Below are positions 1 through 64,000 of a stretch of 64,000 bases of DNA, in pieces. The stretch comes from Bacteroidota bacterium (GTDB lineage: Bacteria > Bacteroidota > Bacteroidia > UKL13-3): assembly GCA_027482225.1 (NCBI GenBank), contig JAIXWD010000014.1, positions 138,719 to 202,718 of the forward strand, read 5' to 3'. The position numbers and the translations under genes are program-made. Below the pieces are notes generated by a model that saw only the letters and a program-made list of their open reading frames with translations, was not told the origin of the DNA and did not search any database. Numbering within the stretch: the stretch's first letter is position 1; each line of letters begins with the position of its first letter.

Positions 1-269
1 AAGTGTCGGTTTAGTGGTTTAATCAAATTCAGTGCATCTATCAAAGTTTGTTCTTGGTTGATATTAAAGTGCTCCCCAGTTCCCGCTATCCGTTCAAGCT
101 AACAGTCTGCCCCAATTTTTCTGGGTGCCTTCAGTGTGGAGCAAAACTACTTAACAAATAAACTTAAAATTGATGCGTTAATTTCTGTAAACTTTAACCG
201 TTTAATGTAAGCTAAATGATTTAAGTTTTATACCTATCATAAAAAGCCAGTATACGGTCTATACCTCCA
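1..269. other. Left-edge region without a convincing gene
   Basis: No complete gene is visible. Positions 1-108 are open on the minus strand, reading off the left edge and beginning just after a stop (peptide includes GEHFNINQ and LIDALNLIKP), but there is no in-frame ATG, GTG or TTG start. The plus strand is also open from 1 to a stop near 114, so neither frame is favoured. TGCTCC at 71-76 can pair with GGAGCA at 138-143, and an inner hairpin can form between GCCCCA and TGGGTGC around 110-131, so this may be the end of a mobile element or a structured RNA. I do not recognise it. From about 145 to 269 the sequence is AT-rich 3' flank of the DUF4340 gene, with only a weak hairpin near 250-266. 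Confidence 0.3.
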
Positions 270-1280
270 TTACTTCACGCTTTTAAAATCGCTGAGCTTT
301 TTAAGTGCACGGCCAAAGCTATAGTTTTGGATGTAAACCATATTTTTATCTCCGTTTACAAAAGCAAAATACTTATCTGTATCGTAAGTTAATTCTTTGC
401 CTTCATCGTTGTAACGGCTTTTGGTTTTTTTATCAATGCCCTTAATGTGTAATTTTAACGCTTGGGTTTTTCCTGCTTTGTTCTCTACTTTAATGGTACA
501 AAAGGCATCTCCATTAAAAATAGAATCGTGCTGTGCTGCAGTAAAATTATCATCATACGCCTCTGCAAATAATTGCGTAAAACTACCTGCATAATATTTT
601 AAAAATTTGGCATCTGCTTGTACCACATTGCCTGTAGCATCTTTTAAAACTGGAGTAGCAGCAGTGTTATCTAAACTAAAAGATTCTGTTGGGGTTAAGG
701 GGTAATCAATAGTTACTTTAGCTAACTCATCCAACTTGGTATCAAAAATTAATTTGCTTTTCCATTTAACCGGATTGGTTGGAAAACGTGGTGTTAAGTA
801 TCCCACAAAACCAGGAATATGCGTAACAAAAGGAGATTCTGCTCCATCTATCATCATAAATGTACCTGATTGGTCTAAGGTCATTTGTCCCACATAAATG
901 GTTTTTAATAAATCATCACCGTCATAAAACTCCACCTTAATACCCGCAGCTGTTAACTCTTTTATCACCGTATTAAATTCGTTAGTTGAAAGTGGGTTGC
1001 GCATTTTTATATCGTGCATGGTTTGCAACAACAAGTTAATCTTGGTTTTATCAGCAGCTACGTTGTTATCTACCAACCAAGAACCGTCTGCCACTTTGGT
1101 AAGCAATACCTTACCACCTCGCGGATCAGCCAAAAATATTTTTGTAATGCTCATTGTATCTGTAATGGCAAAATCAGAACCGTTACCGGTGTATGATTTC
1201 CATGGCTTACGTACCACTATAAAATAAATTGCTGCAGCAGCTACAATTAATACCAATAATATTTTAATCTGTTTATTCAT
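270..1280 (-). CDS. DUF4340 domain-containing membrane-anchored protein
   Basis: A 336-residue protein with one N-terminal transmembrane segment (about residues 6-23) followed by a soluble domain that matches the DUF4340 family by its pattern and length. Genes of this family commonly lie next to GldG-type ABC transporter components. Here it starts 18 bp after gldG ends and is clearly the last gene of the gldA-gldF-gldG-DUF4340 operon. The anchored domain is expected outside the cytoplasmic membrane. Its molecular role is not known; by context it is probably an accessory component of the Gld transporter. The ATG start places the membrane helix directly at the N-terminus, which fits. Confidence 0.8.
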   Translation of the reverse strand: MNKQIKILLVLIVAAAAIYFIVVRKPWKSYTGNGSDFAITDTMSITKIFLADPRGGKVLLTKVADGSWLVDNNVAADKTKINLLLQTMHDIKMRNPLSTNEFNTVIKELTAAGIKVEFYDGDDLLKTIYVGQMTLDQSGTFMMIDGAESPFVTHIPGFVGYLTPRFPTNPVKWKSKLIFDTKLDELAKVTIDYPLTPTESFSLDNTAATPVLKDATGNVVQADAKFLKYYAGSFTQLFAEAYDDNFTAAQHDSIFNGDAFCTIKVENKAGKTQALKLHIKGIDKKTKSRYNDEGKELTYDTDKYFAFVNGDKNMVYIQNYSFGRALKKLSDFKSVK

Positions 1281-1298
1281 GCTTTAAACTACTTAATA

Positions 1299-2990
1299 TT
1301 ATAACGTGTATTTACGTTTACGAATCATTTTATTTACCAATCCAAAAATCAACATAATGGCAATAGGTATAAACAAGTTTACCAATTGCCATTTTAAACG
1401 TTCGGTTTTAAGTCTACCTTTATCCAACAAGCGCAATTTTATTTCTTTTGCGCGTACTTCAATTATTCCACTATCATCACACAAATAATCCATACAGTTT
1501 AATAAAAAACGTTTGTTGCCAAATTGTTGATTGGTATACCTATCGTAGCCCAATGGAAAAATTTCTCCAGTACTTTCTTTGCGTTGGTTGCGTATCACAT
1601 CACCATCAGAAACCACAATCATTTTACCATTTTCAATAAATGGTTTATAAGGTAACGCATCGGTTTTGGCACCTGGCCTGTATTGAAACAATGAAACAAA
1701 CTTACCTTCAAGCAATACAGCCAAGGGAACATTTCCGGTATTAAACATAGTAGGATCAGGTTGTGTGCGGGCCATATTTAAATCAACCTTAACCGGAGCA
1801 CCAACAGTACGCGAATATGGCGATGAGGTTAACAAAATGGTTTTCTTAATGTCTTTGTTTGATGTGGTATCAATGCTACTTGCAAATTGAAAAAACACGG
1901 GGTCAATTCCTTTAACAATAATGTGCGGATTTTGCTGCGATGGGGCCGCTACTGGAAAAAACATCCATGGCAACAACTTTTGTTGCGGTGTACCATTGCG
2001 CAGTGTACTTAAAATAGGTATGGCATTACATTGTAAATCTTGAACCATATTTGGGTTAACGCGTACGCCCCATTTAAACAACATGTCGTTTACGTTTAAG
2101 TCATAACTGCCCGTCATAAACATGGCATTTCTGCCCATGCTATCCATGTCGGCAATTTGCGATTCTAATAGCCATAAAATTTTACCACCATGCATCACAA
2201 ATTGATCTAACAAAAACTTTTCGTACTCGCTATACTGAATGGTAGGTTTGGCAATAATTAACGCATCGTTTTTCATTAAACTTTGCGGTGTTTGCAAAGC
2301 CAATGGAATACGGGTTACAGCATAAAACTCTTTTAATTCTTGCGAGGCATCTGCCACATCCCAACGTCCTAACTCCCCATGGTCATCAATAAAAGCAATT
2401 TGCTTCACTTTGGTTTCCACACATTTCCTAAGCACGTTTGCAATTTCGTACTCCATCAATTCAATCGATTCGTTAATTACCTCTTCAGGACCTTGACCAA
2501 ATTGTGCTTTTAATAAATTTACAGGAAACTCTTTGCCTTTGTAATAGAATACAGCTCCAGGTACAATTAACTTTTGGGTTGATTCATCGTCCTTTTTAAT
2601 TTGCACATTGGTGGGTTGCAAACCCTTTTCGCCCAACTCCCTTAAAATTTCATTGGCTTTTTTGGCATCAGCATTTTCAAATGGGTCAATAAATTCGTAT
2701 TGCATTTTACCGTTTGTGTATGCCGAAAATTCGTCCAACATTTCTTTGGTTGATTGACGCAACCTTTTGAAACCTGCAGGGAAATCTCCTTCAAGGTAAA
2801 CCTTAACAAACAACACATCATCCACCTTAGTTGCTAATTTCTTGCTACTTTCCGATAACGAATAACGGTTTTCGGAAGTTAAATCAATCCTAAAAAAGTA
2901 ATTGGTTAATATGAGGTTTAACAAAATAAGTAAGCCTAATACTAAACCTAACTCTGTTAACGATTGAAGTTTAAAATTTCTTTTTTTCAT
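1299..2990 (-). CDS. gldG: Gliding motility-associated ABC transporter substrate-binding protein GldG
   Basis: A 563-residue protein with an N-terminal membrane helix (about 12-34), a large extracytoplasmic region of the GldG/ABC-2 auxiliary type, and a second membrane helix near the C-terminus (about 536-556) followed by a basic tail. This two-anchor layout and length are typical of GldG. In Flavobacterium, GldA, GldF and GldG form an ABC transporter needed for gliding and linked to the type IX secretion machinery, although many Bacteroidota that do not glide also have it. The gene follows gldF by 42 bp in the same orientation. Identification rests on protein pattern and operon order. Confidence 0.88.
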   Translation of the reverse strand: MKKRNFKLQSLTELGLVLGLLILLNLILTNYFFRIDLTSENRYSLSESSKKLATKVDDVLFVKVYLEGDFPAGFKRLRQSTKEMLDEFSAYTNGKMQYEFIDPFENADAKKANEILRELGEKGLQPTNVQIKKDDESTQKLIVPGAVFYYKGKEFPVNLLKAQFGQGPEEVINESIELMEYEIANVLRKCVETKVKQIAFIDDHGELGRWDVADASQELKEFYAVTRIPLALQTPQSLMKNDALIIAKPTIQYSEYEKFLLDQFVMHGGKILWLLESQIADMDSMGRNAMFMTGSYDLNVNDMLFKWGVRVNPNMVQDLQCNAIPILSTLRNGTPQQKLLPWMFFPVAAPSQQNPHIIVKGIDPVFFQFASSIDTTSNKDIKKTILLTSSPYSRTVGAPVKVDLNMARTQPDPTMFNTGNVPLAVLLEGKFVSLFQYRPGAKTDALPYKPFIENGKMIVVSDGDVIRNQRKESTGEIFPLGYDRYTNQQFGNKRFLLNCMDYLCDDSGIIEVRAKEIKLRLLDKGRLKTERLKWQLVNLFIPIAIMLIFGLVNKMIRKRKYTL

Positions 2991-3032
2991 GTGTAACGCT
3001 TAGCGTTTATATAAAAAATTACAATACTTAAA

Positions 3033-3761
3033 TTACCACTTACGTGAACCAAATATGGTTTTGGTAGACCATAAAAATGCGGTGATTACACTTAAAAAGT
3101 ATAACACATCACGGCTATCTAATACACCACGGCTCATCGAGTCGTAATGCGCTTTTATACCCAATGATGCTAAAATACTATCATACGTACCGAGCAAATT
3201 AAAATTGGCAAGCATATCAAACAAAGCATAAAAACAGTAGCACAAAAACATACTTACTATAAACGATACAATTTGATTATCGGTAATGGCGGATGCAAAA
3301 ATACCAATGGCTACAAAACTGCTTGCTAAAAAAAACAAACCAATGTATGAACCCCAAGTTGCACCCATATCAATATTGCCTTTTGGTGCACCCAATTGGT
3401 AAACGGTATAAAAATACAAGAGTGTAGGTATAAGTGAAAACAATACCAATACCACACCGGCAAAATATTTACCTAAAATAATTTGTGTATCGTTTAATGG
3501 TTTTGTGGTGATGATTTCTATGGTGCCACTCTTTTTTTCTTCGCTAAAACTACGCATGGTAATAGCCGATATTAAAAAGATAAATACCCATGGAGCCATG
3601 CCAAATAAGGTATCCATATTGGCATAACCCATATCAAAAATATTGTACTCGGGCAGCACCCACATAAACAATCCAATCGCAATTAAAAACACGGTAATTA
3701 CCACGTAAGCAATAAGCGAGCTAAGGAACGACCTAATTTCTTTTTTAAGTATTGTAAACAT
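3033..3761 (-). CDS. gldF: Gliding motility-associated ABC transporter permease GldF
   Basis: A 242-residue integral membrane protein with about six hydrophobic segments, opening with the usual ABC-2 permease start (an ExRSFLSS motif just before the first helix) and carrying the FSEEKKSGT and KPLND cytoplasmic loop motifs typical of this permease group. It is the membrane channel subunit paired with the GldA ATPase. It starts 8 bp after the gldA stop and precedes gldG, the standard gene order. Length is normal for GldF. Confidence 0.9.
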   Translation of the reverse strand: MFTILKKEIRSFLSSLIAYVVITVFLIAIGLFMWVLPEYNIFDMGYANMDTLFGMAPWVFIFLISAITMRSFSEEKKSGTIEIITTKPLNDTQIILGKYFAGVVLVLFSLIPTLLYFYTVYQLGAPKGNIDMGATWGSYIGLFFLASSFVAIGIFASAITDNQIVSFIVSMFLCYCFYALFDMLANFNLLGTYDSILASLGIKAHYDSMSRGVLDSRDVLYFLSVITAFLWSTKTIFGSRKW

Positions 3762-3769
3762 GTAAGCGA

Positions 3770-4672
3770 TTATTTATTGGTCAACTTTTGGAAAACAGAT
3801 TCTAATGAGTCTTCTTCCAAACTCATTGATAACAGAATCCATCCTTGTTTTGATGATAAGGTAGAAACATGCTCACGTACATCAGATGAACATTTTAATA
3901 AATACTTTTTACCTTTTAGTTTTACAGCTGTTACACCTTCAATATTTTTTAAAGCCAAGTCATCAACCTCCTCTTTAAACTCAACAACAATTGTTAAATC
4001 GTTTTTGCTTTGTTGCTGCAGGGCAGATATTTTATCATCCGCAACTATTTTGCCGTGGTTAATAATAATTACACGGTTACACATGCTCTCTACTTCTTGC
4101 ATAATGTGGGTAGATAGCAAAACGGTTTTATCCTTCCCAATTTCTTTTATTAGCTCACGAATTTCAACCACCTGATTGGGATCTAAACCTGAAGTTGGCT
4201 CATCCAATATTAATACTTTAGGATTATGCAACATGGCTTGGGCTAGTCCAACACGTTGTTTGTAGCCTTTGCTTAATTGACCAATTTTCTTTTTACACTC
4301 TAGGCTTAAACCAACACGATCAATCATCTCATTAACCAGTTTTTTAGCATTTTTACCTAACCCTTGTACTTCGGCACTAAACATGAGGTATTCTTTCACA
4401 AACATATCAGTGTAAAGCGGATTTAACTCTGGCAGATAACCAATGTGTTTTTTTACCTCCATGGTCTGGGTTGATACATCAAAACCACAAACTTTGGCTA
4501 TACCGCTTGTTTGAGGAATGTATCCCGTTAAAATTTTCATGGTGGTTGATTTACCGGCACCGTTCGGACCTAAAAAACCCAATATTTCACCTTGCTTGGC
4601 CTCGAACGAAATTTCGTCAAGCGCACGTTGCGTTCCGTAAATTTTGGTAAGTTTCTCTACTTGTATACTCAT
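3770..4672 (-). CDS. gldA: Gliding motility-associated ABC transporter ATP-binding protein GldA
   Basis: A 300-residue ABC ATPase that energises the GldFG transporter at the cytoplasmic face of the membrane. Visible motifs are the Walker A loop GPNGAGKST (residues 35-43), the signature LSKGY (132-136), Walker B VLILDE (152-157) with the EPTSGLD D-loop region, and the switch histidine in STHIMQEVE. The C-terminal 80 residues are the regulatory extension usual in ABC-2-type ATPases. It is the first gene of the operon, and a TTG-17 bp-TATTTTCG promoter candidate lies 20 bp upstream of the ATG. Confidence 0.9.
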   Translation of the reverse strand: MSIQVEKLTKIYGTQRALDEISFEAKQGEILGFLGPNGAGKSTTMKILTGYIPQTSGIAKVCGFDVSTQTMEVKKHIGYLPELNPLYTDMFVKEYLMFSAEVQGLGKNAKKLVNEMIDRVGLSLECKKKIGQLSKGYKQRVGLAQAMLHNPKVLILDEPTSGLDPNQVVEIRELIKEIGKDKTVLLSTHIMQEVESMCNRVIIINHGKIVADDKISALQQQSKNDLTIVVEFKEEVDDLALKNIEGVTAVKLKGKKYLLKCSSDVREHVSTLSSKQGWILLSMSLEEDSLESVFQKLTNK

Positions 4673-4691
4673 CGAATAAAATGAAAGTCAG

Positions 4692-4719
4692 CGAAAATAG
4701 GGAAAAGGTTGTTAAGCAA
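4692..4719 (-). promoter_or_regulatory. Promoter candidate for the gldA operon
   Basis: Read on the minus strand, TTG (4717-4719) is followed after exactly 17 bp by TATTTTCG (4692-4699). This matches the Bacteroidota TTG/TAnnTTTG promoter pattern with one change (C for T). The predicted transcript start would lie just before the gldA ATG at 4672. No other promoter-like box was seen between the terminator at 4727-4754 and gldA. Confidence 0.55.
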
Positions 4720-4726
4720 CACAATT

Positions 4727-4754
4727 AAAAAAGGCCTGCATTGCAGGCCTTTTT
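4727..4754 (-). terminator. Rho-independent terminator after the TIG-repeat gene
   Basis: A perfect inverted repeat, AGGCCTGCA/TGCAGGCCT, is flanked by A and T runs, giving a GC-rich hairpin with a T tail in both directions. It begins directly after the stop codon of the minus-strand gene at 4756-5988 and separates it from gldA. Confidence 0.85.
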
Positions 4755-4755
4755 G

Positions 4756-5988
4756 TTAGTTAATTAATATTTTATGGTAGATATAACCTTCATCTGTTTG
4801 CACCCTAAGGAAATAAATACCTGGCGATAAACCATATTTTTGGGTAGACAGGCGATAACCATTTGTTTGTAACTCTATATCTTCTTGCTTAACAGCTATA
4901 AAATGGCCAGTGCTATTCATTAAAGCAAAGGATAAAATTTCTCTTTGGGTATCAATAAATAACTCATCATGAGTTGGATTAGGATATATGTTGTATGCCA
5001 ATTTTAAGTATTCTTTTTGAACTCCTGTTGTAACACCAATGCTTAAAGCATTTTTCAAGGTAAGTGAGCCACCCGAAGGGAATTCTTGCAACAACAAATC
5101 GTAACTACCAACTAAATTTAAGTTATTAGGTATACTTAATATAGTTCTAATTAAGTTAGGTGCAAGTACCGTTGTATTAGTTCCCGTAAGTTGGGTTGCT
5201 CCATTAAAAAACGAAGGAACAAATGTGCCTGATGCTTGCGTGAAATTAACGTTAACTCCTGTTATGGTTAAATTGAGCGTTTCGCCTATCGCCATAGCAT
5301 TAGGGCTAACTGCCACAATTTGCGGTGCACCTCCACCCTGGTAAACTAATAAACCCAAACCAGGGTTATACAACTTACCCTCTTGCGCAACATCAATATA
5401 AAAAGGATAATAACCTGTATTTAAGTTTTGCCCAACAGTTATGTTGGTTAGCAAAGTTGTATCATTAATTACATTAACATTATTTACAATAATATTTGAT
5501 GCCTGCGTAAAAAAAGATGCTTGCACTTGTGTTGCCTGTGTAAAATTAGTTCCATCACCTGTTATGGTTAAGTCTAAAGTTTGGCCAAGGATTGCGGTAG
5601 CAGGCGTATAGCTTTTTATTTTTGGTATTTTACCCGAAGCATTAACAACGGTAAATCCTGATCGCTTAGATACAAAAGGCATATTTACACCAGATACTGC
5701 TACATCACAAAATTGATAATTGGCATTTTGTGGAATAGTAATATTGGCTATTAAATGTGTGTTACTTAATACAGCTGTGTAGTTCGATTTTATAGCAGTA
5801 GCAGAATTAAATATGGTAACGGTAATATTTGATCCTTGGGCAAAACTAGTTTGGCTACCAGTAATTTGAAGGTTGAGGGTTTGTCCTCGCTGGCCTTGAT
5901 TTGGCGAAATATTCGTAATGGTGGGTGTTTGTGCAAAAGCAAAAACAGTCATCACGAAAAAAGAAAAAATAGTACTAATTGTTTTCAT
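4756..5988 (-). CDS. Exported TIG/IPT-repeat protein with T9SS sorting domain
   Basis: A 410-residue secreted protein. Residues 1-19 are a signal peptide ending FAFAQ. Three similar domains follow (about 20-112, 124-215 and 226-318). Each opens with a P.I.nISPnqg-like strand and a 'G.tLnl.ITG..T.F.QA' motif, which is the pattern of IPT/TIG immunoglobulin-like repeats. The last 75 residues form a T9SS type A signal (YPNPTHDELFID ... GIYFLRVQT ... HKILIN). The product is expected to cross the outer membrane by the type IX system and remain on the surface or be released. Its binding partner is unknown. It is probably monocistronic: a TATTTTTG box lies upstream at 6010-6017 and a terminator follows. 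Confidence 0.85.
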   Translation of the reverse strand: MKTISTIFSFFVMTVFAFAQTPTITNISPNQGQRGQTLNLQITGSQTSFAQGSNITVTIFNSATAIKSNYTAVLSNTHLIANITIPQNANYQFCDVAVSGVNMPFVSKRSGFTVVNASGKIPKIKSYTPATAILGQTLDLTITGDGTNFTQATQVQASFFTQASNIIVNNVNVINDTTLLTNITVGQNLNTGYYPFYIDVAQEGKLYNPGLGLLVYQGGGAPQIVAVSPNAMAIGETLNLTITGVNVNFTQASGTFVPSFFNGATQLTGTNTTVLAPNLIRTILSIPNNLNLVGSYDLLLQEFPSGGSLTLKNALSIGVTTGVQKEYLKLAYNIYPNPTHDELFIDTQREILSFALMNSTGHFIAVKQEDIELQTNGYRLSTQKYGLSPGIYFLRVQTDEGYIYHKILIN

Positions 5989-6009
5989 ATGTGTTGGTTT
6001 TGGTTAACA

Positions 6010-6017
6010 CAAAAATA
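6010..6017 (-). promoter_or_regulatory. Possible -7 box for the TIG-repeat gene
   Basis: On the minus strand this reads TATTTTTG, an exact TAnnTTTG box, 22 bp upstream of the ATG at 5988. I do not see a TTG at the usual distance upstream, so this is only half a promoter signal. Confidence 0.35.
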
Positions 6018-6036
6018 ATGTAAATAGATTTAAAAC

Positions 6037-7974
6037 CTATTCATAAAAGTAACTGATGGGTTTATTATAAGCACCTTTCAACTTTTGTTTAATCAACACA
6101 TCGTTTTGTAAAAATTCGTTTAAACGTTGTTGTTGTGTAGCATTAAGTTTACTTTTTTCTTCATTTAAGTATGCCTTAGCAATTGCTGTTGCAAAAGTGA
6201 TGTATTGCAAATTTTGCTCATCATATTTAAAAGTGGCAATTACTTTCCATGCATCTTTATATCTTCCTACATTGTAATATGCACCTGCCAAAGTGCTTAT
6301 TCCATCCGAAAAATTAGGTGAGATTGTATTTGCTAGCTCTAACAATGGCAAACCCTTTTGGTAATTTTGTTCTTTGGTATAACAAACACCCAAATTATTT
6401 AATACATGAATTTGGTATGGGTTAGTTTGATAGGCCTCTTCGAAGTATATTTTAGCCATTGATAAATCACCCGAACTAAAATATGCTACACCGGTATACC
6501 AACTAACAGGAATAGAAAAATAATCCATGTTTAACATGCTGTTGTTGGCTTTAACAGAAGTATTTATTAATGCATTCCAATTTTGAGTTTGATGGGCTTT
6601 ATACATTTTATGCAATTGCAATTCACTACTCCAACGCAACTTTAAAACGTATAAATTAAACATAGCAACTAAAACCAACCCCACAAAAAATAACCTATTA
6701 GGCACAATCCTAATTTTACCATATTGTGCATTGGCCAATGCCATTGAAGCAACAATTAAAAAAATCAAACTATGTTCAGCGCGTTCTAAAGGAAAATCAA
6801 CCAAAGCCACTACCAGGTAGCTCACTACAAAAGCTGCGAGAATATTGGTATCAAAAAAGGCATCTTTAGATTTAATTTTTAGGAGGGTAATAAGTAGTAT
6901 AACAAAAATTAAAACATAAGTTATTCCACCCACAAAACCTGTTTCGCATAATACCCATAAAAAATCATTGTGCGGTCGTTGAAATGTGGTTAATCCTTCT
7001 GTTACGCGGTAGTTAAATTCGTAAAACTTTTGTACGCCATATTTAGGAAGCATAATTTGCCAATTTCCAGCACCTACACCCATGGGATATTCTTTAAACA
7101 TCTCCCAACTATTTTGCCATAAAGCAGCACGCTCTTTAAAACTTTCGGTACGTGTAATTACAGAAAATTTATCCCTAAATAGATAAATACTTCCGCTAAA
7201 CAATAGCATAGATATCAATAGTAAAACAGGCCATAGCAATTTATTGCTTTGTCTCTGTTTGGTATAAGTTTTAAATAAAATAATTGCATAAAAAATAATA
7301 CCAATTACCAGTGCCAGTAAAGCAGCACGTGTTTGTAGTAATAGTATTATTACAAGTACCAATAAAACAAGTAAACCCAAGAGTGCTTTAAGAGTTGTTT
7401 TGGTTTGATTTTTTATGGCAATGACCAAAAATGGTAGGGTAAATAGCAGGTATGACGACAGTAAATTTTTGTGGCCAAATGTTGCATTGATTTTATACAC
7501 GTTATCACTTTCCCATAACATGATGTGTAGCTTGTTTAATAGATACATATCTTTTAAAACCAAGATGACAGATAACACACAAGCTGTTACCATACCATAT
7601 ACTACATATTTAAATTGTATAATACGATTAGCATATAAAAAATAAGTGGTAACAACAACAGCAGCATAAAGTGAAATTTTAGTGGCAACAAAAACTGCTT
7701 CAGTTTGATTGGTGGCATTTAAAACGGAGTACCAATAAACCGCAGTAAGTAAAGCAAATGGCATCAAAACCAATAAGTAATAATTTGTATGTAGGTTTTT
7801 ATGACTTATTAATAAATAAATTGAAGCTATTAGAACATACAAACTCATTAAAGCAAGTCGTGGAATTAAATTAGGATCTACTCCTGAATCATTATAAACA
7901 AGAGGCATGATGGCCATAAGCACCGTCAAAAAATAGTTCATCCATTTAATTGGTATAGCAGAATTTGTTTTCAT
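6037..7974 (-). CDS. O-antigen ligase family membrane protein with C-terminal TPRs
   Basis: A 645-residue polytopic membrane protein with roughly a dozen hydrophobic segments in the first 450 residues and a large periplasmic loop carrying the Wzy_C-type motif RPHNDFLWVLCETG (about residue 333 onward), the hallmark of the O-antigen ligase/polymerase superfamily. The last 170 residues are soluble and contain TPR-like helices (AKIYFEEAYQTNPYQIHVL, LLELANTISPNF). Members join or polymerise surface glycans, or transfer them to proteins or lipid A. No glycan gene cluster surrounds it, so the substrate cannot be inferred. It could be a stand-alone protein O-glycosylation ligase. A good promoter lies directly upstream. 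Confidence 0.8.
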   Translation of the reverse strand: MKTNSAIPIKWMNYFLTVLMAIMPLVYNDSGVDPNLIPRLALMSLYVLIASIYLLISHKNLHTNYYLLVLMPFALLTAVYWYSVLNATNQTEAVFVATKISLYAAVVVTTYFLYANRIIQFKYVVYGMVTACVLSVILVLKDMYLLNKLHIMLWESDNVYKINATFGHKNLLSSYLLFTLPFLVIAIKNQTKTTLKALLGLLVLLVLVIILLLQTRAALLALVIGIIFYAIILFKTYTKQRQSNKLLWPVLLLISMLLFSGSIYLFRDKFSVITRTESFKERAALWQNSWEMFKEYPMGVGAGNWQIMLPKYGVQKFYEFNYRVTEGLTTFQRPHNDFLWVLCETGFVGGITYVLIFVILLITLLKIKSKDAFFDTNILAAFVVSYLVVALVDFPLERAEHSLIFLIVASMALANAQYGKIRIVPNRLFFVGLVLVAMFNLYVLKLRWSSELQLHKMYKAHQTQNWNALINTSVKANNSMLNMDYFSIPVSWYTGVAYFSSGDLSMAKIYFEEAYQTNPYQIHVLNNLGVCYTKEQNYQKGLPLLELANTISPNFSDGISTLAGAYYNVGRYKDAWKVIATFKYDEQNLQYITFATAIAKAYLNEEKSKLNATQQQRLNEFLQNDVLIKQKLKGAYNKPISYFYE

Positions 7975-7987
7975 TTTTAATATCTAT

Positions 7988-8015
7988 CAAAGCTAAAATA
8001 ATATTTAGCATTCAA
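7988..8015 (-). promoter_or_regulatory. Promoter candidate for the O-antigen-ligase-like gene
   Basis: On the minus strand, TTG (8013-8015) is followed after 17 bp by TAGCTTTG (7988-7995), an exact Bacteroidota TTG/TAnnTTTG pair. It ends 13 bp before the ATG, so the leader would be very short. Confidence 0.6.
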
Positions 8016-8194
8016 CCCAAAAACGCCAATGTCGCATTTCCCAAAAACTACATTTTAGATGATTTAGCTATAAACATCACTAAAAAACCAAAATTCAACC
8101 CACTTTTCAGCAAAAAATATAAGTAATTGTTTTACAATCAATTGTGTTGATATAAAAGTAATGAAAAGACAGAAATTCAGATAACTTTTCCACA

Positions 8195-8222
8195 AAAGTG
8201 GGGGAAAGTGGAGAAAAGTGGA
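8195..8222 (+). promoter_or_regulatory. Triple AAAGTGG direct repeat, putative MraZ operator
   Basis: AAAGTGG occurs three times with an exact 10-bp period, at 8195-8201, 8205-8211 and 8215-8221, ending 41 bp before the mraZ start. MraZ regulates dcw operons by binding short GTG(G)-containing direct repeats at 10-bp spacing, so this is very probably the autoregulatory site of the cluster. Just upstream, CTTTTCCAC (8185-8193) makes a partial inverted match to the first repeat. I could not identify a clear TAnnTTTG promoter in 7975-8262. Confidence 0.75.
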
Positions 8223-8262
8223 TTTTTTAATTTAGTTTAGCGCTGTCTTAAAAAAGAAAATT

Positions 8263-8730
8263 TTGTCGCAGCTACACGGAGAATATGAATGTAAACTGGA
8301 TGCCAAGGGTAGGTTAATAGTACCTGCTGGCCTCAAAAAACAGTTGCCAGAAGCAGCCAAAGACACCTTTTTTATAAATCGTGGATTTGAAAAATGCTGT
8401 GTATTATATCCGCGTAACGAATGGAATACCATTGCTACAGAAATAAATAAACTAAGCGATTACATTAAAAAGGAGCGCGAGTTTAAGCGCTACTTCTTAC
8501 GCGGAGCAAGCCAACTTGAAATGGATAGTGCAAGTCGTTTATTGGTACCTAAAAACATGTTGGAGTATGCAGGAATAACATCAAACGAAGTGGTGTTATT
8601 AGCATATGGAAATAAAATAGAGCTGTGGGGTAAAGCAGCATACCAACAGATGTTAGATAACGAGCCGGAAGACTTTAGCGCATTAGCTGAAGAGGTAATG
8701 AGTAAACGCGAAAGGAGGAACGATGAATAA
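8263..8730 (+). CDS. mraZ: Transcriptional regulator MraZ
   Basis: A 155-residue protein with two SpoVT/AbrB-like domains (about 5-50 and 78-125). The first holds the family motif GEYECKLDAKGRL(I)VP and the second the related 'MDSASRLLVPKNML'. MraZ binds direct repeats in front of the dcw cluster and controls it. The first codon is TTG: no ATG or GTG exists in frame between the upstream stop at 8233-8235 and the conserved GEYECK motif, so TTG at 8263 is the best start. It heads the 13-gene division/wall operon and overlaps rsmH by 8 bp. Confidence 0.93.
   Translation: MSQLHGEYECKLDAKGRLIVPAGLKKQLPEAAKDTFFINRGFEKCCVLYPRNEWNTIATEINKLSDYIKKEREFKRYFLRGASQLEMDSASRLLVPKNMLEYAGITSNEVVLLAYGNKIELWGKAAYQQMLDNEPEDFSALAEEVMSKRERRNDE
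8711..8722 (+). promoter_or_regulatory. Strong Shine-Dalgarno sequence before rsmH, inside mraZ
   Basis: AAAGGAGG (8711-8718) lies 4 bp before the rsmH ATG at 8723. It is part of the last codons of mraZ (encoding RERRN). Strong SD sequences are unusual in Bacteroidota, where most starts here lack one. It supports 8723 as the rsmH start and suggests translational coupling, or simply coding constraint. Confidence 0.5.
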
Positions 8731-9643
8731 TATAGGTTATCATGTTCCGGTAATGCTACAAGCTTGTCTTGATGGATTAAATATTAAACCCGATGGTATT
8801 TATGTTGATGTAACTTTTGGTGGTGGCGGACATAGCAGGGCCATTTTAGAGCGCCTCGGCCCAAAGGGTATTTTAATTGCATTTGACCAAGACGAAGACG
8901 CCAAGAGCAACTTACCCAATGATGAGCGATTAATTTTTATTGATCAGAATTTCGAGTTCATTAAAAATCATATTCAATACCAAAACTTATTACCAGTTGA
9001 TGGCTTGTTAGCCGATTTAGGTGTTTCATCACACCAATTTGATGTGGATGAACGCGGTTTTAGTTACCGCTTTGATGATGCAGTATTAGACATGCGCATG
9101 GATAGAAACACTGGTAAAAGTGCAGCAGATTTTATAAATACGGCAACAGAATCAGAAATAGCCGATGCCTTCTATTACTATGGTGAATTAAACCAAGCAC
9201 GTAGCATGGCCAAGCAAATTATAGTTGGTAGACAAGGTAAAACTATACAAACCGTTGCTGATTTAAAAGGCATACTCAATCCATTTGCTCCTAAGTTTAA
9301 AGATTATAAGTTCTGGAGCCAGGTGTTTCAGGCATTACGTATTGAAGTAAATAGGGAGCTAGAAGTATTAAAAAGCTTACTAAACCAATGTGCTGATGTT
9401 ATTAAACCAGGTGGACGGTTAGTAGTTATGAGCTACCATAGTTTAGAAGACAGATTGGTAAAGAACTATATAAACAGCGGAAATTTTAAGGGTGATCTAG
9501 AAAAGGATTTTTTCGGCAATCCAATTAAACCATTTAGTGCATTGAGCAAAAAAGCAAACACTGCTTCAGCTAATGAGTTGGAAGAAAACACCAGGTCAAG
9601 AAGCGCTAAATTAAGAATTGCAGAAAGAAACCCTAATAACTAA
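8723..9643 (+). CDS. rsmH: 16S rRNA (cytosine(1402)-N(4))-methyltransferase RsmH
   Basis: A 306-residue methyltransferase (also called MraW) that uses S-adenosylmethionine to methylate N4 of C1402 in the 16S rRNA decoding centre. Visible are the N-terminal YHVPVML segment, the SAM-binding loop VDVTFGGGGHS (residues 28-38), the DLGVSSHQFD motif, the SAADFINT region and the C-terminal SYHSLEDRLVKN motif, all characteristic of the family. It starts within the last codons of mraZ (8-bp overlap), the usual arrangement in dcw clusters. Confidence 0.95.
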   Translation: MNNIGYHVPVMLQACLDGLNIKPDGIYVDVTFGGGGHSRAILERLGPKGILIAFDQDEDAKSNLPNDERLIFIDQNFEFIKNHIQYQNLLPVDGLLADLGVSSHQFDVDERGFSYRFDDAVLDMRMDRNTGKSAADFINTATESEIADAFYYYGELNQARSMAKQIIVGRQGKTIQTVADLKGILNPFAPKFKDYKFWSQVFQALRIEVNRELEVLKSLLNQCADVIKPGGRLVVMSYHSLEDRLVKNYINSGNFKGDLEKDFFGNPIKPFSALSKKANTASANELEENTRSRSAKLRIAERNPNN

Positions 9644-9664
9644 AAAAGTGAAACCATTATAAAT

Positions 9665-10054
9665 ATGGCAAACAGGATTATAACTGAAACGGAAGATGAA
9701 CAAGAGGAGTTAGTTCAGGAAGAAAAGCCTAAGGAAGCTTCGAAACTGACAAGCGCCATGCAAAAAATGGCCGACTTCGATTTTAACATTTCTAAGGAGT
9801 GGATGACGAGACAAATTCCATTTGCGCTATTTATTATCATGCTTCTGTTAATACATATATACAATGTACATACAACAGAGCGAATAATTAGAAAAACAGA
9901 TACACTAAACAAAGAAATAAAAGAGTTACGCTCAGAGTATATTACCATTTTAAGCGATTTGATGAGTGAAAGTAAACAATCAACAGTAGCAAAAAAACTA
10001 GATACACTTGGCATAAAAGAACTGATATCACCACCTATAAAAATTACGTATTAA
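9665..10054 (+). CDS. FtsL-like cell division protein
   Basis: A 129-residue bitopic protein with a charged cytoplasmic N-terminus (about 50 residues, rich in Glu), a single transmembrane helix (51-68), and a short periplasmic coiled-coil segment (about 72-115). This topology, its size and its place between rsmH and the division transpeptidase are those of FtsL, which joins the FtsQLB complex that activates FtsWI. Sequence conservation in this family is low and the call depends largely on position and topology. The gene starts 21 bp after rsmH. Confidence 0.78.
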   Translation: MANRIITETEDEQEELVQEEKPKEASKLTSAMQKMADFDFNISKEWMTRQIPFALFIIMLLLIHIYNVHTTERIIRKTDTLNKEIKELRSEYITILSDLMSESKQSTVAKKLDTLGIKELISPPIKITY

Positions 10055-10120
10055 CAGATAAAGTGGATGAGTAAGGATTAAATAAAACAAAAATTAAACC
10101 AATAAAAAACTAAACAAGTA

Positions 10121-12256
10121 GTGGCAGCCAATAATAGAAAAGTTATATTAATACGTACTTATACCGCATTTGCTTTTATGTGTGTATTTGCAGCCGCTAT
10201 TATTACTTTTCTGTTTAAAATACAATTTAAAGAACGTCAACATTGGGTTGATTTAAGCGAAAACTTAAGTACCACCATTCAAACCATTGAGCCAGCACGA
10301 GGCAGTATTTTCGCCATAGATGGAAGTTTATTAGCAACATCATTACCCATTTATGATTTACGTTTAGATGGTAAAGCTCCTGGATTTACAAAAGGTGATG
10401 TTTTTGAAAACAATGTTGATTCTTTAGCACTCATGCTGTCACAATTATTTAAAGACAGAAGCAAAGCCGAATACAAAAGAATATTAACAAGTGTAAAAAA
10501 ACGTAAAGACCGTTACTACTTGCTTAAACGAAAAGTAAGTTATCCTGAAATGAAAGCGGTGAAAGAGTTTCCAATTTTCAGATTAAGCAAACACAATAAG
10601 TATGAAGGTGGTTTAACAATTGAAGAAAAAAATAAAAGAGAAAAACCTTTCGAATATTTAGCAGAAAGAACGATAGGCTATAACATGTCGGGTATTAAAC
10701 CCGTAGGTATAGAAGGTGCCTTTAATAAAGATTTAAGCGGAAAAGAAGGTAAACGTGTGATGCAACGCATTGCTGGAGGAACTTGGATACCAGTTAATGA
10801 TGAAGAACAAATTGAAGCACGTAATGGAAATGACATTCACACCACCATTGATGTAAATATACAAGATGTGGCAACCCACGCATTAATGCGCACCTTGGTG
10901 GCAAATGATGCCGAATGGGGAACGGCTGTATTAATGGAAGTAAGCACAGGTGAAATTAGAGCCATTGCAAATCTAACACGCGTATCAGAAGGTAAATACA
11001 GCGAAAAATACAACTATGCAGTTGGCGAAAGTTTAGAGCCTGGATCAACATTTAAGTTGGCCAGTTCATTGGCTTTATTAGAAGATAAGAAAGTACAAAT
11101 GACCGATCTATTTGATACTGAAAATGGCGAAAAAAGATACTTCGAAAATGCAGTAATGTATGATAGTGAAAAAGGAGGACATGGAGTGGTTACTTTCCAA
11201 CATGCATTCGAAATTTCATCTAATGTAGCGATATCAAAAGCCATATATCAAAATTACAAAAGTAATCCTGTGCAGTTCTATAATCATTTAGAGAAACTAC
11301 ATTTTACCAATCCATTAGGCCTACAAATTACTGGAGAAGGTAAACCACGCATCAAACACCCTAAAGATAAAGATTGGTATGGAACAACATTACCATGGAG
11401 TAGCATAGGATACGAAATAAAGGTTACTCCATTACAAATGTTAACTTTTTATAATGCTGTTGCCAATAACGGTAAAATGGTAAAACCACTATTTGTAAAA
11501 AGAATAACCAATACCGGAAAAATAATTAAGGAGTATAAAACTCAGATAATAGAAAAAAAAATAGCATCACCAGAAACCATAAAGAACTTACGTATTATGA
11601 TGGAAGGTGTGATTGAAAGAGGAACTGGTAGCAAACTTAAAAATCCTAATTACACCATAGGAGGTAAAACAGGTACAGCACTTGTAGCAGATGGCAGAAA
11701 AGGATACGCACAAACAATATATCGTGCTTCGTTTTGTGGATACTTCCCTGCAAACAACCCTCAGTACACTTGTATAGTGATGGTAAATGCCCCAAGTAAA
11801 GGTATTTATTATGGTGGTGCAGTTGCAGGGCCAGTATTTAAAGAAATAGCCGATAAAGTTTATGCCAATAGCCACAACTTACATGGTGATATTAAATTGG
11901 TTTTAACTCAAACAAATCCTAATCCTACAATTATAAAAGGCGCACACAAGCAACAATTACAAACCGCATTAAACACTTTAGGCAAAGAAACCAAACGTAG
12001 TGATTCGATAGAAGAAAACGGAAGTGAATGGGCACAAGCAACGATACTAAATAACAAGGCCAAAGTAACTCCACGTATTATAAATAAAAACATGATGCCT
12101 GATGTGGTAGGAATGGGCTTAAAAGATGCTGTTTACTTACTTGAGAATAATGGATTACAAGTACAAGCAGAAGGTTATGGAAAAGTAAAAGCACAATCAA
12201 TACCAGCAGGAACAACACTATCAAAAGGAACTAAAGTAACAATTAAATTAGGTTAA
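10121..12256 (+). CDS. ftsI: Division-specific peptidoglycan transpeptidase (PBP3/FtsI-type) with PASTA domain
   Basis: A 711-residue class B penicillin-binding protein with one N-terminal transmembrane helix (about 14-32), the non-penicillin-binding module with the PARGSIFA motif (about 58-65), and a C-terminal transpeptidase domain. Catalytic motifs are STFK (S309-K312), SSN (S366-N368) and KTG (K516-G518). The last 60 residues form a PASTA domain (MPDVVGMGLKDAV ... GTKVTIKLG). It cross-links septal peptidoglycan together with FtsW. The start codon is GTG at 10121. A 66-bp gap separates it from the ftsL-like gene. Confidence 0.93.
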   Translation: MAANNRKVILIRTYTAFAFMCVFAAAIITFLFKIQFKERQHWVDLSENLSTTIQTIEPARGSIFAIDGSLLATSLPIYDLRLDGKAPGFTKGDVFENNVDSLALMLSQLFKDRSKAEYKRILTSVKKRKDRYYLLKRKVSYPEMKAVKEFPIFRLSKHNKYEGGLTIEEKNKREKPFEYLAERTIGYNMSGIKPVGIEGAFNKDLSGKEGKRVMQRIAGGTWIPVNDEEQIEARNGNDIHTTIDVNIQDVATHALMRTLVANDAEWGTAVLMEVSTGEIRAIANLTRVSEGKYSEKYNYAVGESLEPGSTFKLASSLALLEDKKVQMTDLFDTENGEKRYFENAVMYDSEKGGHGVVTFQHAFEISSNVAISKAIYQNYKSNPVQFYNHLEKLHFTNPLGLQITGEGKPRIKHPKDKDWYGTTLPWSSIGYEIKVTPLQMLTFYNAVANNGKMVKPLFVKRITNTGKIIKEYKTQIIEKKIASPETIKNLRIMMEGVIERGTGSKLKNPNYTIGGKTGTALVADGRKGYAQTIYRASFCGYFPANNPQYTCIVMVNAPSKGIYYGGAVAGPVFKEIADKVYANSHNLHGDIKLVLTQTNPNPTIIKGAHKQQLQTALNTLGKETKRSDSIEENGSEWAQATILNNKAKVTPRIINKNMMPDVVGMGLKDAVYLLENNGLQVQAEGYGKVKAQSIPAGTTLSKGTKVTIKLG

Positions 12257-12262
12257 TAGTAA

Positions 12263-13723
12263 ATGAAAACCTTACAACAACTAATACAAGCCATCCCTAA
12301 TGTTCAAGTAATTGGCAACACAGGGGTAATAATACAACACTTAACCTACGACTCTCGTCAGGTTGTTGTGGGCTCAGTGTTTTTTGCTATAGCAGGTACT
12401 CAAGTTGATGGACATAAATACATTAATGATGTTATAGAAAAAGGAGCGGTAGCAATTGTTTGCGAGAATTTACCAGCAATCATAAATGATGCTATTACCT
12501 ACATTAAAATTAACAATACAAGTGAGGTTATGGGATTAATGGCTTGCGCATTTTATAACCATCCATCAGAAAAAATTAAGTTAACAGCCATAACTGGTAC
12601 CAACGGAAAAACTACTGTTGCTACTTTGTTATTCAAATTGTTTCGCTCTTTCGGTCATCATGTTGGATTGCTCTCAACGGTACAAAATCAAATCAACGAA
12701 ACAATCATTCCATCAACACATACAACTCCTGATAGCATTAGAATAAATGAGCTATTGGCACACATGGTTGAGCAAGGTTGTGAGTATGCTTTTATGGAAG
12801 CAAGTTCACATGCAATAGATCAAAACAGAATAAAAGGATTACACTTTGCAGGTACTGTATTTACCAATATTACCCACGATCATTTGGATTATCATGGCAC
12901 ATTTGCTAACTATATAAACGCCAAGAAAAAATTATTTGATGATGTAAATGATGATGCCTTTGCACTAACCAATAAAGATGATAAAAATGGTTTGGTCATG
13001 CTTCAAAACACCCAAGCTACCCGTTATACCTATAGCTTAAAATCGATGGCAGATTTTAAAGCCAAAATTATAGAAAGTGATTTTACAGGTATGCTTTTAA
13101 ATATTGATGAACAAGAAGCCTGGTTTAGGTTAGTTGGTAACTTTAATGCATATAATCTTATAGCAGTATACGGTACTGCATTTTTATTAGGAAAAGAAAA
13201 GCTTGAAATAATAAAACACCTGAGCAACGTTGAAGCCGTTAAAGGAAGATTTGAATATGTAAGAAGTAATGATGGGGTGATTGCCATTATAGATTACGCA
13301 CACACACCTGATGCACTTAAAAATATTTTAGATACGATTAATGAAATACGATCACAAAACGAACAACTGATAACTGTTGTTGGATGCGGTGGGAATAGAG
13401 ATACAACTAAACGACCTATTATGGCAGATATATCATCTGAGTTTAGTAACAAAGTAATATTTACCAGCGATAACCCACGTGATGAAAATCCAGAAACCAT
13501 TCTTGATGAAATGCAAAAAGGTGTTAAGCCTTTGCATTATAAAAAAACACTTCGGATAGCAGATAGAAAGGAAGCCATTAAAGCAGCAGTTGCATCCGCT
13601 AATAAAGGCGATATCATTCTAATAGCAGGTAAAGGTCACGAAGATTATCAAGAAATAAAAGGCGTTAAGCATCATTTTGATGACAAAGAAACCGTACTCG
13701 AATTATTTGAATTAATGAGATAA
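12263..13723 (+). CDS. murE: UDP-MurNAc-L-Ala-D-Glu:meso-DAP ligase MurE
   Basis: A 486-residue Mur ligase that adds the third residue of the peptidoglycan stem peptide in the cytoplasm. It has the N-terminal UDP-binding domain, the P-loop TGTNGKTT (111-118), the HTTPDS and EASSHA motifs of the central domain, and DNPR (403-406) in the C-terminal domain. DNPR is the signature of ligases that use meso-diaminopimelate, so this organism most likely has DAP-type peptidoglycan. It starts 6 bp after ftsI. murF, which often follows, is absent here. Confidence 0.95.
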
Positions 13724-13728
13724 AAAAT

Positions 13729-14997
13729 ATGTTATACTACTTATTCGACTATTTAGATAAACATTTTGATTTTCCCGGAGCAGGAATGTTTCAATACATT
13801 TCATTCAGGGCTGCTTTGGCAATCATCTTGTCGTTAATTATAACCACAGTGTTTGGTCGCAGATTAATTAACATGTTACGTAACCTGCAAGTAGCAGAAA
13901 CAGTTCGTAACTTGGGGTTAGCAGGCGAAAGTCAAAAACAAGGTACACCCACCATGGGCGGATTAATCATTCTTGGTGCAATTTTACTACCAACATTATT
14001 ATTTGCTCGTTTAACAAATGTATACATCATACTTATGCTTATTTCAACTGTATGGTTAGGCTTGGTAGGCTTTTTAGATGATTACATTAAAGTATTTAAG
14101 AAAAATAAAGAAGGGTTAGCAGGTAGATTTAAGGTATTAGGACAAGTTGGATTGGGTGTAATTGTAGCCACTACACTTTATTACAACAATCATGTTAAAA
14201 CTAGAAACTTTTATCACCCAAGTGAGGTAACAACAACATTTATTCAAGAGCATAACCTACAACCAACCATCGTTGATAACCAAATGATGTTGGCAGAAGA
14301 TATACATTCTACAACCACAACAATACCATTTTTAAAATCTGCCTATTTTGATTATGCCGACTTGTTAAAATTTTTAGGAGAAAGCTACAAAGACTACAAT
14401 TTTCTGATATACCTACTTGTTGTTATTTTTATCATAACAGCAGTTTCTAATGGTGCAAATATAACTGATGGCATTGATGGTTTAGCAGCAGGTACCTCGG
14501 CTATTATAGGTGTAACATTAGGGATATTAGCATATGTTTCGGGTAATATGGTATTTAGTAAATACCTAAATATTATGTACATACCCCACTTGGGCGAAAT
14601 GGTAATATTTGCTGGAGCTTTTGTAGGTGCATGTGTAGGATTTTTATGGTACAACAGCTACCCTGCACAAGTTTTTATGGGCGATACAGGTAGCTTAGCA
14701 TTAGGTGGAATTATCGCATCGTTTAGTTTAATGATTCGTAAAGAATTATTGATTCCAATTTTATGTGGAATATTTCTAATTGAAAATTTATCTGTAATAC
14801 TTCAAGTATATTATTTCAAATACCAAAAAAGGAAACATGGTATTGAATATGCTCGGGAACACAGGTTGTTCAAAATGTCACCATTGCATCATCATTATCA
14901 AAAAGATGGATACCACGAAGCAAAAATTGTAACCCGCTTTTGGATCATAGGAATTTTATTGGCCATCATCACAGTAATTACATTAAAAGTAAGATAG
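13729..14997 (+). CDS. mraY: Phospho-N-acetylmuramoyl-pentapeptide-transferase MraY
   Basis: A 422-residue polytopic membrane enzyme that transfers phospho-MurNAc-pentapeptide to undecaprenyl phosphate, forming lipid I. It carries the family motifs GTPTMGG (about 72-78), a GFLDDYIK loop with the catalytic aspartates (about 113-120), [10 protein letters not shown] (about 244-253) and the C-terminal HHHYQKDG segment. It is longer than the usual 360 residues because of an insertion around 160-210 containing a hydrophilic loop, as seen in other Bacteroidota MraY proteins. It follows murE by 5 bp. Confidence 0.95.
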
Positions 14998-15007
14998 TAA
15001 TATCATA

Positions 15008-16351
15008 ATGAAACGAATAGTAATATTAGGTAGTGGCGAAAGCGGAACAGGTGCAGCAATGCTTGCTAAAAAGCAAGGACTTGATGTATTCGTTTCTGAC
15101 AAAGGCCATATTCCTGACAACTTTAAACAAGAGTTGAATGCTATTGGTGTACCATTTGAAGAAGGCTATCACACAATCGAATTGATATTAAATGCTAATG
15201 AAATTATTAAAAGTCCGGGAATACCTGATGATACTAGTTTATTAATTGAAGCAAGACAAAAAGGAATTGCCATTATTAACGAATTAGAATTTGCTGCTAG
15301 GTATACACAAGCCAAAATTATTGGCATTACTGGAACTAATGGTAAAACAACTACAACAAAATTGGTATATCATTTATTGAAAAATGCCGGATTAGATGTA
15401 GCAGTTGGAGGTAATATTGGTATAAGCTTAGCACGTTTACTAACCGAACGCGATTACCAATACCTTGTTTTAGAAATTAGTAGTTTTCAATTAGATAACA
15501 TGTACAGCTTTAAAGCTGATATCGCGGTGTTATGCAACATTACTCCCGATCATTTAGACCGTTATCAGTACAACCTACAAAATTATGTTGATGCCAAGTT
15601 TCGCATCACACAAAATCAAACTGACAAAGACGTATTTATTTATTGTGCCGAGGATGAAGTGACTTTAAATAATATCAATAAACACAATATCAATGCTAAA
15701 CAAATTCCATTTGCCTATGACAAAGATTTGGCAATTGGAGCACATGTAATAAACGGTCAAATCATATCAAACATTTCAACAGAAAATTTAAATCCATTTA
15801 CTATGTATATTAATGAACTAGCACTTAAAGGTCGCCACAATGCCTACAATTCAATGGCTGCCGCCATTATTGGCCAAGTACTAAACATTCGTAAGGAGAC
15901 TATCCGCGAAAGTTTAATCAGTTTTCAACATGTAGAACACCGCCTTGAGAGTGTAACTACAAGCGGAGGTATTGAGTACATCAACGACTCTAAAGCAACC
16001 AACGTTAACTCAACGTGGTACGCATTAGAAAGTATGGAAAAACCTACCGTTTGGATTGCTGGTGGTGTAGATAAGGGCAATGACTATTCTTTGCTAAAAG
16101 AAATGGTTAAAGAAAAGGTACGCATTATTGTTTGCTTAGGTTTAGATAATAGAAAACTACATGAAGCTTTTGGTGCAGATGTAGATATGATTATCAATAC
16201 AACCAGTATGAGTGAAGCAGTGCACGTAGCAAAACAAATGGCCAAAAAGGGAGAAGCAGTATTGCTATCACCGGCATGTGCATCATTTGATTTATTTAAA
16301 AACTACGAAGACAGAGGACGTCAATTTAAAAAAGCTGTTCGCGATTTATAA
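15008..16351 (+). CDS. murD: UDP-N-acetylmuramoylalanine--D-glutamate ligase MurD
   Basis: A 447-residue Mur ligase adding D-glutamate to UDP-MurNAc-L-Ala. The N-terminal Rossmann-like domain begins with VILGSGESGTG (about 5-15). The P-loop is GTNGKTTT (109-116). The central domain has EISSFQLD and NITPDHLDRY, and the C-terminal domain has the DSKATN and LLSPACASFDLF motifs that distinguish MurD. It lies 10 bp after mraY in the operon. Confidence 0.95.
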   Translation: MKRIVILGSGESGTGAAMLAKKQGLDVFVSDKGHIPDNFKQELNAIGVPFEEGYHTIELILNANEIIKSPGIPDDTSLLIEARQKGIAIINELEFAARYTQAKIIGITGTNGKTTTTKLVYHLLKNAGLDVAVGGNIGISLARLLTERDYQYLVLEISSFQLDNMYSFKADIAVLCNITPDHLDRYQYNLQNYVDAKFRITQNQTDKDVFIYCAEDEVTLNNINKHNINAKQIPFAYDKDLAIGAHVINGQIISNISTENLNPFTMYINELALKGRHNAYNSMAAAIIGQVLNIRKETIRESLISFQHVEHRLESVTTSGGIEYINDSKATNVNSTWYALESMEKPTVWIAGGVDKGNDYSLLKEMVKEKVRIIVCLGLDNRKLHEAFGADVDMIINTTSMSEAVHVAKQMAKKGEAVLLSPACASFDLFKNYEDRGRQFKKAVRDL

Positions 16352-16373
16352 TTGATTAACAAAATAATTTAGA

Positions 16374-17570
16374 ATGACAACTTGGGAAAAAATTCGTCCA
16401 CGCGGTGATATGTTTATGTGGATGGTCATCTTTATCCTCTCATTTTGGGGATTGTTGGCCATATACAGCAGCACAGGTGCACTCGCCTATAAAAAGAATG
16501 GTGGTGCAGTAGAAATTTATCTGCTCCAGCAATCAGGATTATTAGCCGGTGGGTTTTTCATCATGTTTATTGTTCACTCTATTCATTATAAATATTTCAT
16601 CAGCTTATCAAAACTTGCTATTTGGATAACATACCCCTTATTAATATACACCTTAATTTTTGGCATTGAAATTAATGGTGCACGTAGATGGATAAATTTG
16701 TTCGGGGTAACATTTCAAGCTTCAGATTTTGCCAAACTCGCAATAGTGATGTTTGTAACAAGAGAGCTAGCAAGAAAGCAAGACACCATTGATGATTTTA
16801 AAAAAACATTCTTACCTATACTTGGTCATATAACAGCTATTTGTATACTTATTGCTCCCGAAAACTTAAGTACAGCAATGGTATTATTTGCTACTTGTTT
16901 CTTAATATTATTTATTGGTAGAGTAAAAATAAAACACCTTGCACTCATTACAGGAGTGGTTATGGTTGCTGGTATTTTATTTTTTACATTACTATTTGTT
17001 GCGCCCGAAAATGCATTAAAAGGTAGAATGCTCACTTGGAAAAACCGAGTAGAATCATTTGGCAAAAACGAAATAGATGCTGATAAAACATATCAAAACG
17101 ACCATGCTAAAATAGCCATAGCTACAGGAGGTATTTTTGGTAAATTACCTGGTAATAGTATAGAAAGAAACTTTCTCCCTGAGGCATACTCTGATTTTAT
17201 TTACGCAATAATTGCAGAGGAATACGGATTAATTGGGGCTTTAATTATGCTCATGTTGTATATGTTTTTTTTATACAGAGCAATTCGTATTGTGTTACGC
17301 AGCCCTAAGGCATTTGGTGCATTAATTGCCGTTGGATTAAGTTTTTCATTGGTACTTCAAGCATTAATAAACATGGCTGTTGCGGTTAACTTATTTCCTG
17401 TAACCGGATTAACATTACCTTTAATAAGTAAAGGTGGAACATCCATATTATTAACGTCTGTTGCATTTGGTGTTATTATGAGTGTAAGCAGATACATAGA
17501 GGAAGATGAACCTGAAGGTAAAGAAGATTTGATGATGGATTCAACACAAACTACCATACAAAAACAATAG
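16374..17570 (+). CDS. ftsW: FtsW/RodA/SpoVE-family peptidoglycan glycosyltransferase
   Basis: A 398-residue SEDS-family membrane protein with about ten transmembrane segments. It polymerises lipid II into glycan strands and partners with the class B transpeptidase encoded four genes upstream. Recognisable elements are the GARRWI motif after the first helices, the large extracytoplasmic loop near LPGNSIERNFLPEAYSDF, and the C-terminal GLTLPLISKGGTS motif. Position between murD and murG makes this the division paralogue FtsW rather than RodA. Confidence 0.93.
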   Translation: MTTWEKIRPRGDMFMWMVIFILSFWGLLAIYSSTGALAYKKNGGAVEIYLLQQSGLLAGGFFIMFIVHSIHYKYFISLSKLAIWITYPLLIYTLIFGIEINGARRWINLFGVTFQASDFAKLAIVMFVTRELARKQDTIDDFKKTFLPILGHITAICILIAPENLSTAMVLFATCFLILFIGRVKIKHLALITGVVMVAGILFFTLLFVAPENALKGRMLTWKNRVESFGKNEIDADKTYQNDHAKIAIATGGIFGKLPGNSIERNFLPEAYSDFIYAIIAEEYGLIGALIMLMLYMFFLYRAIRIVLRSPKAFGALIAVGLSFSLVLQALINMAVAVNLFPVTGLTLPLISKGGTSILLTSVAFGVIMSVSRYIEEDEPEGKEDLMMDSTQTTIQKQ

Positions 17571-17572
17571 TT

Positions 17573-18676
17573 ATGATAGATGTAAACAAAAAATATAAAG
17601 TGGTAATAAGCGGAGGTGGTACAGGTGGACACATCTATCCTGCTGTTGCAGTTGCACAAGGTTTGCAACGTAAATTAACAAATGTAGAAATTTTGTTTGT
17701 TGGTGCTGAAAACCGAATGGAAATGGAAAAAGTTCCAAAAGCGGGTTACAAAATTATTGGTTTATGGATCAGTGGATTTCAACGCAGTTTAAGTCCTAAG
17801 AATTTACTGTTCCCGTTTAAAGTTATTAGTAGTGTTATAAAAAGTTTGTCTATAATTAAAACATTTAAACCCGATGTGGCTATTGGATTTGGGGGTTATG
17901 CGAGTGGTGCCATGCTTTATGCAGCAACCATCAAAAAATTACCAACGGTTATACACGAACAAAATTCTTATGCAGGTATAACCAATAAGATTTTAAAAAA
18001 TAGGGTGGATACGATATGTGTGGCTTACGATAATATGAACAAGTTTTTTCCTGAAAGAAAATTGGTAAAAACAGGTAACCCTATTCGTCAGGATTTAATG
18101 CAGGTTGACGGTTTGCGTGCAGAAGCTTATGCTCATTTTAATTTATCGCCCAACTTAAAAACAGTTTTAGTAATAGGTGGTAGTTTAGGCGCAAGAACCA
18201 TTAACCAAAGTATTTTAAGTAACCTGAATAAATTTAGTGAAAACAATGTGCAGTTATTATGGCAAACAGGTAAAAACTTTGCTGAAGCAAACCAAGTAAA
18301 TCAAACAGGAGTTAATGTACAACAGTTTATTTATGAAATGAATTTGGCTTATGCCATTGCCGATGTGGTAATTTCAAGAGCGGGAGCATTAAGTATTGCT
18401 GAATTGGCACAAGTTAAAAAGCCTGTAATATTAGTTCCTTCGCCTAACGTAGCCGAGGACCATCAAACCAAAAATGCAATGGCATTGGTTGAACGTGAAG
18501 CTGCAATACTTATTAAGGATAGTGATGCCAAACAAATTTTAGTTGACGAATGTATTGCTCTGGTTAAAAATGAAGCCAAACAAGTACAACTAAAAAATAA
18601 CATTGCAACATTTTCTATGCCAGATGCTGCTGATAGAATTGTAACAGAAATATTGCGTGTAATTGAAGAACGTTAA
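17573..18676 (+). CDS. murG: UDP-GlcNAc--lipid I GlcNAc transferase MurG
   Basis: A 367-residue GT-B glycosyltransferase that adds GlcNAc to lipid I at the inner face of the cytoplasmic membrane to make lipid II. The N-terminal glycine-rich loop GGGTGGHIYPA (14-24) is the family signature. The second domain has VIGGSLGA and the SRAGALSIAEL nucleotide-sugar-binding motif. The start lies 2 bp after the ftsW stop, so translation is probably coupled. Confidence 0.95.
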   Translation: MIDVNKKYKVVISGGGTGGHIYPAVAVAQGLQRKLTNVEILFVGAENRMEMEKVPKAGYKIIGLWISGFQRSLSPKNLLFPFKVISSVIKSLSIIKTFKPDVAIGFGGYASGAMLYAATIKKLPTVIHEQNSYAGITNKILKNRVDTICVAYDNMNKFFPERKLVKTGNPIRQDLMQVDGLRAEAYAHFNLSPNLKTVLVIGGSLGARTINQSILSNLNKFSENNVQLLWQTGKNFAEANQVNQTGVNVQQFIYEMNLAYAIADVVISRAGALSIAELAQVKKPVILVPSPNVAEDHQTKNAMALVEREAAILIKDSDAKQILVDECIALVKNEAKQVQLKNNIATFSMPDAADRIVTEILRVIEER

Positions 18677-18686
18677 AAAATAAAAA

Positions 18687-20093
18687 ATGAACTTTAAAGA
18701 CATTAAACAAGTATATTTTTTGGGAATTGGAGGTATTGGTATGAGTGCCATTGCCAGATATTTTAACACCCAAAATATACCTGTAATGGGATACGACAAA
18801 ACCGAAACTGAATTAACAAAATCGTTAATTAAAGAAGGTATTGAAGTTCATTATAAAGATTTAGGAAGCGATTTGGTAAACTTTGGGTTTAACAAAAACA
18901 ATGTATTGGTAATATTAACGCCAGCAATTCCTAAAAACCATGAAGAGTACAATTGGTTTTTACAAAATGAGTTTACCATTTTAAAACGCTCACAGGTATT
19001 GGGTGTAATTACTTATAACTACAAAACAGCAGGTATTGCGGGTACACATGGAAAAACAACCACCTCTGCCCTACTTGCCCATATTTTAAAACAAAGTAAA
19101 GTTGATTGCGCAGCTTTTTTAGGAGGCATATCAACCAACTACAACAGCAATTTATTACTACATTATAAAACCAACAATACAACATCAACCCAAAACCAAT
19201 TAATGGTAGTTGAAGCTGATGAGTTTGATAGGTCGTTTTTAACACTACATCCAAGTATTGGAGTTATCACATCTACAGATGCTGATCACCTTGATATATA
19301 TGGCGAACATGATGCATTAAAAAAATCTTTTACAGATTATGCTGCTCAAGTGCGTGATGTGTTATTTATAAAAAAAGAATTGGAATTATACAGCGAATTA
19401 CTTCATAAGGAGCATTCCAATCGCGTAAAATCATACAGCATTACACAGCAAGCAGATGTGTTTGCAGATAATATAACCATTGAAGGTGATACCTATTATT
19501 TTGATTTGCACAACGGGGATATTCATTTATTAAAACTTAACCTTGGCATACCTGGTTTGCATAATGTAGAAAATGCAGTTGCAGCATCGGCTGTTGCATT
19601 GCATGCAGGTGTAAGTAGTGATGAATTGAGAGCAGCCTTGGCATCATTTAAAGGAGTTAAACGCAGGTTCGAATACATTATTAAGCAACCTGATTTAGTA
19701 TACATTGATGATTATGCGCATCACCCAACTGAACTAGAAGCTATTATTGGTTCAGTTAAAAAAATGTACGCTGGCAAAAAAGTACTGGCAATATTTCAAC
19801 CCCATTTATATAGTCGTACACGCGATTTTGTAGATGGATTTGCATCAAGTCTATCTATGGCAGATGAGGTAATATTATTGGACATTTATCCTGCCAGAGA
19901 ATTGCCTATGCCTGGAGTAACCTCAAAAATAATTTTTGATAAAATAACCAACCATAATAAAACCATTTGTAATAAAGAAGAATTACTATCCATTATCAAA
20001 ACAAAAAATATAGAGGTAATACTAACACTTGGAGCAGGTGATATTGATACTTTAATTGAACCCATTAAAAATTATTTAAACACAATTAACTAG
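18687..20093 (+). CDS. murC: UDP-N-acetylmuramate--L-alanine ligase MurC
   Basis: A 468-residue Mur ligase that adds the first amino acid of the stem peptide. The dinucleotide-like loop GIGGIGM is at 13-19, the P-loop GTHGKTTTS at 119-127, and the central and C-terminal domains contain EADEFDRS, DADHLDIYG and DDYAHHPTE. GTHGKTT (His instead of Asn) is characteristic of MurC. It is located between murG and ftsQ with short spacings. Confidence 0.95.
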   Translation: MNFKDIKQVYFLGIGGIGMSAIARYFNTQNIPVMGYDKTETELTKSLIKEGIEVHYKDLGSDLVNFGFNKNNVLVILTPAIPKNHEEYNWFLQNEFTILKRSQVLGVITYNYKTAGIAGTHGKTTTSALLAHILKQSKVDCAAFLGGISTNYNSNLLLHYKTNNTTSTQNQLMVVEADEFDRSFLTLHPSIGVITSTDADHLDIYGEHDALKKSFTDYAAQVRDVLFIKKELELYSELLHKEHSNRVKSYSITQQADVFADNITIEGDTYYFDLHNGDIHLLKLNLGIPGLHNVENAVAASAVALHAGVSSDELRAALASFKGVKRRFEYIIKQPDLVYIDDYAHHPTELEAIIGSVKKMYAGKKVLAIFQPHLYSRTRDFVDGFASSLSMADEVILLDIYPARELPMPGVTSKIIFDKITNHNKTICNKEELLSIIKTKNIEVILTLGAGDIDTLIEPIKNYLNTIN

Positions 20094-20101
20094 TTACCTG
20101 A

Positions 20102-20908
20102 ATGGCATTTGATAAACATAAATTTTTAAGCAAGGCAAAAAAAATTGGCTACATCACACTATGGCTGTTGTTGGTTGCTGGACTTTTTGTGAGTGTTGCG
20201 TTTATCAATAAACAAGAGAAAGAAAAAACCTGTACAGAAATTAACGTACACATAGAACCAACCGAAGCAGCAAATTTTATAGACAGAGAAATGGTGTTAA
20301 AAACCATTAGAAAAGATGGAAATGAAAAAAAAATTATAGGTGTTGCAATAAACAACATTGGGATACCTTGGTTAGAAAATAAACTACGCATTAACCCAAT
20401 GGTAAAAACAGCAGAAGTGTATACAGATATGAACGGTAGGTTAAATATCCACATACAACAACGCAGGCCAATACTAAGGGTATTGAATGCATTTGGAGAG
20501 GGATTTTATTTGGATGAAGATGGCCTTAAAATGCCGTTATCGCCTGATTATACTGCACATGTACCAATTGCCAACGGATACATTTTTGAACACGGAAACG
20601 GAAGAGATACTGCCCAAACCGAAACGTTACGTCAACTGTTTAAGATAGCCACATATGTTGATAAAGATACTTTTTGGAACGCACAGATAGAACAGATATT
20701 TGTTACAGCTGAAAGTGAGTTTACACTTATTCCGAACATAGGTGATCAAACCATAGATTTTGGCGATGCTACAGATACTGAAGATAAGTTTAATAGATTA
20801 ATGCTCTTTTACAAAGAGGCGATGAATCGAGTAGGCTGGGAAACGTATAGTAGCATTACAGTAAAATATAAGAATCAAATTGTTTGTAAAAAGAAAAATA
20901 ACCCATAG
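20102..20908 (+). CDS. ftsQ: FtsQ/DivIB-like cell division protein
   Basis: A 268-residue bitopic protein with a short cytoplasmic N-terminus, one transmembrane helix (about 17-37) and a periplasmic domain in which a POTRA-like segment (about 45-120, ending RPILRV) precedes a beta domain. This is the FtsQ layout. FtsQ links the early Z-ring proteins to the FtsLB-FtsWI synthase. The low sequence conservation is normal for the family. Position between murC and ftsA supports the call strongly. Confidence 0.85.
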   Translation: MAFDKHKFLSKAKKIGYITLWLLLVAGLFVSVAFINKQEKEKTCTEINVHIEPTEAANFIDREMVLKTIRKDGNEKKIIGVAINNIGIPWLENKLRINPMVKTAEVYTDMNGRLNIHIQQRRPILRVLNAFGEGFYLDEDGLKMPLSPDYTAHVPIANGYIFEHGNGRDTAQTETLRQLFKIATYVDKDTFWNAQIEQIFVTAESEFTLIPNIGDQTIDFGDATDTEDKFNRLMLFYKEAMNRVGWETYSSITVKYKNQIVCKKKNNP

Positions 20909-20913
20909 CTGCC

Positions 20914-22224
20914 ATGGCGCAATTAAATAAAGTAATAGTAGGATTAGACATTGGAACCACAAAAGTGTGTGCAATTATTGGAGCCAAAAATGAATTTGGT
21001 AAAGTAGAAATATTGGGCATGGGCAAAGCCGACTCACTTGGTGTTATTAGAGGTGAAGTGCGCAATATTGATAAAACGGTAAAAGCAATTCGCGAGGCAA
21101 TTGATAAAGCCAAAGCAAGCATGCAGGATAGTAATGTTCGCATAGAAATTAACTCGGTGCATGTAGGTATTGCCGGACAACACATTAAAAGCAAACAACA
21201 CCGCAATACCATCAGTAGGAATAATCCAGAAGATGAAATTATTTTAGAAGAGGTAATTAATTTTATAAAGGAAACTGAAAAATTAGCATTGCCTCCTGGT
21301 GATAAAATCATACACGTACTACCACAAGAATATCAAGTAGATGATATTACAGATGTAATAGATCCAGTTGGTATGGCTGGTGTTAGATTGGCTGCAAACT
21401 TCCACATCATTACCGGACATGTTGAGGCGATAAAAAACATCAATAAAAGTGTTCATCGTGCAGGTTTAGATGTGGCCGATTTAATTCTTGAGCCACTATC
21501 TTCAGCAGAATCAGTTCTTACTCCTGAAGAAATGGAAGCAGGTATTTGTTTGGTTGATATTGGAGGTGGAACAACTGATGTTGCTATTTTTAAAAATGGT
21601 ATCATCAGACATACTGCAGTAATTCCTTTTGGTGGTAACATCATTACCGAAGATGTGGTTGAAGGATGCCAAGTGTTGCGTAACCAAGCCGAATTACTTA
21701 AAGTAAAATTTGGCTCAGCAGTAGCAGAAGAAAATAAAGAAAATGAAATCGTTTGTATTCCTGGTTTTCATGGTCGCCAACCTAAAGAGGTTTCGATAAA
21801 AAACTTAGCCATGGTTATACAAGCACGTGTAGAGGAAATATTTGAATCGGTAGTTTATCAAATAAAAAGTTCAGGTTACGAACGTAAACTTAACGCAGGT
21901 ATTGTTATTACCGGAGGTGGATCGCAATTAAAAGATTTGAGCAAATTGGTTGAATATGTAACCGGATTAGATACACGCATTGGTTATCCAAACGAGCACA
22001 TCGCTAAATCAATTGTTGATGAAATTAAGAGTCCGATGTATGCCACAGCAGTAGGCTTGGTGCTTAAAGGATTAAACGAAGGATACGAAATAAATGTAGA
22101 AACAACAACAGAAGATACCCAAACCGTTATTACTACTCAACCACCTAAAACAGGAGGTTTTTTAAACAAATGGTTAGAAAAAGGCAGAGAATGGTTGAAT
22201 AGTAACGATATAGATGATTTTTAA
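20914..22224 (+). CDS. ftsA: Cell division protein FtsA
   Basis: A 436-residue actin-like ATPase that tethers FtsZ to the membrane. Visible motifs are phosphate-1 VGLDIGTTKVCA (9-20), the VDIGGGTTDVA phosphate-2 loop (about 214-224) and an adenosine-binding ITGGGSQLKDL motif (about 330-340). The C-terminus ends with an amphipathic helix (FLNKWLEKGREWLNS) suited to membrane targeting. It starts 5 bp after ftsQ and 27 bp separate it from ftsZ. Confidence 0.95.
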   Translation: MAQLNKVIVGLDIGTTKVCAIIGAKNEFGKVEILGMGKADSLGVIRGEVRNIDKTVKAIREAIDKAKASMQDSNVRIEINSVHVGIAGQHIKSKQHRNTISRNNPEDEIILEEVINFIKETEKLALPPGDKIIHVLPQEYQVDDITDVIDPVGMAGVRLAANFHIITGHVEAIKNINKSVHRAGLDVADLILEPLSSAESVLTPEEMEAGICLVDIGGGTTDVAIFKNGIIRHTAVIPFGGNIITEDVVEGCQVLRNQAELLKVKFGSAVAEENKENEIVCIPGFHGRQPKEVSIKNLAMVIQARVEEIFESVVYQIKSSGYERKLNAGIVITGGGSQLKDLSKLVEYVTGLDTRIGYPNEHIAKSIVDEIKSPMYATAVGLVLKGLNEGYEINVETTTEDTQTVITTQPPKTGGFLNKWLEKGREWLNSNDIDDF

Positions 22225-22251
22225 TTTAAAACCCAGTAAAAATAAACCGAT

Positions 22252-24021
22252 ATGAACGCTTTAAAATTTGATCTTCCAAAAGATAAATCAAGTATTATAA
22301 AAGTACTTGGTGTAGGCGGAGGAGGAGGAAATGCCGTTAATCACATGTTTAACCAAGGCATTAAAGGGGTTGATTTTGTTATTTGTAATACCGATTTACA
22401 AGCATTGGAAGCAAGCCCTATTCCAAATAAAATTCAACTTGGTGCAAGTTTAACCGCAGGACTTGGTGCTGGTGCCGACCCTGAAAAAGGGCATAACAGC
22501 GCCATGGAAGCCATTGAAGATATTATTGAAGTATTGGGTGTAAATACCAAAATGCTTTTTGTTACGGCAGGTATGGGTGGTGGAACAGGAACTGGTGCAG
22601 CTCCCGTAATTGCAAAAGCAGCTCGCGAACTAGATATTTTAACTGTAGGTATTGTTACAACACCTTTTAATTTTGAAGGTAAGAAACGTAAAATACATGC
22701 CGAGGAAGGTATTGAACAATTAAAACGTAGTGTTGATTGCTTACTTATTATTAATAATGATAAGATAAAAGAGATGTACGGTAATTTACCTATTCGCACA
22801 GCTTTTAGTCATGCAAACGATATACTTACCATTGCAGCAAAAGGTATAGCAGAAATTATCACTTATCCTGGATACATTAATGTGGATTTTGAAGATGTTA
22901 AAACCGTAATGCGCAACAGCGGTGTGGCTTTAATGGGTAGCGCAAGTGCTGAAGGTGATAACAGAGCAATGGATGCTGTGCAAGGCGCATTGGCTTCACC
23001 ATTGTTAAACGATAACCAAATTCTTGGAGCCAAAAATATTTTATTAAATATTTCATTTGGTTCTAATGAAGTGTTGATGGATGAAATTGATATCATTTCA
23101 AACTTTATACAAGAACAAGCTGGGTTAAATGCCGATGTAATTTTTGGAACTTCTATTGATGAAACTTTAGGAGATAAGTTAGCTGTTACCATTATTTGTA
23201 CAGGATTTGAAAGCAGAGAAAATAAAATTACCTACGCACAAAATATAGAGGCTAAAGTACCAACAAAACATGTGTTGTATGATGCACCATCAAAACCACA
23301 AATGATTGTTGCCAATCCTTTAGCTGATTTAGTTAAAACTGTAGAACCTACTATTGAACCAGAAGCAGAAATAAAGATGGAACCAATAGTTGATGTGATT
23401 AATGAACCCATTGCAACCATAAATACAGTTGAAGAAACACCAGCAGTTGAAGACGAGATGGTACGTTTTGTTCTAGAAGATGAAGTAGCCGAAATTGCCA
23501 ATATTGAACAAGATATTACAGAAGAAATTGAAATGCCTTTGGCCGAAATGGAGGTTGAAATGCCAGAAGCAGAAACACCTCAGGAGCCTTTTTTAAAAAC
23601 CATAGCACCTTTAATAAATGAAATAGATTTACCTGAACTAAATGATGAGTTGATGGAAACACCTTCAGCAGATTACATTAATTTTGTTGATGAAGTTGAA
23701 GAATCTATGACCTTTAATGCAGCAGACGACTTTGATTTTGAATTAAAAGAAGAAGTTAATGCCACAACAGTTGATCAAGAGGATAGAATTAACAAAAGCA
23801 TCGCTCGATTAAAAAAGATAAAGGAATTAAACTTACAAATTAATACACCTGTTGGTTTAAGAGATTTAGAAAAAGAGCCTGCTTATGTACGCAGACAAAA
23901 GAAGTTAAATGATGTACCACACTCATCAGAAAATGCGGTATCGCGTTTAAGTTTATTTGATGATGGTACCAACAATGGCATACGCACAAACAATAGTTTT
24001 TTACATGATAATGTAGATTAG
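22252..24021 (+). CDS. ftsZ: Cell division protein FtsZ (long acidic C-terminal linker)
   Basis: A 589-residue tubulin-like GTPase that forms the division ring. The GTPase core covers about residues 14-320, with VGGGGGNAV near the start, the tubulin signature GGGTGTG (109-115) and the T7-loop segment NVDFEDVKTVM. It is followed by an unusually long linker of roughly 230 residues that is very rich in Glu and poor in aromatic residues. The tail has a conserved basic patch (RRQKKL) and the terminal NNSFLHDNVD peptide typical of Bacteroidota FtsZ. It is the last gene of the dcw cluster and is followed by a strong terminator. Confidence 0.96.
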   Translation: MNALKFDLPKDKSSIIKVLGVGGGGGNAVNHMFNQGIKGVDFVICNTDLQALEASPIPNKIQLGASLTAGLGAGADPEKGHNSAMEAIEDIIEVLGVNTKMLFVTAGMGGGTGTGAAPVIAKAARELDILTVGIVTTPFNFEGKKRKIHAEEGIEQLKRSVDCLLIINNDKIKEMYGNLPIRTAFSHANDILTIAAKGIAEIITYPGYINVDFEDVKTVMRNSGVALMGSASAEGDNRAMDAVQGALASPLLNDNQILGAKNILLNISFGSNEVLMDEIDIISNFIQEQAGLNADVIFGTSIDETLGDKLAVTIICTGFESRENKITYAQNIEAKVPTKHVLYDAPSKPQMIVANPLADLVKTVEPTIEPEAEIKMEPIVDVINEPIATINTVEETPAVEDEMVRFVLEDEVAEIANIEQDITEEIEMPLAEMEVEMPEAETPQEPFLKTIAPLINEIDLPELNDELMETPSADYINFVDEVEESMTFNAADDFDFELKEEVNATTVDQEDRINKSIARLKKIKELNLQINTPVGLRDLEKEPAYVRRQKKLNDVPHSSENAVSRLSLFDDGTNNGIRTNNSFLHDNVD

Positions 24022-24043
24022 TAATTGTTTGTTAAACATAAAA

Positions 24044-24078
24044 ATCCCCAAACTGAACATGCAGTTTGGGGATTTTTT
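24044..24078. terminator. Strong bidirectional terminator between ftsZ and the Fic gene
   Basis: A perfect 12-bp stem, ATCCCCAAACTG (24044-24055) with CAGTTTGGGGAT (24062-24073), has a 6-base loop and is flanked by an A run and a T run. It therefore works on both strands. It ends the dcw operon and probably also the convergent Fic gene. Confidence 0.92.
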
Positions 24079-24087
24079 ATGCGTGTA

Positions 24088-25059
24088 TTAAGACCCTGTT
24101 TTTCTCATTCTTTTTCTACCTTTTACGTAATTGTGAATAGCATCTTGGGTGGTATACCAAACCCTACCCTCTTTGTAAGTATCAATTTCGCCCCTGCGGG
24201 CAAGCAAACTAATATACTCTTGGCTGTATCCGTAAGCAACCAAACCCTCATTTACAATGTTACTAATGGGTTTGTAATCGTCTGCGTAGTTATCCAAATT
24301 ACTTAAATAAATATCTATACTTCTTTCCATTGCTTGGCAAACCAATAAAAATAGTTTTTGGTAATCACCTTCATTGGCTTTATTCAATGCAGCATAATAT
24401 TTCTTTCTATCGTTTCGTAAAATAATGGCAGGCGGAAATCCATGTTTCATCATCAATAAATTAAAAAGCAAACGCACACTCCTGCCATTGCCATCAAAAA
24501 ATGGGTGAATCCAAACAAACCTATGATGAAAAACTGCAGCCCTTATGATCGGGTGTAAACCACCTGATTCTTCATTCACCCAACGCATCAAATCGTGAAT
24601 ATAATCATACACTTTAAGTGCATTTGGTGATGTATAGTTTGCACCCGTTATTCTTACACCATCATTACGAAAACGACCTGCAAAATCTTTTTCAATTTTA
24701 TCTAGCACCAAAGCATGTGTATGTAAAATATCATGCTCATTAATCTTGTAATTAGGCTTAACAATAGATTCGATATAATCAACAGCATCATGGTGGTTAA
24801 CCGACTCAAAATGCTCACGTAAGGGTTTACCCTTTACAGTAATACCATCTTGTAAAACAAGTTTGGTTTCCTGAAGCGTTAATGTATTTCCCTCTATGCT
24901 GTTGCTGTTGTATGTCCACTCCATAGCAAGTTCATCTTTAATTCGGTTAAGTGCAGCAGCAGAGAGTGGCCTCGACTGATTGAGCTTCGCCAATTTATCA
25001 TCAAGCCTTTGCAATAGGTGGGTTATACTTTCATCTATTACTATATTTTTCCATTCCAT
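24088..25059 (-). CDS. Class II Fic family protein with C-terminal HTH
   Basis: A 323-residue Fic protein. The catalytic motif HPFFDGNGR (H185-R193) is complete, so AMP transfer, or another nucleotide transfer, to a protein target is expected. An N-terminal inhibitory motif of the form S/TxxxE(G/N) is present (S52 to G57, SNSIEG), which defines the self-inhibited class II Fic group. Residues about 272-312 (AYGYSQEYISLLARRG ... TYKEGRVWYTT) look like an excisionase/MerR-type helix-turn-helix, so the protein may bind DNA and regulate itself. No separate antitoxin gene is adjacent. The target is unknown. It is convergent with ftsZ. Confidence 0.88.
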   Translation of the reverse strand: MEWKNIVIDESITHLLQRLDDKLAKLNQSRPLSAAALNRIKDELAMEWTYNSNSIEGNTLTLQETKLVLQDGITVKGKPLREHFESVNHHDAVDYIESIVKPNYKINEHDILHTHALVLDKIEKDFAGRFRNDGVRITGANYTSPNALKVYDYIHDLMRWVNEESGGLHPIIRAAVFHHRFVWIHPFFDGNGRSVRLLFNLLMMKHGFPPAIILRNDRKKYYAALNKANEGDYQKLFLLVCQAMERSIDIYLSNLDNYADDYKPISNIVNEGLVAYGYSQEYISLLARRGEIDTYKEGRVWYTTQDAIHNYVKGRKRMRKTGS

Positions 25060-25064
25060 TTTTC

Positions 25065-25103
25065 AAATATCGGTATTTATCATAAAATACCTATCCGATA
25101 TTT
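25065..25103 (-). promoter_or_regulatory. Large dyad at the start of the Fic gene, putative autoregulatory operator
   Basis: AAATATCGG (25065-25073) is repeated inverted as CCGATATTT (25095-25103), and inside it GGTATTT (25072-25078) pairs with AAATACC (25085-25091). The whole element spans 39 bp, begins 6 bp upstream of the Fic ATG and covers where the promoter should lie. An element of this symmetry in front of a gene with an HTH domain suggests autoregulation. Confidence 0.6.
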
Positions 25104-25163
25104 AAAAATTTAAAGCATGGTGTTTAACAAAAGCGGCAAACACATTTAAAAATAGGTTAACAC

Positions 25164-25256
25164 ATGAAGAAAATTATTGCACTTTTAATACATATTTTAT
25201 TATCAATAGCATATACAAAAAAACGACTTTTACTACTTTTTAATAAGCTAACCTAG
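25164..25256 (+). CDS. Possible 30-residue hydrophobic peptide or signal-peptide remnant
   Basis: An ATG-started frame of 30 codons encodes a Lys-rich start, a hydrophobic core (about residues 4-16) and a basic C-terminus (TKKRLLLLF). It could be a small membrane peptide, or what remains of a deleted gene for an exported protein. No ribosome-binding signal or homologue is recognised. Its size makes chance occurrence quite possible. Confidence 0.2.
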   Translation: MKKIIALLIHILLSIAYTKKRLLLLFNKLT

Positions 25257-25604
25257 ATATAACCGTTTAATAACGTTTACCGAACCCAATAGTAGCTTAG
25301 ATTTGTGTACAATAAAACAGTACAATTAAAAATGTGCTAAAAATTATTTTAAAAGTAAATTACACTAAACCAACACACAGCAAAAAAAATAAAGCTAATA
25401 TAAAATTTATGCTTAAAATATATATTGCTTAAAATTAGGTTACTATGATTTAAAGGTTATTGATAAAAACTACAACAACGATTGTAGGTAAAATCTATAT
25501 TTATTAAGGTTCGACTGTAAATCAGGTATAATAAACCAATTATAAAATAACACTTGTTTCTAAAAAAATTATTGTTTAAAACAATAGATAAAGAGATAAC
25601 AGAT

Positions 25605-28600
25605 ATGAGAAGATCATTACTTACATGCAAGTTTGGCAAAAATACAGGCCAGCCGTTTAACCTTCTAACGACTCAAGTTAAACATAACGTGAAACTGTAT
25701 ACATTACCTAATTTTTGGAGCAGGTACAGGATGCTTGCCATGATGATGCTTATGCTGTCCGCAAAGATAAATGCACAGGTGAGTGTGACCAATCCAGGGA
25801 ATACAACTCCGGCTATGAGTGCTACTTATACAACTCTAGCTTTAGCTATAGCTGATGTAAACAATAGAACAGCAATTTCGGGTCCTGTTACAATTACATT
25901 AACCGCTAATCAAACTGCGCCAGCAGGTGGTTATTCTATAACCAATACTTCAATCACTGGAGGTTCTAATACCAACAGGTTTATTTTGAATGGTGGTGGA
26001 AATACCATTACAGCGCCTGCAACACAAGTTTCGGGTAGTTTAAATGATGCCATTTTCAAAATCATTGGTGCAGATTTTATTAACATACAGAATTTTACAA
26101 TGCAGGAAAATGCCGCGAATACTACAACTACGGCCGCATCAAATAATATGACGGAATTTGGTGTAGCGTTGTTTTATTCTACCACAACTAATGGTGCACA
26201 GAACAATACCATTCAAAATAATACAATTACCTTAAATCGTACTTACCAAAATACATTCGGTATTTACAGTAACACAAGACATTCAGCAACAAATATTAGT
26301 TCAACAGCAGAAGTTACTTCAGCAGCTGGTGCAAACAGTAATAACAAGTTTTATGGTAACACCATAAGTAACGTTAATATGGGGATTGCTCTAATTGGTG
26401 CTGCTGCTACCGCTGTTCATGATTTAAACAACGATATTGGAGGTAGTTCCTCAACAACTGGTAATACAATTACCAATTGGGGTGGAGCAGGTGCATCTAG
26501 TGGTTATATTTCTAATTCAGGAACTAGTTATTGTATTTTTGTTAATCATCAAGATGGTGAAAATGTTTCATACAATACAATTACAAGTGCAGCATTGTCT
26601 GGAACGGCTGTTACTACTGTAGGTATTCGTAAAGATTACACTACAACATCTCCAGCAGGAACATTTACTTCAAGTATTACTAATAATACAATTACACTTA
26701 ATAGTGGTTTTACTAGTGGAATTTTACAATGTATCTTGTCTCAAGGTATAACTACAGTAACATTAAGCACCGCTACTATAAATATTAATAATAATACCAT
26801 TTTAAATTGTACTGTTACAGGTACTGCATCTTCTACTTCAATTGAAGGTATTGTTAACTCATCAGCGTCAGGTGTGCTAAGTATAAGCAATAATATTTTT
26901 AGAGGTAATACTTCTAGCGCTACTACTGGTGGTTTTACAGCTATATCGAATACTGGTCAAGTTGTTACTACTACAAACATTAATAATAACCAAGTTGGTA
27001 ATGCTAGCGATAATGCTATCACATTTAGTGCAGCTACTAGTGGTGCTGTTAATGGTATATCAAATTGGGGAGGACTCTCTACATGTACTACCACAATACA
27101 AGGTAATGATTTCAGAGGTATAGTGCATTCAGTTGCTGGAACTTCTGCCCATACTTATATTACGCAAAGAGTTGCAGTTTCTTCTGCCAATGTTAATGGA
27201 AATACATTCACTAATTTATCTGTTAATACTACAGGAGCAGTTGTGTTTGTTGATCATGGATACGCAATACCTGCGACTGGTCAGTTGGTAATCAATAACA
27301 ATTCAATTGTTACAGCATTTACAAGATTGTCAGCAGGAAGTATAACAATTACTACTTCTAATGCATCGTCTGGAACGGGATCAGTTTGTAATTACACCAA
27401 TAACAACTTTTCTAATATAATTGTGCCTGATAATGCTTCTGGTAATATCATTGGTTTTAATAATACCGATGGAGGAACTGGTTCAACAAAAACCATCACA
27501 GGAAATACGTTCAATAATTGGCATGGTGGTACAACAGGTACAACAGGTACATCAGGTAGTATTAACTGTATGAATATCACTTATTGGAATGGAGTTTCAT
27601 CTTTATCTAATAATACTATTACTAATATAACAGGAAGAAGTTCCATAACTGGTGTAACTATAGGTTCTGCAGCGAATAATGCTACATCTATAGCGGTTAG
27701 TAGTAACACTATTAATAACTTAGCGTCTATAGGAACTGGAGGTTCAGTAACGGGTATTTCTTGTGCTAATACTTCTACTACTATTAATATTAATGGGAAT
27801 GTTATTAACACCTTGTCATCGACAGGTAGTACTACTTTTACAGGTATTGTATCAGGTATTATTATTTCCGGTGCTACAACAACCAACGTATTTGCAAATA
27901 AGATTTATAATCTTTCGGGAAATAATGCTTCTACTACTGTAAATGGTTTATCTATTTCTTCAGGTACAACAATAAACGCATATAATAATCTTATTGCTGA
28001 TTTACGCGCAACTGCAGCAAATGCTGCCAACCCAATCGTTGGTTTAAACATTAGTGGCGGTACAACCGTAAACGCTTCTTTTAATTCAGTATACTTAAAT
28101 GCAAGTAGTTCAGGCACTCTCTTCGGATCAAGCGCTGTTTCTGTTTCTACTACCCCAACAGTAACATTAAGAAATAACATTTTTGTTAACTTATCTTCGG
28201 TAACAGGTGCAGGTCTTGCAGTTGCGCACCGCAGATCAAGTGCTACTTTGACTACTTATTCTTCATCATCGAATAACAACTTGTTCTTTACGAACTCTAC
28301 TTATTATACAGATGGTCTTACTCCGCAAGCTACATTTGCTGCCTATAAAACAGCAATGGCAACTCGCGATCAGGCTTCTGTTTCCGAAAACCCATCGTTT
28401 CAGAGCACATCGGGTTCAAGTGCTGATTTCTTGAAATACAATACAGGAATTGTAACTCAAATCGAAAGTGGTGGTATTTCCGTTTCGGGTATTACAACCG
28501 ATTTTTCGGGAACAACTCGTAACGTTTCTACACCTGATATTGGTGCTTGGGAGTTAAATGGTGTTGCTGCACCTTCAATTAGTTACACGGTTATTCCTAA

Positions 28601-31600
28601 TACGCTATGCACCAATGGCCCTACATTATCTGTAACAATAACTCATGCAAGCGGTGTAAATACAACAGCAGGCTCTGCTCCGCGCTTGTATTATAAGAAG
28701 TCAACAGATAACAATACATACGCAGGAAACACTTCTACAAACAACGGTTGGAAATTTGTGGAATCTGCTTCCAGTAGTTCTCCATTCTCTTTCACCATAG
28801 ACGGCTCTTTATTGCGGTCAGCAGTGGCAGCAGGAGATGTAATTCAGTATTTTGTAGTGGCGCAGGACAATGCAGGCACGCCCAATGTAGGCTTGAATAG
28901 CGGAATTTTTGCTGCAGCTCCTTCAAGTGTGGCACTTACATCTGCTGCTTTCCCGTTAACAGGAACAATCAATAGCTATACTATAGGTACTGCCATACCA
29001 ACCAGTGTAACCATTGGCGCATCAGGAACCTACACCAGCATTACCGGTACGGGTGGGCTATTTGCCGCCATTAACGCAGGCGGTTTAAGTGGCAATACAG
29101 TTGCAAATATTATTGGTGCCTCTGTTACAGAAACTGGAGCTATAGTATTAAATGAGGTATTGTATGGATGTACTCCCAATGCTACCCTCACCATTAAACC
29201 ACAAACCACTGCCACATTAACGGGCACATCTAGTGGAGCATTAATTAGGCTTAATGGTGCAGACAATATTATTATTGATGGCAGCAACAATGGAACTAAT
29301 TCAAGAAATTTAACCATTACAAACACAAATGCAGGAACATCTTCTGCAGTGATATGGCTTCAGTCTAGTGGAACAAATGGCGCAACATCAAACACCATCA
29401 AAAATTGTAACATAGTAGGTAATGCTCCAACAACTACGTTAATGGGTATTGGTAGTGGAGGTTCAAGTATCAGTGCTACTTCTCTGGGAACTAATAATAA
29501 CAACAACACGTTTGAGAATAATAATATCAGTAAAGTACAATATGCAATATACTCACAAGGTAATTCCGCTGGTACAAAAAATTCAGGCAATATTATTACC
29601 CAGAATTTAATTAACACAGCTTCCCCAAATCAAGTATCAAAATCTGGTATTTTAGCTGGATTTGAGAACAACATAACAATTAGCAATAACAATATCTCAA
29701 ATATCTCAGGTGTTAGTAGTAGTTACGCATGGGCAATTAATTTAGGTGCTTTAACCTCTATTACTACCACAGCCCCTTCTACAGGAAATGAGGTTACCAA
29801 TGCCACTGTGTCCGCTAATGTGATTGGTTCCATCAGAGCAGCAAGCACTTACGGAGCAGGTGGTATCATTATTTCGCCCTCTACTTCAGGTATTAATTTG
29901 ATTGCCAATAACATGATATTCGATGTTGCAGCAAATGGAACGACAGGTGATTGTGGTATTGGCATTATGGTTGCTGGAGGCATTGGATCTACTTCAAGAG
30001 TTTACCATAACTCTGTATCAATGTCAGCAACTTTAACAAGTGGAAATGGTCCAAACATTGCTTTAGCTGTTAGTAACAATCCGGTTATTGATATTAGAAA
30101 TAATGTACTTGCAAGTACGGGTAGTACAGGCACTGGTCCAAATAGAGCTATTGCATTAAGTTATTCAACATATACCAACCTAACCTCAAACTATAACAAC
30201 CTGTTTGTATCTGGAGGAGGCACAACAGCAGGTGTTGGTGCTATTGGTGGCTGGGCAGGAACTGCTCAAGTTGCATTGTCTAACTGGCAATCAACAACAT
30301 CTAAGGATGCCAACTCAATCAGCAGCAACCCACTCTTCACATCAAATACCAACTTGATACCTACCAATGGATCACCACTTGTAAATGCCGGAACACCAAT
30401 TGCAGGCATTACCACAGATTATAGAGGAGCCACCAGAAATAATACCACACCTACTATTGGTGCCATAGAAATTGCAAATTGTACAGCTCCTGTTGCACAA
30501 CCAACTTCTATGTTATTTAGCGCTATTGGCACAGGTCAAATGACCATTAGTTTTACTCCAGTTGCAGGTACAGGTATCAGGCATCTTGTAGTTCGCTATC
30601 CTAATGCAGCAACGCCAACCAACCCTTCAAATGGTACAACTTACGCTTTAGGTGCAACATTAGGAAGCGGAACAGTAGTCTCATCTGGTTCAAACACAAG
30701 CAGAGTAGTTACTGGTTTGTCTCCAAATACAACATACGACTATTATGTGTATTCATTTAATGATACCATTTGCTTGAACGGACCAACATACAATACGAAT
30801 AGCCCATTATCTGGTAGTCAATCTACAAATCCTTGTCCAACACTTAATGCAACCGTTACCATTGGCCAAACAGGCGCTGATTATTCAAGCCTTACCGATG
30901 CATTATTAATTTTAAGTGGATGCGGAATTACCCAACCAACCACACTTGAACTTCAACCTGATTATATAAGTACAGGAGAAACCTTTCCTATAACATTTGG
31001 CAATATTACTGGAGCAAACAGCACAAATACCATCACCATTCGTCCTGCAGCAGCTGTTTCAGCACCATTATTAATTACCAGCAACAACGCTACTGGAACC
31101 ATTTTACACAACCAGAGCAGTTTCTTTGTATTTGATGGCAGGCCTGGTGGTACAGGTACCAGTAAAATGCTTACCATTGAAAATACCTCAAGCAGTGGTT
31201 ATGCATTAAATTACCAAAACGAATCATCGAATAATACACTCAGGTATTTATTAATTGAAAGTGCCAATACAGGCACAACATCAGGTACAATTGTGTTCTC
31301 AACCACAACAGGTGCCAATGGCAATGACAACAACACCATTGAATATTGCGATATTTATTCATTTGATGCGGCAACAGCTACACCAACCAATGCCATATAT
31401 GCGGCAGGCTCAACAGGCACCGCGGCAGCAAATAACAATAACATCACTATTTCAAATAATAATATTTATGATTTTTACAGCTCAACCAGCACCACGCAAA
31501 TTTCTGGTATCAACATATCTTCAGGAAACAGTGATTGGACCATATCTAATAACAGTTTCTACCAAACCCAGTCAAGAACTACATTTGGCTCTGGGGTAAC

Positions 31601-34600
31601 TTTTAATGCCATTCTTATCGCTAACAGTTCAGGAAATAACTTTGTTATTACGGGCAATAATATTGGTGGAACTCAACCATTGTGTGGTGGAACCCCGCTA
31701 ACATTAAATACCACTGCCACTTTGGTTTTCAGAGCCATTCAGTTAACAGCAGGTGCAACAACAGCTACATCAATTCAAGAGAACACCATAAGAAATATTG
31801 CTATCACAACGGCTAGTACATCTACCACACAGTCTGCTATCTCGCTGGTAACAGGTTCATTTAATTGCGGTAACATTACAGGTAATACAATTGGTAGCCA
31901 GACTACAACGGGTAGTATAACATTTACTCAAAGTACAACTTCAACTGCAGTGATATTTTCTGGTATTTTGGCAGGAACAGGAACACCTGGTGCTATAAAT
32001 ATTTCAAATAACCTTATAGGTGGAATTGCAGTTTCAAACTCTTCAACTGGTGCAATAAGTTTAAGAGGAATTTCTGTTCAAGGTGCCGCTACTAGTTATA
32101 CCATTACCAATAATACAATTGGTAGTACAACACTACCATCCAGTCTATCTAATTCAACCAATTCTTCTATATTGGGGATTTTTTCTGCTTCTACATCTTT
32201 AACAAATAACATTTCTAATAATACTATTGCCAACCTTACAAATTCAAGCACTGGTTCAAGTGCTCAGGTAGTAGGCTTATCTCTACCTGGATCATCAGGA
32301 GGTATATTTTCTGCTACAGGGAATACAGTTCGCGACTTAACTAACTCAGGTGCAAATATCGGAACTGCGGCCTCAGCTTCTGTAATCGGAATCTCCCACA
32401 CTGCATTTTCAAGTTCAGGCCAAGTGATTTCACAAAACACCATTTTCTCATTAAGTAATATAGGTTCAGGCACAAGTGTTACAGGAATACACTACAACGG
32501 GCCAACTACAGGTACCAATGAGGTTAAATCAAATCTTGTTCACTCCCTTTCTGCTGCTACTGCTGGTTCAACTATTTCAGGATTAGAAATTGCAGATGCA
32601 GGAAACGCTTTGGTTTATAACAATATGGTAAGGTTTGGAATAGATGCTGCAGGAAATGACCTCACAACAAATACCATCATCAATGGTATTCGTCAAACCA
32701 ATGCAACCTCTAACCATGGCATCTATTTTAATAGTATTTATTTGGGTGGTGCCGGGGTATCAACAGGTGCCAATAACTCATTTGCCATTCATTCTAGTGC
32801 ATCAGCTGGCACAAGATTGATTCGTAATAATATTTTTGCAAACCTGCGTGCTAATGGCTCAGGTACAGGCAAACATTACAGCATTAGAATATCCGGCTTA
32901 ACAGGATTGACAATAAACAATAATGATTACTGGACAGGAAGTAATTTTCTGGCATTAAATAGTGCAACTGATGTTACAACCTTTAGTGGATGGCAAACAG
33001 CCACCTCACAAGATGCAGGTTCGGTATCAAACGATCCTAACTTTGTTAATGCAACGGGTAATACTGCTGCATTAGATCTTCATATTAACAACTCAACATC
33101 ATCTGTTTTAGAGTCAGGTGGTATAAACATTTCTGGGATAACAACCGACAGAGATGGTCATTCAAGACCAGGTCCAACGGGGTCAACCAATGGAGGCGCA
33201 ATTTCATCAGATATTGGTGCCGATGAATTTGACGGCATACCAGGTTATACTTGCTCTTCATTCCCATCGCTAACAGCTGTTACAACTAATGCAACAGTAT
33301 GTAACAACACAGCAACATTAAGTATTACAGGCTCAATTGCGGGAACAGGTATTACATACCAATGGCAATCTTCGGCTACGCAAAGCGGCACATACACCAA
33401 TATTGCAGATGCTACCGGGGCAACGTATAACGTTCCAAACAATAGTGTTTCTAATTTATGGTATTTGTGCCAGGTTACCTGTGCAAACGGCCCAACAACC
33501 GCCACAACTTCATCAGTAAATGTGGATGTACAAGCCTGTAATTATACGGTTACTCGAAACACCGCTATTACCTATAATTCAATAATATCTACTGGAACAA
33601 CCTATACTTCATTAAGTGATGCTGATGATGGAATCACCAATGTGGTATCACTTTCTGGTACTACTTTTAAATATAGAGGTGCCGCAGTTACGGGCTTTAG
33701 GTCTACCTCAAATGGTTGGATGACATTTAATACTTCAAGTACAAGCACCCAATACGATAACAATTTAGGATCTACTGATTTTAACGTGCTTGCTCCTTTT
33801 TGGGATGATTTGGTTATCAGAGGGCAAAGCATTGCTAACAAGGATGCGAGCATGCGTTACCAAATTATCGGCACCTTAGGTTCAGGGACAGCTGATATTG
33901 TGATTGAGTGGGCTGAGATGGAAAGATTTAACTATGGCGACCCAAATGTTAATTTCCAAGTGGTATTGCATGAAGCGGATAACAGTATTGATTTTAATTA
34001 CGGCAACTTCCAAATGTTTAATGGAGCGAGTAACCCATCAACCCAAACCTGGACCTATTCTGTCGGCTTAAACGGTTCCACTCCTGCAACTGCTTCAACC
34101 GATCAGCGTATTATCTTACAAGCTGAAAATAGCAGTTTCTTTAGTTCTAACTTACAAAACAGTTTAGGTTATTCAACACTTTGCAATTCTCAATACCGCT
34201 TTGTGCCTAGTGTAGCATTAAGTGCAGGTACTGCTCCTACTTCAGGCTCATTTACAGCATCCACTTTTGCACCGGCAAATAATGAAGTAGCAGGGGCTGT
34301 AACCGTTGCAGTAAACTCATCCCCTTGTACCAATTATTGTGGCAATATTTACTCAAGTAAAAATGCAACTGCTTCCAGCAGTATTAGTGTATGCTCGGCT
34401 TCAACACCAGGCACTCCTGATGATGATGTATTTTTTAGCTTTACCACTACAACGGCAAGTAATTACCGTATTTCGGTTGACCCATCTGCAGGATATAATG
34501 CAGTGGTGCAAATATTAGATGGATCACTTACACCCGTAAGTTGTGTGAATGATGCAGGAGCTGGATTGTCGGAACTGATAGCGTCAGCTGCATTAAATCC

Positions 34601-37600
34601 TTCGAGTTTATACTACTTAAGAATATATGATGCAGCCACTGGCTCAAGCAATAATGGAGAATTTGCCATTTGCGTGAGTGAGGTGATATCGCCTCCAGCC
34701 AACGATAATCCTTCGGGTGCAATTGTGCTTACTACAAGTGGTACATGTACATCCACTTCATCAACCTTGCCTGCTACTTTATCGGCAACGGGTACAAATG
34801 GTATAACAACATGTTCAGCTGCAACTCCTGGTACGCCTGATGATGATATTTGGTATACATTTACAACCAATTCTATTCCCGGAACAACATATGCTATATC
34901 GGCTACAGGAGTGAGTACATACAATGCCGTATTGCAACTTTTTAGTGGCACTGCAAGTAGCCTTACAAGTGTGGATTGTGCGAATGCAACCGGAAATGGC
35001 GGAACTGAAACCATCAATGCTGGAGCATTGACAACCAATACAACTTACTTTTTCAGGGTATACCATTCAGGCTCAGGTGCTGCAAATGGCAATGTGTCTG
35101 TTTGTGTAGTTCATACAATACCAACATGTTTAACCTCTGTTTCAGCAAGTGTTGGTGATTATATTTGGCAAGGACAATCAACTAGTTTTACAACAGCAAA
35201 TAACTGGCTAATCTATGATGGTCCATCATCTTATTCAGTTGCCTCAACAGCACCTTCAGCAGTTAATATTTTTATTCCTTCTTCAACTTGCTTTGCAAAT
35301 CAACCAACATTAAGTAGTTCTCCATCTGCTGTAAATAATTTAACAATAAACAGCGGTGCTACTTTAAGCTTGGGTAATAATACCTTAACTGTTAATGGTA
35401 ACCTTACTTCAAACGGAACTATCAATATAGGTAACAGCACGTTAGTTTTTAGTGGTACAGCTGCTCAAAATGTTAGTATTAGTGAAACATTATTTAACCT
35501 AACATTAAACAACAGTAATGGTTTAATATTGGGTCAGAACTTAACAGTTTCTAATAATTTAAATCTAACAGCAGGCACCTTAAATATTGATACAAGAAGC
35601 TTAACTCTTAATGGAAGCATTAGCCGCACATCAGGAAATATTAATGCAAGCAACGCAACTGCTAATTTAACCTTTAGTGGGTCATCGGCTCAAAGCATTC
35701 CGGCTTCTACCTTTACAGGTAACATCAACAACTTAATATTAAATAATAGCAGCGGTTTAATCACAAATCAGAACCTAACCTTTGCAGGCACACTTACCCT
35801 AACTGCTGGAGTATTTGATGCAAATAATATGGTTACATTTAACAATAACGCATCATTAATCCATAATGGAGGAAGCATAATTAACTACAGTTTGCCAACA
35901 GATTTAAATAACTTCACGCCTATAACAGGAACCACAACGCTAAGCGGTAACTTAAGCTTAAGTGGCAACTTAAATATTGGAAGTAATATTTTAGACATTG
36001 GATCTAATACACTTACGGTTAATGGAGGTATTACCAGAACCACAGGTGCCATTAAAACCAATTTAGGTACTTTAATTTTAGGTGGCACCACGTCATCAAC
36101 CCTACACTTCGACCAAACAACTGATGGTGTTACCAATAAACTAAAAGATTTAACCATAAACAGAACAGGAGCTACAGTAACCTTAGGCAATAAATTACAA
36201 ATTGCAGATAACGGTACTGTAACGGTAACTGCAGGTACACTTGCTACAGGAGGCAACTTGTTGCTTACCTCAACACTCAGCGGTACAGGCCGAATTGCAG
36301 AATTAACTGTTGGTGCAAGTGTAACAGGTAACGTAGAAATACAAAGATATATGGTTGGAGGCGCAACTAGTCAGCGCGGATGGAGGTACATGAGTTCACC
36401 TGTTGCAAGTGCTACTTATGCGCAATTAATAGATGATATTTTTATTACCGGCCCTGGAGGTACTACCAATGGATTTGACATGGGAGGCACTAACTCATCT
36501 GTGATGTATTACGAAGAAAGTACAGCTAGGGGATGGAAAAGTATAAGCTCGCCAAACAATACTTGGACTGCAGGAAAAGGAGCCATTGTATTTTTTAGAG
36601 GCGACAGAACACAAACTACCTCGTTAACCAATACCTTAGTAGCACCAAATAGTTTTGCACTTGATTATTTGGGGAACATAAATTCAGGTAATTATACCGT
36701 AAACCTAGATTATGATAATACTGTTGGAATTCCAGATAACCAAGGATGGAATTTAATTGGCAATCCATATCCAAGCCAAATTGATTGGAATAATGTAAGT
36801 AAAACCATTGGTGTAAGTAGCCATTATTACTTAATCAATCCGAACACAAAAAATTACGTGAGTGCAAATACTGGTATTATAGCAGTGGGGCAAGGATTTT
36901 TTGTTCAAGTTAATGCAGGCTCACAATCGGTAACGTTTGAAGAGAATGATAAAACAAGTTCTACAGGAACGGCATATTTTAAAACGGCTGTCAATCCGTT
37001 AACTATTAAGATGAATATGGATAGCATTCAACATGATGTGGCCAACATCTATTTTGAAAACAATGCAAATAAAAATTATTTGTTTGTTGAAGACGCCATT
37101 AAATTAAAAAATTCGGTTTATAATTTGAGCATCATAACACCAAATAACTTTGAAGTTCAAAATAACCATGTGCCATTTTTAGGTAGCACCGGAACTGATA
37201 CCTTTGAGTTGAAAGTGACATCAACTATCAATTCAAGCTACAACTTATCGTTTACTAATTTTAACCAAATACCTTCAAACAAAGCAATTGTATTGGTTGA
37301 TAAATTAAACAACAGCATAACTAACTTAAGACTCACTCCAAACTACACATTTACGATAAACAACAGTATCAGCGCTAGTTTCGGTAAGAGATTTCTACTA
37401 ATAATTACTGATCAATTAAATGCATTACCAGTTAAATTAATTGCTTTTAGTGGAAATAACAGAGGCAAGCACAATGAGTTACTTTGGACAACCAGCAACG
37501 AAAAGAACATGGTTAGTTATGATGTACAACGTTCAACAGATGGTATCAATTTTGAAACCATTGGGCTTATTAAACCAAGTAATGTTAGCACCACCAGCAA

Positions 37601-37955
37601 TTACCTATTTGATGACTATACGTTTAAAAACCAAACTAATTTTTACCGTTTAAAGATGGTAGATTCAAAAACAATTGAATACTCAAACACCATTGTAATT
37701 TCAAATGAATTAAAAACTAACGCCATTAGTTTGGTAAATGTGTTCCCTAATCCAGCCAACAAAACAATAAACATCAGTATACCTCAAGGTGCTGTTGCAG
37801 GTTTGGTTAAGATTTTGGATATACATGGCAAAATAGTGCTTGAAACCACAGAACATGAAGGCATTGATATTAGCATGTTAAATACAGGTATTTACATGAT
37901 TAATACAGAAATAAATAATGAATCAGTATCATTAAAATTTGTAAAAACACCATAA
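25605..37955 (+). CDS. Giant exported beta-helix protein with T9SS sorting domain
   Basis: About 4116 residues, among the largest proteins expected in such a genome. The hydrophobic core of the signal peptide is at 43-58, cleaved near NAQ. Because of the long n-region, a GTG at 25689 (reading MKLYTLPNFW) is an alternative start that gives a normal 30-residue signal. Three right-handed beta-helix regions rich in NNTI/NNxI ladders cover about 60-1000, 1200-1620 and 1750-2545, each closed by an 'ITTD..G..R...DIGA.E' motif (choice-of-anchor Q type). Between and after them come an FN3-like domain (about 1626-1742), an Ig-like domain (about 2550-2645), two PPC-like domains with TPGTPDDD (about 2910-3170), beta-rich repeats, and a T9SS signal (FPNPANKTINI ... 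GIYMINTE). Probably a surface adhesin or polysaccharide-binding protein; function unproven. Confidence 0.88.
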   Translation: MRRSLLTCKFGKNTGQPFNLLTTQVKHNVKLYTLPNFWSRYRMLAMMMLMLSAKINAQVSVTNPGNTTPAMSATYTTLALAIADVNNRTAISGPVTITLTANQTAPAGGYSITNTSITGGSNTNRFILNGGGNTITAPATQVSGSLNDAIFKIIGADFINIQNFTMQENAANTTTTAASNNMTEFGVALFYSTTTNGAQNNTIQNNTITLNRTYQNTFGIYSNTRHSATNISSTAEVTSAAGANSNNKFYGNTISNVNMGIALIGAAATAVHDLNNDIGGSSSTTGNTITNWGGAGASSGYISNSGTSYCIFVNHQDGENVSYNTITSAALSGTAVTTVGIRKDYTTTSPAGTFTSSITNNTITLNSGFTSGILQCILSQGITTVTLSTATININNNTILNCTVTGTASSTSIEGIVNSSASGVLSISNNIFRGNTSSATTGGFTAISNTGQVVTTTNINNNQVGNASDNAITFSAATSGAVNGISNWGGLSTCTTTIQGNDFRGIVHSVAGTSAHTYITQRVAVSSANVNGNTFTNLSVNTTGAVVFVDHGYAIPATGQLVINNNSIVTAFTRLSAGSITITTSNASSGTGSVCNYTNNNFSNIIVPDNASGNIIGFNNTDGGTGSTKTITGNTFNNWHGGTTGTTGTSGSINCMNITYWNGVSSLSNNTITNITGRSSITGVTIGSAANNATSIAVSSNTINNLASIGTGGSVTGISCANTSTTININGNVINTLSSTGSTTFTGIVSGIIISGATTTNVFANKIYNLSGNNASTTVNGLSISSGTTINAYNNLIADLRATAANAANPIVGLNISGGTTVNASFNSVYLNASSSGTLFGSSAVSVSTTPTVTLRNNIFVNLSSVTGAGLAVAHRRSSATLTTYSSSSNNNLFFTNSTYYTDGLTPQATFAAYKTAMATRDQASVSENPSFQSTSGSSADFLKYNTGIVTQIESGGISVSGITTDFSGTTRNVSTPDIGAWELNGVAAPSISYTVIPNTLCTNGPTLSVTITHASGVNTTAGSAPRLYYKKSTDNNTYAGNTSTNNGWKFVESASSSSPFSFTIDGSLLRSAVAAGDVIQYFVVAQDNAGTPNVGLNSGIFAAAPSSVALTSAAFPLTGTINSYTIGTAIPTSVTIGASGTYTSITGTGGLFAAINAGGLSGNTVANIIGASVTETGAIVLNEVLYGCTPNATLTIKPQTTATLTGTSSGALIRLNGADNIIIDGSNNGTNSRNLTITNTNAGTSSAVIWLQSSGTNGATSNTIKNCNIVGNAPTTTLMGIGSGGSSISATSLGTNNNNNTFENNNISKVQYAIYSQGNSAGTKNSGNIITQNLINTASPNQVSKSGILAGFENNITISNNNISNISGVSSSYAWAINLGALTSITTTAPSTGNEVTNATVSANVIGSIRAASTYGAGGIIISPSTSGINLIANNMIFDVAANGTTGDCGIGIMVAGGIGSTSRVYHNSVSMSATLTSGNGPNIALAVSNNPVIDIRNNVLASTGSTGTGPNRAIALSYSTYTNLTSNYNNLFVSGGGTTAGVGAIGGWAGTAQVALSNWQSTTSKDANSISSNPLFTSNTNLIPTNGSPLVNAGTPIAGITTDYRGATRNNTTPTIGAIEIANCTAPVAQPTSMLFSAIGTGQMTISFTPVAGTGIRHLVVRYPNAATPTNPSNGTTYALGATLGSGTVVSSGSNTSRVVTGLSPNTTYDYYVYSFNDTICLNGPTYNTNSPLSGSQSTNPCPTLNATVTIGQTGADYSSLTDALLILSGCGITQPTTLELQPDYISTGETFPITFGNITGANSTNTITIRPAAAVSAPLLITSNNATGTILHNQSSFFVFDGRPGGTGTSKMLTIENTSSSGYALNYQNESSNNTLRYLLIESANTGTTSGTIVFSTTTGANGNDNNTIEYCDIYSFDAATATPTNAIYAAGSTGTAAANNNNITISNNNIYDFYSSTSTTQISGINISSGNSDWTISNNSFYQTQSRTTFGSGVTFNAILIANSSGNNFVITGNNIGGTQPLCGGTPLTLNTTATLVFRAIQLTAGATTATSIQENTIRNIAITTASTSTTQSAISLVTGSFNCGNITGNTIGSQTTTGSITFTQSTTSTAVIFSGILAGTGTPGAINISNNLIGGIAVSNSSTGAISLRGISVQGAATSYTITNNTIGSTTLPSSLSNSTNSSILGIFSASTSLTNNISNNTIANLTNSSTGSSAQVVGLSLPGSSGGIFSATGNTVRDLTNSGANIGTAASASVIGISHTAFSSSGQVISQNTIFSLSNIGSGTSVTGIHYNGPTTGTNEVKSNLVHSLSAATAGSTISGLEIADAGNALVYNNMVRFGIDAAGNDLTTNTIINGIRQTNATSNHGIYFNSIYLGGAGVSTGANNSFAIHSSASAGTRLIRNNIFANLRANGSGTGKHYSIRISGLTGLTINNNDYWTGSNFLALNSATDVTTFSGWQTATSQDAGSVSNDPNFVNATGNTAALDLHINNSTSSVLESGGINISGITTDRDGHSRPGPTGSTNGGAISSDIGADEFDGIPGYTCSSFPSLTAVTTNATVCNNTATLSITGSIAGTGITYQWQSSATQSGTYTNIADATGATYNVPNNSVSNLWYLCQVTCANGPTTATTSSVNVDVQACNYTVTRNTAITYNSIISTGTTYTSLSDADDGITNVVSLSGTTFKYRGAAVTGFRSTSNGWMTFNTSSTSTQYDNNLGSTDFNVLAPFWDDLVIRGQSIANKDASMRYQIIGTLGSGTADIVIEWAEMERFNYGDPNVNFQVVLHEADNSIDFNYGNFQMFNGASNPSTQTWTYSVGLNGSTPATASTDQRIILQAENSSFFSSNLQNSLGYSTLCNSQYRFVPSVALSAGTAPTSGSFTASTFAPANNEVAGAVTVAVNSSPCTNYCGNIYSSKNATASSSISVCSASTPGTPDDDVFFSFTTTTASNYRISVDPSAGYNAVVQILDGSLTPVSCVNDAGAGLSELIASAALNPSSLYYLRIYDAATGSSNNGEFAICVSEVISPPANDNPSGAIVLTTSGTCTSTSSTLPATLSATGTNGITTCSAATPGTPDDDIWYTFTTNSIPGTTYAISATGVSTYNAVLQLFSGTASSLTSVDCANATGNGGTETINAGALTTNTTYFFRVYHSGSGAANGNVSVCVVHTIPTCLTSVSASVGDYIWQGQSTSFTTANNWLIYDGPSSYSVASTAPSAVNIFIPSSTCFANQPTLSSSPSAVNNLTINSGATLSLGNNTLTVNGNLTSNGTINIGNSTLVFSGTAAQNVSISETLFNLTLNNSNGLILGQNLTVSNNLNLTAGTLNIDTRSLTLNGSISRTSGNINASNATANLTFSGSSAQSIPASTFTGNINNLILNNSSGLITNQNLTFAGTLTLTAGVFDANNMVTFNNNASLIHNGGSIINYSLPTDLNNFTPITGTTTLSGNLSLSGNLNIGSNILDIGSNTLTVNGGITRTTGAIKTNLGTLILGGTTSSTLHFDQTTDGVTNKLKDLTINRTGATVTLGNKLQIADNGTVTVTAGTLATGGNLLLTSTLSGTGRIAELTVGASVTGNVEIQRYMVGGATSQRGWRYMSSPVASATYAQLIDDIFITGPGGTTNGFDMGGTNSSVMYYEESTARGWKSISSPNNTWTAGKGAIVFFRGDRTQTTSLTNTLVAPNSFALDYLGNINSGNYTVNLDYDNTVGIPDNQGWNLIGNPYPSQIDWNNVSKTIGVSSHYYLINPNTKNYVSANTGIIAVGQGFFVQVNAGSQSVTFEENDKTSSTGTAYFKTAVNPLTIKMNMDSIQHDVANIYFENNANKNYLFVEDAIKLKNSVYNLSIITPNNFEVQNNHVPFLGSTGTDTFELKVTSTINSSYNLSFTNFNQIPSNKAIVLVDKLNNSITNLRLTPNYTFTINNSISASFGKRFLLIITDQLNALPVKLIAFSGNNRGKHNELLWTTSNEKNMVSYDVQRSTDGINFETIGLIKPSNVSTTSNYLFDDYTFKNQTNFYRLKMVDSKTIEYSNTIVISNELKTNAISLVNVFPNPANKTINISIPQGAVAGLVKILDIHGKIVLETTEHEGIDISMLNTGIYMINTEINNESVSLKFVKTP

Positions 37956-38251
37956 ATTATAAAACACATTAACGCAAGTGAGAAACGATATGAAATAAAA
38001 CAAGGTAAATGTAAAAAATATATACCTAGCGGTGTACATTTAAAGATAAAATGTAACTTATTACAGTAAAAGTATCACTTTAATTCCAATTTCAAATGCT
38101 GAAAAAAGAAAAAAATATGGATATTTTTAATAAAAAAAGCCACTTATCATATAAATAAAGCTATATATACCTATTTTTTAATTCTTGTATTAAAATTATA
38201 TAAAATTAATAAACACATTAAAAAAAATTAATATGTTTGTGTCAAATAAAC
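37956..38251. other. 296-bp AT-rich spacer between two T9SS genes
   Basis: No gene is visible. TAAATGTA (38006-38013) and TACATTTA (38035-38042) form a perfect inverted repeat with a 21-bp spacer. TATGTTTG at 38232-38239 is an exact TAnnTTTG box just before the next start, but has no matching TTG upstream. No clear terminator follows the giant gene. Confidence 0.45.
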
Positions 38252-41053
38252 ATGACCATGCAAATACAATTTAAAAACCAAAAAATAGCACTTTTGTTAT
38301 GTTTTTTATTTCACATAATAGGCGTTAATGCATACGGTCAAATCTCTATAGTTACATTAGGGACTGCCAATACACAAAATTTTAACGGTTTAATCAATTC
38401 GGGGACTAACCAATCGCCATTATCAGGTTGGGAAATTGCTGAGCCTCCATCAGGCGATGATTTATATGATGCAGGTGATGGATCGGCAACTTCTTCGGGT
38501 ATTTACAGCTTTGGAACAGGTACAAATACAGATAGAGCATGGGGCTCATTAACAGCAAGTCTTTCAGAACCCATGATTATAGGTGTAAAATACACCAATA
38601 ATACACTACAAAATATATCAAGCATTGCCATACAATATACGGGTGAACAATGGCGATTAGGTAGTGTTGGACATAGCGATAAGCTTAATTTTGAATACAG
38701 TACCAATGCAACGAGTATAACCGACAATGGTGCTAATTGGATTCCAGTAAACAGTTTAGATTTTATATCTCCAACAACAACAGGTACTTCAGGAGCTTTA
38801 GACGGAAATGCTTTAGCAAACAGAACAACTTTATCAGCCAATATTGCAGTTAATGTTTTAGCTGGAACAGGATTTATTTTTATTAGATGGAGAGATCAAC
38901 ATCTTGGAGTAAATGACCATGCATTAGCCATTGACGACTTAAGTTTAACAGCATTCGCAAATATTACAACAGGAACTTATTCAGAGTTTATTGTAGATGG
39001 AACAATGACACTTGGTGGCGATATTAATATAAACGGCAGTACAACTTTTATAAATTCAAGTTCGAAAATAGACATCGGAGCCAATACACTAACCATATCA
39101 GGTGATGTTGTTGGTACACCATTATTTAAAGGGGGAGTAAACGCCAATTTAAATATTAGTGGAAGTGGTACAATTGGCACCATCAACTTCGATCAAACAG
39201 TGCCAGGAAGTACTAATCTGTTAAAAAATATGACCTTAAATAGATTAGGTGCAACGGTAACATTAGGTAGCGCATTAAATATTTCAGATTTAGATGGAAG
39301 CGTAAACTTAACATCAGGTTCTTTGGCTACAGCAGGAAATTTAACCCTATTATCATCATTTTCAGGTACAGCTAGAATTGGTACTATAACAAATGGCGTG
39401 TCTGACCTTAGCGGTAATGTTAACGCGCAAAGGCACATGCAAGGTACAGCGGTAGATTATAGAGGCTGGAGAACAATGGGGCCCATTACTAGTAATTTTG
39501 CGGTTAACCAATTAACAGATGACATCTTTGTTACAGGACCAGGTGGAGCGAGTAATGGTTTTGATGCAAGTGGTAGCAATTCATCGGTAATGTATTATGA
39601 AGAAGATTTTAACGTTATTGGGGGAAGAGGTTGGAAATCAATTGCAAATACAGCAGCAACTTTTAGTGCAGGCCAAGGTATGTTGGTATTTTTTAGAGGT
39701 GATAGAACACAAACGTCATCACTTACAAACACACTTATAGTGCCCAACAGCACAGTGATAGATGTTGTTGGACCAATTAATAAAGGTGATGTTTTGGTTA
39801 ATTTAAAGTACAATGATGATAGTAACATAGCAACTGAAGACGGATGGAATTTTGTTTCTAATCCATACCCAAGCCAAATAAATTGGGGTGGTGTAACCAA
39901 AGGCGTTTCTGTTGATAATAATGTTGCCATTCTAAATCCGCTTACTAATGGTTATGTAACATTAGGGCTAACCGACTTCATTCCTAGTCACCAAGGATTT
40001 TTTGTAAAAACCAATGCCACGTCTCAATCCATTACTTTTCTAGAAAGTGCTAAAGTAACCAACGGTACTACACCATATTTTAAAACACAGCAAAAACCTT
40101 TTGCTATAAAAATGTTTGAGGATAGCGTTAAGTATGATATTGCTCTTTTAAAATTTGAACCTGCTGCCGCAAAGAATTATGTATTTAAAGAAGATGCATT
40201 AAAAATGACCAATAGCAGAATAAATTTAGGTTTTGTAACCCCCAACAACAGAATAGTTCAAATAAATACCATACCTAATTTACCTACTAATAATACTGAT
40301 ACATTTATTATCAAAACCTCATCAAGTAAAAATGGTACACATTGGTTAACCTTTGAGGATAAAGCTATTTTACCAGCTAACAAAAGTGTAATTTTGGTTG
40401 ACGCATACAACAATAACATCATTGATGTAAAAACAACATCAACCTATGCTTTTAACATTGACAATACGTTGGCTGCAACATATGGTAATCGTTTTAAATT
40501 AATCATTACCGACCAATTCAATGCATTACCAGTAAAATTAACTTCATTTATTGGCGAGAATCAAGGTAAGTATAGCATACTAAGTTGGACGTCTGTAGCC
40601 GAGAAAAATCTGATTAACTATGAAGTTGAAAAAAGTATTGATGGAAAAACATTTGAAACCATTGGCTTAATTAAAGCAACTAATAGCAACACTAAAACAG
40701 ACTATTCTTTTTCTGATTATACTAATTCAGCTGCAAACATTATTTATTACCGTCTAAAAATTAATGAACAAAAAGGAATTGTTAATTACTCGCAAATAGT
40801 AGCTATTCAAAATAACAGTATAATTGAACCAGTTTTGAGTGTTTATCCTAATCCGGCTAATCAATTTATCAATATCAACTTGCCTGAAAATAATAACTTA
40901 AGGGAAGTGCTTTTTTATGATATTAATGGTAAGCTAATGATGACAAGCTCAAAGGCTAAAAATATTGATGTGGCTGAATTAAATGCGGGGGTGTATACCA
41001 TCCAAGTTAAAACAGACAAACTTGACCAAAGAATTAAATTTATTAAGCAGTAG
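38252..41053 (+). CDS. Exported T9SS-sorted protein, paralogue of the giant protein's C-terminal part
   Basis: About 933 residues with a signal peptide (hydrophobic core LLLCFLFHIIG, cleavage near AYGQ). The N-terminal third is a jelly-roll-like beta domain. It is followed by short repeats of the form 'DGTMTLGGDININGSTTF', then a region of about 360 residues that matches the giant protein upstream almost motif for motif (GWRTMGP / TGPGGASNGFD / SSVMYYEE / FFRGDRTQ / NPYPSQINW / ALPVKLTSF), and a T9SS signal (YPNPANQFINI ... GVYTIQVKT). ATG 38252 was chosen over the longer TTG start; ATG 38258 is equally possible. Probably a surface protein working with, or duplicated from, the upstream gene. 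Confidence 0.85.
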   Translation: MTMQIQFKNQKIALLLCFLFHIIGVNAYGQISIVTLGTANTQNFNGLINSGTNQSPLSGWEIAEPPSGDDLYDAGDGSATSSGIYSFGTGTNTDRAWGSLTASLSEPMIIGVKYTNNTLQNISSIAIQYTGEQWRLGSVGHSDKLNFEYSTNATSITDNGANWIPVNSLDFISPTTTGTSGALDGNALANRTTLSANIAVNVLAGTGFIFIRWRDQHLGVNDHALAIDDLSLTAFANITTGTYSEFIVDGTMTLGGDININGSTTFINSSSKIDIGANTLTISGDVVGTPLFKGGVNANLNISGSGTIGTINFDQTVPGSTNLLKNMTLNRLGATVTLGSALNISDLDGSVNLTSGSLATAGNLTLLSSFSGTARIGTITNGVSDLSGNVNAQRHMQGTAVDYRGWRTMGPITSNFAVNQLTDDIFVTGPGGASNGFDASGSNSSVMYYEEDFNVIGGRGWKSIANTAATFSAGQGMLVFFRGDRTQTSSLTNTLIVPNSTVIDVVGPINKGDVLVNLKYNDDSNIATEDGWNFVSNPYPSQINWGGVTKGVSVDNNVAILNPLTNGYVTLGLTDFIPSHQGFFVKTNATSQSITFLESAKVTNGTTPYFKTQQKPFAIKMFEDSVKYDIALLKFEPAAAKNYVFKEDALKMTNSRINLGFVTPNNRIVQINTIPNLPTNNTDTFIIKTSSSKNGTHWLTFEDKAILPANKSVILVDAYNNNIIDVKTTSTYAFNIDNTLAATYGNRFKLIITDQFNALPVKLTSFIGENQGKYSILSWTSVAEKNLINYEVEKSIDGKTFETIGLIKATNSNTKTDYSFSDYTNSAANIIYYRLKINEQKGIVNYSQIVAIQNNSIIEPVLSVYPNPANQFININLPENNNLREVLFYDINGKLMMTSSKAKNIDVAELNAGVYTIQVKTDKLDQRIKFIKQ

Positions 41054-41142
41054 CGTAATATTAAAAATTAACTATTAATAATAACATAACCGTAATTAAA
41101 CTAAGAATGTATAACCTACTGTTTATAAAATATAAAAGCTAG

Positions 41143-41778
41143 ATGAAAGTCTATAAAACAATTAAGTTCATTATACTCTTTTTGTTGTTAGTTATTGCTG
41201 ATAATGCAATTGCTCAGTATTCGGGTGAATACGATTACAATGAAGATGAATATGATGGTAGCTACGAATACAATCATTACAACAATAATATCTATGAAAG
41301 ATATTCAGAGGATGAATACCGCAAGAGACAAGAACGTTTTTATAGAAAAAGCTATGAAGAAGAAGATTTGTACAACGGAGGATACCGTAGGAAAAATTAT
41401 TCTTCTTCAGATGGTTATTACAATGGCAATGGATTAGGTATAGGAGGATTAAATGGAAAGTCATCCTCAAGATTTGGAGGAAATAACCTACCCACACCTA
41501 CAAAGCCTAAAGATAGAGATTTAGAAAATAAAGAAATTGGAATTATAGATGGCATTGACAAAATGGGCCAAGACGGAAAAGGAGGAGTAAGTAATTCCGA
41601 CAATCCTGGACAAGGACGTGGTGAAATAGATCCAAAAGACGACAAAAAAACCGAGGATGCACCACCACCACCTGATGAGCCAGATATCCCAGTTGACACA
41701 GCCATCCCTTTACTTATTTCGGGTGGAATAATGTTAGCAAGATTCAAATTGAAAAAAACAAAAAACGCGTTAGTATAA
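41143..41778 (+). CDS. Small secreted protein with PID/PEP-CTERM-like tail
   Basis: A 211-residue protein with a signal peptide (about 1-25, ending NAIAQ), a strongly Tyr/Asp/Glu/Asn-rich segment (about 26-75), a Gly/Ser-rich middle, a proline-rich stretch (DAPPPPDEPDIP) and a C-terminal module PVDTAIPLLISGGIML followed by basic residues (FKLKK). A P-(I/V)-D motif, a short hydrophobic helix and a basic end are the layout of PID-CTERM/PEP-CTERM-type sorting tails of Bacteroidota. It is the third of three consecutive plus-strand surface genes. The stop codon lies within the hairpin of the following terminator. Function unknown. Confidence 0.7.
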   Translation: MKVYKTIKFIILFLLLVIADNAIAQYSGEYDYNEDEYDGSYEYNHYNNNIYERYSEDEYRKRQERFYRKSYEEEDLYNGGYRRKNYSSSDGYYNGNGLGIGGLNGKSSSRFGGNNLPTPTKPKDRDLENKEIGIIDGIDKMGQDGKGGVSNSDNPGQGRGEIDPKDDKKTEDAPPPPDEPDIPVDTAIPLLISGGIMLARFKLKKTKNALV

Positions 41779-41794
41779 CTAACGCGTTTTTTTT
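41764..41794. terminator. Terminator overlapping the end of the 211-residue protein gene
   Basis: AACGCGTTAGT (41764-41774) and ACTAACGCGTT (41778-41788) form a perfect 11-bp stem with a 3-base loop, followed by a T run and preceded by A-rich sequence. The last codons of the upstream gene form the left arm, and the loop plus the first base of the right arm is its TAA stop. It can act in both directions between convergent genes. Confidence 0.88.
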
Positions 41795-43817
41795 ATTGAT
41801 TATTAATGAGCTGCCAAAAATCTGTAAGGTTATTTGAGGGTAAACCACAAGATTTATCAATACATCTGTAAAAATGAACCAACTCAGTAATATGTTTATC
41901 AGCCAATAAAGGAATGGTAGACTTGGAATTAATTACCACTGCCAATTTATTTGGTAAGTATTGTTTATGTAAATCAAATAGGAAATCAGCAGCAGTTTTT
42001 CCAACACAAACCAGTTGATTAAATCCATAGTATTTAAATAAAATTACTTGCAACCAATTACTGTATCCCATTGGATGTTTTTCTATTTTGGATTGTACGC
42101 CTAATATCATTCGCTCGCAAATCTCGTGGTAGTTATCCTCATCAAACAAGTAACCAATTTGCATTAAACATTTGGCTAAGATTGAATTTGAAGAAGAAAT
42201 CACATCATCATTTACATCTATTTTTCGGGCAACAAGTTGACTATCTTGGTGAGATTTAAAATAGAATAATCCCTTTTCTTTATCATAAAACTGTTCGATG
42301 CATGTATCTAGTATTTGTTTCGCAAATAGCAAATACTTTTCTTCACTACTTGCTTCAAACAAACGAATTAATGCCTCTATTGTAGTTGCATAATCTTCGG
42401 CAAATGCTTTGATGGTTGTATTTCCATTTTTGTGTATCCTATACAAAGTTTCATGCTGCCAAATCTCCGTCATTATAAAATCGGCAGCAGTTTTAGCACT
42501 TAACAAATAGCCTAAATCACCAAATAGCAAATAAGCATCCGAGTAGGCTTTTATCATTAATGCATTCCATGAGGTAATCATCTTATCATCCAAACCTGGC
42601 CTTATGCGTTTTATTCTCGCATCAAGTAAAAGCTGATTACAATTTTCAATTATTAACTCAATATCTGAAATATATTTACCTGTTAACTTTTCAAGCTCTT
42701 CATCAGTTCGTGTTTTATACAAAATGTTGGTTCCATCATCCCAATTTCCGTATGCATCAATACTAAAATATAAACCATACAAAGGGGCATCATCACCTAA
42801 AAGTTCTTGTATTTCCTTATAAGTCCATGTATAAAACTTCCCTTCTACTCCTTCACTATCGGCATCTAAAGCACTATAAAAATAACCTTGTTCGTGAGTT
42901 AATTCACGCTTTATAAATTGTAAAGTTTGATGAATGGTTTTTGCATACAATTGTTTTCCTGTAACCTGATAGGCTTGCGCATATAAACTTATAAGTTGAG
43001 CATTATCGTAAAGCATTTTTTCAAAGTGGGGTACTTTCCAATAACTATCCGTACTATACCTACAAAAGCCACCGCCAACTTGATCATATATACCACCTTC
43101 AGCCATTTTATCGAGTGTGGTAACAACACCTTCTAACAGCGAAAGGTCTTTAGTATAATGGTATTGATTTAAAAACAACTCCCAGTTATTGGGCATAGGA
43201 AATTTAGGTGCCCATGAATAGCCACCATATTGAATATCGAAGTTTTGCTTCCAGTTATTTATTATTTCTTTGACCTTACTTTTGCTTATAAGCTTAGCAT
43301 CAATTTCTTGAAAAAACACATCTAATTTTCTGATACCTGCAGTTAACTCTGTAGCATATTGCATGGCCTCTTCTGTTTTGTGCTCATAAAAATCAGCCAA
43401 AGATTTTAACACCCGCTCCCACTCCTGCTTTGGGAAATAAGTACCACCATGTATGGGCCTGCCATCGGGTAAAGTAAAACAATTTAATGGCCAACCTCCC
43501 CTTCCGGTTAATAACTGTACCGCATCCATGTATACTTGATCAATATCTGGCCTTTCCTCCCTATCTACTTTTATACATACAAAATGTTCGTTCATTATAG
43601 CAGCGGTATCTTCTTTTTCAAAACATTCACGCTCCATTACATGGCACCAATGACAAGCAGAATACCCAATACTTACCAAAACCAACTTATGCTCTCTTTT
43701 AGCCTTATCAAAAGCTTCATCACCCCACTCATACCAATCAACAGGATTATGAGCATGCTGCAACAAGTATGGACTTGAAGCATTGATTAATTTATTGGTG
43801 TATTTTTTATTTCCCAT
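41793..43817 (-). CDS. Thioredoxin-domain DUF255 protein (SPATA20/YyaL family)
   Basis: A 674-residue cytoplasmic protein. The N-terminal thioredoxin-like domain (about 1-165) has the family-specific CHWC motif (C55-C58, in [14 protein letters not shown]) and the [13 protein letters not shown] and [10 protein letters not shown] segments. The rest is an (alpha/alpha)6-type glycosidase-like fold region ([24 protein letters not shown]). These proteins are conserved from bacteria to mammals (SPATA20); the biochemical role is unsettled. The ATG at 43817 was chosen over a 22-codon longer start because the conserved sequence begins just after it and the longer form would overlap the divergent gene. 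A TAGCTTTG box lies 6 bp upstream. Confidence 0.88.
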
Positions 43818-43822
43818 CGTGG

Positions 43823-43858
43823 CAAAGCTAAGTATTGAAAAAATATTATTTATATTTG
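43823..43858. promoter_or_regulatory. Divergent -7 boxes between the DUF255 and comM/yifB genes
   Basis: In the 73-bp space between the divergent starts (43817 and 43891) there is TAGCTTTG on the minus strand (43823-43830) and TATATTTG on the plus strand (43851-43858). Both are exact TAnnTTTG boxes placed correctly for their genes. No TTG lies at the standard 17-bp distance on either strand, so the upstream halves are weak. Confidence 0.45.
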
Positions 43859-43890
43859 ATTTGTATATAGTAATTAAACCCAAAAGCCCT

Positions 43891-45435
43891 ATGCTAATTA
43901 AAACATACGGAAGTGCAGTTCATGGCGTTAATGCCGTAACCATTACAATTGAAGTTAATGTTTCCAATCAAGGTGTTGGCTATAGTTTGGTAGGATTACC
44001 CGATAATGCCGTTAAAGAAGGTCATCACAGAATAGAAACTGCTGTAAAAAATATGGGCTTAAAAATGCCACGCTTACGTGTGGTTATTAATATGGCACCT
44101 GCAGATATTCGTAAAGAAGGCTCTTCATATGATTTACCCATTGCATTAGGCTATTTGGCAGGTTCAGAACAAATGCTTGGAGAAAATTTAAGCAAGTATA
44201 TTATTATGGGTGAACTTGCTTTAGATGGATCTTTAAAACCAATTAAAGGAGCTTTACCTATTGCCATACAAGCACGCAAAGAAGGGTTTGAAGGTTTTAT
44301 TTTACCAAAAGAAAATGCACGTGAAGCGGCCATTGTAAATAACTTAAAAGTTTATGGCGTAGATAATATAAAAGAGGTGATTGATTTTTTTAATAATGAA
44401 GGAAATCTTACACAATTTGAAATAGATACACGTGCTGAGTTTGAAAACAACTTGCATAAAAACGAAAATGATTTCTCGGATGTACGCGGACAAGAGAATA
44501 TAAAAAGAGCCCTAGAGATAGCAGCAGCAGGTGGACATAATGTAATACTTATTGGTCCACCAGGTGCAGGAAAAACAATGCTTGCAAAACGTTTACCTAG
44601 CATACTTCCACCACTCACTTTACACGAAGCATTGGAAACAACTAAAATACATTCGGTTGCTGGAAGATTAAACAAAGAAACATCATTACTTTATCAAAGA
44701 CCTTTTAGAAGTCCACATCATACCATTTCTGATATTGCCTTAGTAGGTGGCGGAAATAATCCGCAACCAGGTGAAATTAGTTTAGCCCATCATGGTGTAC
44801 TTTTTTTGGATGAATTACCAGAATTTAAACGCACTGTTTTAGAAGTAATGCGCCAACCATTAGAGGAAAGAAGAATAACCATTTCTCGTGCTAAATTTTC
44901 TATAGAATACCCATCTAGTTTTATGTTAATTGCTTCCATGAACCCTTGCCCGTGTGGTTACTTTAATCACCCCGAAAAAGAATGTGTTTGCGGACCTGGA
45001 ATGGTTCAAAAATATTTAAGTAAGGTATCAGGACCACTACTAGATAGAATTGACATACACATAGAAGTAACGCCAGTTGATTTTGAACAGTTAACTGATA
45101 CCAGAAAAGCAGAAAAAAGTGAACTTATACGCGAGCGTGTAATACGGGCGCGAGAAATACAAACGGAACGATTTACCGAAAATGAAGGAATACATAGCAA
45201 TGCCATGATGAGTAGTACAAAAGTTAGAGAGGTTTGTCAAATAAATTCTGCAGGACAAACACTTTTAAAAACAGCCATGAATAGACTACAATTATCGGCA
45301 AGGGCTTATGACAGGATTTTAAAGGTTGCTCGCACAATTGCAGATTTAGATGCGAGTGTTGAAATTAAAATTGAACATCTAGCCGAAGCCATTCAGTACC
45401 GCAGTTTAGATAGGGAAAGTTGGGGTGCAAATTAG
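43891..45435 (+). CDS. YifB/ComM-family magnesium chelatase-like AAA+ ATPase
   Basis: A 514-residue protein. The N-terminal domain (about 1-170) is of the Lon-protease-like ChlI type. It is followed by an AAA+ module with Walker A GPPGAGKT (222-229), Walker B (LFLDELPEF) and the cysteine cluster [17 protein letters not shown] that is typical of this family, and then the C-terminal ChlI domain. ComM is a helicase that promotes branch migration during natural transformation; in other bacteria the homologue is called YifB. The ATG at 43891 gives the usual length and N-terminus ([12 protein letters not shown]). A longer frame exists but would overlap the divergent gene. Confidence 0.92.
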
Positions 45436-45437
45436 CA

Positions 45438-45797
45438 CTAACCAATATGCAACTCAATGCAAGGATCCCAAAATACTTCTTTAAATTTAACTACTTCATC
45501 ATTAATAACTGCTACTCCATCTTGTGCTAATAATTCTTGCATACGGGTGGGTGTTTCAAAATGGAATTTTCCAGTTAGTATGCCATTTCTATTTACAACA
45601 CGCTGTGCAGGAACATCTGGTAAAGCATGAGCAGCATTCATGGCATATCCAACCATACGGCTACTTTTAGCCGTGCCCAAGTATTTGGCAATTGCACCAT
45701 AACTGGTTACCCTTCCTTTTGGTATAAGTTTAACCACTTCATACACATCATTAAAGAAGGTACTGTGTTTGGTTATTGGCGTTTTTTGCATAGGCAA
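45438..45797 (-). CDS. Alkyltransferase-like MGMT-family DNA-binding protein without active cysteine
   Basis: A 119-residue protein matching the C-terminal DNA-binding domain of O6-alkylguanine-DNA alkyltransferases: IPKGRVTSYGAIAKYLG, SSRMVGYAMNAA and RVVNRNGILTG. The catalytic PCHRV motif is replaced by PAQRV (63-67), so Cys and His are both gone and alkyl transfer is not possible. Such alkyltransferase-like proteins bind alkylated DNA and hand the lesion to nucleotide excision repair in other organisms. It is convergent with the comM/yifB gene with only 2 bp between stops. Confidence 0.85.
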   Translation of the reverse strand: MPMQKTPITKHSTFFNDVYEVVKLIPKGRVTSYGAIAKYLGTAKSSRMVGYAMNAAHALPDVPAQRVVNRNGILTGKFHFETPTRMQELLAQDGVAVINDEVVKFKEVFWDPCIELHIG

Positions 45798-45862
45798 TTA
45801 TAATTAATGTCAGTTAGCCAATCAACACTAAATGATTTGAATTAAACCCTTAAATTCGCCCC

Positions 45863-46480
45863 ATGAGTTTTTTAACTAAAGTTAAATTTAGCAACGTGAA
45901 CAACCTAAGTGATGCACGTTATGCAGCAGCTGTTGGTATAGAGTATATAGGTTTTTGTTTTGATAATTCTAACCCTAATTACATTGCACCAATCAAGGCA
46001 AAAGAAATGATTGATTGGATTACGGGTAGTCATATTGTAGCCGAATTTGGCAATCAATCTATTGACGAAATAAAAGATATTAGTGAGCTATTACAAGTTG
46101 ATGCCGTTGAAGTAAATAACACAATTTTACCCGATGAACTTCCTCAAATTGGCAAAGCCATTATTAAAAAAATAGATGTAAACGCATATTCTGAAGAACA
46201 ACTTGCAAATGAATTGGCGGCCTACGCAAAGTATTGTGATGCATTTCATGTTTATGCATCAACCCAACCCGAAAATTACGATTGTGAGCAATTGGTTGAT
46301 TTATGTAAAAGCTACCAAATCATTTGGGGTTTAGCCATTTCAACTCAAACTGTTATAAACACCATCCATTCATTTAATCCCTTTGCCATCCATGTGTCTG
46401 GAGGTTCAGAAGAAAAGGTAGGTATAAAAGATTTTGATGACTTGAATGAATTATTGGAAATAATTACCTTAGAAGAATAA
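45863..46480 (+). CDS. TrpF-like (phosphoribosylanthranilate isomerase-related) barrel protein
   Basis: A 205-residue single-domain protein resembling TrpF: a first strand VKFSNVNNLSDARYAAAVGIEYIGFCFD, a central EFGNQSIDEI region, and a final VSGGSEEKVGIKDFDD that resembles the phosphate-binding loop of TrpF (SGVE...PGxKD). The catalytic cysteine motif KICG is here KFSN, so the isomerase reaction is doubtful. No other tryptophan biosynthesis gene is present; the neighbours are an alkyltransferase-like gene and an mgtC-like gene 13 bp downstream. It may be a diverged paralogue with another function. Confidence 0.7.
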   Translation: MSFLTKVKFSNVNNLSDARYAAAVGIEYIGFCFDNSNPNYIAPIKAKEMIDWITGSHIVAEFGNQSIDEIKDISELLQVDAVEVNNTILPDELPQIGKAIIKKIDVNAYSEEQLANELAAYAKYCDAFHVYASTQPENYDCEQLVDLCKSYQIIWGLAISTQTVINTIHSFNPFAIHVSGGSEEKVGIKDFDDLNELLEIITLEE

Positions 46481-46493
46481 TTATTTAAACCTG

Positions 46494-47195
46494 ATGCACA
46501 TTACAGAAATAAGTATTGGCACTTTTGAGCACCGCTTATTATTAGCCTTTGTTTTAGGAACAATTATTGGCTTTGAAAGGCAATGGCGGCATAAATTGGC
46601 GGGTGTAAAAACCAATGCCTTAGTTGCGGGTGGTGCGGCTTTATTTATACTGTTATCAGAGAAAATTGTTGGCGATACTTCGTCTGCTTCTCGTATTGCA
46701 GCAAACATTGTAACTGGTGTTGGTTTTTTGGGAGCAGGTGTAATGATGCGAAATGGAAATAACATTAAAGGCATAAATACAGCTGCAACAATTTGGTGCT
46801 CATCAGCAATTGGTTCACTTGCAGGAATAGGTTATTGGTACGAAAGTTTAATAGGTACTGCTTTTGTTGTTATTGGTAATGTTCTATTAAGACCTATTGG
46901 CGATAAAATTGATCATCGCATCAATCAAATTACGGAATCTGGAAATTCATATTTACTTAATATTACATTACAACAAGGTGCAATGGCCTTTATTAAACAC
47001 AGCTTATTAGATGGTGTTGCAGCAGAATCAACCCTACATATTACAGCTATTCAAACCAAAGGAAATACAGAAATTATTGCAGATATACATTCGCTTGATA
47101 GACGACAAACAGACATAGAAAATATAGTAAATAAGCTTTCGTCATTAAATGAAATTACAGCCATAAAATGGGAGGAAGTAAAACCCGTAATTTAA
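46494..47195 (+). CDS. MgtC/SapB family membrane protein
   Basis: A 233-residue protein with about four to five N-terminal membrane helices carrying the MgtC motifs GTIIGFERQWR(HK)LAGVKTNALVA and GVGFLGAGVMM ... GINTAATIW, followed by a cytoplasmic C-terminal ACT-like domain of about 90 residues. MgtC proteins support growth in low magnesium or at low pH and can affect the F-type ATPase. The role in this free-standing setting is unknown. It starts 13 bp after the TrpF-like gene and ends 1 bp before anmK, so the three genes probably form an operon. Confidence 0.88.
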   Translation: MHITEISIGTFEHRLLLAFVLGTIIGFERQWRHKLAGVKTNALVAGGAALFILLSEKIVGDTSSASRIAANIVTGVGFLGAGVMMRNGNNIKGINTAATIWCSSAIGSLAGIGYWYESLIGTAFVVIGNVLLRPIGDKIDHRINQITESGNSYLLNITLQQGAMAFIKHSLLDGVAAESTLHITAIQTKGNTEIIADIHSLDRRQTDIENIVNKLSSLNEITAIKWEEVKPVI

Positions 47196-47196
47196 T

Positions 47197-48270
47197 ATGG
47201 CTGCAACCAATGAAAAAAATAGGTATAGGGTAATTGGTGTCATGTCGGGCACTTCGCTTGATGGAATAGACATTGCTTATTGCGAGTTTAATTTCATAGC
47301 AGAAAAATGGCAATACAAAATTGTAACTGCTGAAACCATACCATACAACAAAACATGGTTAACTAGGTTAAAAGAGTTGCACAAACAACCTGCTTTTGTA
47401 TTTCCTAAAACTGATGCATTTTATGGCAAATATATTGGGCAGCTTATTAATACTTTCATTACTAAACATCAACTTCAAATTGATTTTATTGCAAGCCACG
47501 GACACACCATTTTTCATCAACCCGATAAAGGATATACGGCACAAATTGGAAACGGGGCAAATATTTATGCTGAAACAGGCATAACAACCATTAATGATTT
47601 TAGAGTTGTTGATGTGGCTATGGGCGGACAAGGCGCTCCTTTGGTACCAATTGGAGATGAGTTACTTTTTAATGAATTTGATGGTTGCCTTAATTTAGGT
47701 GGATTTAGCAACATTAGTTTTAAAAAAGAAAAACAGCGGGTGGCCTTTGATATAAGTCCTTGTAATATGATAATGAATCCCATTGCTAATTTATTGGGCC
47801 TTGATTATGATGATGAAGGTAAACTGGCTGCTCAAGGAGAAATTAATGACCAACTTTTAAACCAATTAAACGCATTGCCTTTTTATATAAAAATGCCACC
47901 AAAATCATTGGGCATAGAGTGGGTAACCGAACATTTTTGGCCCGTGGTTAAGCAGTACCCAATACCCCCTATTGATTTATTAGCCACACTAAACAAGCAC
48001 ATTGTACAACAAATAGTTATTATCATTAAGGCAAATAATTTAAAAAAAATATTAACTACAGGTGGAGGGGCGTTTAATAAATTGATGATTGATGATATAA
48101 ATGCACAAACACAAAACGCACTGATCATTCCAGATAATCTATTAGTAAACTACAAAGAGGCATTAATCTTCGGATTTTTAGGTGTTTTAAGATTAATAAA
48201 AACCAACAACAGTTTAACACACATTACAGGCGCTTCAAAAGACAGTATAGGTGGTTGCATTTGGGGATAA
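47197..48270 (+). CDS. anmK: Anhydro-N-acetylmuramic acid kinase
   Basis: A 357-residue kinase of the ASKHA fold that opens and phosphorylates 1,6-anhydro-MurNAc to MurNAc-6-phosphate during recycling of peptidoglycan. The motif GVMSGTSLDGID (about 14-25) is diagnostic. Others are the GHTIFHQP segment, the FRVVDVAMGGQGAPLVP loop with the catalytic aspartate, and TTGGGAFN near the end. It lies directly downstream of the mgtC-like gene. No other recycling gene is in the window. Confidence 0.94.
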   Translation: MAATNEKNRYRVIGVMSGTSLDGIDIAYCEFNFIAEKWQYKIVTAETIPYNKTWLTRLKELHKQPAFVFPKTDAFYGKYIGQLINTFITKHQLQIDFIASHGHTIFHQPDKGYTAQIGNGANIYAETGITTINDFRVVDVAMGGQGAPLVPIGDELLFNEFDGCLNLGGFSNISFKKEKQRVAFDISPCNMIMNPIANLLGLDYDDEGKLAAQGEINDQLLNQLNALPFYIKMPPKSLGIEWVTEHFWPVVKQYPIPPIDLLATLNKHIVQQIVIIIKANNLKKILTTGGGAFNKLMIDDINAQTQNALIIPDNLLVNYKEALIFGFLGVLRLIKTNNSLTHITGASKDSIGGCIWG

Positions 48271-48388
48271 TAGTATAATTTGGGTTAAGCAAATAGACCA
48301 TTTGTGTATCAAAACCTGATTTTTGTTTTTACCCTAATTATTTAAAATACCCGTTGTAAATTGCAGCCCATTAGAGCAAAATAAAAAT

Positions 48389-49651
48389 ATGTCAACACAA
48401 ATAGAAAAACTGATTAAACGATACGAGGAGAAACAACCTGAAATTGTTTTTGAATGGAAAGATAGCGAAACCGATGCCGAAGGTTGGGTGGTAATAAACT
48501 CGCTACGCGGTGGTGCAGCAGGTGGCGGAACTCGTATGCGTAAAGGTTTAAATAAACATGAAGTTACCTCCCTGGCCAAAACCATGGAGATTAAATTTAC
48601 CGTTGCAGGACCTGCTATAGGTGGGGCAAAATCGGGTATTAACTTCGACCCAGCTGACCCACGCAAAAAAGGTGTACTGGAGCGCTGGTATAAAGCAGTA
48701 ATGCCATTACTAAAAAACTATTATGGTACAGGTGGCGATTTAAATGTAGATGAAATACATGAGGTAATTCCTATTACAGAAGAGTATGGATTGTTGCATC
48801 CACAAGAAGGTGTGGTAAATGGTCATTTAAAATTGGACGAAACTGAAAAACAAAAGCGTATAAACAACTTACGTAATGGTGTTTCTAAAGTATTGGATGA
48901 TGCCCGTTTTTCGCCCGACACCAACAAAACATATTTGGTAGCAGATATGATTACGGGTTGGGGTGTGGCTGAAGCGGTCCGTCATTTCTATGATTTCTGG
49001 GGACCAAACTTTGCATACAAACGTGCCATCATACAAGGTTGGGGTAACGTGGCAGCAGCTGCAGCCTATTACTTATCTCAAATGGATGTAATGATTGTGG
49101 GCATTATTGATCGTGAAGGCGGTTTGTTAAACAACCAAGGTTTTAGTAAAGACCAAATTAAGCAGTTGTTTATTGAGCGTGATGGCAATAAATTATCTCA
49201 AGCTACTTGTCAAAAAATGGGATTAGAGTTTATGCCTTACAATGAAATTGACCAGAAAATTTGGAGTATTGGAGCCGATATTTTTATTCCTGCTGCAGCA
49301 TCGCGTATGCTAACCCAAGAGCAATTAGATACCATGGTTGAAAACGACCTTGATGTAATTTCTTGTGGTGCTAATGTACCTTTTGCCGATAGCGAAATTT
49401 TCTTAGGACCAATAGGTAACAATGCAGACGACCGCGTAGCTGTTATCCCCGATTTTATTGCTAACTGCGGCATGGCACGTACGTTTGCTTATTGCATGAG
49501 TGAAAACTTTGAACTGAATGATGAAGCTATTTTTAAAGATGCTTCCGTTACCATTCGCCAAGCATTAATGCGCTTAAATCAATTTAATCCTAAACGCAAT
49601 GGTTTATTGAAAAAAGGATTAGAAATGAGTATGGTTAATTTGGTGAAGTAA
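48389..49651 (+). CDS. Glu/Leu/Phe/Val family dehydrogenase (probable glutamate dehydrogenase)
   Basis: A 420-residue amino-acid dehydrogenase. The N-terminal substrate domain has SLRGGAAGGGTRM, GPAIGGAKSGI (catalytic Lys) and YGTGGDLNVDE. The C-terminal Rossmann domain has IQGWGNVAAAAAYYL and the late segment AVIPDFIANCG. It interconverts an amino acid and its 2-oxo acid with NAD(P). The spacing and residues suggest glutamate dehydrogenase, but leucine/valine-type activity cannot be excluded. It is encoded singly, 118 bp after anmK. Confidence 0.88.
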   Translation: MSTQIEKLIKRYEEKQPEIVFEWKDSETDAEGWVVINSLRGGAAGGGTRMRKGLNKHEVTSLAKTMEIKFTVAGPAIGGAKSGINFDPADPRKKGVLERWYKAVMPLLKNYYGTGGDLNVDEIHEVIPITEEYGLLHPQEGVVNGHLKLDETEKQKRINNLRNGVSKVLDDARFSPDTNKTYLVADMITGWGVAEAVRHFYDFWGPNFAYKRAIIQGWGNVAAAAAYYLSQMDVMIVGIIDREGGLLNNQGFSKDQIKQLFIERDGNKLSQATCQKMGLEFMPYNEIDQKIWSIGADIFIPAAASRMLTQEQLDTMVENDLDVISCGANVPFADSEIFLGPIGNNADDRVAVIPDFIANCGMARTFAYCMSENFELNDEAIFKDASVTIRQALMRLNQFNPKRNGLLKKGLEMSMVNLVK

Positions 49652-49671
49652 TTTATTTAAGGCTGTTGGTT

Positions 49672-49821
49672 GTGGTAACTTTTGAATTAGAAACTCAACT
49701 TATTATTGCGAATAAGCTAAGTTATGTTTCGAAGGAGAGATTAGAAACAGAACTACTTGCCATAAATGAACTTCAACGGAAAATAAACAGCCTAATCACT
49801 AAAATAAAATCAAACATATAA
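49672..49821 (+). pseudogene. Remnant of a four-helix bundle (23S rRNA intervening-sequence) protein gene
   Basis: Between the dehydrogenase and kynureninase genes a 49-codon frame ends at 49821 and encodes FELETQLIIANKLSYVSKE followed by LLAINELQRKINSLITKIKSN. This matches the C-terminal half of the Bacteroidota four-helix bundle protein family (ELETQL-IA ... L..LI.KLK). The N-terminal half is missing, and upstream codons do not continue the pattern, so it is a decayed fragment. These small genes move as solitary inserts. Confidence 0.65.
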
Positions 49822-49833
49822 AGGCATCCGGCT

Positions 49834-49860
49834 AAATGCTAAGAGCCAAATGCTAAAAGC
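49834..49860 (+). repeat. Short direct repeat AAATGCTAARAGC
   Basis: AAATGCTAAGAGC (49834-49846) and AAATGCTAAAAGC (49848-49860) are two tandem copies differing at one base. They follow the four-helix-bundle remnant and overlap a spurious upstream ATG of the kynureninase gene. Confidence 0.7.
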
Positions 49861-49870
49861 TAATCCACAT

Positions 49871-51133
49871 ATGACTTTTCAAAATACACTGGCATTTGCC
49901 CAAAAACTAGACCAAGAAGATAACCTGGCTCATTTCCGCAATGAGTTTTATATGCCTAAAAAAGATGGTAAACCCATGATTTATTTATGTGGTAATTCAC
50001 TTGGACTTCAACCCAAAAGCGCACGTGCTGCTATAGAACAGGAGTTAAATGATTGGGCAGAGCTAGGTGTAGAAGGACATTTTGCAGGTAAAAACCCATG
50101 GATGTACTACCATCATTTTTTAACTGAAAAAGCGGCCAAAGTAGTTGGTGCAAAACCAAGCGAAGTGGTAATTATGAATAACCTAACTGCCAACTTACAT
50201 TTAATGATGGTAAGCTTTTATCGTCCTACCAAAACCCGCTATAAAATCATGATGGAAGGTACTGCTTTTCCTAGCGATCAATACGCAATGGAAACTCAAG
50301 CACGCTTTCATGGTTTAAATCCGGATGATGCCATTATTGAACTAAAACCACGCGAAGGCGAATACACATTACGCACAGAAGATATCATTGCTAAAATTAA
50401 CGAACACAAAGATGACCTAGCCATTGTAATGATGGGCGGTGTAAACTATTATACCGGGCAAGCTTATAATATGGAAGCCATAACTAAAGCTGGTCATGCA
50501 GTTGGTGCTAACGTTGGTTTTGATTGTGCACATGCTGCAGGTAATCTAAACTTAAAACTACACGATTGGGATGTAGATTTTGCAGTGTGGTGTACCTATA
50601 AATATTTAAACTCAGGCCCTGGTGGTACTAGTGGTGTATTTGTGCATGAACGCCATGGTAACAACCCAGAACTGGTGCGCTTTGCAGGTTGGTGGGGGCA
50701 TGATGAGAAAGAGCGCTTCCAGATGAAAAAAGGATTTAAACCCATGGAAGGCGCAGCAGGATGGCAATTGAGTAACGCACAAATTTTTCCGATGGCCATA
50801 CATAAAGCTTCTTTAGCATTATTTGACCAAGCAGGTATTGAAAATTTAAGAGCCAAAAGCGAAACTTTAACCGGCTATTTAGAGTTTATATTGAGTAATT
50901 ATAGCGATTTTTTAACCATCATTACACCAAAAACAACAGCGGATAGAGGTTGCCAACTTTCTATTATTGTAAAAGAAAACGGTAAAAAATTGTTCGATTA
51001 TTTGGAAGCAAATGGAATTATGCCCGATTGGCGTGAACCCAATGTAATACGCATGAGTCCGGTACCCATGTACAATTCATTTGAAGATGTATACCAAATA
51101 GGTGAAGTATTAAAAACATATTTTAAAAATTAA
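49871..51133 (+). CDS. kynU: Kynureninase
   Basis: A 420-residue PLP-dependent enzyme that splits kynurenine or 3-hydroxykynurenine to (3-hydroxy)anthranilate and alanine. Visible are the NSLGLQPKS N-terminal motif, the region with MNNLTANLH, the DCAHAAGN aspartate motif, the PLP lysine in WCTYKYLNSGPGG (K244) and the RFAGWWGHDEK loop. ATG 49871 was chosen because the earlier ATG at 49850 lies inside a short direct repeat and its extra seven residues look non-conserved. Together with the monooxygenase gene 75 bp downstream it covers two consecutive steps of tryptophan degradation, or of NAD synthesis via quinolinate. Confidence 0.94.
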   Translation: MTFQNTLAFAQKLDQEDNLAHFRNEFYMPKKDGKPMIYLCGNSLGLQPKSARAAIEQELNDWAELGVEGHFAGKNPWMYYHHFLTEKAAKVVGAKPSEVVIMNNLTANLHLMMVSFYRPTKTRYKIMMEGTAFPSDQYAMETQARFHGLNPDDAIIELKPREGEYTLRTEDIIAKINEHKDDLAIVMMGGVNYYTGQAYNMEAITKAGHAVGANVGFDCAHAAGNLNLKLHDWDVDFAVWCTYKYLNSGPGGTSGVFVHERHGNNPELVRFAGWWGHDEKERFQMKKGFKPMEGAAGWQLSNAQIFPMAIHKASLALFDQAGIENLRAKSETLTGYLEFILSNYSDFLTIITPKTTADRGCQLSIIVKENGKKLFDYLEANGIMPDWREPNVIRMSPVPMYNSFEDVYQIGEVLKTYFKN

Positions 51134-51208
51134 GTACATACTGAATGCTCATATCATTCAATATTTAACTTTCTTACTTTAAACATATTCGTTCTAAAAA
51201 AAATTACG

Positions 51209-52534
51209 ATGACACAAAAAATTACCATCATAGGCGGAGGTTTAGCCGGAAGTTTAGCAGCCATTTACATGGCAAAGCGCGGATTTGAAGTAAATTTATT
51301 TGAACGCAGATCAGACATGCGTAAAGCGACCGCCTATCAAGGGCGTTCTATTAATTTGGCTTTGAGTACGCGAGGTTTACATGCCTTAGAAAAAATAGGT
51401 TTAGATAAAGACATTTTAGCCGATGCCATTCCCATGTATGGAAGAATGATGCACAGTAAAACAGGTGAGTTAAGCTATCATCCCTATGGCAAATCAGGAC
51501 AAGCCATTAACTCCGTTTCGCGTGGTAGGTTAAACCTAAAACTGATAGAATTAGCAGATGAATTGACAAATATTAACATCTATTTTAATAGCAAATGCAT
51601 AGACGTTGATGTGAATAAAGCAACTGCAACTTTTGAGTTGGAAGATGGTTCGCTTAAAACCATTACAAGCGATCGGATCTTAGGAACTGATGGTGCATTT
51701 GCAGCATCAAGAGGTAAATTACAAACCAGCGAACGTTTTAATTACTCGCAGCATTACCTACATGTTGGATATAAAGAATTAGAAATTCCAGCAGGCGAAA
51801 ACGGTAAGTTTATGATGGAGAAAAATGCACTTCATATTTGGCCTAGGGGCAGTTTTATGATGATTGCTTTACCCAACCCAAAAGGTGATTTTACATGCAC
51901 CCTTTTTATGCCTTACGAGGTATTCGATTCCATAAAAACCAATGACGATGTAACTAAATTCTTTAATGAAGAATTTGCGGATACGGTGCCTATGATGCCA
52001 ACATTAGAGGAAGATTACATGAAGAACCCAACATCTAATTTGGTAACTGTACGCTGTTATCCTTGGGTAAAAGGAGATAAACTGGCCTTAGCAGGTGATG
52101 CAGCTCATGCCATAGTTCCCTTCTACGGCCAAGGAATGAATTGCAGCTTTGAGGATATTGTGGTGTTAGACAATATGATTGAAAAATATGGGGATGATTG
52201 GAATACCATTTTTGATGAGTACCAAAAAGAACGTAAACCCAATGCAGATGCTATTGCCGATTTAGCCGTACAAAATTATTATGAAATGGCTGATAAAGTA
52301 GGCGATAAACATTTCCTTCATAAAAAACACATTGAGCACGATTTAACCGAATTGTATCCTGATAAATTTAAATCGCAATACGAACTCACCACATTTAGCC
52401 TAAGTGGCTATAAATATGCATGGGACCAAGGACAAAAAAATGATGTATTACTGGAGAAAATTATAGCCGATGGGGCAGAAGAAAAAATGAAAGACCCAGC
52501 CTACATGGAACAACTGTGGCATTTGATTGCTTAG
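51209..52534 (+). CDS. kmo: Kynurenine 3-monooxygenase
   Basis: A 441-residue FAD monooxygenase that hydroxylates kynurenine to 3-hydroxykynurenine using NADPH and oxygen. The FAD-binding GGGLAGSLAA motif is at about 8-17, the GRSINLALS substrate-region motif at about 51-59, and the second FAD motif GDAAHAIVPFYGQGMN at about 297-312. A small inverted repeat (TGAATG/CATTCA) lies upstream in the 75-bp gap after kynU. The gene ends before a clear terminator. Its partner kynU takes the product onward. Confidence 0.95.
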   Translation: MTQKITIIGGGLAGSLAAIYMAKRGFEVNLFERRSDMRKATAYQGRSINLALSTRGLHALEKIGLDKDILADAIPMYGRMMHSKTGELSYHPYGKSGQAINSVSRGRLNLKLIELADELTNINIYFNSKCIDVDVNKATATFELEDGSLKTITSDRILGTDGAFAASRGKLQTSERFNYSQHYLHVGYKELEIPAGENGKFMMEKNALHIWPRGSFMMIALPNPKGDFTCTLFMPYEVFDSIKTNDDVTKFFNEEFADTVPMMPTLEEDYMKNPTSNLVTVRCYPWVKGDKLALAGDAAHAIVPFYGQGMNCSFEDIVVLDNMIEKYGDDWNTIFDEYQKERKPNADAIADLAVQNYYEMADKVGDKHFLHKKHIEHDLTELYPDKFKSQYELTTFSLSGYKYAWDQGQKNDVLLEKIIADGAEEKMKDPAYMEQLWHLIA

Positions 52535-52560
52535 ATAATTTTACTCTATATTAAAAACTA

Positions 52561-52591
52561 AAGCCACCTGAGATGAATCAGGTGGCTTTTT
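52561..52591 (+). terminator. Rho-independent terminator after kmo
   Basis: AAGCCACCTGA (52561-52571) and TCAGGTGGCTT (52578-52588) form a perfect 11-bp stem with a 6-base loop, followed by a T run. It ends the kynU-kmo unit. Confidence 0.92.
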
Positions 52592-52709
52592 GTTTATAAC
52601 TGAAAATTGGGGGTTATTCTTTTACAAAATTCACATGCTCCATATTTTATTTATATCACATTACTTATACTAAATATTGTAAAATTGTTAAAAATAATCA
52701 AGCATCATT

Positions 52710-54020
52710 TTAAAAATACCTTACAGGTCTTACCCTATAACTTTCAAATACAGCACAACCACAAACACCAACATTTGGGGCAAACATTGGAGCCAATGCA
52801 CCTGCAAAATTCTGCATAACACTTGAAGACCAATAACCTGTTGTTTGAGGACCAGAAGTATAAAAATTGCCTTTATTGTTACTGGCTAAGTTTGATTTTA
52901 ATGCTAACAAATCATCCCTTGAAGGCAAAAACCAATCGTTATAAACTCCATCTTTATAGTTTTTAGCTGCTTTAGCAGCGTTAAAGTTTGCATTAATAAT
53001 GATACCTACAGCCAAAATTGTATCTGTATTGTTTTTACCTTTACCTATTAAATTTGAAATATTTTGAAAAAATTGTGAATAAGCTCCTGGACCCCAATCG
53101 TATAATACAGGCAAATCGTTTGGTGCAGCAATAATACCATGTGTTTCACCAGCTACATAACCAATATCTCCCGGTTTAAAAATGTATCCTACAATACCTC
53201 CACCAAATGTATCGCCTAAAACCAAACTGAACTGAACGTTTAAATTTATACTGCAAGATTTACCCCCAATATTGATGGGGAAAGTAGCAACACCAGAACC
53301 GTTTGGAGTACCTGAAATTTGATACACCAAGGTATCTTGTCCAACCGAAAAATTCCCTGATGATAACGTTGCTGTTAAACCCGGAACACCTGTCGATGTT
53401 GTTACTTGTCCGCTATGCACTCCTCCATTACCTCCTGAGTATGGTATTTTTAATTTTACCCCATTTGCTGAAACGCCAGAAGAAAGTGAACCAACTTGCA
53501 TGGCAGCATTACAACTAAGTGTAGTAATTTTTCCGGGGCATATTCCTCCATTTGTCCAAATTGGTTTGCCATCGCACATTGTTAATACTTGCCCTTGTGT
53601 ACCAATTGATGAAATAGATTCGGCTGTTTTAGCATGCAACGCATAAGGCACGCTTAACAACTGACTGGTGCCAGCTATGGTATAATTGGTTCCACCAGTT
53701 GGGTCGGTTTCTGTTTTAATAAAAAAGGGGCCATTTGCCCAATCAATATTATTAAAAGTACCGTTTTGAGCGGTACCTCCACCAATTTCAATACTCACCA
53801 AACCATTTACATTTGTTGTTGGTGTATGGGTTTCGGTATAAACAGCTGAACCTGTGGTACCGCCTTGCAATATGCTAATACGAAATCCTACTATTTGGTT
53901 TGAAACCAAAACACCTGAAGCGTTTCTTACAACCGCTTGGTAACTTATTTTATTGGGCGATTGGCTAAATAGATTTAATGCAATAAATACTGCAGTAAAA
54001 AAGGTAAATACTTTTTTCAT
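52710..54020 (-). CDS. Exported protein with Bacteroidota N-terminal beta module and DUF1566 domain
   Basis: A 436-residue secreted protein. After the signal peptide (about 1-19), residues 20-133 form a module common in Bacteroidota surface proteins (ISYQAVVRNASG ... GLVSIEIGGGT ... GTSQLLSVPYALHAKTAE). The middle is beta-rich with a few cysteines. The last 150 residues are a DUF1566-type domain (GGGIVGYIF ... GIIAAPNDLP ... DWFLPSRDDLLALKSN ... YWSSS ... YRVRPVRYF). It lacks a T9SS signal. It is the last gene of the four-gene operon that starts at 58177 and its ATG is 4 bp after the preceding stop. DUF1566 occurs in adhesin-like and lectin-like proteins; its ligand here is unknown. Confidence 0.82.
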   Translation of the reverse strand: MKKVFTFFTAVFIALNLFSQSPNKISYQAVVRNASGVLVSNQIVGFRISILQGGTTGSAVYTETHTPTTNVNGLVSIEIGGGTAQNGTFNNIDWANGPFFIKTETDPTGGTNYTIAGTSQLLSVPYALHAKTAESISSIGTQGQVLTMCDGKPIWTNGGICPGKITTLSCNAAMQVGSLSSGVSANGVKLKIPYSGGNGGVHSGQVTTSTGVPGLTATLSSGNFSVGQDTLVYQISGTPNGSGVATFPINIGGKSCSINLNVQFSLVLGDTFGGGIVGYIFKPGDIGYVAGETHGIIAAPNDLPVLYDWGPGAYSQFFQNISNLIGKGKNNTDTILAVGIIINANFNAAKAAKNYKDGVYNDWFLPSRDDLLALKSNLASNNKGNFYTSGPQTTGYWSSSVMQNFAGALAPMFAPNVGVCGCAVFESYRVRPVRYF

Positions 54021-54024
54021 GGAA

Positions 54025-54510
54025 CTACTTTTTTATAATTTTAAACGATTGCACTTGTTGGTTTTGCTGATTATAAACATGCAAAAAATACGTTGCGGAT
54101 GCCAATAACGTGGTGTTAACTTGGGTTTGCTGGGTAGCTATATTTCCCAGCAATAAAAGCTTGCCTTGCATATCTATTAGTTGGTAGGTTAACTTTTCAT
54201 TTTTAAACTCGTTAACCACTAATGTTAAATCGTTGGTTGTTGGATTTGGATAAGCAACCAATGAAATCTTAGATGCAGATTCGTTTAAACCAACGTTTTT
54301 AATATCATAGGTTTGTTGAACACCCATAGAGATACTTACAGAGGTATCTTTTATTGTGGTGTAAACCACTTGCCCAATACTAAATGCAACACTCCCTCCA
54401 CTACCAGTGGCACTGCCACCTGCAGCGTTAATAGAATTTTGTGCTGTGCATACATTTGTTGTAATCTGTATGGCAGAAATAATTAGTGCTATCCGAAAGA
54501 TGTAACTCAT
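54025..54510 (-). CDS. Small exported protein with T9SS type A sorting domain
   Basis: A 161-residue protein with a signal peptide (about 1-23), a short Gly/Ser-rich motif (INAAGGSATGSGGSVAFSIGQ) followed by VYTT and GVQQTYDI, and a T9SS type A signal (YPNPTTNDLTLVV ... ATYFLHVYN ... SFKIIKK). Proteins of this size and layout are frequent in Bacteroidota next to DUF1566 proteins. Since its two DUF1566 neighbours lack a sorting domain, it could be their surface anchor or secretion partner (inference). Start at 54510 gives the signal peptide. Confidence 0.78.
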   Translation of the reverse strand: MSYIFRIALIISAIQITTNVCTAQNSINAAGGSATGSGGSVAFSIGQVVYTTIKDTSVSISMGVQQTYDIKNVGLNESASKISLVAYPNPTTNDLTLVVNEFKNEKLTYQLIDMQGKLLLLGNIATQQTQVNTTLLASATYFLHVYNQQNQQVQSFKIIKK

Positions 54511-54546
54511 ATAAATGATATAAACGATTTGATAAATAGTAAAATA

Positions 54547-56790
54547 TTAATATGCCCTTACGGCTCTTACGCGCAATTGACTGCCTCTCCAGGTAGTTCC
54601 GCTACCTAAACCGTAATTAACAGAAATATCAGGAAAAATTGCATTCCATGCATCAAAGCCAGCTGCAGAACTACTCCAATAATTTTGTTCTGGTACAAAA
54701 CCTCCTAAATTATTTAAATGCAAATTAATGTACATTAAATACAACTCATCTATAGATGGTAAAAACCAATCATTTTGCCCTCCCAAAACAAGGTTATCAC
54801 ACAGTTTTGCGGCATTATTTTTGGGTTGATTACAACCCGCAACAATTAAGCTTGTGTTGGTTTCACCGCTGCCTACTATTTTTAATGTGCCAGAAATTTG
54901 ATTAGTGGTTGAATCGCAACCCCATTGCATACCTGTACTTTGGTCACTTGGTGCGGCCATAAGGTAACGCCAACCACCTACATTATTCCCTTTATCAAAA
55001 AACACCTTACCGCCCCCTGGGCCTGTTTGACCAACAGGCAATGTGGTGAAGGAATCTATAATACCACCTATAGTACCTATACCAGTTATGTCAACGTAAG
55101 CATAATAATAATAAACTGTATTAGGTTTAAGTAATTCGTCATTAAGGCTTAAACTTGTTGTTTTACTAAAACTTCCATTACCAAAACTTCCGGTATGGTT
55201 TAAAGTTGTGTTTAATTGATCACGTGAAATACCAATTTTTATCCCCCTTGATAAAATTGAATTGGTATCTATATTTGTAATATTTCCGCCAAAAGTAGCC
55301 GAGTTTGAAGTAATACCTGTAACCGGGCTCGTTGTAACAACATTTAAAGTAGTAAAAGTAACTTGATTGCCATAGGCAATCGTATTGTTTTCTGCAATAG
55401 CAAATGAGCGAACAAAGTATTGTCTGTTTTGAGCTAATAATAACAGTGAGGGGATAATAATCGAATCACTATTGAATGACCCAACACCGTCTCCTGCTAT
55501 AAATCCATATAAAATTGGTACGTTATCATTCATTCCATTAAACCAACTGTTGGGTGTAAAATTAATATTATTCAAAGAAAGAGAAGGATTAGCAACGGAT
55601 GATAGAACAAATCCACGTGCAATTAGTTTATTTCCATTTGTATTGGTAACGGAACCGCTGAATTTAGCAAAAAAAGGTGTAATATTGGTTACCGCTTGCG
55701 TGGTTACTGTTGGTGGAGTTAGGTTTAACGTGGTAAACGTAACTTGGTTACCATACTTTGTAATGTTATTTTCAGTAATGGCATAAGCACGGGCATAATA
55801 GGTGGTACTGGGTTGTAAAAAATAATTATCACTGGCAGACATGGTAGTTGTTATGTTGAATAAACCGGTGTCTTTACCTATGTTAATTGTACGCGAAGGC
55901 AAATAAATAGTAGGATTGGGTGTTATAGAATACACTATACCTCTTTCTATAACAACACTGCCATTCGCATTGGTAACCCTACCACTGTATGTAGCACTAT
56001 TTGAAGTAATTCCTGAAACTGGATTGGTTACTATGCTTGGTATAGGCAAGTTTGAACTTGAGCTACTAGCTATGGGTAATTTCACAAAACCTCCTTTAGA
56101 AAGAAATAGGGTATCATTACTGATGGTTAAGATCTGCAATTCGTTTGTTGCACTGGTATCTGCATCATAATGATTCGGTAATTTCACATGACCTCCGTTA
56201 GAAAGAAATAAAGTATCTTTACTGATGGTTAATGTCTGCAATTCGTTTGTTGCACTGGTATCTGCATCATAATGATTCGGTAATTTCACATGACCTCCGT
56301 TAGAAAGAAATAAGGTATCTTTACTAATGGTCAATGTCTGCAATTCGTTTGTTGCGCTCGTATCTGCATCATAATGATTAAGCACATTAGAGGCCGTTTT
56401 AGCATGCATGGCATAAGGCACACTTAACAACTGACTGGTTCCAGTAATGGTATAGTTAGCTCCACCCGATGGGTCAATTTCTGTTTTAACAAAATACAGG
56501 TCACCAGCCCAATTAATAGTAGAAAAATTACCTACTTGAGATGAACCACCGCCTATTTCAAAACTAATTAAACCATTTGCATTGGTCTTAGGTTGGTGCG
56601 TTTCAGAAAACACAACAGCTCCTGCCGATGAACCTTTTAAAATGCTCATTTTAACTCCCACAACTTGGTCTATTACCAAAGCATTGTTACTATTTCTAAC
56701 AACAGCTTGATAACTAATTCTGTTTGGCGCTTGAGCAAATGCTACTGTTACGATAAATGTAAATAGCACCGTACATAAAATCTTTTTCAT
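54547..56790 (-). CDS. Exported multi-domain DUF1566 protein with three identical-type 34-residue repeats
   Basis: A 747-residue secreted protein. The signal peptide is about 1-20. Residues 21-133 form the same SYQAVVRN ... LLSVPYAMHAKTA module as in the 436-residue protein of this operon. Three near-identical 34-residue repeats follow (139-172, 173-206, 207-240; HYDADTSATNE ... DTLFLSNGG). Then come three FN3-like domains (about 250-600, each with P.V.T..VT.IT...A..SG.VTN and T.YYARAYA-type strands) and a DUF1566 domain (about 605-747; GPGGGKVFFDKG, NDWFLPSIDELYLMY, YWSSS, RVRAVRAY). The 34-residue repeats resemble those of tail-fibre-like or collagen-like surface proteins. Probably an adhesin; the ligand is unknown. 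Confidence 0.82.
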   Translation of the reverse strand: MKKILCTVLFTFIVTVAFAQAPNRISYQAVVRNSNNALVIDQVVGVKMSILKGSSAGAVVFSETHQPKTNANGLISFEIGGGSSQVGNFSTINWAGDLYFVKTEIDPSGGANYTITGTSQLLSVPYAMHAKTASNVLNHYDADTSATNELQTLTISKDTLFLSNGGHVKLPNHYDADTSATNELQTLTISKDTLFLSNGGHVKLPNHYDADTSATNELQILTISNDTLFLSKGGFVKLPIASSSSSNLPIPSIVTNPVSGITSNSATYSGRVTNANGSVVIERGIVYSITPNPTIYLPSRTINIGKDTGLFNITTTMSASDNYFLQPSTTYYARAYAITENNITKYGNQVTFTTLNLTPPTVTTQAVTNITPFFAKFSGSVTNTNGNKLIARGFVLSSVANPSLSLNNINFTPNSWFNGMNDNVPILYGFIAGDGVGSFNSDSIIIPSLLLLAQNRQYFVRSFAIAENNTIAYGNQVTFTTLNVVTTSPVTGITSNSATFGGNITNIDTNSILSRGIKIGISRDQLNTTLNHTGSFGNGSFSKTTSLSLNDELLKPNTVYYYYAYVDITGIGTIGGIIDSFTTLPVGQTGPGGGKVFFDKGNNVGGWRYLMAAPSDQSTGMQWGCDSTTNQISGTLKIVGSGETNTSLIVAGCNQPKNNAAKLCDNLVLGGQNDWFLPSIDELYLMYINLHLNNLGGFVPEQNYWSSSAAGFDAWNAIFPDISVNYGLGSGTTWRGSQLRVRAVRAY
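56075..56380 (-). repeat. Three tandem 102-bp coding repeats
   Basis: Three consecutive 102-bp units begin at 56075, 56177 and 56279. The latter two are nearly identical and the first has diverged at about a dozen positions. Each encodes one 34-residue repeat in the 747-residue exported protein, so the array can gain or lose units without a frameshift. Confidence 0.92.
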
Positions 56791-56806
56791 TGATTATTTT
56801 TTTAAA

Positions 56807-58177
56807 TTATTGCAATAAAATCTTCCTAGTTGTAACCACGTTGCCTTGAGTATCTAATACTCGTACAAAATAAATTCCTTTACCTGTCCAAGTACTTAAG
56901 TCAATGTTAAATTGAGCTTGAGTAATGGCACTGCTAAATACTTGCTGACCTAGACTGTTTTCTATTTTTATGCTGTAACCTGCCATAACCGTATAGTTAC
57001 CATTATCAATGGTAATGCGATCTTTCGCAGGGTTAGGATAAATCAATAAGGTATTAGTTGTGTTTGGCGTTGGCAAGCCAACGGTAGTTTTAATAATTAA
57101 TGTGTCTGTTACTGTGGTTAAAATGGTATCAGTAACTTTAGTTAAACAAGTATCAGCAACTTTAAGGTATACCACCTTTGACGTATCTGCACAACCAGTA
57201 GAATTTACTAATGCGCGAAAAGCCTGGTTGTGATTAGATACTGATACATTGTTAACCCCTAAGGTATTTGTATTAACCCCATTATAATAGCTATTAGCAG
57301 GCACATTCATCCATCCAATGTTTAATGGATTGGTCTGCCATTGATAAGTACTACCTGTTTTACTTGTAGTAGTAAATTGAGCATTTAAACCTAGACCAAC
57401 GTTTGCATTTGTTGGCTGATTTGTGATGATGCTATCACCGCATCCACGATATAAATTTGTAATTTCTTGTGCGGTAAGGGCTCGGTTCCAAACTCCAATT
57501 TCATCCATTTGACCATTGAAATAGCTATAAGTGGCATTTGAGGACCAAGGCTTTCCAAATGAAAGATTTGATGAATTTGAACCTATTGATGAATATTGAT
57601 TATATGTCATAAATAAAACACCATTTAAGTATGTTTTTGTAGTGGTCAAATCTGTAGTAAAACACAAATTATTCCAAGCATTAAGTTGTATTTGAGCAAA
57701 TGGTATATTACTTCCTTGCGAGGATTGATTAGCGGAAACACCATATCTATAATTAAATGTGTTTACTGAAGTATAATTTGATAGAAATATTTGAAAATAG
57801 GAATTAGCTTGACCATTAGACGATGTCTTACTTATAATGTAATGTTCTTTACCATCATTAGGAAAAGTAGTTATTTTGAACCAAAAAGAAATTGTTTGAC
57901 CATTAGGATAATTAGATATTGATGAAGATGACGGCACATCAATGTAATTTGAAACACCATCAAAAGTATAGGCTTTATTTGGCTGTCCAAATCTATCATT
58001 AACTAAAGTTGCACCATTCACCAATCCATTATTCCCATTTCCACTCACATCATTTGCATTGCCATTAAATGGCCAAAAACCAACTAAACCATTTGTTGGC
58101 ACATAACTTGGTACTTGAGCCATTGTTGCATTGGCAAATCCAATAATTGCAATTAAAGCATAAAGAACTTTTTTCAT
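56807..58177 (-). CDS. LamG-domain exported protein with T9SS sorting domain
   Basis: A 456-residue secreted protein, first of a four-gene operon. It has a signal peptide (about 1-20), a concanavalin/LamG-type domain (about 28-245; GLVGFWPFNGNANDVSGNGN, AYTFDGVSNYIDVP, TISFWFK, WNRALTAQEI), an Ig-like segment (about 255-340; YQWQTNPLNIGWMNVP), a Thr-rich linker, and a T9SS signal (IYPNPAKDRITID ... GKGIYFVRVLD). LamG domains bind sugars or proteins, so this is a likely surface adhesin. A degraded copy of the HTH-gene palindrome lies about 105 bp upstream. Confidence 0.88.
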   Translation of the reverse strand: MKKVLYALIAIIGFANATMAQVPSYVPTNGLVGFWPFNGNANDVSGNGNNGLVNGATLVNDRFGQPNKAYTFDGVSNYIDVPSSSSISNYPNGQTISFWFKITTFPNDGKEHYIISKTSSNGQANSYFQIFLSNYTSVNTFNYRYGVSANQSSQGSNIPFAQIQLNAWNNLCFTTDLTTTKTYLNGVLFMTYNQYSSIGSNSSNLSFGKPWSSNATYSYFNGQMDEIGVWNRALTAQEITNLYRGCGDSIITNQPTNANVGLGLNAQFTTTSKTGSTYQWQTNPLNIGWMNVPANSYYNGVNTNTLGVNNVSVSNHNQAFRALVNSTGCADTSKVVYLKVADTCLTKVTDTILTTVTDTLIIKTTVGLPTPNTTNTLLIYPNPAKDRITIDNGNYTVMAGYSIKIENSLGQQVFSSAITQAQFNIDLSTWTGKGIYFVRVLDTQGNVVTTRKILLQ

Positions 58178-58280
58178 ATTTATTTAATGTATTTGTGTTT
58201 TTTTATTAAAAAATTTGTGCCCAAAATATAAATTCAAGGTTTCTACACTTGATTAAAAAGACGCCCAAACGTAATCGTAC

Positions 58281-58303
58281 ATACTGCAACCAAACTTCAG
58301 TTG
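58281..58303. promoter_or_regulatory. Imperfect copy of the palindrome upstream of the LamG operon
   Basis: This 23-bp stretch (ATACTGCAACCAAACTTCAG plus three bases) agrees at 16 of 23 positions, in the same register, with the perfect palindrome at 58580-58602. It lies between the HTH regulator gene and the LamG operon. It may be a second, weaker binding site. Confidence 0.35.
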
Positions 58304-58331
58304 CCTGTTTATATAAAATGGTTAAATCATT

Positions 58332-58571
58332 TTACATCATGGTGTTAATTTTATCATTCCATTTAAAATCCAACACCCCAACTCCATCAAAAAAATACCT
58401 CATTTTATTTCTATCATATTTAATGGGTGCATGCAATTCATCTTTCATAAACTTGATGATATGGAATAACATACGCTCTGAAATCCCCAGTTTATCTGCC
58501 ATATAACGAGGTGTGCCAGATCGACCTGAGGCAATCAAGTCATTTACTTTAATTATTTTTTTAATATCCAT
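58332..58571 (-). CDS. Small HTH transcriptional regulator
   Basis: A 79-residue protein with a winged-helix/HTH-like pattern: IKVNDLIASGRSGTPRYMADKLGISERMLFHII (helix, then the KLGIS turn and recognition helix) and a basic, aromatic C-terminal wing (YDRNKMRYFF). It belongs to a type of short DNA-binding protein common in Bacteroidota. ATG 58571 was chosen; a GTG two codons upstream (58577) is possible. A perfect 10-bp-arm palindrome lies 8 bp before the start, which suggests autoregulation. It is divergent from the sigma factor gene and upstream of, and co-oriented with, the LamG operon. Confidence 0.72.
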   Translation of the reverse strand: MDIKKIIKVNDLIASGRSGTPRYMADKLGISERMLFHIIKFMKDELHAPIKYDRNKMRYFFDGVGVLDFKWNDKINTMM

Positions 58572-58579
58572 ACCCACTC

Positions 58580-58602
58580 ATACTGAAACAAGGTTTCAGT
58601 AT
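58580..58602. promoter_or_regulatory. Perfect palindrome ATACTGAAAC-AAG-GTTTCAGTAT, putative operator
   Basis: Two 10-bp arms (58580-58589 and 58593-58602) with a 3-bp spacer lie directly upstream of the HTH regulator start. The half-site CTGAAAC recurs at 58651-58657, inside the promoter spacer of the divergent sigma factor gene. This arrangement fits a dimeric repressor acting on both genes. A transcribed hairpin is the alternative, but no T run follows on either strand. Confidence 0.65.
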
Positions 58603-58646
58603 TAAAATTTACATTTATGACGATCAGTGCGATTCCTTTTCTCCTA

Positions 58647-58676
58647 TTGCCTGAAACTATTTATTGATATACTTTG
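58647..58676 (+). promoter_or_regulatory. Promoter candidate for the sigma factor operon
   Basis: TTG (58647-58649) is followed after 18 bp by TATACTTTG (58668-58676), one base longer than the TAnnTTTG consensus. It ends 12 bp before the ATG of the sigma gene. A CTGAAAC half-site (58651-58657) lies between the two boxes. Confidence 0.45.
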
Positions 58677-58688
58677 TGATGGAAATAC

Positions 58689-59255
58689 ATGGCATTAGAA
58701 AAAGTTAAACAGTTAAACGAAACAAGTCTTTGGGAGTTATATGCAGCTGGAAATAACAATGCATTAGCTACCTTATATACTTTGCATCAGAAACACCTTT
58801 TGCTTATTGCCTATAAATACCTCAGATGCGAAACAAACGCAGAGGATATAGTTGCCGATTTATTTGAAAAATTACTGGCCATGAATACTGCCGAACGTAA
58901 AACGATTACAGCCGTGCTCATCCATAATCCACTAGCATACCTCACCGTTGCCATTAAAAACAAAAGCATTGATTATTTAAAAATTAAACACAACAGGGAG
59001 AATATTATAATTAATATTCGTTATTGGTTTACATCAACAGAAAAAAATACAGCTTACAAACAGTTTACGCATGATGCATTGGAGTTAATGCTCACGAGGC
59101 TCGAACCACGTGAACGTGAAATTATGCAATTGCATTTGGCAGGTTATCGTAATGAAGAAATAGCCAATAAACTAAACCTAAGCTACAATAATGTAAAAAA
59201 TAACATCTATGAAGCTCGGGTAAAACTGAAACGCATTTGGAAAACTATCATGTAA
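58689..59255 (+). CDS. ECF-like RNA polymerase sigma-70 family factor
   Basis: A 188-residue sigma factor with only regions 2 and 4. Region 2 (about 18-92) contains LYTLHQKHLLLIAYKYLRCETNAEDIVADLFEKLL and the YLTVAIKNKSIDYL segment. Region 4 (about 132-185) contains LEPREREIMQLHLAGYRNEEIA with the HTH that binds the -35 element. It follows a TTG-18-TATACTTTG promoter candidate and is followed after 12 bp by a membrane-anchored protein that is the likely anti-sigma partner. The regulon is unknown. Confidence 0.88.
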   Translation: MALEKVKQLNETSLWELYAAGNNNALATLYTLHQKHLLLIAYKYLRCETNAEDIVADLFEKLLAMNTAERKTITAVLIHNPLAYLTVAIKNKSIDYLKIKHNRENIIINIRYWFTSTEKNTAYKQFTHDALELMLTRLEPREREIMQLHLAGYRNEEIANKLNLSYNNVKNNIYEARVKLKRIWKTIM

Positions 59256-59267
59256 TTATTTTGAATA

Positions 59268-60002
59268 ATGAATCATCTTATAAATAATACTACCATTACA
59301 GAAATAATGGCCCTTGAAAGTACTTGCTCACAAGAAGAGAAGCAAGCAATGATGAGGAGGATTGAGCTACACAAAGATGAGCATGAATACTTGGATGGTG
59401 CTTGGTTATTTTTACAAGATCACAATAATGATTTTACTGCATTAAAAAAGTTTTTAGCATCAACTACAGTATTAAATTATACCGAAACAAATAAACATGA
59501 TCGAACGCTAAAATATGCGGGTGCAGCTGCTATTTTATTGGTTCTTATTTTAGGAAAATTATCCTACAATAAATGGATTTATCAAACCACTTTAATAGAA
59601 TTCGTATTTGCAGATAACAGTATTGCTGTATTCGCAACAAGTACAAATAATGCATTACAAAAAGATGCCCTAATAAATGCTTATAAAACAGAAAATATAA
59701 AACAGGGTATCGAAATTTTTGAAAAATTAGATTCAAATAACCACACGGATACATTAAGTTATATAGCGGGACTACTCTACTTAAACAATAAAGAATATTC
59801 TAAATCTATAGCACAGTTTAAGCGTATTCATACAACTAGTATGTACCGAAACAAAGCCATGTATTTTATGTCTATTGATTTAATTTATTTAAATAAAAAA
59901 GAAGAAGCAAAAGTCATGTTAAGAAGCATTCAAACTGAAGATGATGAATACCTTTCTGCCAAAACAACTAGTTTACTGAACGAAGTACTTATTTGGAAAT
60001 AA
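59268..60002 (+). CDS. Single-pass membrane protein with TPR-like outer domain, possible anti-sigma factor
   Basis: A 244-residue protein: a cytoplasmic N-terminal part of about 80 residues (mostly helical, containing SQEEKQAMMRRIELHKDEHEY-like anti-sigma features), one transmembrane helix (about 83-97, AGAAAILLVLILG), and an outer domain of about 145 residues with TPR-like helices (SYIAGLLYLNNKEYSKSIAQF, AMYFMSIDLIYLNKKEEAKV). Topology and operon position behind the sigma gene suggest an anti-sigma factor that senses the envelope. No zinc-binding anti-sigma motif is visible. Its last 30 bp overlap the end of the convergent CHAT protease gene. Confidence 0.7.
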   Translation: MNHLINNTTITEIMALESTCSQEEKQAMMRRIELHKDEHEYLDGAWLFLQDHNNDFTALKKFLASTTVLNYTETNKHDRTLKYAGAAAILLVLILGKLSYNKWIYQTTLIEFVFADNSIAVFATSTNNALQKDALINAYKTENIKQGIEIFEKLDSNNHTDTLSYIAGLLYLNNKEYSKSIAQFKRIHTTSMYRNKAMYFMSIDLIYLNKKEEAKVMLRSIQTEDDEYLSAKTTSLLNEVLIWK

Positions 60003-62306
60003 GCAGTAGGATACTATCAATATAAACAAAAGCGTAGCACCTAATAAATAAAAAATAACATACGGATTTTGCGCAGATAATACCAATGGACTTAAATTCC
60101 CTTCAACAACCAAAGGAGCCCAAAATATAGGGCTATACTCCTCATCTAAACGATTAATAGACCAATACTTTTTTTTCGCTTCATAAAGGGCGTCATCCTT
60201 ATGCATTCCCTCATTTAAAAACTGGTAAAAATAGGTGAGTATCTCAGCCGAACTTTTATCATCTAATTTGCTTAATCCGTATACACAAGATTTAGCTCCT
60301 GCCCGAAAAAAATAATACGGAAAGTTAAGATTCGCCTCAGATACATAATCATCTCCTCGTCCGGTCTCACATAAAGCAAGTACCACCAAATTAGCATTTA
60401 ATTTTGTTCTTGTAATTTCTAACACATTTAGTTTCTCTAATTTACCTTGATGATTGGTAAGTAGCAAATGATTTTGAGAAATATCACTGTGACTAGCCAC
60501 ATAACTATGCCCAGCCAAATGAATAACACTTGCTTGAGGAGCATTAAATTGGTAATAACTAACACTAGATTGATTACCTAAATAACAATTGAAATAAAAT
60601 TGTTTTAAAGATGAAGTTTGGTTGGATAAAAAAGGGAGCTCTGTTACTGCAGCATATTGATAGTTTGGACAAAATGCTATAGGTGCGTTTGTACTATTTA
60701 CTTGTTGGGCTAAATACTCTTTTAGCGAGTATGATAGCTGGTAGTTAAATTTATACTTCTTAAATAAATATGGCTGACTTTTATAAGTATGATGAATGGT
60801 ATCTGTTATTAAAGACTCGAAATTGATATTACCTGTTTTAACGGATGGGATAATGGTTACATCGTTAATCTGAGGGTGTAAAAAGCTTGCAATAGGCTTG
60901 AAAATTAACTGATAAAGCTTGAAAGAATTATTCTTATAGAAAGAAAACGATGACTTATCATATTCAAATAGATTCATTTTACTTTTAAAATCGAAAAAAA
61001 CATCATCTCCTAAATCAATTAAATGAAAGGTATCTTTTAAAAAAAGCAGGGCATAATTACCACTAGCATAATTATTAAAATATTGAACAATGGATTGATT
61101 ATTTGTAAGTGCTGACTGAACTTGTTTGATACTTTTAATAGAAAAATTAGGTCTTGATGAGATTTTAGTAAAGCTTAATAATGAATTTAATTTACTCCGT
61201 TCGGTATAGTAAAAAAACGAATCTGCATCACCTCTATTGCCACTTATTTTATACAAGTAAAAGTAGTTTGTAGCCAATAAATTGATAGGAGAATTGCTGT
61301 AGATGAATTTTAAAACACCTATATCTTTATTGGTGTTTTTATTAACCCATAATTCCCACTCAGGTATTAATGAGCGCAACAGTTTATTCTCCTTCATTTT
61401 TATCGCTTTCATTTCATGATTACTAAAAACATGTGATAAAATTGAAGCGCGTCTATTTAATGCAAACAAGTAATCAGTGAGGTTAGATAATGAATGCTCC
61501 ATGCTTTTACTGTATAAACTCACCGATTTATTATAATCAGCATAAGCCAACTTATAATCCCCCACCATACTATTGGCTAGACCTTTTAAGCAGTTAATCA
61601 TGCCACGTTCACCATAATTTGATGGAAAATTATTCTCTAAAATATCAATAGCTTGATTATATGCATGCATAGCAGCCTTGTAATAAGGGAATTTCTGTTT
61701 TACATCCAATCGCTTATTATTAAGAAAATCCTGGTTGTAATTGGCAAAACTTCTGTGCAATTCAACCATCCTAAAAATACTAATGCCAGGTTGGTTATAA
61801 AATAGTTGATAAGCTGTATCAAAGTAATATTTTACCACGCCACGCGCATTATTTCGCTCCGCAGATGCCTTTGCTAAAAAAAGCGAATAGGCCTCGATAC
61901 GATTCATTTCAGGTTTATAAACATGATACAAACTCAATGCAGAATCAGCATATGGAACTGCCTTGTGTGCCATGGCATTAAAATGAAAATACTTGGAATA
62001 GTTTCGGTATACCTCAGCCTGATAGGCGTTTGATTTAACTAAACGCACTTTGAGCAGTATTTGCGCTGAGTCTGTATAATATTTAAAGTACTCTATGTTT
62101 TTTGTTTGATAGTTAATCTCTGCCAATAACATCAATTTTTTATACCTAATTGAAGGGATATTTTCGTCATTGATAACATATATTGTTTCTAGTGCCCTAT
62201 CATATTTGCCATCAAAAATATATTGCTCACATATTTTAATTGAATTTGCAAAAAGTGATGTCAGGTTAATTAGAAAAACAAATGTCAAAAATATTATTTT
62301 ACACAT
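59973..62306 (-). CDS. Exported TPR-CHAT caspase-like protease homologue
   Basis: A 777-residue protein with a signal peptide (about 1-20, ending LFA), a long helical TPR region (about 25-390; ALETIYV, AVPYADSALSLYH, AYNQAIDILENN, KLAYADYNKSVSLYSKS), a CHAT domain (about 500-740) and a C-terminal transmembrane helix (about 749-770) with a short tail. The CHAT catalytic pair is present: H600 in HLAGHSY and C646 in LALCETGRG. A YFFRAGAKSCVYGL strand and DDALYEAKKKYW helix follow, as in the family. It is predicted to be anchored with the protease facing the periplasm. It is convergent with, and overlaps, the possible anti-sigma gene. Substrates are unknown. Confidence 0.85.
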   Translation of the reverse strand: MCKIIFLTFVFLINLTSLFANSIKICEQYIFDGKYDRALETIYVINDENIPSIRYKKLMLLAEINYQTKNIEYFKYYTDSAQILLKVRLVKSNAYQAEVYRNYSKYFHFNAMAHKAVPYADSALSLYHVYKPEMNRIEAYSLFLAKASAERNNARGVVKYYFDTAYQLFYNQPGISIFRMVELHRSFANYNQDFLNNKRLDVKQKFPYYKAAMHAYNQAIDILENNFPSNYGERGMINCLKGLANSMVGDYKLAYADYNKSVSLYSKSMEHSLSNLTDYLFALNRRASILSHVFSNHEMKAIKMKENKLLRSLIPEWELWVNKNTNKDIGVLKFIYSNSPINLLATNYFYLYKISGNRGDADSFFYYTERSKLNSLLSFTKISSRPNFSIKSIKQVQSALTNNQSIVQYFNNYASGNYALLFLKDTFHLIDLGDDVFFDFKSKMNLFEYDKSSFSFYKNNSFKLYQLIFKPIASFLHPQINDVTIIPSVKTGNINFESLITDTIHHTYKSQPYLFKKYKFNYQLSYSLKEYLAQQVNSTNAPIAFCPNYQYAAVTELPFLSNQTSSLKQFYFNCYLGNQSSVSYYQFNAPQASVIHLAGHSYVASHSDISQNHLLLTNHQGKLEKLNVLEITRTKLNANLVVLALCETGRGDDYVSEANLNFPYYFFRAGAKSCVYGLSKLDDKSSAEILTYFYQFLNEGMHKDDALYEAKKKYWSINRLDEEYSPIFWAPLVVEGNLSPLVLSAQNPYVIFYLLGATLLFILIVSYCLFPNKYFVQ

Positions 62307-62590
62307 GGAGAATTAATTTAACCAATAAAGTAATGATAAAGGTATAGAAAAAATAAGAAGCGAAATTAACATAAATTTTAGATACGTTACTTATCAATTA
62401 TGCCATGCATTTATAGACTTCCATTACTTTGAAATATAATCGTTAGAATAAAAACCTACTCCCAAAAACTGAATTATAAAAAGTATCCTCCTATTAAAAA
62501 TTAATTAAAACTATACCCATTATTAATAATCCCAGCATATGGATGAATTACAACAAAATTCACGACTTTTGTTTTTGACAATAACATCAC

Positions 62591-63067
62591 ATGAATACTA
62601 AATTAAAACACATTACCTACATACTGGCTATAACTAGCATACTTTTTACAACACCTGTATTTGCTAAAAAACCGCGTCCTAAAAAAGGAAAGGCGCCTAT
62701 TGCAAATGATCGTGTTGACATTCAAAAACTACTACAAGCACAACAAAAATCGTGGAATGAAGGCAAAATTGAAGCCTACATGCAAGGATATTGGAACAAC
62801 GATTCGTTAACCTTCGTGGGCAAGCGTGGGGTTACAAGAGGCTGGAAAAACACCTTAGCCAACTACAAAAAATCTTACCCCGATAAAAACGCAATGGGTA
62901 AACTGGATCTGCAAATTTTAAACATAAAACTACTTGGTAAAGATCTAGCTTTTGTTGTTGGCAAATGGGATTTAAAAAGAAATGCAGGTGATGTAGGCGG
63001 ACACTTCACTTTACTTATGCGTAAACTTAAAGGCAAATGGTTTATTGTGGCAGACCACAGCAGTTAA
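62591..63067 (+). CDS. Exported NTF2-like (DUF4440-type) protein
   Basis: A 158-residue protein with a signal peptide (about 1-25, ending PVFA), a short basic linker (KKPRPKKGKA), and one NTF2-like domain (about 43-158) with the common pattern IQKLLQAQQKSWNEGKIEAYM...YW, FVGKRGVTRGWKNTL and the C-terminal strands HFTLLMRKLKGKWFIVADHSS. Such domains are small-molecule-binding or enzymatic; no catalytic residues can be assigned. Its stop directly abuts the stop of the convergent DUF4249 gene. The 284 bp upstream to the CHAT gene contain no gene I can see. Confidence 0.8.
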   Translation: MNTKLKHITYILAITSILFTTPVFAKKPRPKKGKAPIANDRVDIQKLLQAQQKSWNEGKIEAYMQGYWNNDSLTFVGKRGVTRGWKNTLANYKKSYPDKNAMGKLDLQILNIKLLGKDLAFVVGKWDLKRNAGDVGGHFTLLMRKLKGKWFIVADHSS

Positions 63068-63883
63068 CTATTCTTTAATTGCAGCACGGAAACGTTTTAC
63101 ATCATATGCGGCAAACAAACCCAAAGCACCTCCGTTTATGTTAGTAGGCAAGTTAGCAGGTGGCGTACTAAACGGTCCTCCAGCATTGCCTCTATTACTT
63201 AATGCTTGATAATATCTATTTACTGGCTCATCAATAGAACGGAAAATTAACAATGCAGTATCATTGGGTTGTAAGCGTAAAAATGGCAATTCAAAAACAA
63301 AAGGTTCATTAATTATAGAGTTTCTGTTATCAAACAATATCCTTACATCAAATAGCGAATCTTTACCTTCTGTATCTTCTGTATTTGTAAATCCAAAACG
63401 GAAATAGGTATACTTGGTTCTTGCTCTATTATCCTTTGCTAAGTATGCAACAGCATAACCTTCCTCAATAAACCCTGAAGCAGGTTTAAAATAAGAAACT
63501 ACCGTGTCTATTTCAAACATAGGTTCTAGTGTCGAGCTTGATGTGTATGTTTTTCCTTGGTGTGTTATCTTTAAGTTATAAATAGACCCTATTGTACCAA
63601 CATATCCTGAAGAGGCTTTGTATACACCGTTACCAATATGGTTAAATGAAATACCATTTACATCAACCACAGCATCTGTAACTAATGGTGTTGCATTAGT
63701 ATTATCAAAATACCCTAACGATTTGGTAAGTCTAACATAAGAACTATCAACTTCAGTTGTAATTTGACCTTCCACAACAATTTTCTCGGTATTATCAGGC
63801 ACATCAATGTCTATCACTTCATCACATGATGTAAACATTAACCCTAATAGTAAACTGCTTATTAATACAATTCTATTTTTCAT
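63068..63883 (-). CDS. DUF4249 domain lipoprotein
   Basis: A 271-residue protein whose signal peptide ends in a lipobox (LMFTSC, Cys at about 20), so it should be lipid-anchored. The rest matches DUF4249: CDEVIDIDVPDNTEKIVVEGQIT, then a beta-rich domain with SSSTLEPMFEID and an FxxxLNxR-like region near the end. DUF4249 lipoproteins in Bacteroidota are encoded next to TonB-dependent receptors. Here the gene begins 8 bp after the end of a receptor-like gene on the same strand, so they form a probable outer-membrane uptake pair. The substrate is unknown. Confidence 0.85.
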   Translation of the reverse strand: MKNRIVLISSLLLGLMFTSCDEVIDIDVPDNTEKIVVEGQITTEVDSSYVRLTKSLGYFDNTNATPLVTDAVVDVNGISFNHIGNGVYKASSGYVGTIGSIYNLKITHQGKTYTSSSTLEPMFEIDTVVSYFKPASGFIEEGYAVAYLAKDNRARTKYTYFRFGFTNTEDTEGKDSLFDVRILFDNRNSIINEPFVFELPFLRLQPNDTALLIFRSIDEPVNRYYQALSNRGNAGGPFSTPPANLPTNINGGALGLFAAYDVKRFRAAIKE

Positions 63884-63891
63884 GGCCCTAA

Positions 63892-64000
63892 TTAAAATTT
63901 AAAGTTATAGGTAACTGATGGAACAAAAGTGAATAAATGCGTTCTCACAGCTTCATTTTTGCCTGTTAATTCATTTGTTCTAAACGATATACTGTATGGA
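63892..64000 (-). CDS. Outer-membrane receptor, probably TonB-dependent (C-terminal fragment, cut by window edge)
   Basis: The last 35 codons of a gene running off the right edge. The encoded end (FVPSVTYNFKF) is a beta strand ending in Phe, the usual outer-membrane barrel terminus. With the adjacent DUF4249 gene, a TonB-dependent receptor is the natural reading. Nothing more can be said without the remaining sequence. Confidence 0.6.
   Translation of the reverse strand, partial: PYSISFRTNELTGKNEAVRTHLFTFVPSVTYNFKF

What the first reader, a model, noticed from the sequence alone, without database searches (positions are those of the whole stretch)
58332..62306. Compact HTH / sigma / membrane-TPR / TPR-CHAT locus: possible protease-controlled envelope sigma module
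Seen: an ECF-like sigma gene, a single-pass membrane protein 12 bp behind it with an outer TPR-like domain, and a convergent gene (30-bp overlap) for an exported, membrane-anchored TPR-CHAT protein that keeps H600 and C646. Known: in type III-E CRISPR systems the TPR-CHAT protease Csx29 cleaves Csx30, which releases an inhibited sigma factor. Inference: here a periplasmic CHAT protease cuts the outer TPR domain of the anti-sigma-like protein and frees the sigma factor, a CRISPR-independent membrane version of the same logic.
Basis: partly seen in the sequence, partly recalled or inferred. Interest (0 to 1): 0.72.

Follow-up and report, generated by a model that had tools for sequence, protein, structure and literature searches.

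The report
Envelope sigma-switch with caspase-like protease
A freshwater bacterium carries a small gene set, found repeatedly across its phylum, in which a membrane-anchored caspase/separase-like protein sits beside a gene-switching sigma factor and that factor's probable membrane inhibitor, so it probably senses something at the cell envelope and frees the sigma factor; how it does so is untested.

Summary
The window holds an ECF sigma factor, a single-pass membrane protein with an outer TPR domain 12 bp behind it, and a convergent exported TPR-CHAT protein with a C-terminal anchor (30-bp overlap). H600 and C646 are invariant in all 28 relatives aligned. The same genome has a second copy of the module. 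Nearly every CHAT locus in the genus has the same layout.

In an unbiased class sample, 20 of 34 C-terminally anchored CHAT genes but 4 of 48 others have a sigma/membrane-TPR pair within 3 kb (p = 1e-6). In a phylum sample searched with the membrane protein alone, 12 of 14 hits lay within about 7 kb of a CHAT gene. The HTH gene is also conserved in one subtype, with a palindrome at its start.

The CHAT model matches Csx29 and separase, and also DdvA, a Myxococcus transmembrane anti-sigma factor with TPR-CHAT in the same chain. The module therefore looks like a split, Bacteroidota-wide counterpart of DdvA. Cleavage of the anti-sigma-like protein by the CHAT protein is the most likely mechanism (about 50%) but is not shown. 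I call it a new variant of a known kind.

The parts
58332..58577 (-). Small HTH DNA-binding protein (79-81 aa; ATG at 58571), divergent from the sigma gene
   Evidence: Orthologues in two families, found at module loci: G004, G005 (same family), G026, G136, G188, G211 (family f3). Only weak Pfam hits.
58580..58602 (.). Perfect palindrome ATACTGAAAC-aag-GTTTCAGTAT, 8 bp upstream of the HTH start: probable HTH operator
   Evidence: Perfect 8-bp or longer arms of the ACTGAAA/TTTCAGT palindrome in five of the seven HTH loci; similar but imperfect in L107 and L227. Only site in the genome within 2 mismatches.
58609..58643 (+). Second conserved block between HTH and sigma (invariant ACG at 58620-58622, then 15 nt, then TnTnnC): possible sigma promoter, untested
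   Evidence: Alignment of seven loci from two families
58689..59255 (+). ECF-type sigma factor, 188 aa (regions 2 and 4 only)
   Evidence: Sigma70_r2, Sigma70_r4_2; (TIGR02985, TIGR02937); fold matches CnrH, SigK, SigE, SigW, AlgU sigma chains
59268..60002 (+). Single-pass membrane protein, 244 aa: N-terminal four-helix cytoplasmic domain (putative sigma-binding), TM helix about 77-112, short juxtamembrane linker, outer TPR domain about 128-244
   Evidence: Model pLDDT 84.8; TPR fold Z 15.6 over 118 residues; TPR families hit in up to 28 of 51 relatives
59973..62306 (-). Exported TPR-CHAT protein, 777 aa: signal-like N-terminus, TPR array, CHAT domain 463-736 with H600 and C646, C-terminal TM anchor; 30-bp convergent overlap with the membrane-TPR gene
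   Evidence: PF12770 E=4.8e-28; model pLDDT 81.8, pTM 0.78; Csx29 Z 30, separase Z 26, DdvA Z 20.6; dyad invariant in 28 relatives

Best explanation
This is an envelope-sensing ECF sigma module. The sigma factor is held inactive by the cytoplasmic N-terminal domain of the single-pass membrane protein encoded right behind it (a probable anti-sigma factor). The outer TPR domain of that protein faces the periplasm, where the membrane-anchored TPR-CHAT protein, a separase/Csx29-like cysteine protease, also lies. When a still unknown periplasmic signal acts, the CHAT protein cuts the anti-sigma-like protein on the periplasmic side, most likely in the exposed linker between TM helix and TPR. The rest is then removed by general proteases (the genome has one RseP) and the sigma factor is freed. 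In the window's subtype the small HTH protein binds a palindrome at its own start and probably represses itself. Shown here: the gene set, its conservation, the TPR and CHAT folds, the invariant His-Cys dyad. Inferred: topology, sigma binding, cleavage, signal, HTH autoregulation.
For: Second module in the same genome. Same layout at nearly all same-genus CHAT loci. In an unbiased class sample 20/34 anchored CHAT genes against 4/48 others have the pair, p=1e-6. Blind search with the membrane protein: 12/14 hits within about 7 kb of a CHAT gene, 5 convergent within 200 bp of the CHAT domain. Trees of the three proteins are congruent (Mantel r 0.60-0.76, p=2e-4; within one genome with 8 modules, sigma/TM r=0.48 p=0.02 and TM/CHAT r=0.38 p=0.04). 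H600 and C646 invariant in 28 relatives and aligned with the catalytic positions of Craspase TPR-CHAT. CHAT fold: Csx29 Z 30, separase Z 26, DdvA Z 20.6 over 580 residues. Where the C-terminal anchor is missing (L031, L037) an N-terminal lipobox-like cysteine replaces it. RseP present. Precedents: Csx29 cleaves Csx30 and relieves CASP-sigma (PMC10028731); DdvA is a transmembrane anti-sigma with TPR-CHAT (PDB 8rot; PMC12288465 ref 287).
Against: No cleavage, binding or expression data. The sigma-membrane protein model has pTM 0.48 and gives no interface score, so sigma binding is unsupported by structure. The N-terminal domain hits no known anti-sigma family in Pfam. 14 of 34 anchored CHAT genes have no pair within 3 kb. 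In G025 paralogues the sigma and CHAT trees are not congruent. No complex of CHAT and the outer TPR domain was modelled.
Confidence: 0.5

Rival explanations
1. The CHAT protein controls the anti-sigma-like protein without cutting it: TPR-TPR contact in the periplasm holds or releases the membrane protein, and the dyad is kept for another reason (for example self-processing).
For: Both partners carry TPR domains on the same side of the membrane. TM and CHAT trees are the most congruent pair, r=0.76. DdvA carries the TPR-CHAT domain inside the anti-sigma itself, where a structural or autoprocessing role is possible (PDB 8rot).
Against: Absolute conservation of His and Cys across many families is hard to explain for a purely structural role.
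Confidence: 0.2
2. The CHAT protein is the output, not the trigger: the sigma factor, controlled by the TPR anti-sigma-like sensor, drives expression of a periplasmic CHAT effector (protein turnover, defence or self-damage).
For: The CHAT gene is on the opposite strand, not in the sigma operon, as a regulated target could be. In large genomes many CHAT genes stand alone. Caspase-like proteases are often effectors (own knowledge).
Against: Convergent, 3'-overlapping layout is kept across the genus and recurs in other families and in another class, which fits partner genes better than one regulon member among many. In some loci (L164, L191, L197) the order is sigma > TM > CHAT on one strand.
Confidence: 0.18
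3. The membrane protein is not an anti-sigma factor but an activator, scaffold or sensor of another kind; the sigma factor is controlled by its own expression.
For: No Pfam match of the N-terminal domain to an anti-sigma family. Many Bacteroidota ECF factors are known to be controlled in unusual ways (own knowledge).
Against: ECF gene followed at once by a single-pass protein with a small helical cytoplasmic domain is the standard sigma/anti-sigma layout; the predicted domain has four helices before the TM segment; sigma and TM trees are congruent, also among paralogues of one genome.
Confidence: 0.1
4. Chance neighbourhood of an abundant sigma/anti-sigma pair with an abundant CHAT gene.
For: CHAT genes are common in large Bacteroidota genomes, and so are ECF genes (own knowledge).
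Against: Fisher p=1e-6, blind test 12/14, identical layout in most same-genus genomes, tree congruence.
Confidence: 0.02

Closest known systems
DdvS-DdvA of Myxococcus xanthus (transmembrane anti-sigma factor DdvA, PDB 8rot and 8rw5; Bernal-Bernal et al. 2024, cited in PMC12288465)
   Same: ECF sigma plus transmembrane anti-sigma with a TPR-CHAT fold; our CHAT model aligns with DdvA residues 397-991 over 580 residues, Z 20.6, Foldseek E 6.5e-12; His and Cys positions align.
   Different: In DdvA the whole thing is one chain. Here the anti-sigma-like protein has its own short TPR and the TPR-CHAT is a separate, membrane-anchored protein. DdvA controls a CBASS-CRISPR island; no defence genes were seen next to this module. 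The DdvA paper was not held here, so details beyond the PDB title and the review are from memory.
Type III-E CRISPR protease system Cas7-11/Csx29/Csx30/CASP-sigma (Craspase; PMC10028731)
   Same: TPR-CHAT protease, ECF sigma factor and a sigma partner protein in one locus; CHAT model closest to Csx29 chains (Z about 30); catalytic His and Cys align.
   Different: No Cas7-11, no CRISPR genes found near; partner is a membrane TPR protein, not soluble Csx30; CHAT is exported and anchored, so the trigger cannot be RNA binding by Cas7-11.
CalpL/CalpT/CalpS (type III CRISPR Lon protease; PMC11417357)
   Same: Protease + anti-sigma + ECF sigma triad.
   Different: Lon protease, cytoplasmic, cA4-activated; unrelated protease fold.
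DegS-RseA-RpoE and RsiW-type regulated proteolysis (own knowledge; cited in PMC10028731)
   Same: Periplasmic protease cutting a single-pass anti-sigma, then RseP.
   Different: Site-1 protease there is a serine protease or PrsW, not a caspase-like CHAT protein.
EACC2-caspase neighbourhoods with ECF sigma and DUF1822 TPR protein (PMC8195603)
   Same: Caspase-like domain gene next to ECF sigma and a TPR protein.
   Different: Different architecture (EACC2 + caspase + variable domain) and TPR family; no membrane-TPR anti-sigma described there.
Dma anti-sigma factors of Bacteroides (PMC13088901)
   Same: Bacteroidota-specific transmembrane anti-sigma next to an ECF sigma.
   Different: Outer part is a tether and beta-barrel, no TPR, no CHAT.

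Membership tests
CHAT peptidase-like family (PF12770) | Score above the curated cut-off | tested here: met
   98.9 bits against cut-off 24
CHAT peptidase-like family (PF12770) | His-Cys dyad | tested here: met
   H600 and C646 invariant in 28 relatives; aligned to Craspase TPR-CHAT His/Cys
CHAT peptidase-like family (PF12770) | Proteolytic activity | not testable with these tools
   No biochemical data
ECF sigma factor | Regions 2 and 4 only, about 160-200 aa | tested here: met
   TIGR02937 superfamily cut-off passed
Transmembrane anti-sigma factor | Encoded right behind an ECF sigma gene, single TM helix | tested here: met
Transmembrane anti-sigma factor | Cytoplasmic sigma-binding helical domain | tested here: inconclusive
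   Four helices predicted, no Pfam anti-sigma hit, pTM 0.48 and no interface score
Transmembrane anti-sigma factor | Binds and inhibits its sigma factor | not testable with these tools
   Needs two-hybrid or pull-down
DdvA-type anti-sigma (single chain with TPR-CHAT) | TPR-CHAT fold in the extracytoplasmic part | tested here: met
   Z 20.6 over 580 residues to 8rot, but in a separate protein
DdvA-type anti-sigma (single chain with TPR-CHAT) | Anti-sigma domain, TM and TPR-CHAT in one polypeptide | tested here: not met
   Two separate convergent genes
DdvA-type anti-sigma (single chain with TPR-CHAT) | Controls a CBASS/CRISPR defence island | not testable with these tools
   Regulon unknown; no defence genes adjacent
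Type III-E CRISPR CASP system (Csx29/Csx30/CASP-sigma) | Cas7-11 effector and CRISPR genes in the locus | tested here: not met
   PADLOC scans of the module and of ten nearby proteins show no Cas7-11 or other Cas effector
Type III-E CRISPR CASP system (Csx29/Csx30/CASP-sigma) | Cytoplasmic TPR-CHAT protease | tested here: not met
   Signal-like N-terminus and C-terminal TM; N-terminal lipobox-like cysteine in the L031 and L037 relatives
Type III-E CRISPR CASP system (Csx29/Csx30/CASP-sigma) | TPR-CHAT fold and dyad of Csx29 | tested here: met
   Z about 30; His/Cys aligned
Type III-E CRISPR CASP system (Csx29/Csx30/CASP-sigma) | Csx30 homologue as sigma inhibitor | not tested
   Csx30 was not compared; the partner here is a membrane TPR protein

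The most novel reading that the evidence does not exclude
Bacteroidota carry a phylum-wide family of split envelope sigma switches in which a membrane-anchored, catalytically intact separase/Csx29-like TPR-CHAT protein acts in trans as the site-1 protease of a TPR-bearing anti-sigma factor. Together with DdvA and Csx29-Csx30-CASP-sigma it would show that pairing TPR-CHAT proteases with ECF sigma control is an old, general signalling design from which the CRISPR version was recruited.
Probability: 0.35. Interest if true: 0.8.

Novelty: new variant of a known kind. Interest (0 to 1): 0.63.

Why it matters
Caspase/separase-like CHAT proteases with a known job in bacteria are few, and those known were mostly found beside CRISPR systems. 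Here they appear as a regular partner of ECF sigma factors in the envelope of many Bacteroidota, in one genome about eight times, with an intact active site and a repeatable gene layout. That gives a testable function to many 'CHAT domain-containing protein' genes, a possible new class of anti-sigma proteases, and a way to ask where the CRISPR-linked Csx29-Csx30-sigma module came from. I found no paper in the held library that describes the set.

Tried and rejected
Chance neighbourhood: rejected. CRISPR type III-E membership: rejected, no Cas effector genes near. Single-sequence search for relatives in genome contigs found none; an alignment of the second-module type found seven MAG contigs of the same kind. 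A plain phmmer search of the CHAT protein against PDB found nothing meaningful; a profile was needed. A first mixed alignment of sigma and membrane proteins was misaligned for distant rows and replaced. The sigma-membrane protein model was made from the window's own DNA read through the two stop codons between the genes, as a stand-in for a complex; pTM 0.48, so I draw no interface from it. The DdvA papers PMC11506125 and PMC6061681 are not held. A shared sigma promoter upstream of the CHAT gene was looked for by eye and not established. No search for a CHAT/TPR complex was possible because the genes lie on opposite strands and only single chains can be modelled here.
Full report
WHAT IS THERE. 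The sigma gene (58689-59255 +) has regions 2 and 4 and nothing else, so it is ECF type. The gene 12 nt behind it (59268-60002 +) codes for a 244-aa protein with about 75 residues before one TM helix and about 120 residues after it. Its outer part has no Pfam hit of its own, but it models as TPR (Z 15.6, rmsd 2.0, 118 residues) and relatives hit TPR families (28 of 51 for TPR_19). The convergent gene (59973-62306 -) codes for a 777-aa TPR-CHAT protein (PF12770 E=4.8e-28) with a signal-like N-terminus and a C-terminal TM segment. The two 3' ends overlap by 30 bp.

CONSERVATION IN THE GENUS. The same genome (G000, 2.72 Mb, 99.9% complete) has two CHAT genes. The second sits in the same layout: sigma +, membrane-TPR +, CHAT -, with overlapping 3' ends. 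The same-genus genomes with CHAT genes have one to three each. All ten of those fetched stand convergent to the membrane-TPR gene, with 12-30 bp of overlap. Nine have the sigma gene in front (split into two frames in L035); in L033 no sigma was recognised. Two CHAT proteins (L031, L037) lack the C-terminal TM but carry an N-terminal lipobox-like cysteine. I read this as a second way to keep the protein at a membrane (inference).

CONSERVATION BEYOND THE GENUS. From 296 genomes of the class I fetched about 80 CHAT loci chosen without regard to neighbours. Of CHAT genes with a C-terminal TM, 20 of 34 have an ECF sigma plus a downstream TM protein within 3 kb; of those without, 4 of 48 (Fisher p=1e-6). 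Orientation varies: 12 convergent, 6 co-directional with sigma first, 6 divergent. A limit: the sigma model was trained on module sigmas and iterated, so distant ECF factors may be missed, although the same model was used for both groups. For a blind test I searched 61 genomes drawn over the phylum with the membrane-protein model only, then located CHAT genes in the genomes that rang and in six that did not. Of 14 membrane-protein hits outside the window's genome, 12 lie within about 7 kb of a CHAT domain. Five of these are convergent within 200 bp (G381:C22, G387:C14, G366:C2, G378:C2, G127:C1). Two in G156 do not lie near one. The six genomes without the membrane protein had no CHAT. Several of these genomes belong to family f84, outside the window's class, so the association is old. 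Related genomes are not independent trials, but even a handful of independent events at about 1% chance each leaves chance out.

CO-EVOLUTION. Distances on the sigma, membrane-protein and CHAT trees agree over 39 modules (Mantel r: sigma/TM 0.69, sigma/CHAT 0.60, TM/CHAT 0.76; p=2e-4). Among eight modules of one genome (G025), where the species tree is held constant, sigma/TM (r=0.48, p=0.02) and TM/CHAT (r=0.38, p=0.04) agree but sigma/CHAT does not (r=0.11). This fits a chain sigma - membrane protein - CHAT, with the membrane protein in the middle.

THE CHAT PROTEIN. In an alignment of 28 module CHAT proteins the invariant columns are H600, C646, G651, W729 and G736. A profile of the domain matches Craspase TPR-CHAT chains, with the histidine and cysteine aligned to ...LCHGEA... 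and ...LGACET.... For Csx29 the catalytic residues H615/C658 were shown by mutation (PMC10028731). The model (pLDDT 81.8, pTM 0.78) is closest to Csx29 (Z 30.5, 528 aligned, 7y9x), then separase (Z about 26) and, with 580 residues aligned at Z 20.6 and Foldseek E 6.5e-12, the transmembrane anti-sigma factor DdvA (8rot). Gingipains follow at Z 18.5. In DdvA too the His and Cys positions are present by sequence alignment.

WHY DdvA MATTERS. DdvA is a transmembrane anti-sigma factor whose single chain includes a TPR-CHAT domain (PDB 8rot). [quoted passage not shown] an older paper states that DdvS acts when DdvA is inactivated and that the signal is unknown, PMC4374960). I could not read the DdvA structure paper. 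From memory, it proposes autoproteolysis in trans followed by RseP. A fused natural version of what is split here is strong evidence that the Bacteroidota membrane-TPR protein and the TPR-CHAT protein belong to one pathway, and that this pathway is sigma control.

THE MEMBRANE PROTEIN AND SIGMA. The gene layout and the small helical domain before the TM are what a transmembrane anti-sigma factor looks like. The model of sigma plus membrane protein was made from the window's DNA read through the two stops between the genes, with other modules as alignment. It gives four helices (fusion residues 201-257), a loose linker and the TM helix, at pLDDT 84.8 but pTM 0.48. No interface measure is given, so sigma binding remains an inference. 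In most of the genus and family f3 proteins, a short motif of the type [DE]xx[LF]P[VI][YFL][LM] sits in the juxtamembrane linker between TM and TPR (alignment; in the window the matching stretch is 'ADNSIAVFA', without the proline). It is a candidate for the cut site or for CHAT recognition (inference only).

THE HTH GENE. The 79-aa HTH protein is conserved at module loci of G004, G005 (same family) and G026, G136, G188, G211 (family f3), always divergent from sigma. Between its start and the sigma gene lies a palindrome: window ATACTGAAACaagGTTTCAGTAT, L035/L108 ACTGAAATcacATTTCAGT, L228/L229 ACTGAAAAgttTTTTCAGT. Positions in both arms change together. It is the only such site in the genome within two mismatches and lies roughly 8-23 bp before the HTH start. 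An autoregulatory operator is the simplest reading. A second conserved block follows towards sigma (ACG, 15 nt, TnTnnC). It could be the sigma factor's own promoter, but this was not tested.

MECHANISM AND CONFIDENCE. I hold that the three genes form one functional unit at about 0.95 and that the membrane protein is an anti-sigma factor at about 0.85. That CHAT cuts it to free the sigma factor I hold at about 0.5. The rest is shared between non-proteolytic control, CHAT as output, and other roles. The genome has one RseP-family protease for a second step. The signal is unknown. No defence genes lie next to the module, so I do not claim a defence role.

NOVELTY. Searches of the held papers found the CRISPR systems, DdvA in passing, the EACC2-caspase neighbourhoods and Dma anti-sigma factors, but no description of this set. 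The library lacks most subscription papers. The principle (TPR-CHAT with ECF sigma control) is known twice, so this is a new variant: split, membrane-anchored, with an intact dyad, and widespread in Bacteroidota.

Noticed in passing
L049 (G000:C7:450000-460000), 3564-7206: Second sigma/membrane-TPR/CHAT module in the same genome, without the HTH gene; its orthologues lie in several Bacteroidia MAGs (L240-L246).
   Followed up: yes
window 58580-58602 and 58609-58643: Conserved palindrome at the HTH start, and a second conserved block (ACG-N15-TnTnnC) before the sigma gene that may be an ECF promoter.
   Followed up: partly
G025 loci L050-L070, L101-L106: One 7.2-Mb genome of another family has 29 CHAT matches, of which about eight lie near a sigma/membrane-TPR pair; further pairs of the same type stand without a CHAT gene near.
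   Followed up: partly
L031 and L037 (G002, G005): CHAT proteins that lack the C-terminal TM but have an N-terminal lipobox-like cysteine, so the anchor seems to have been swapped.
   Followed up: partly
window 25554-37955 and 38237-41053 (+): A 4133-aa and a 938-aa protein with type IX secretion sorting tails and no other Pfam domain.
   Followed up: no
window 54547-56790 (-): Protein with three near-identical repeats of NHYDADTSATNELQ.LTIS.DTLFLS, next to further secreted proteins in a four-gene run (52710-58177).
   Followed up: no
G037, L048 and G288, L158: CHAT proteins of 1400-1600 aa without C-terminal TM and without a sigma pair: a different CHAT type in the same class.
   Followed up: no
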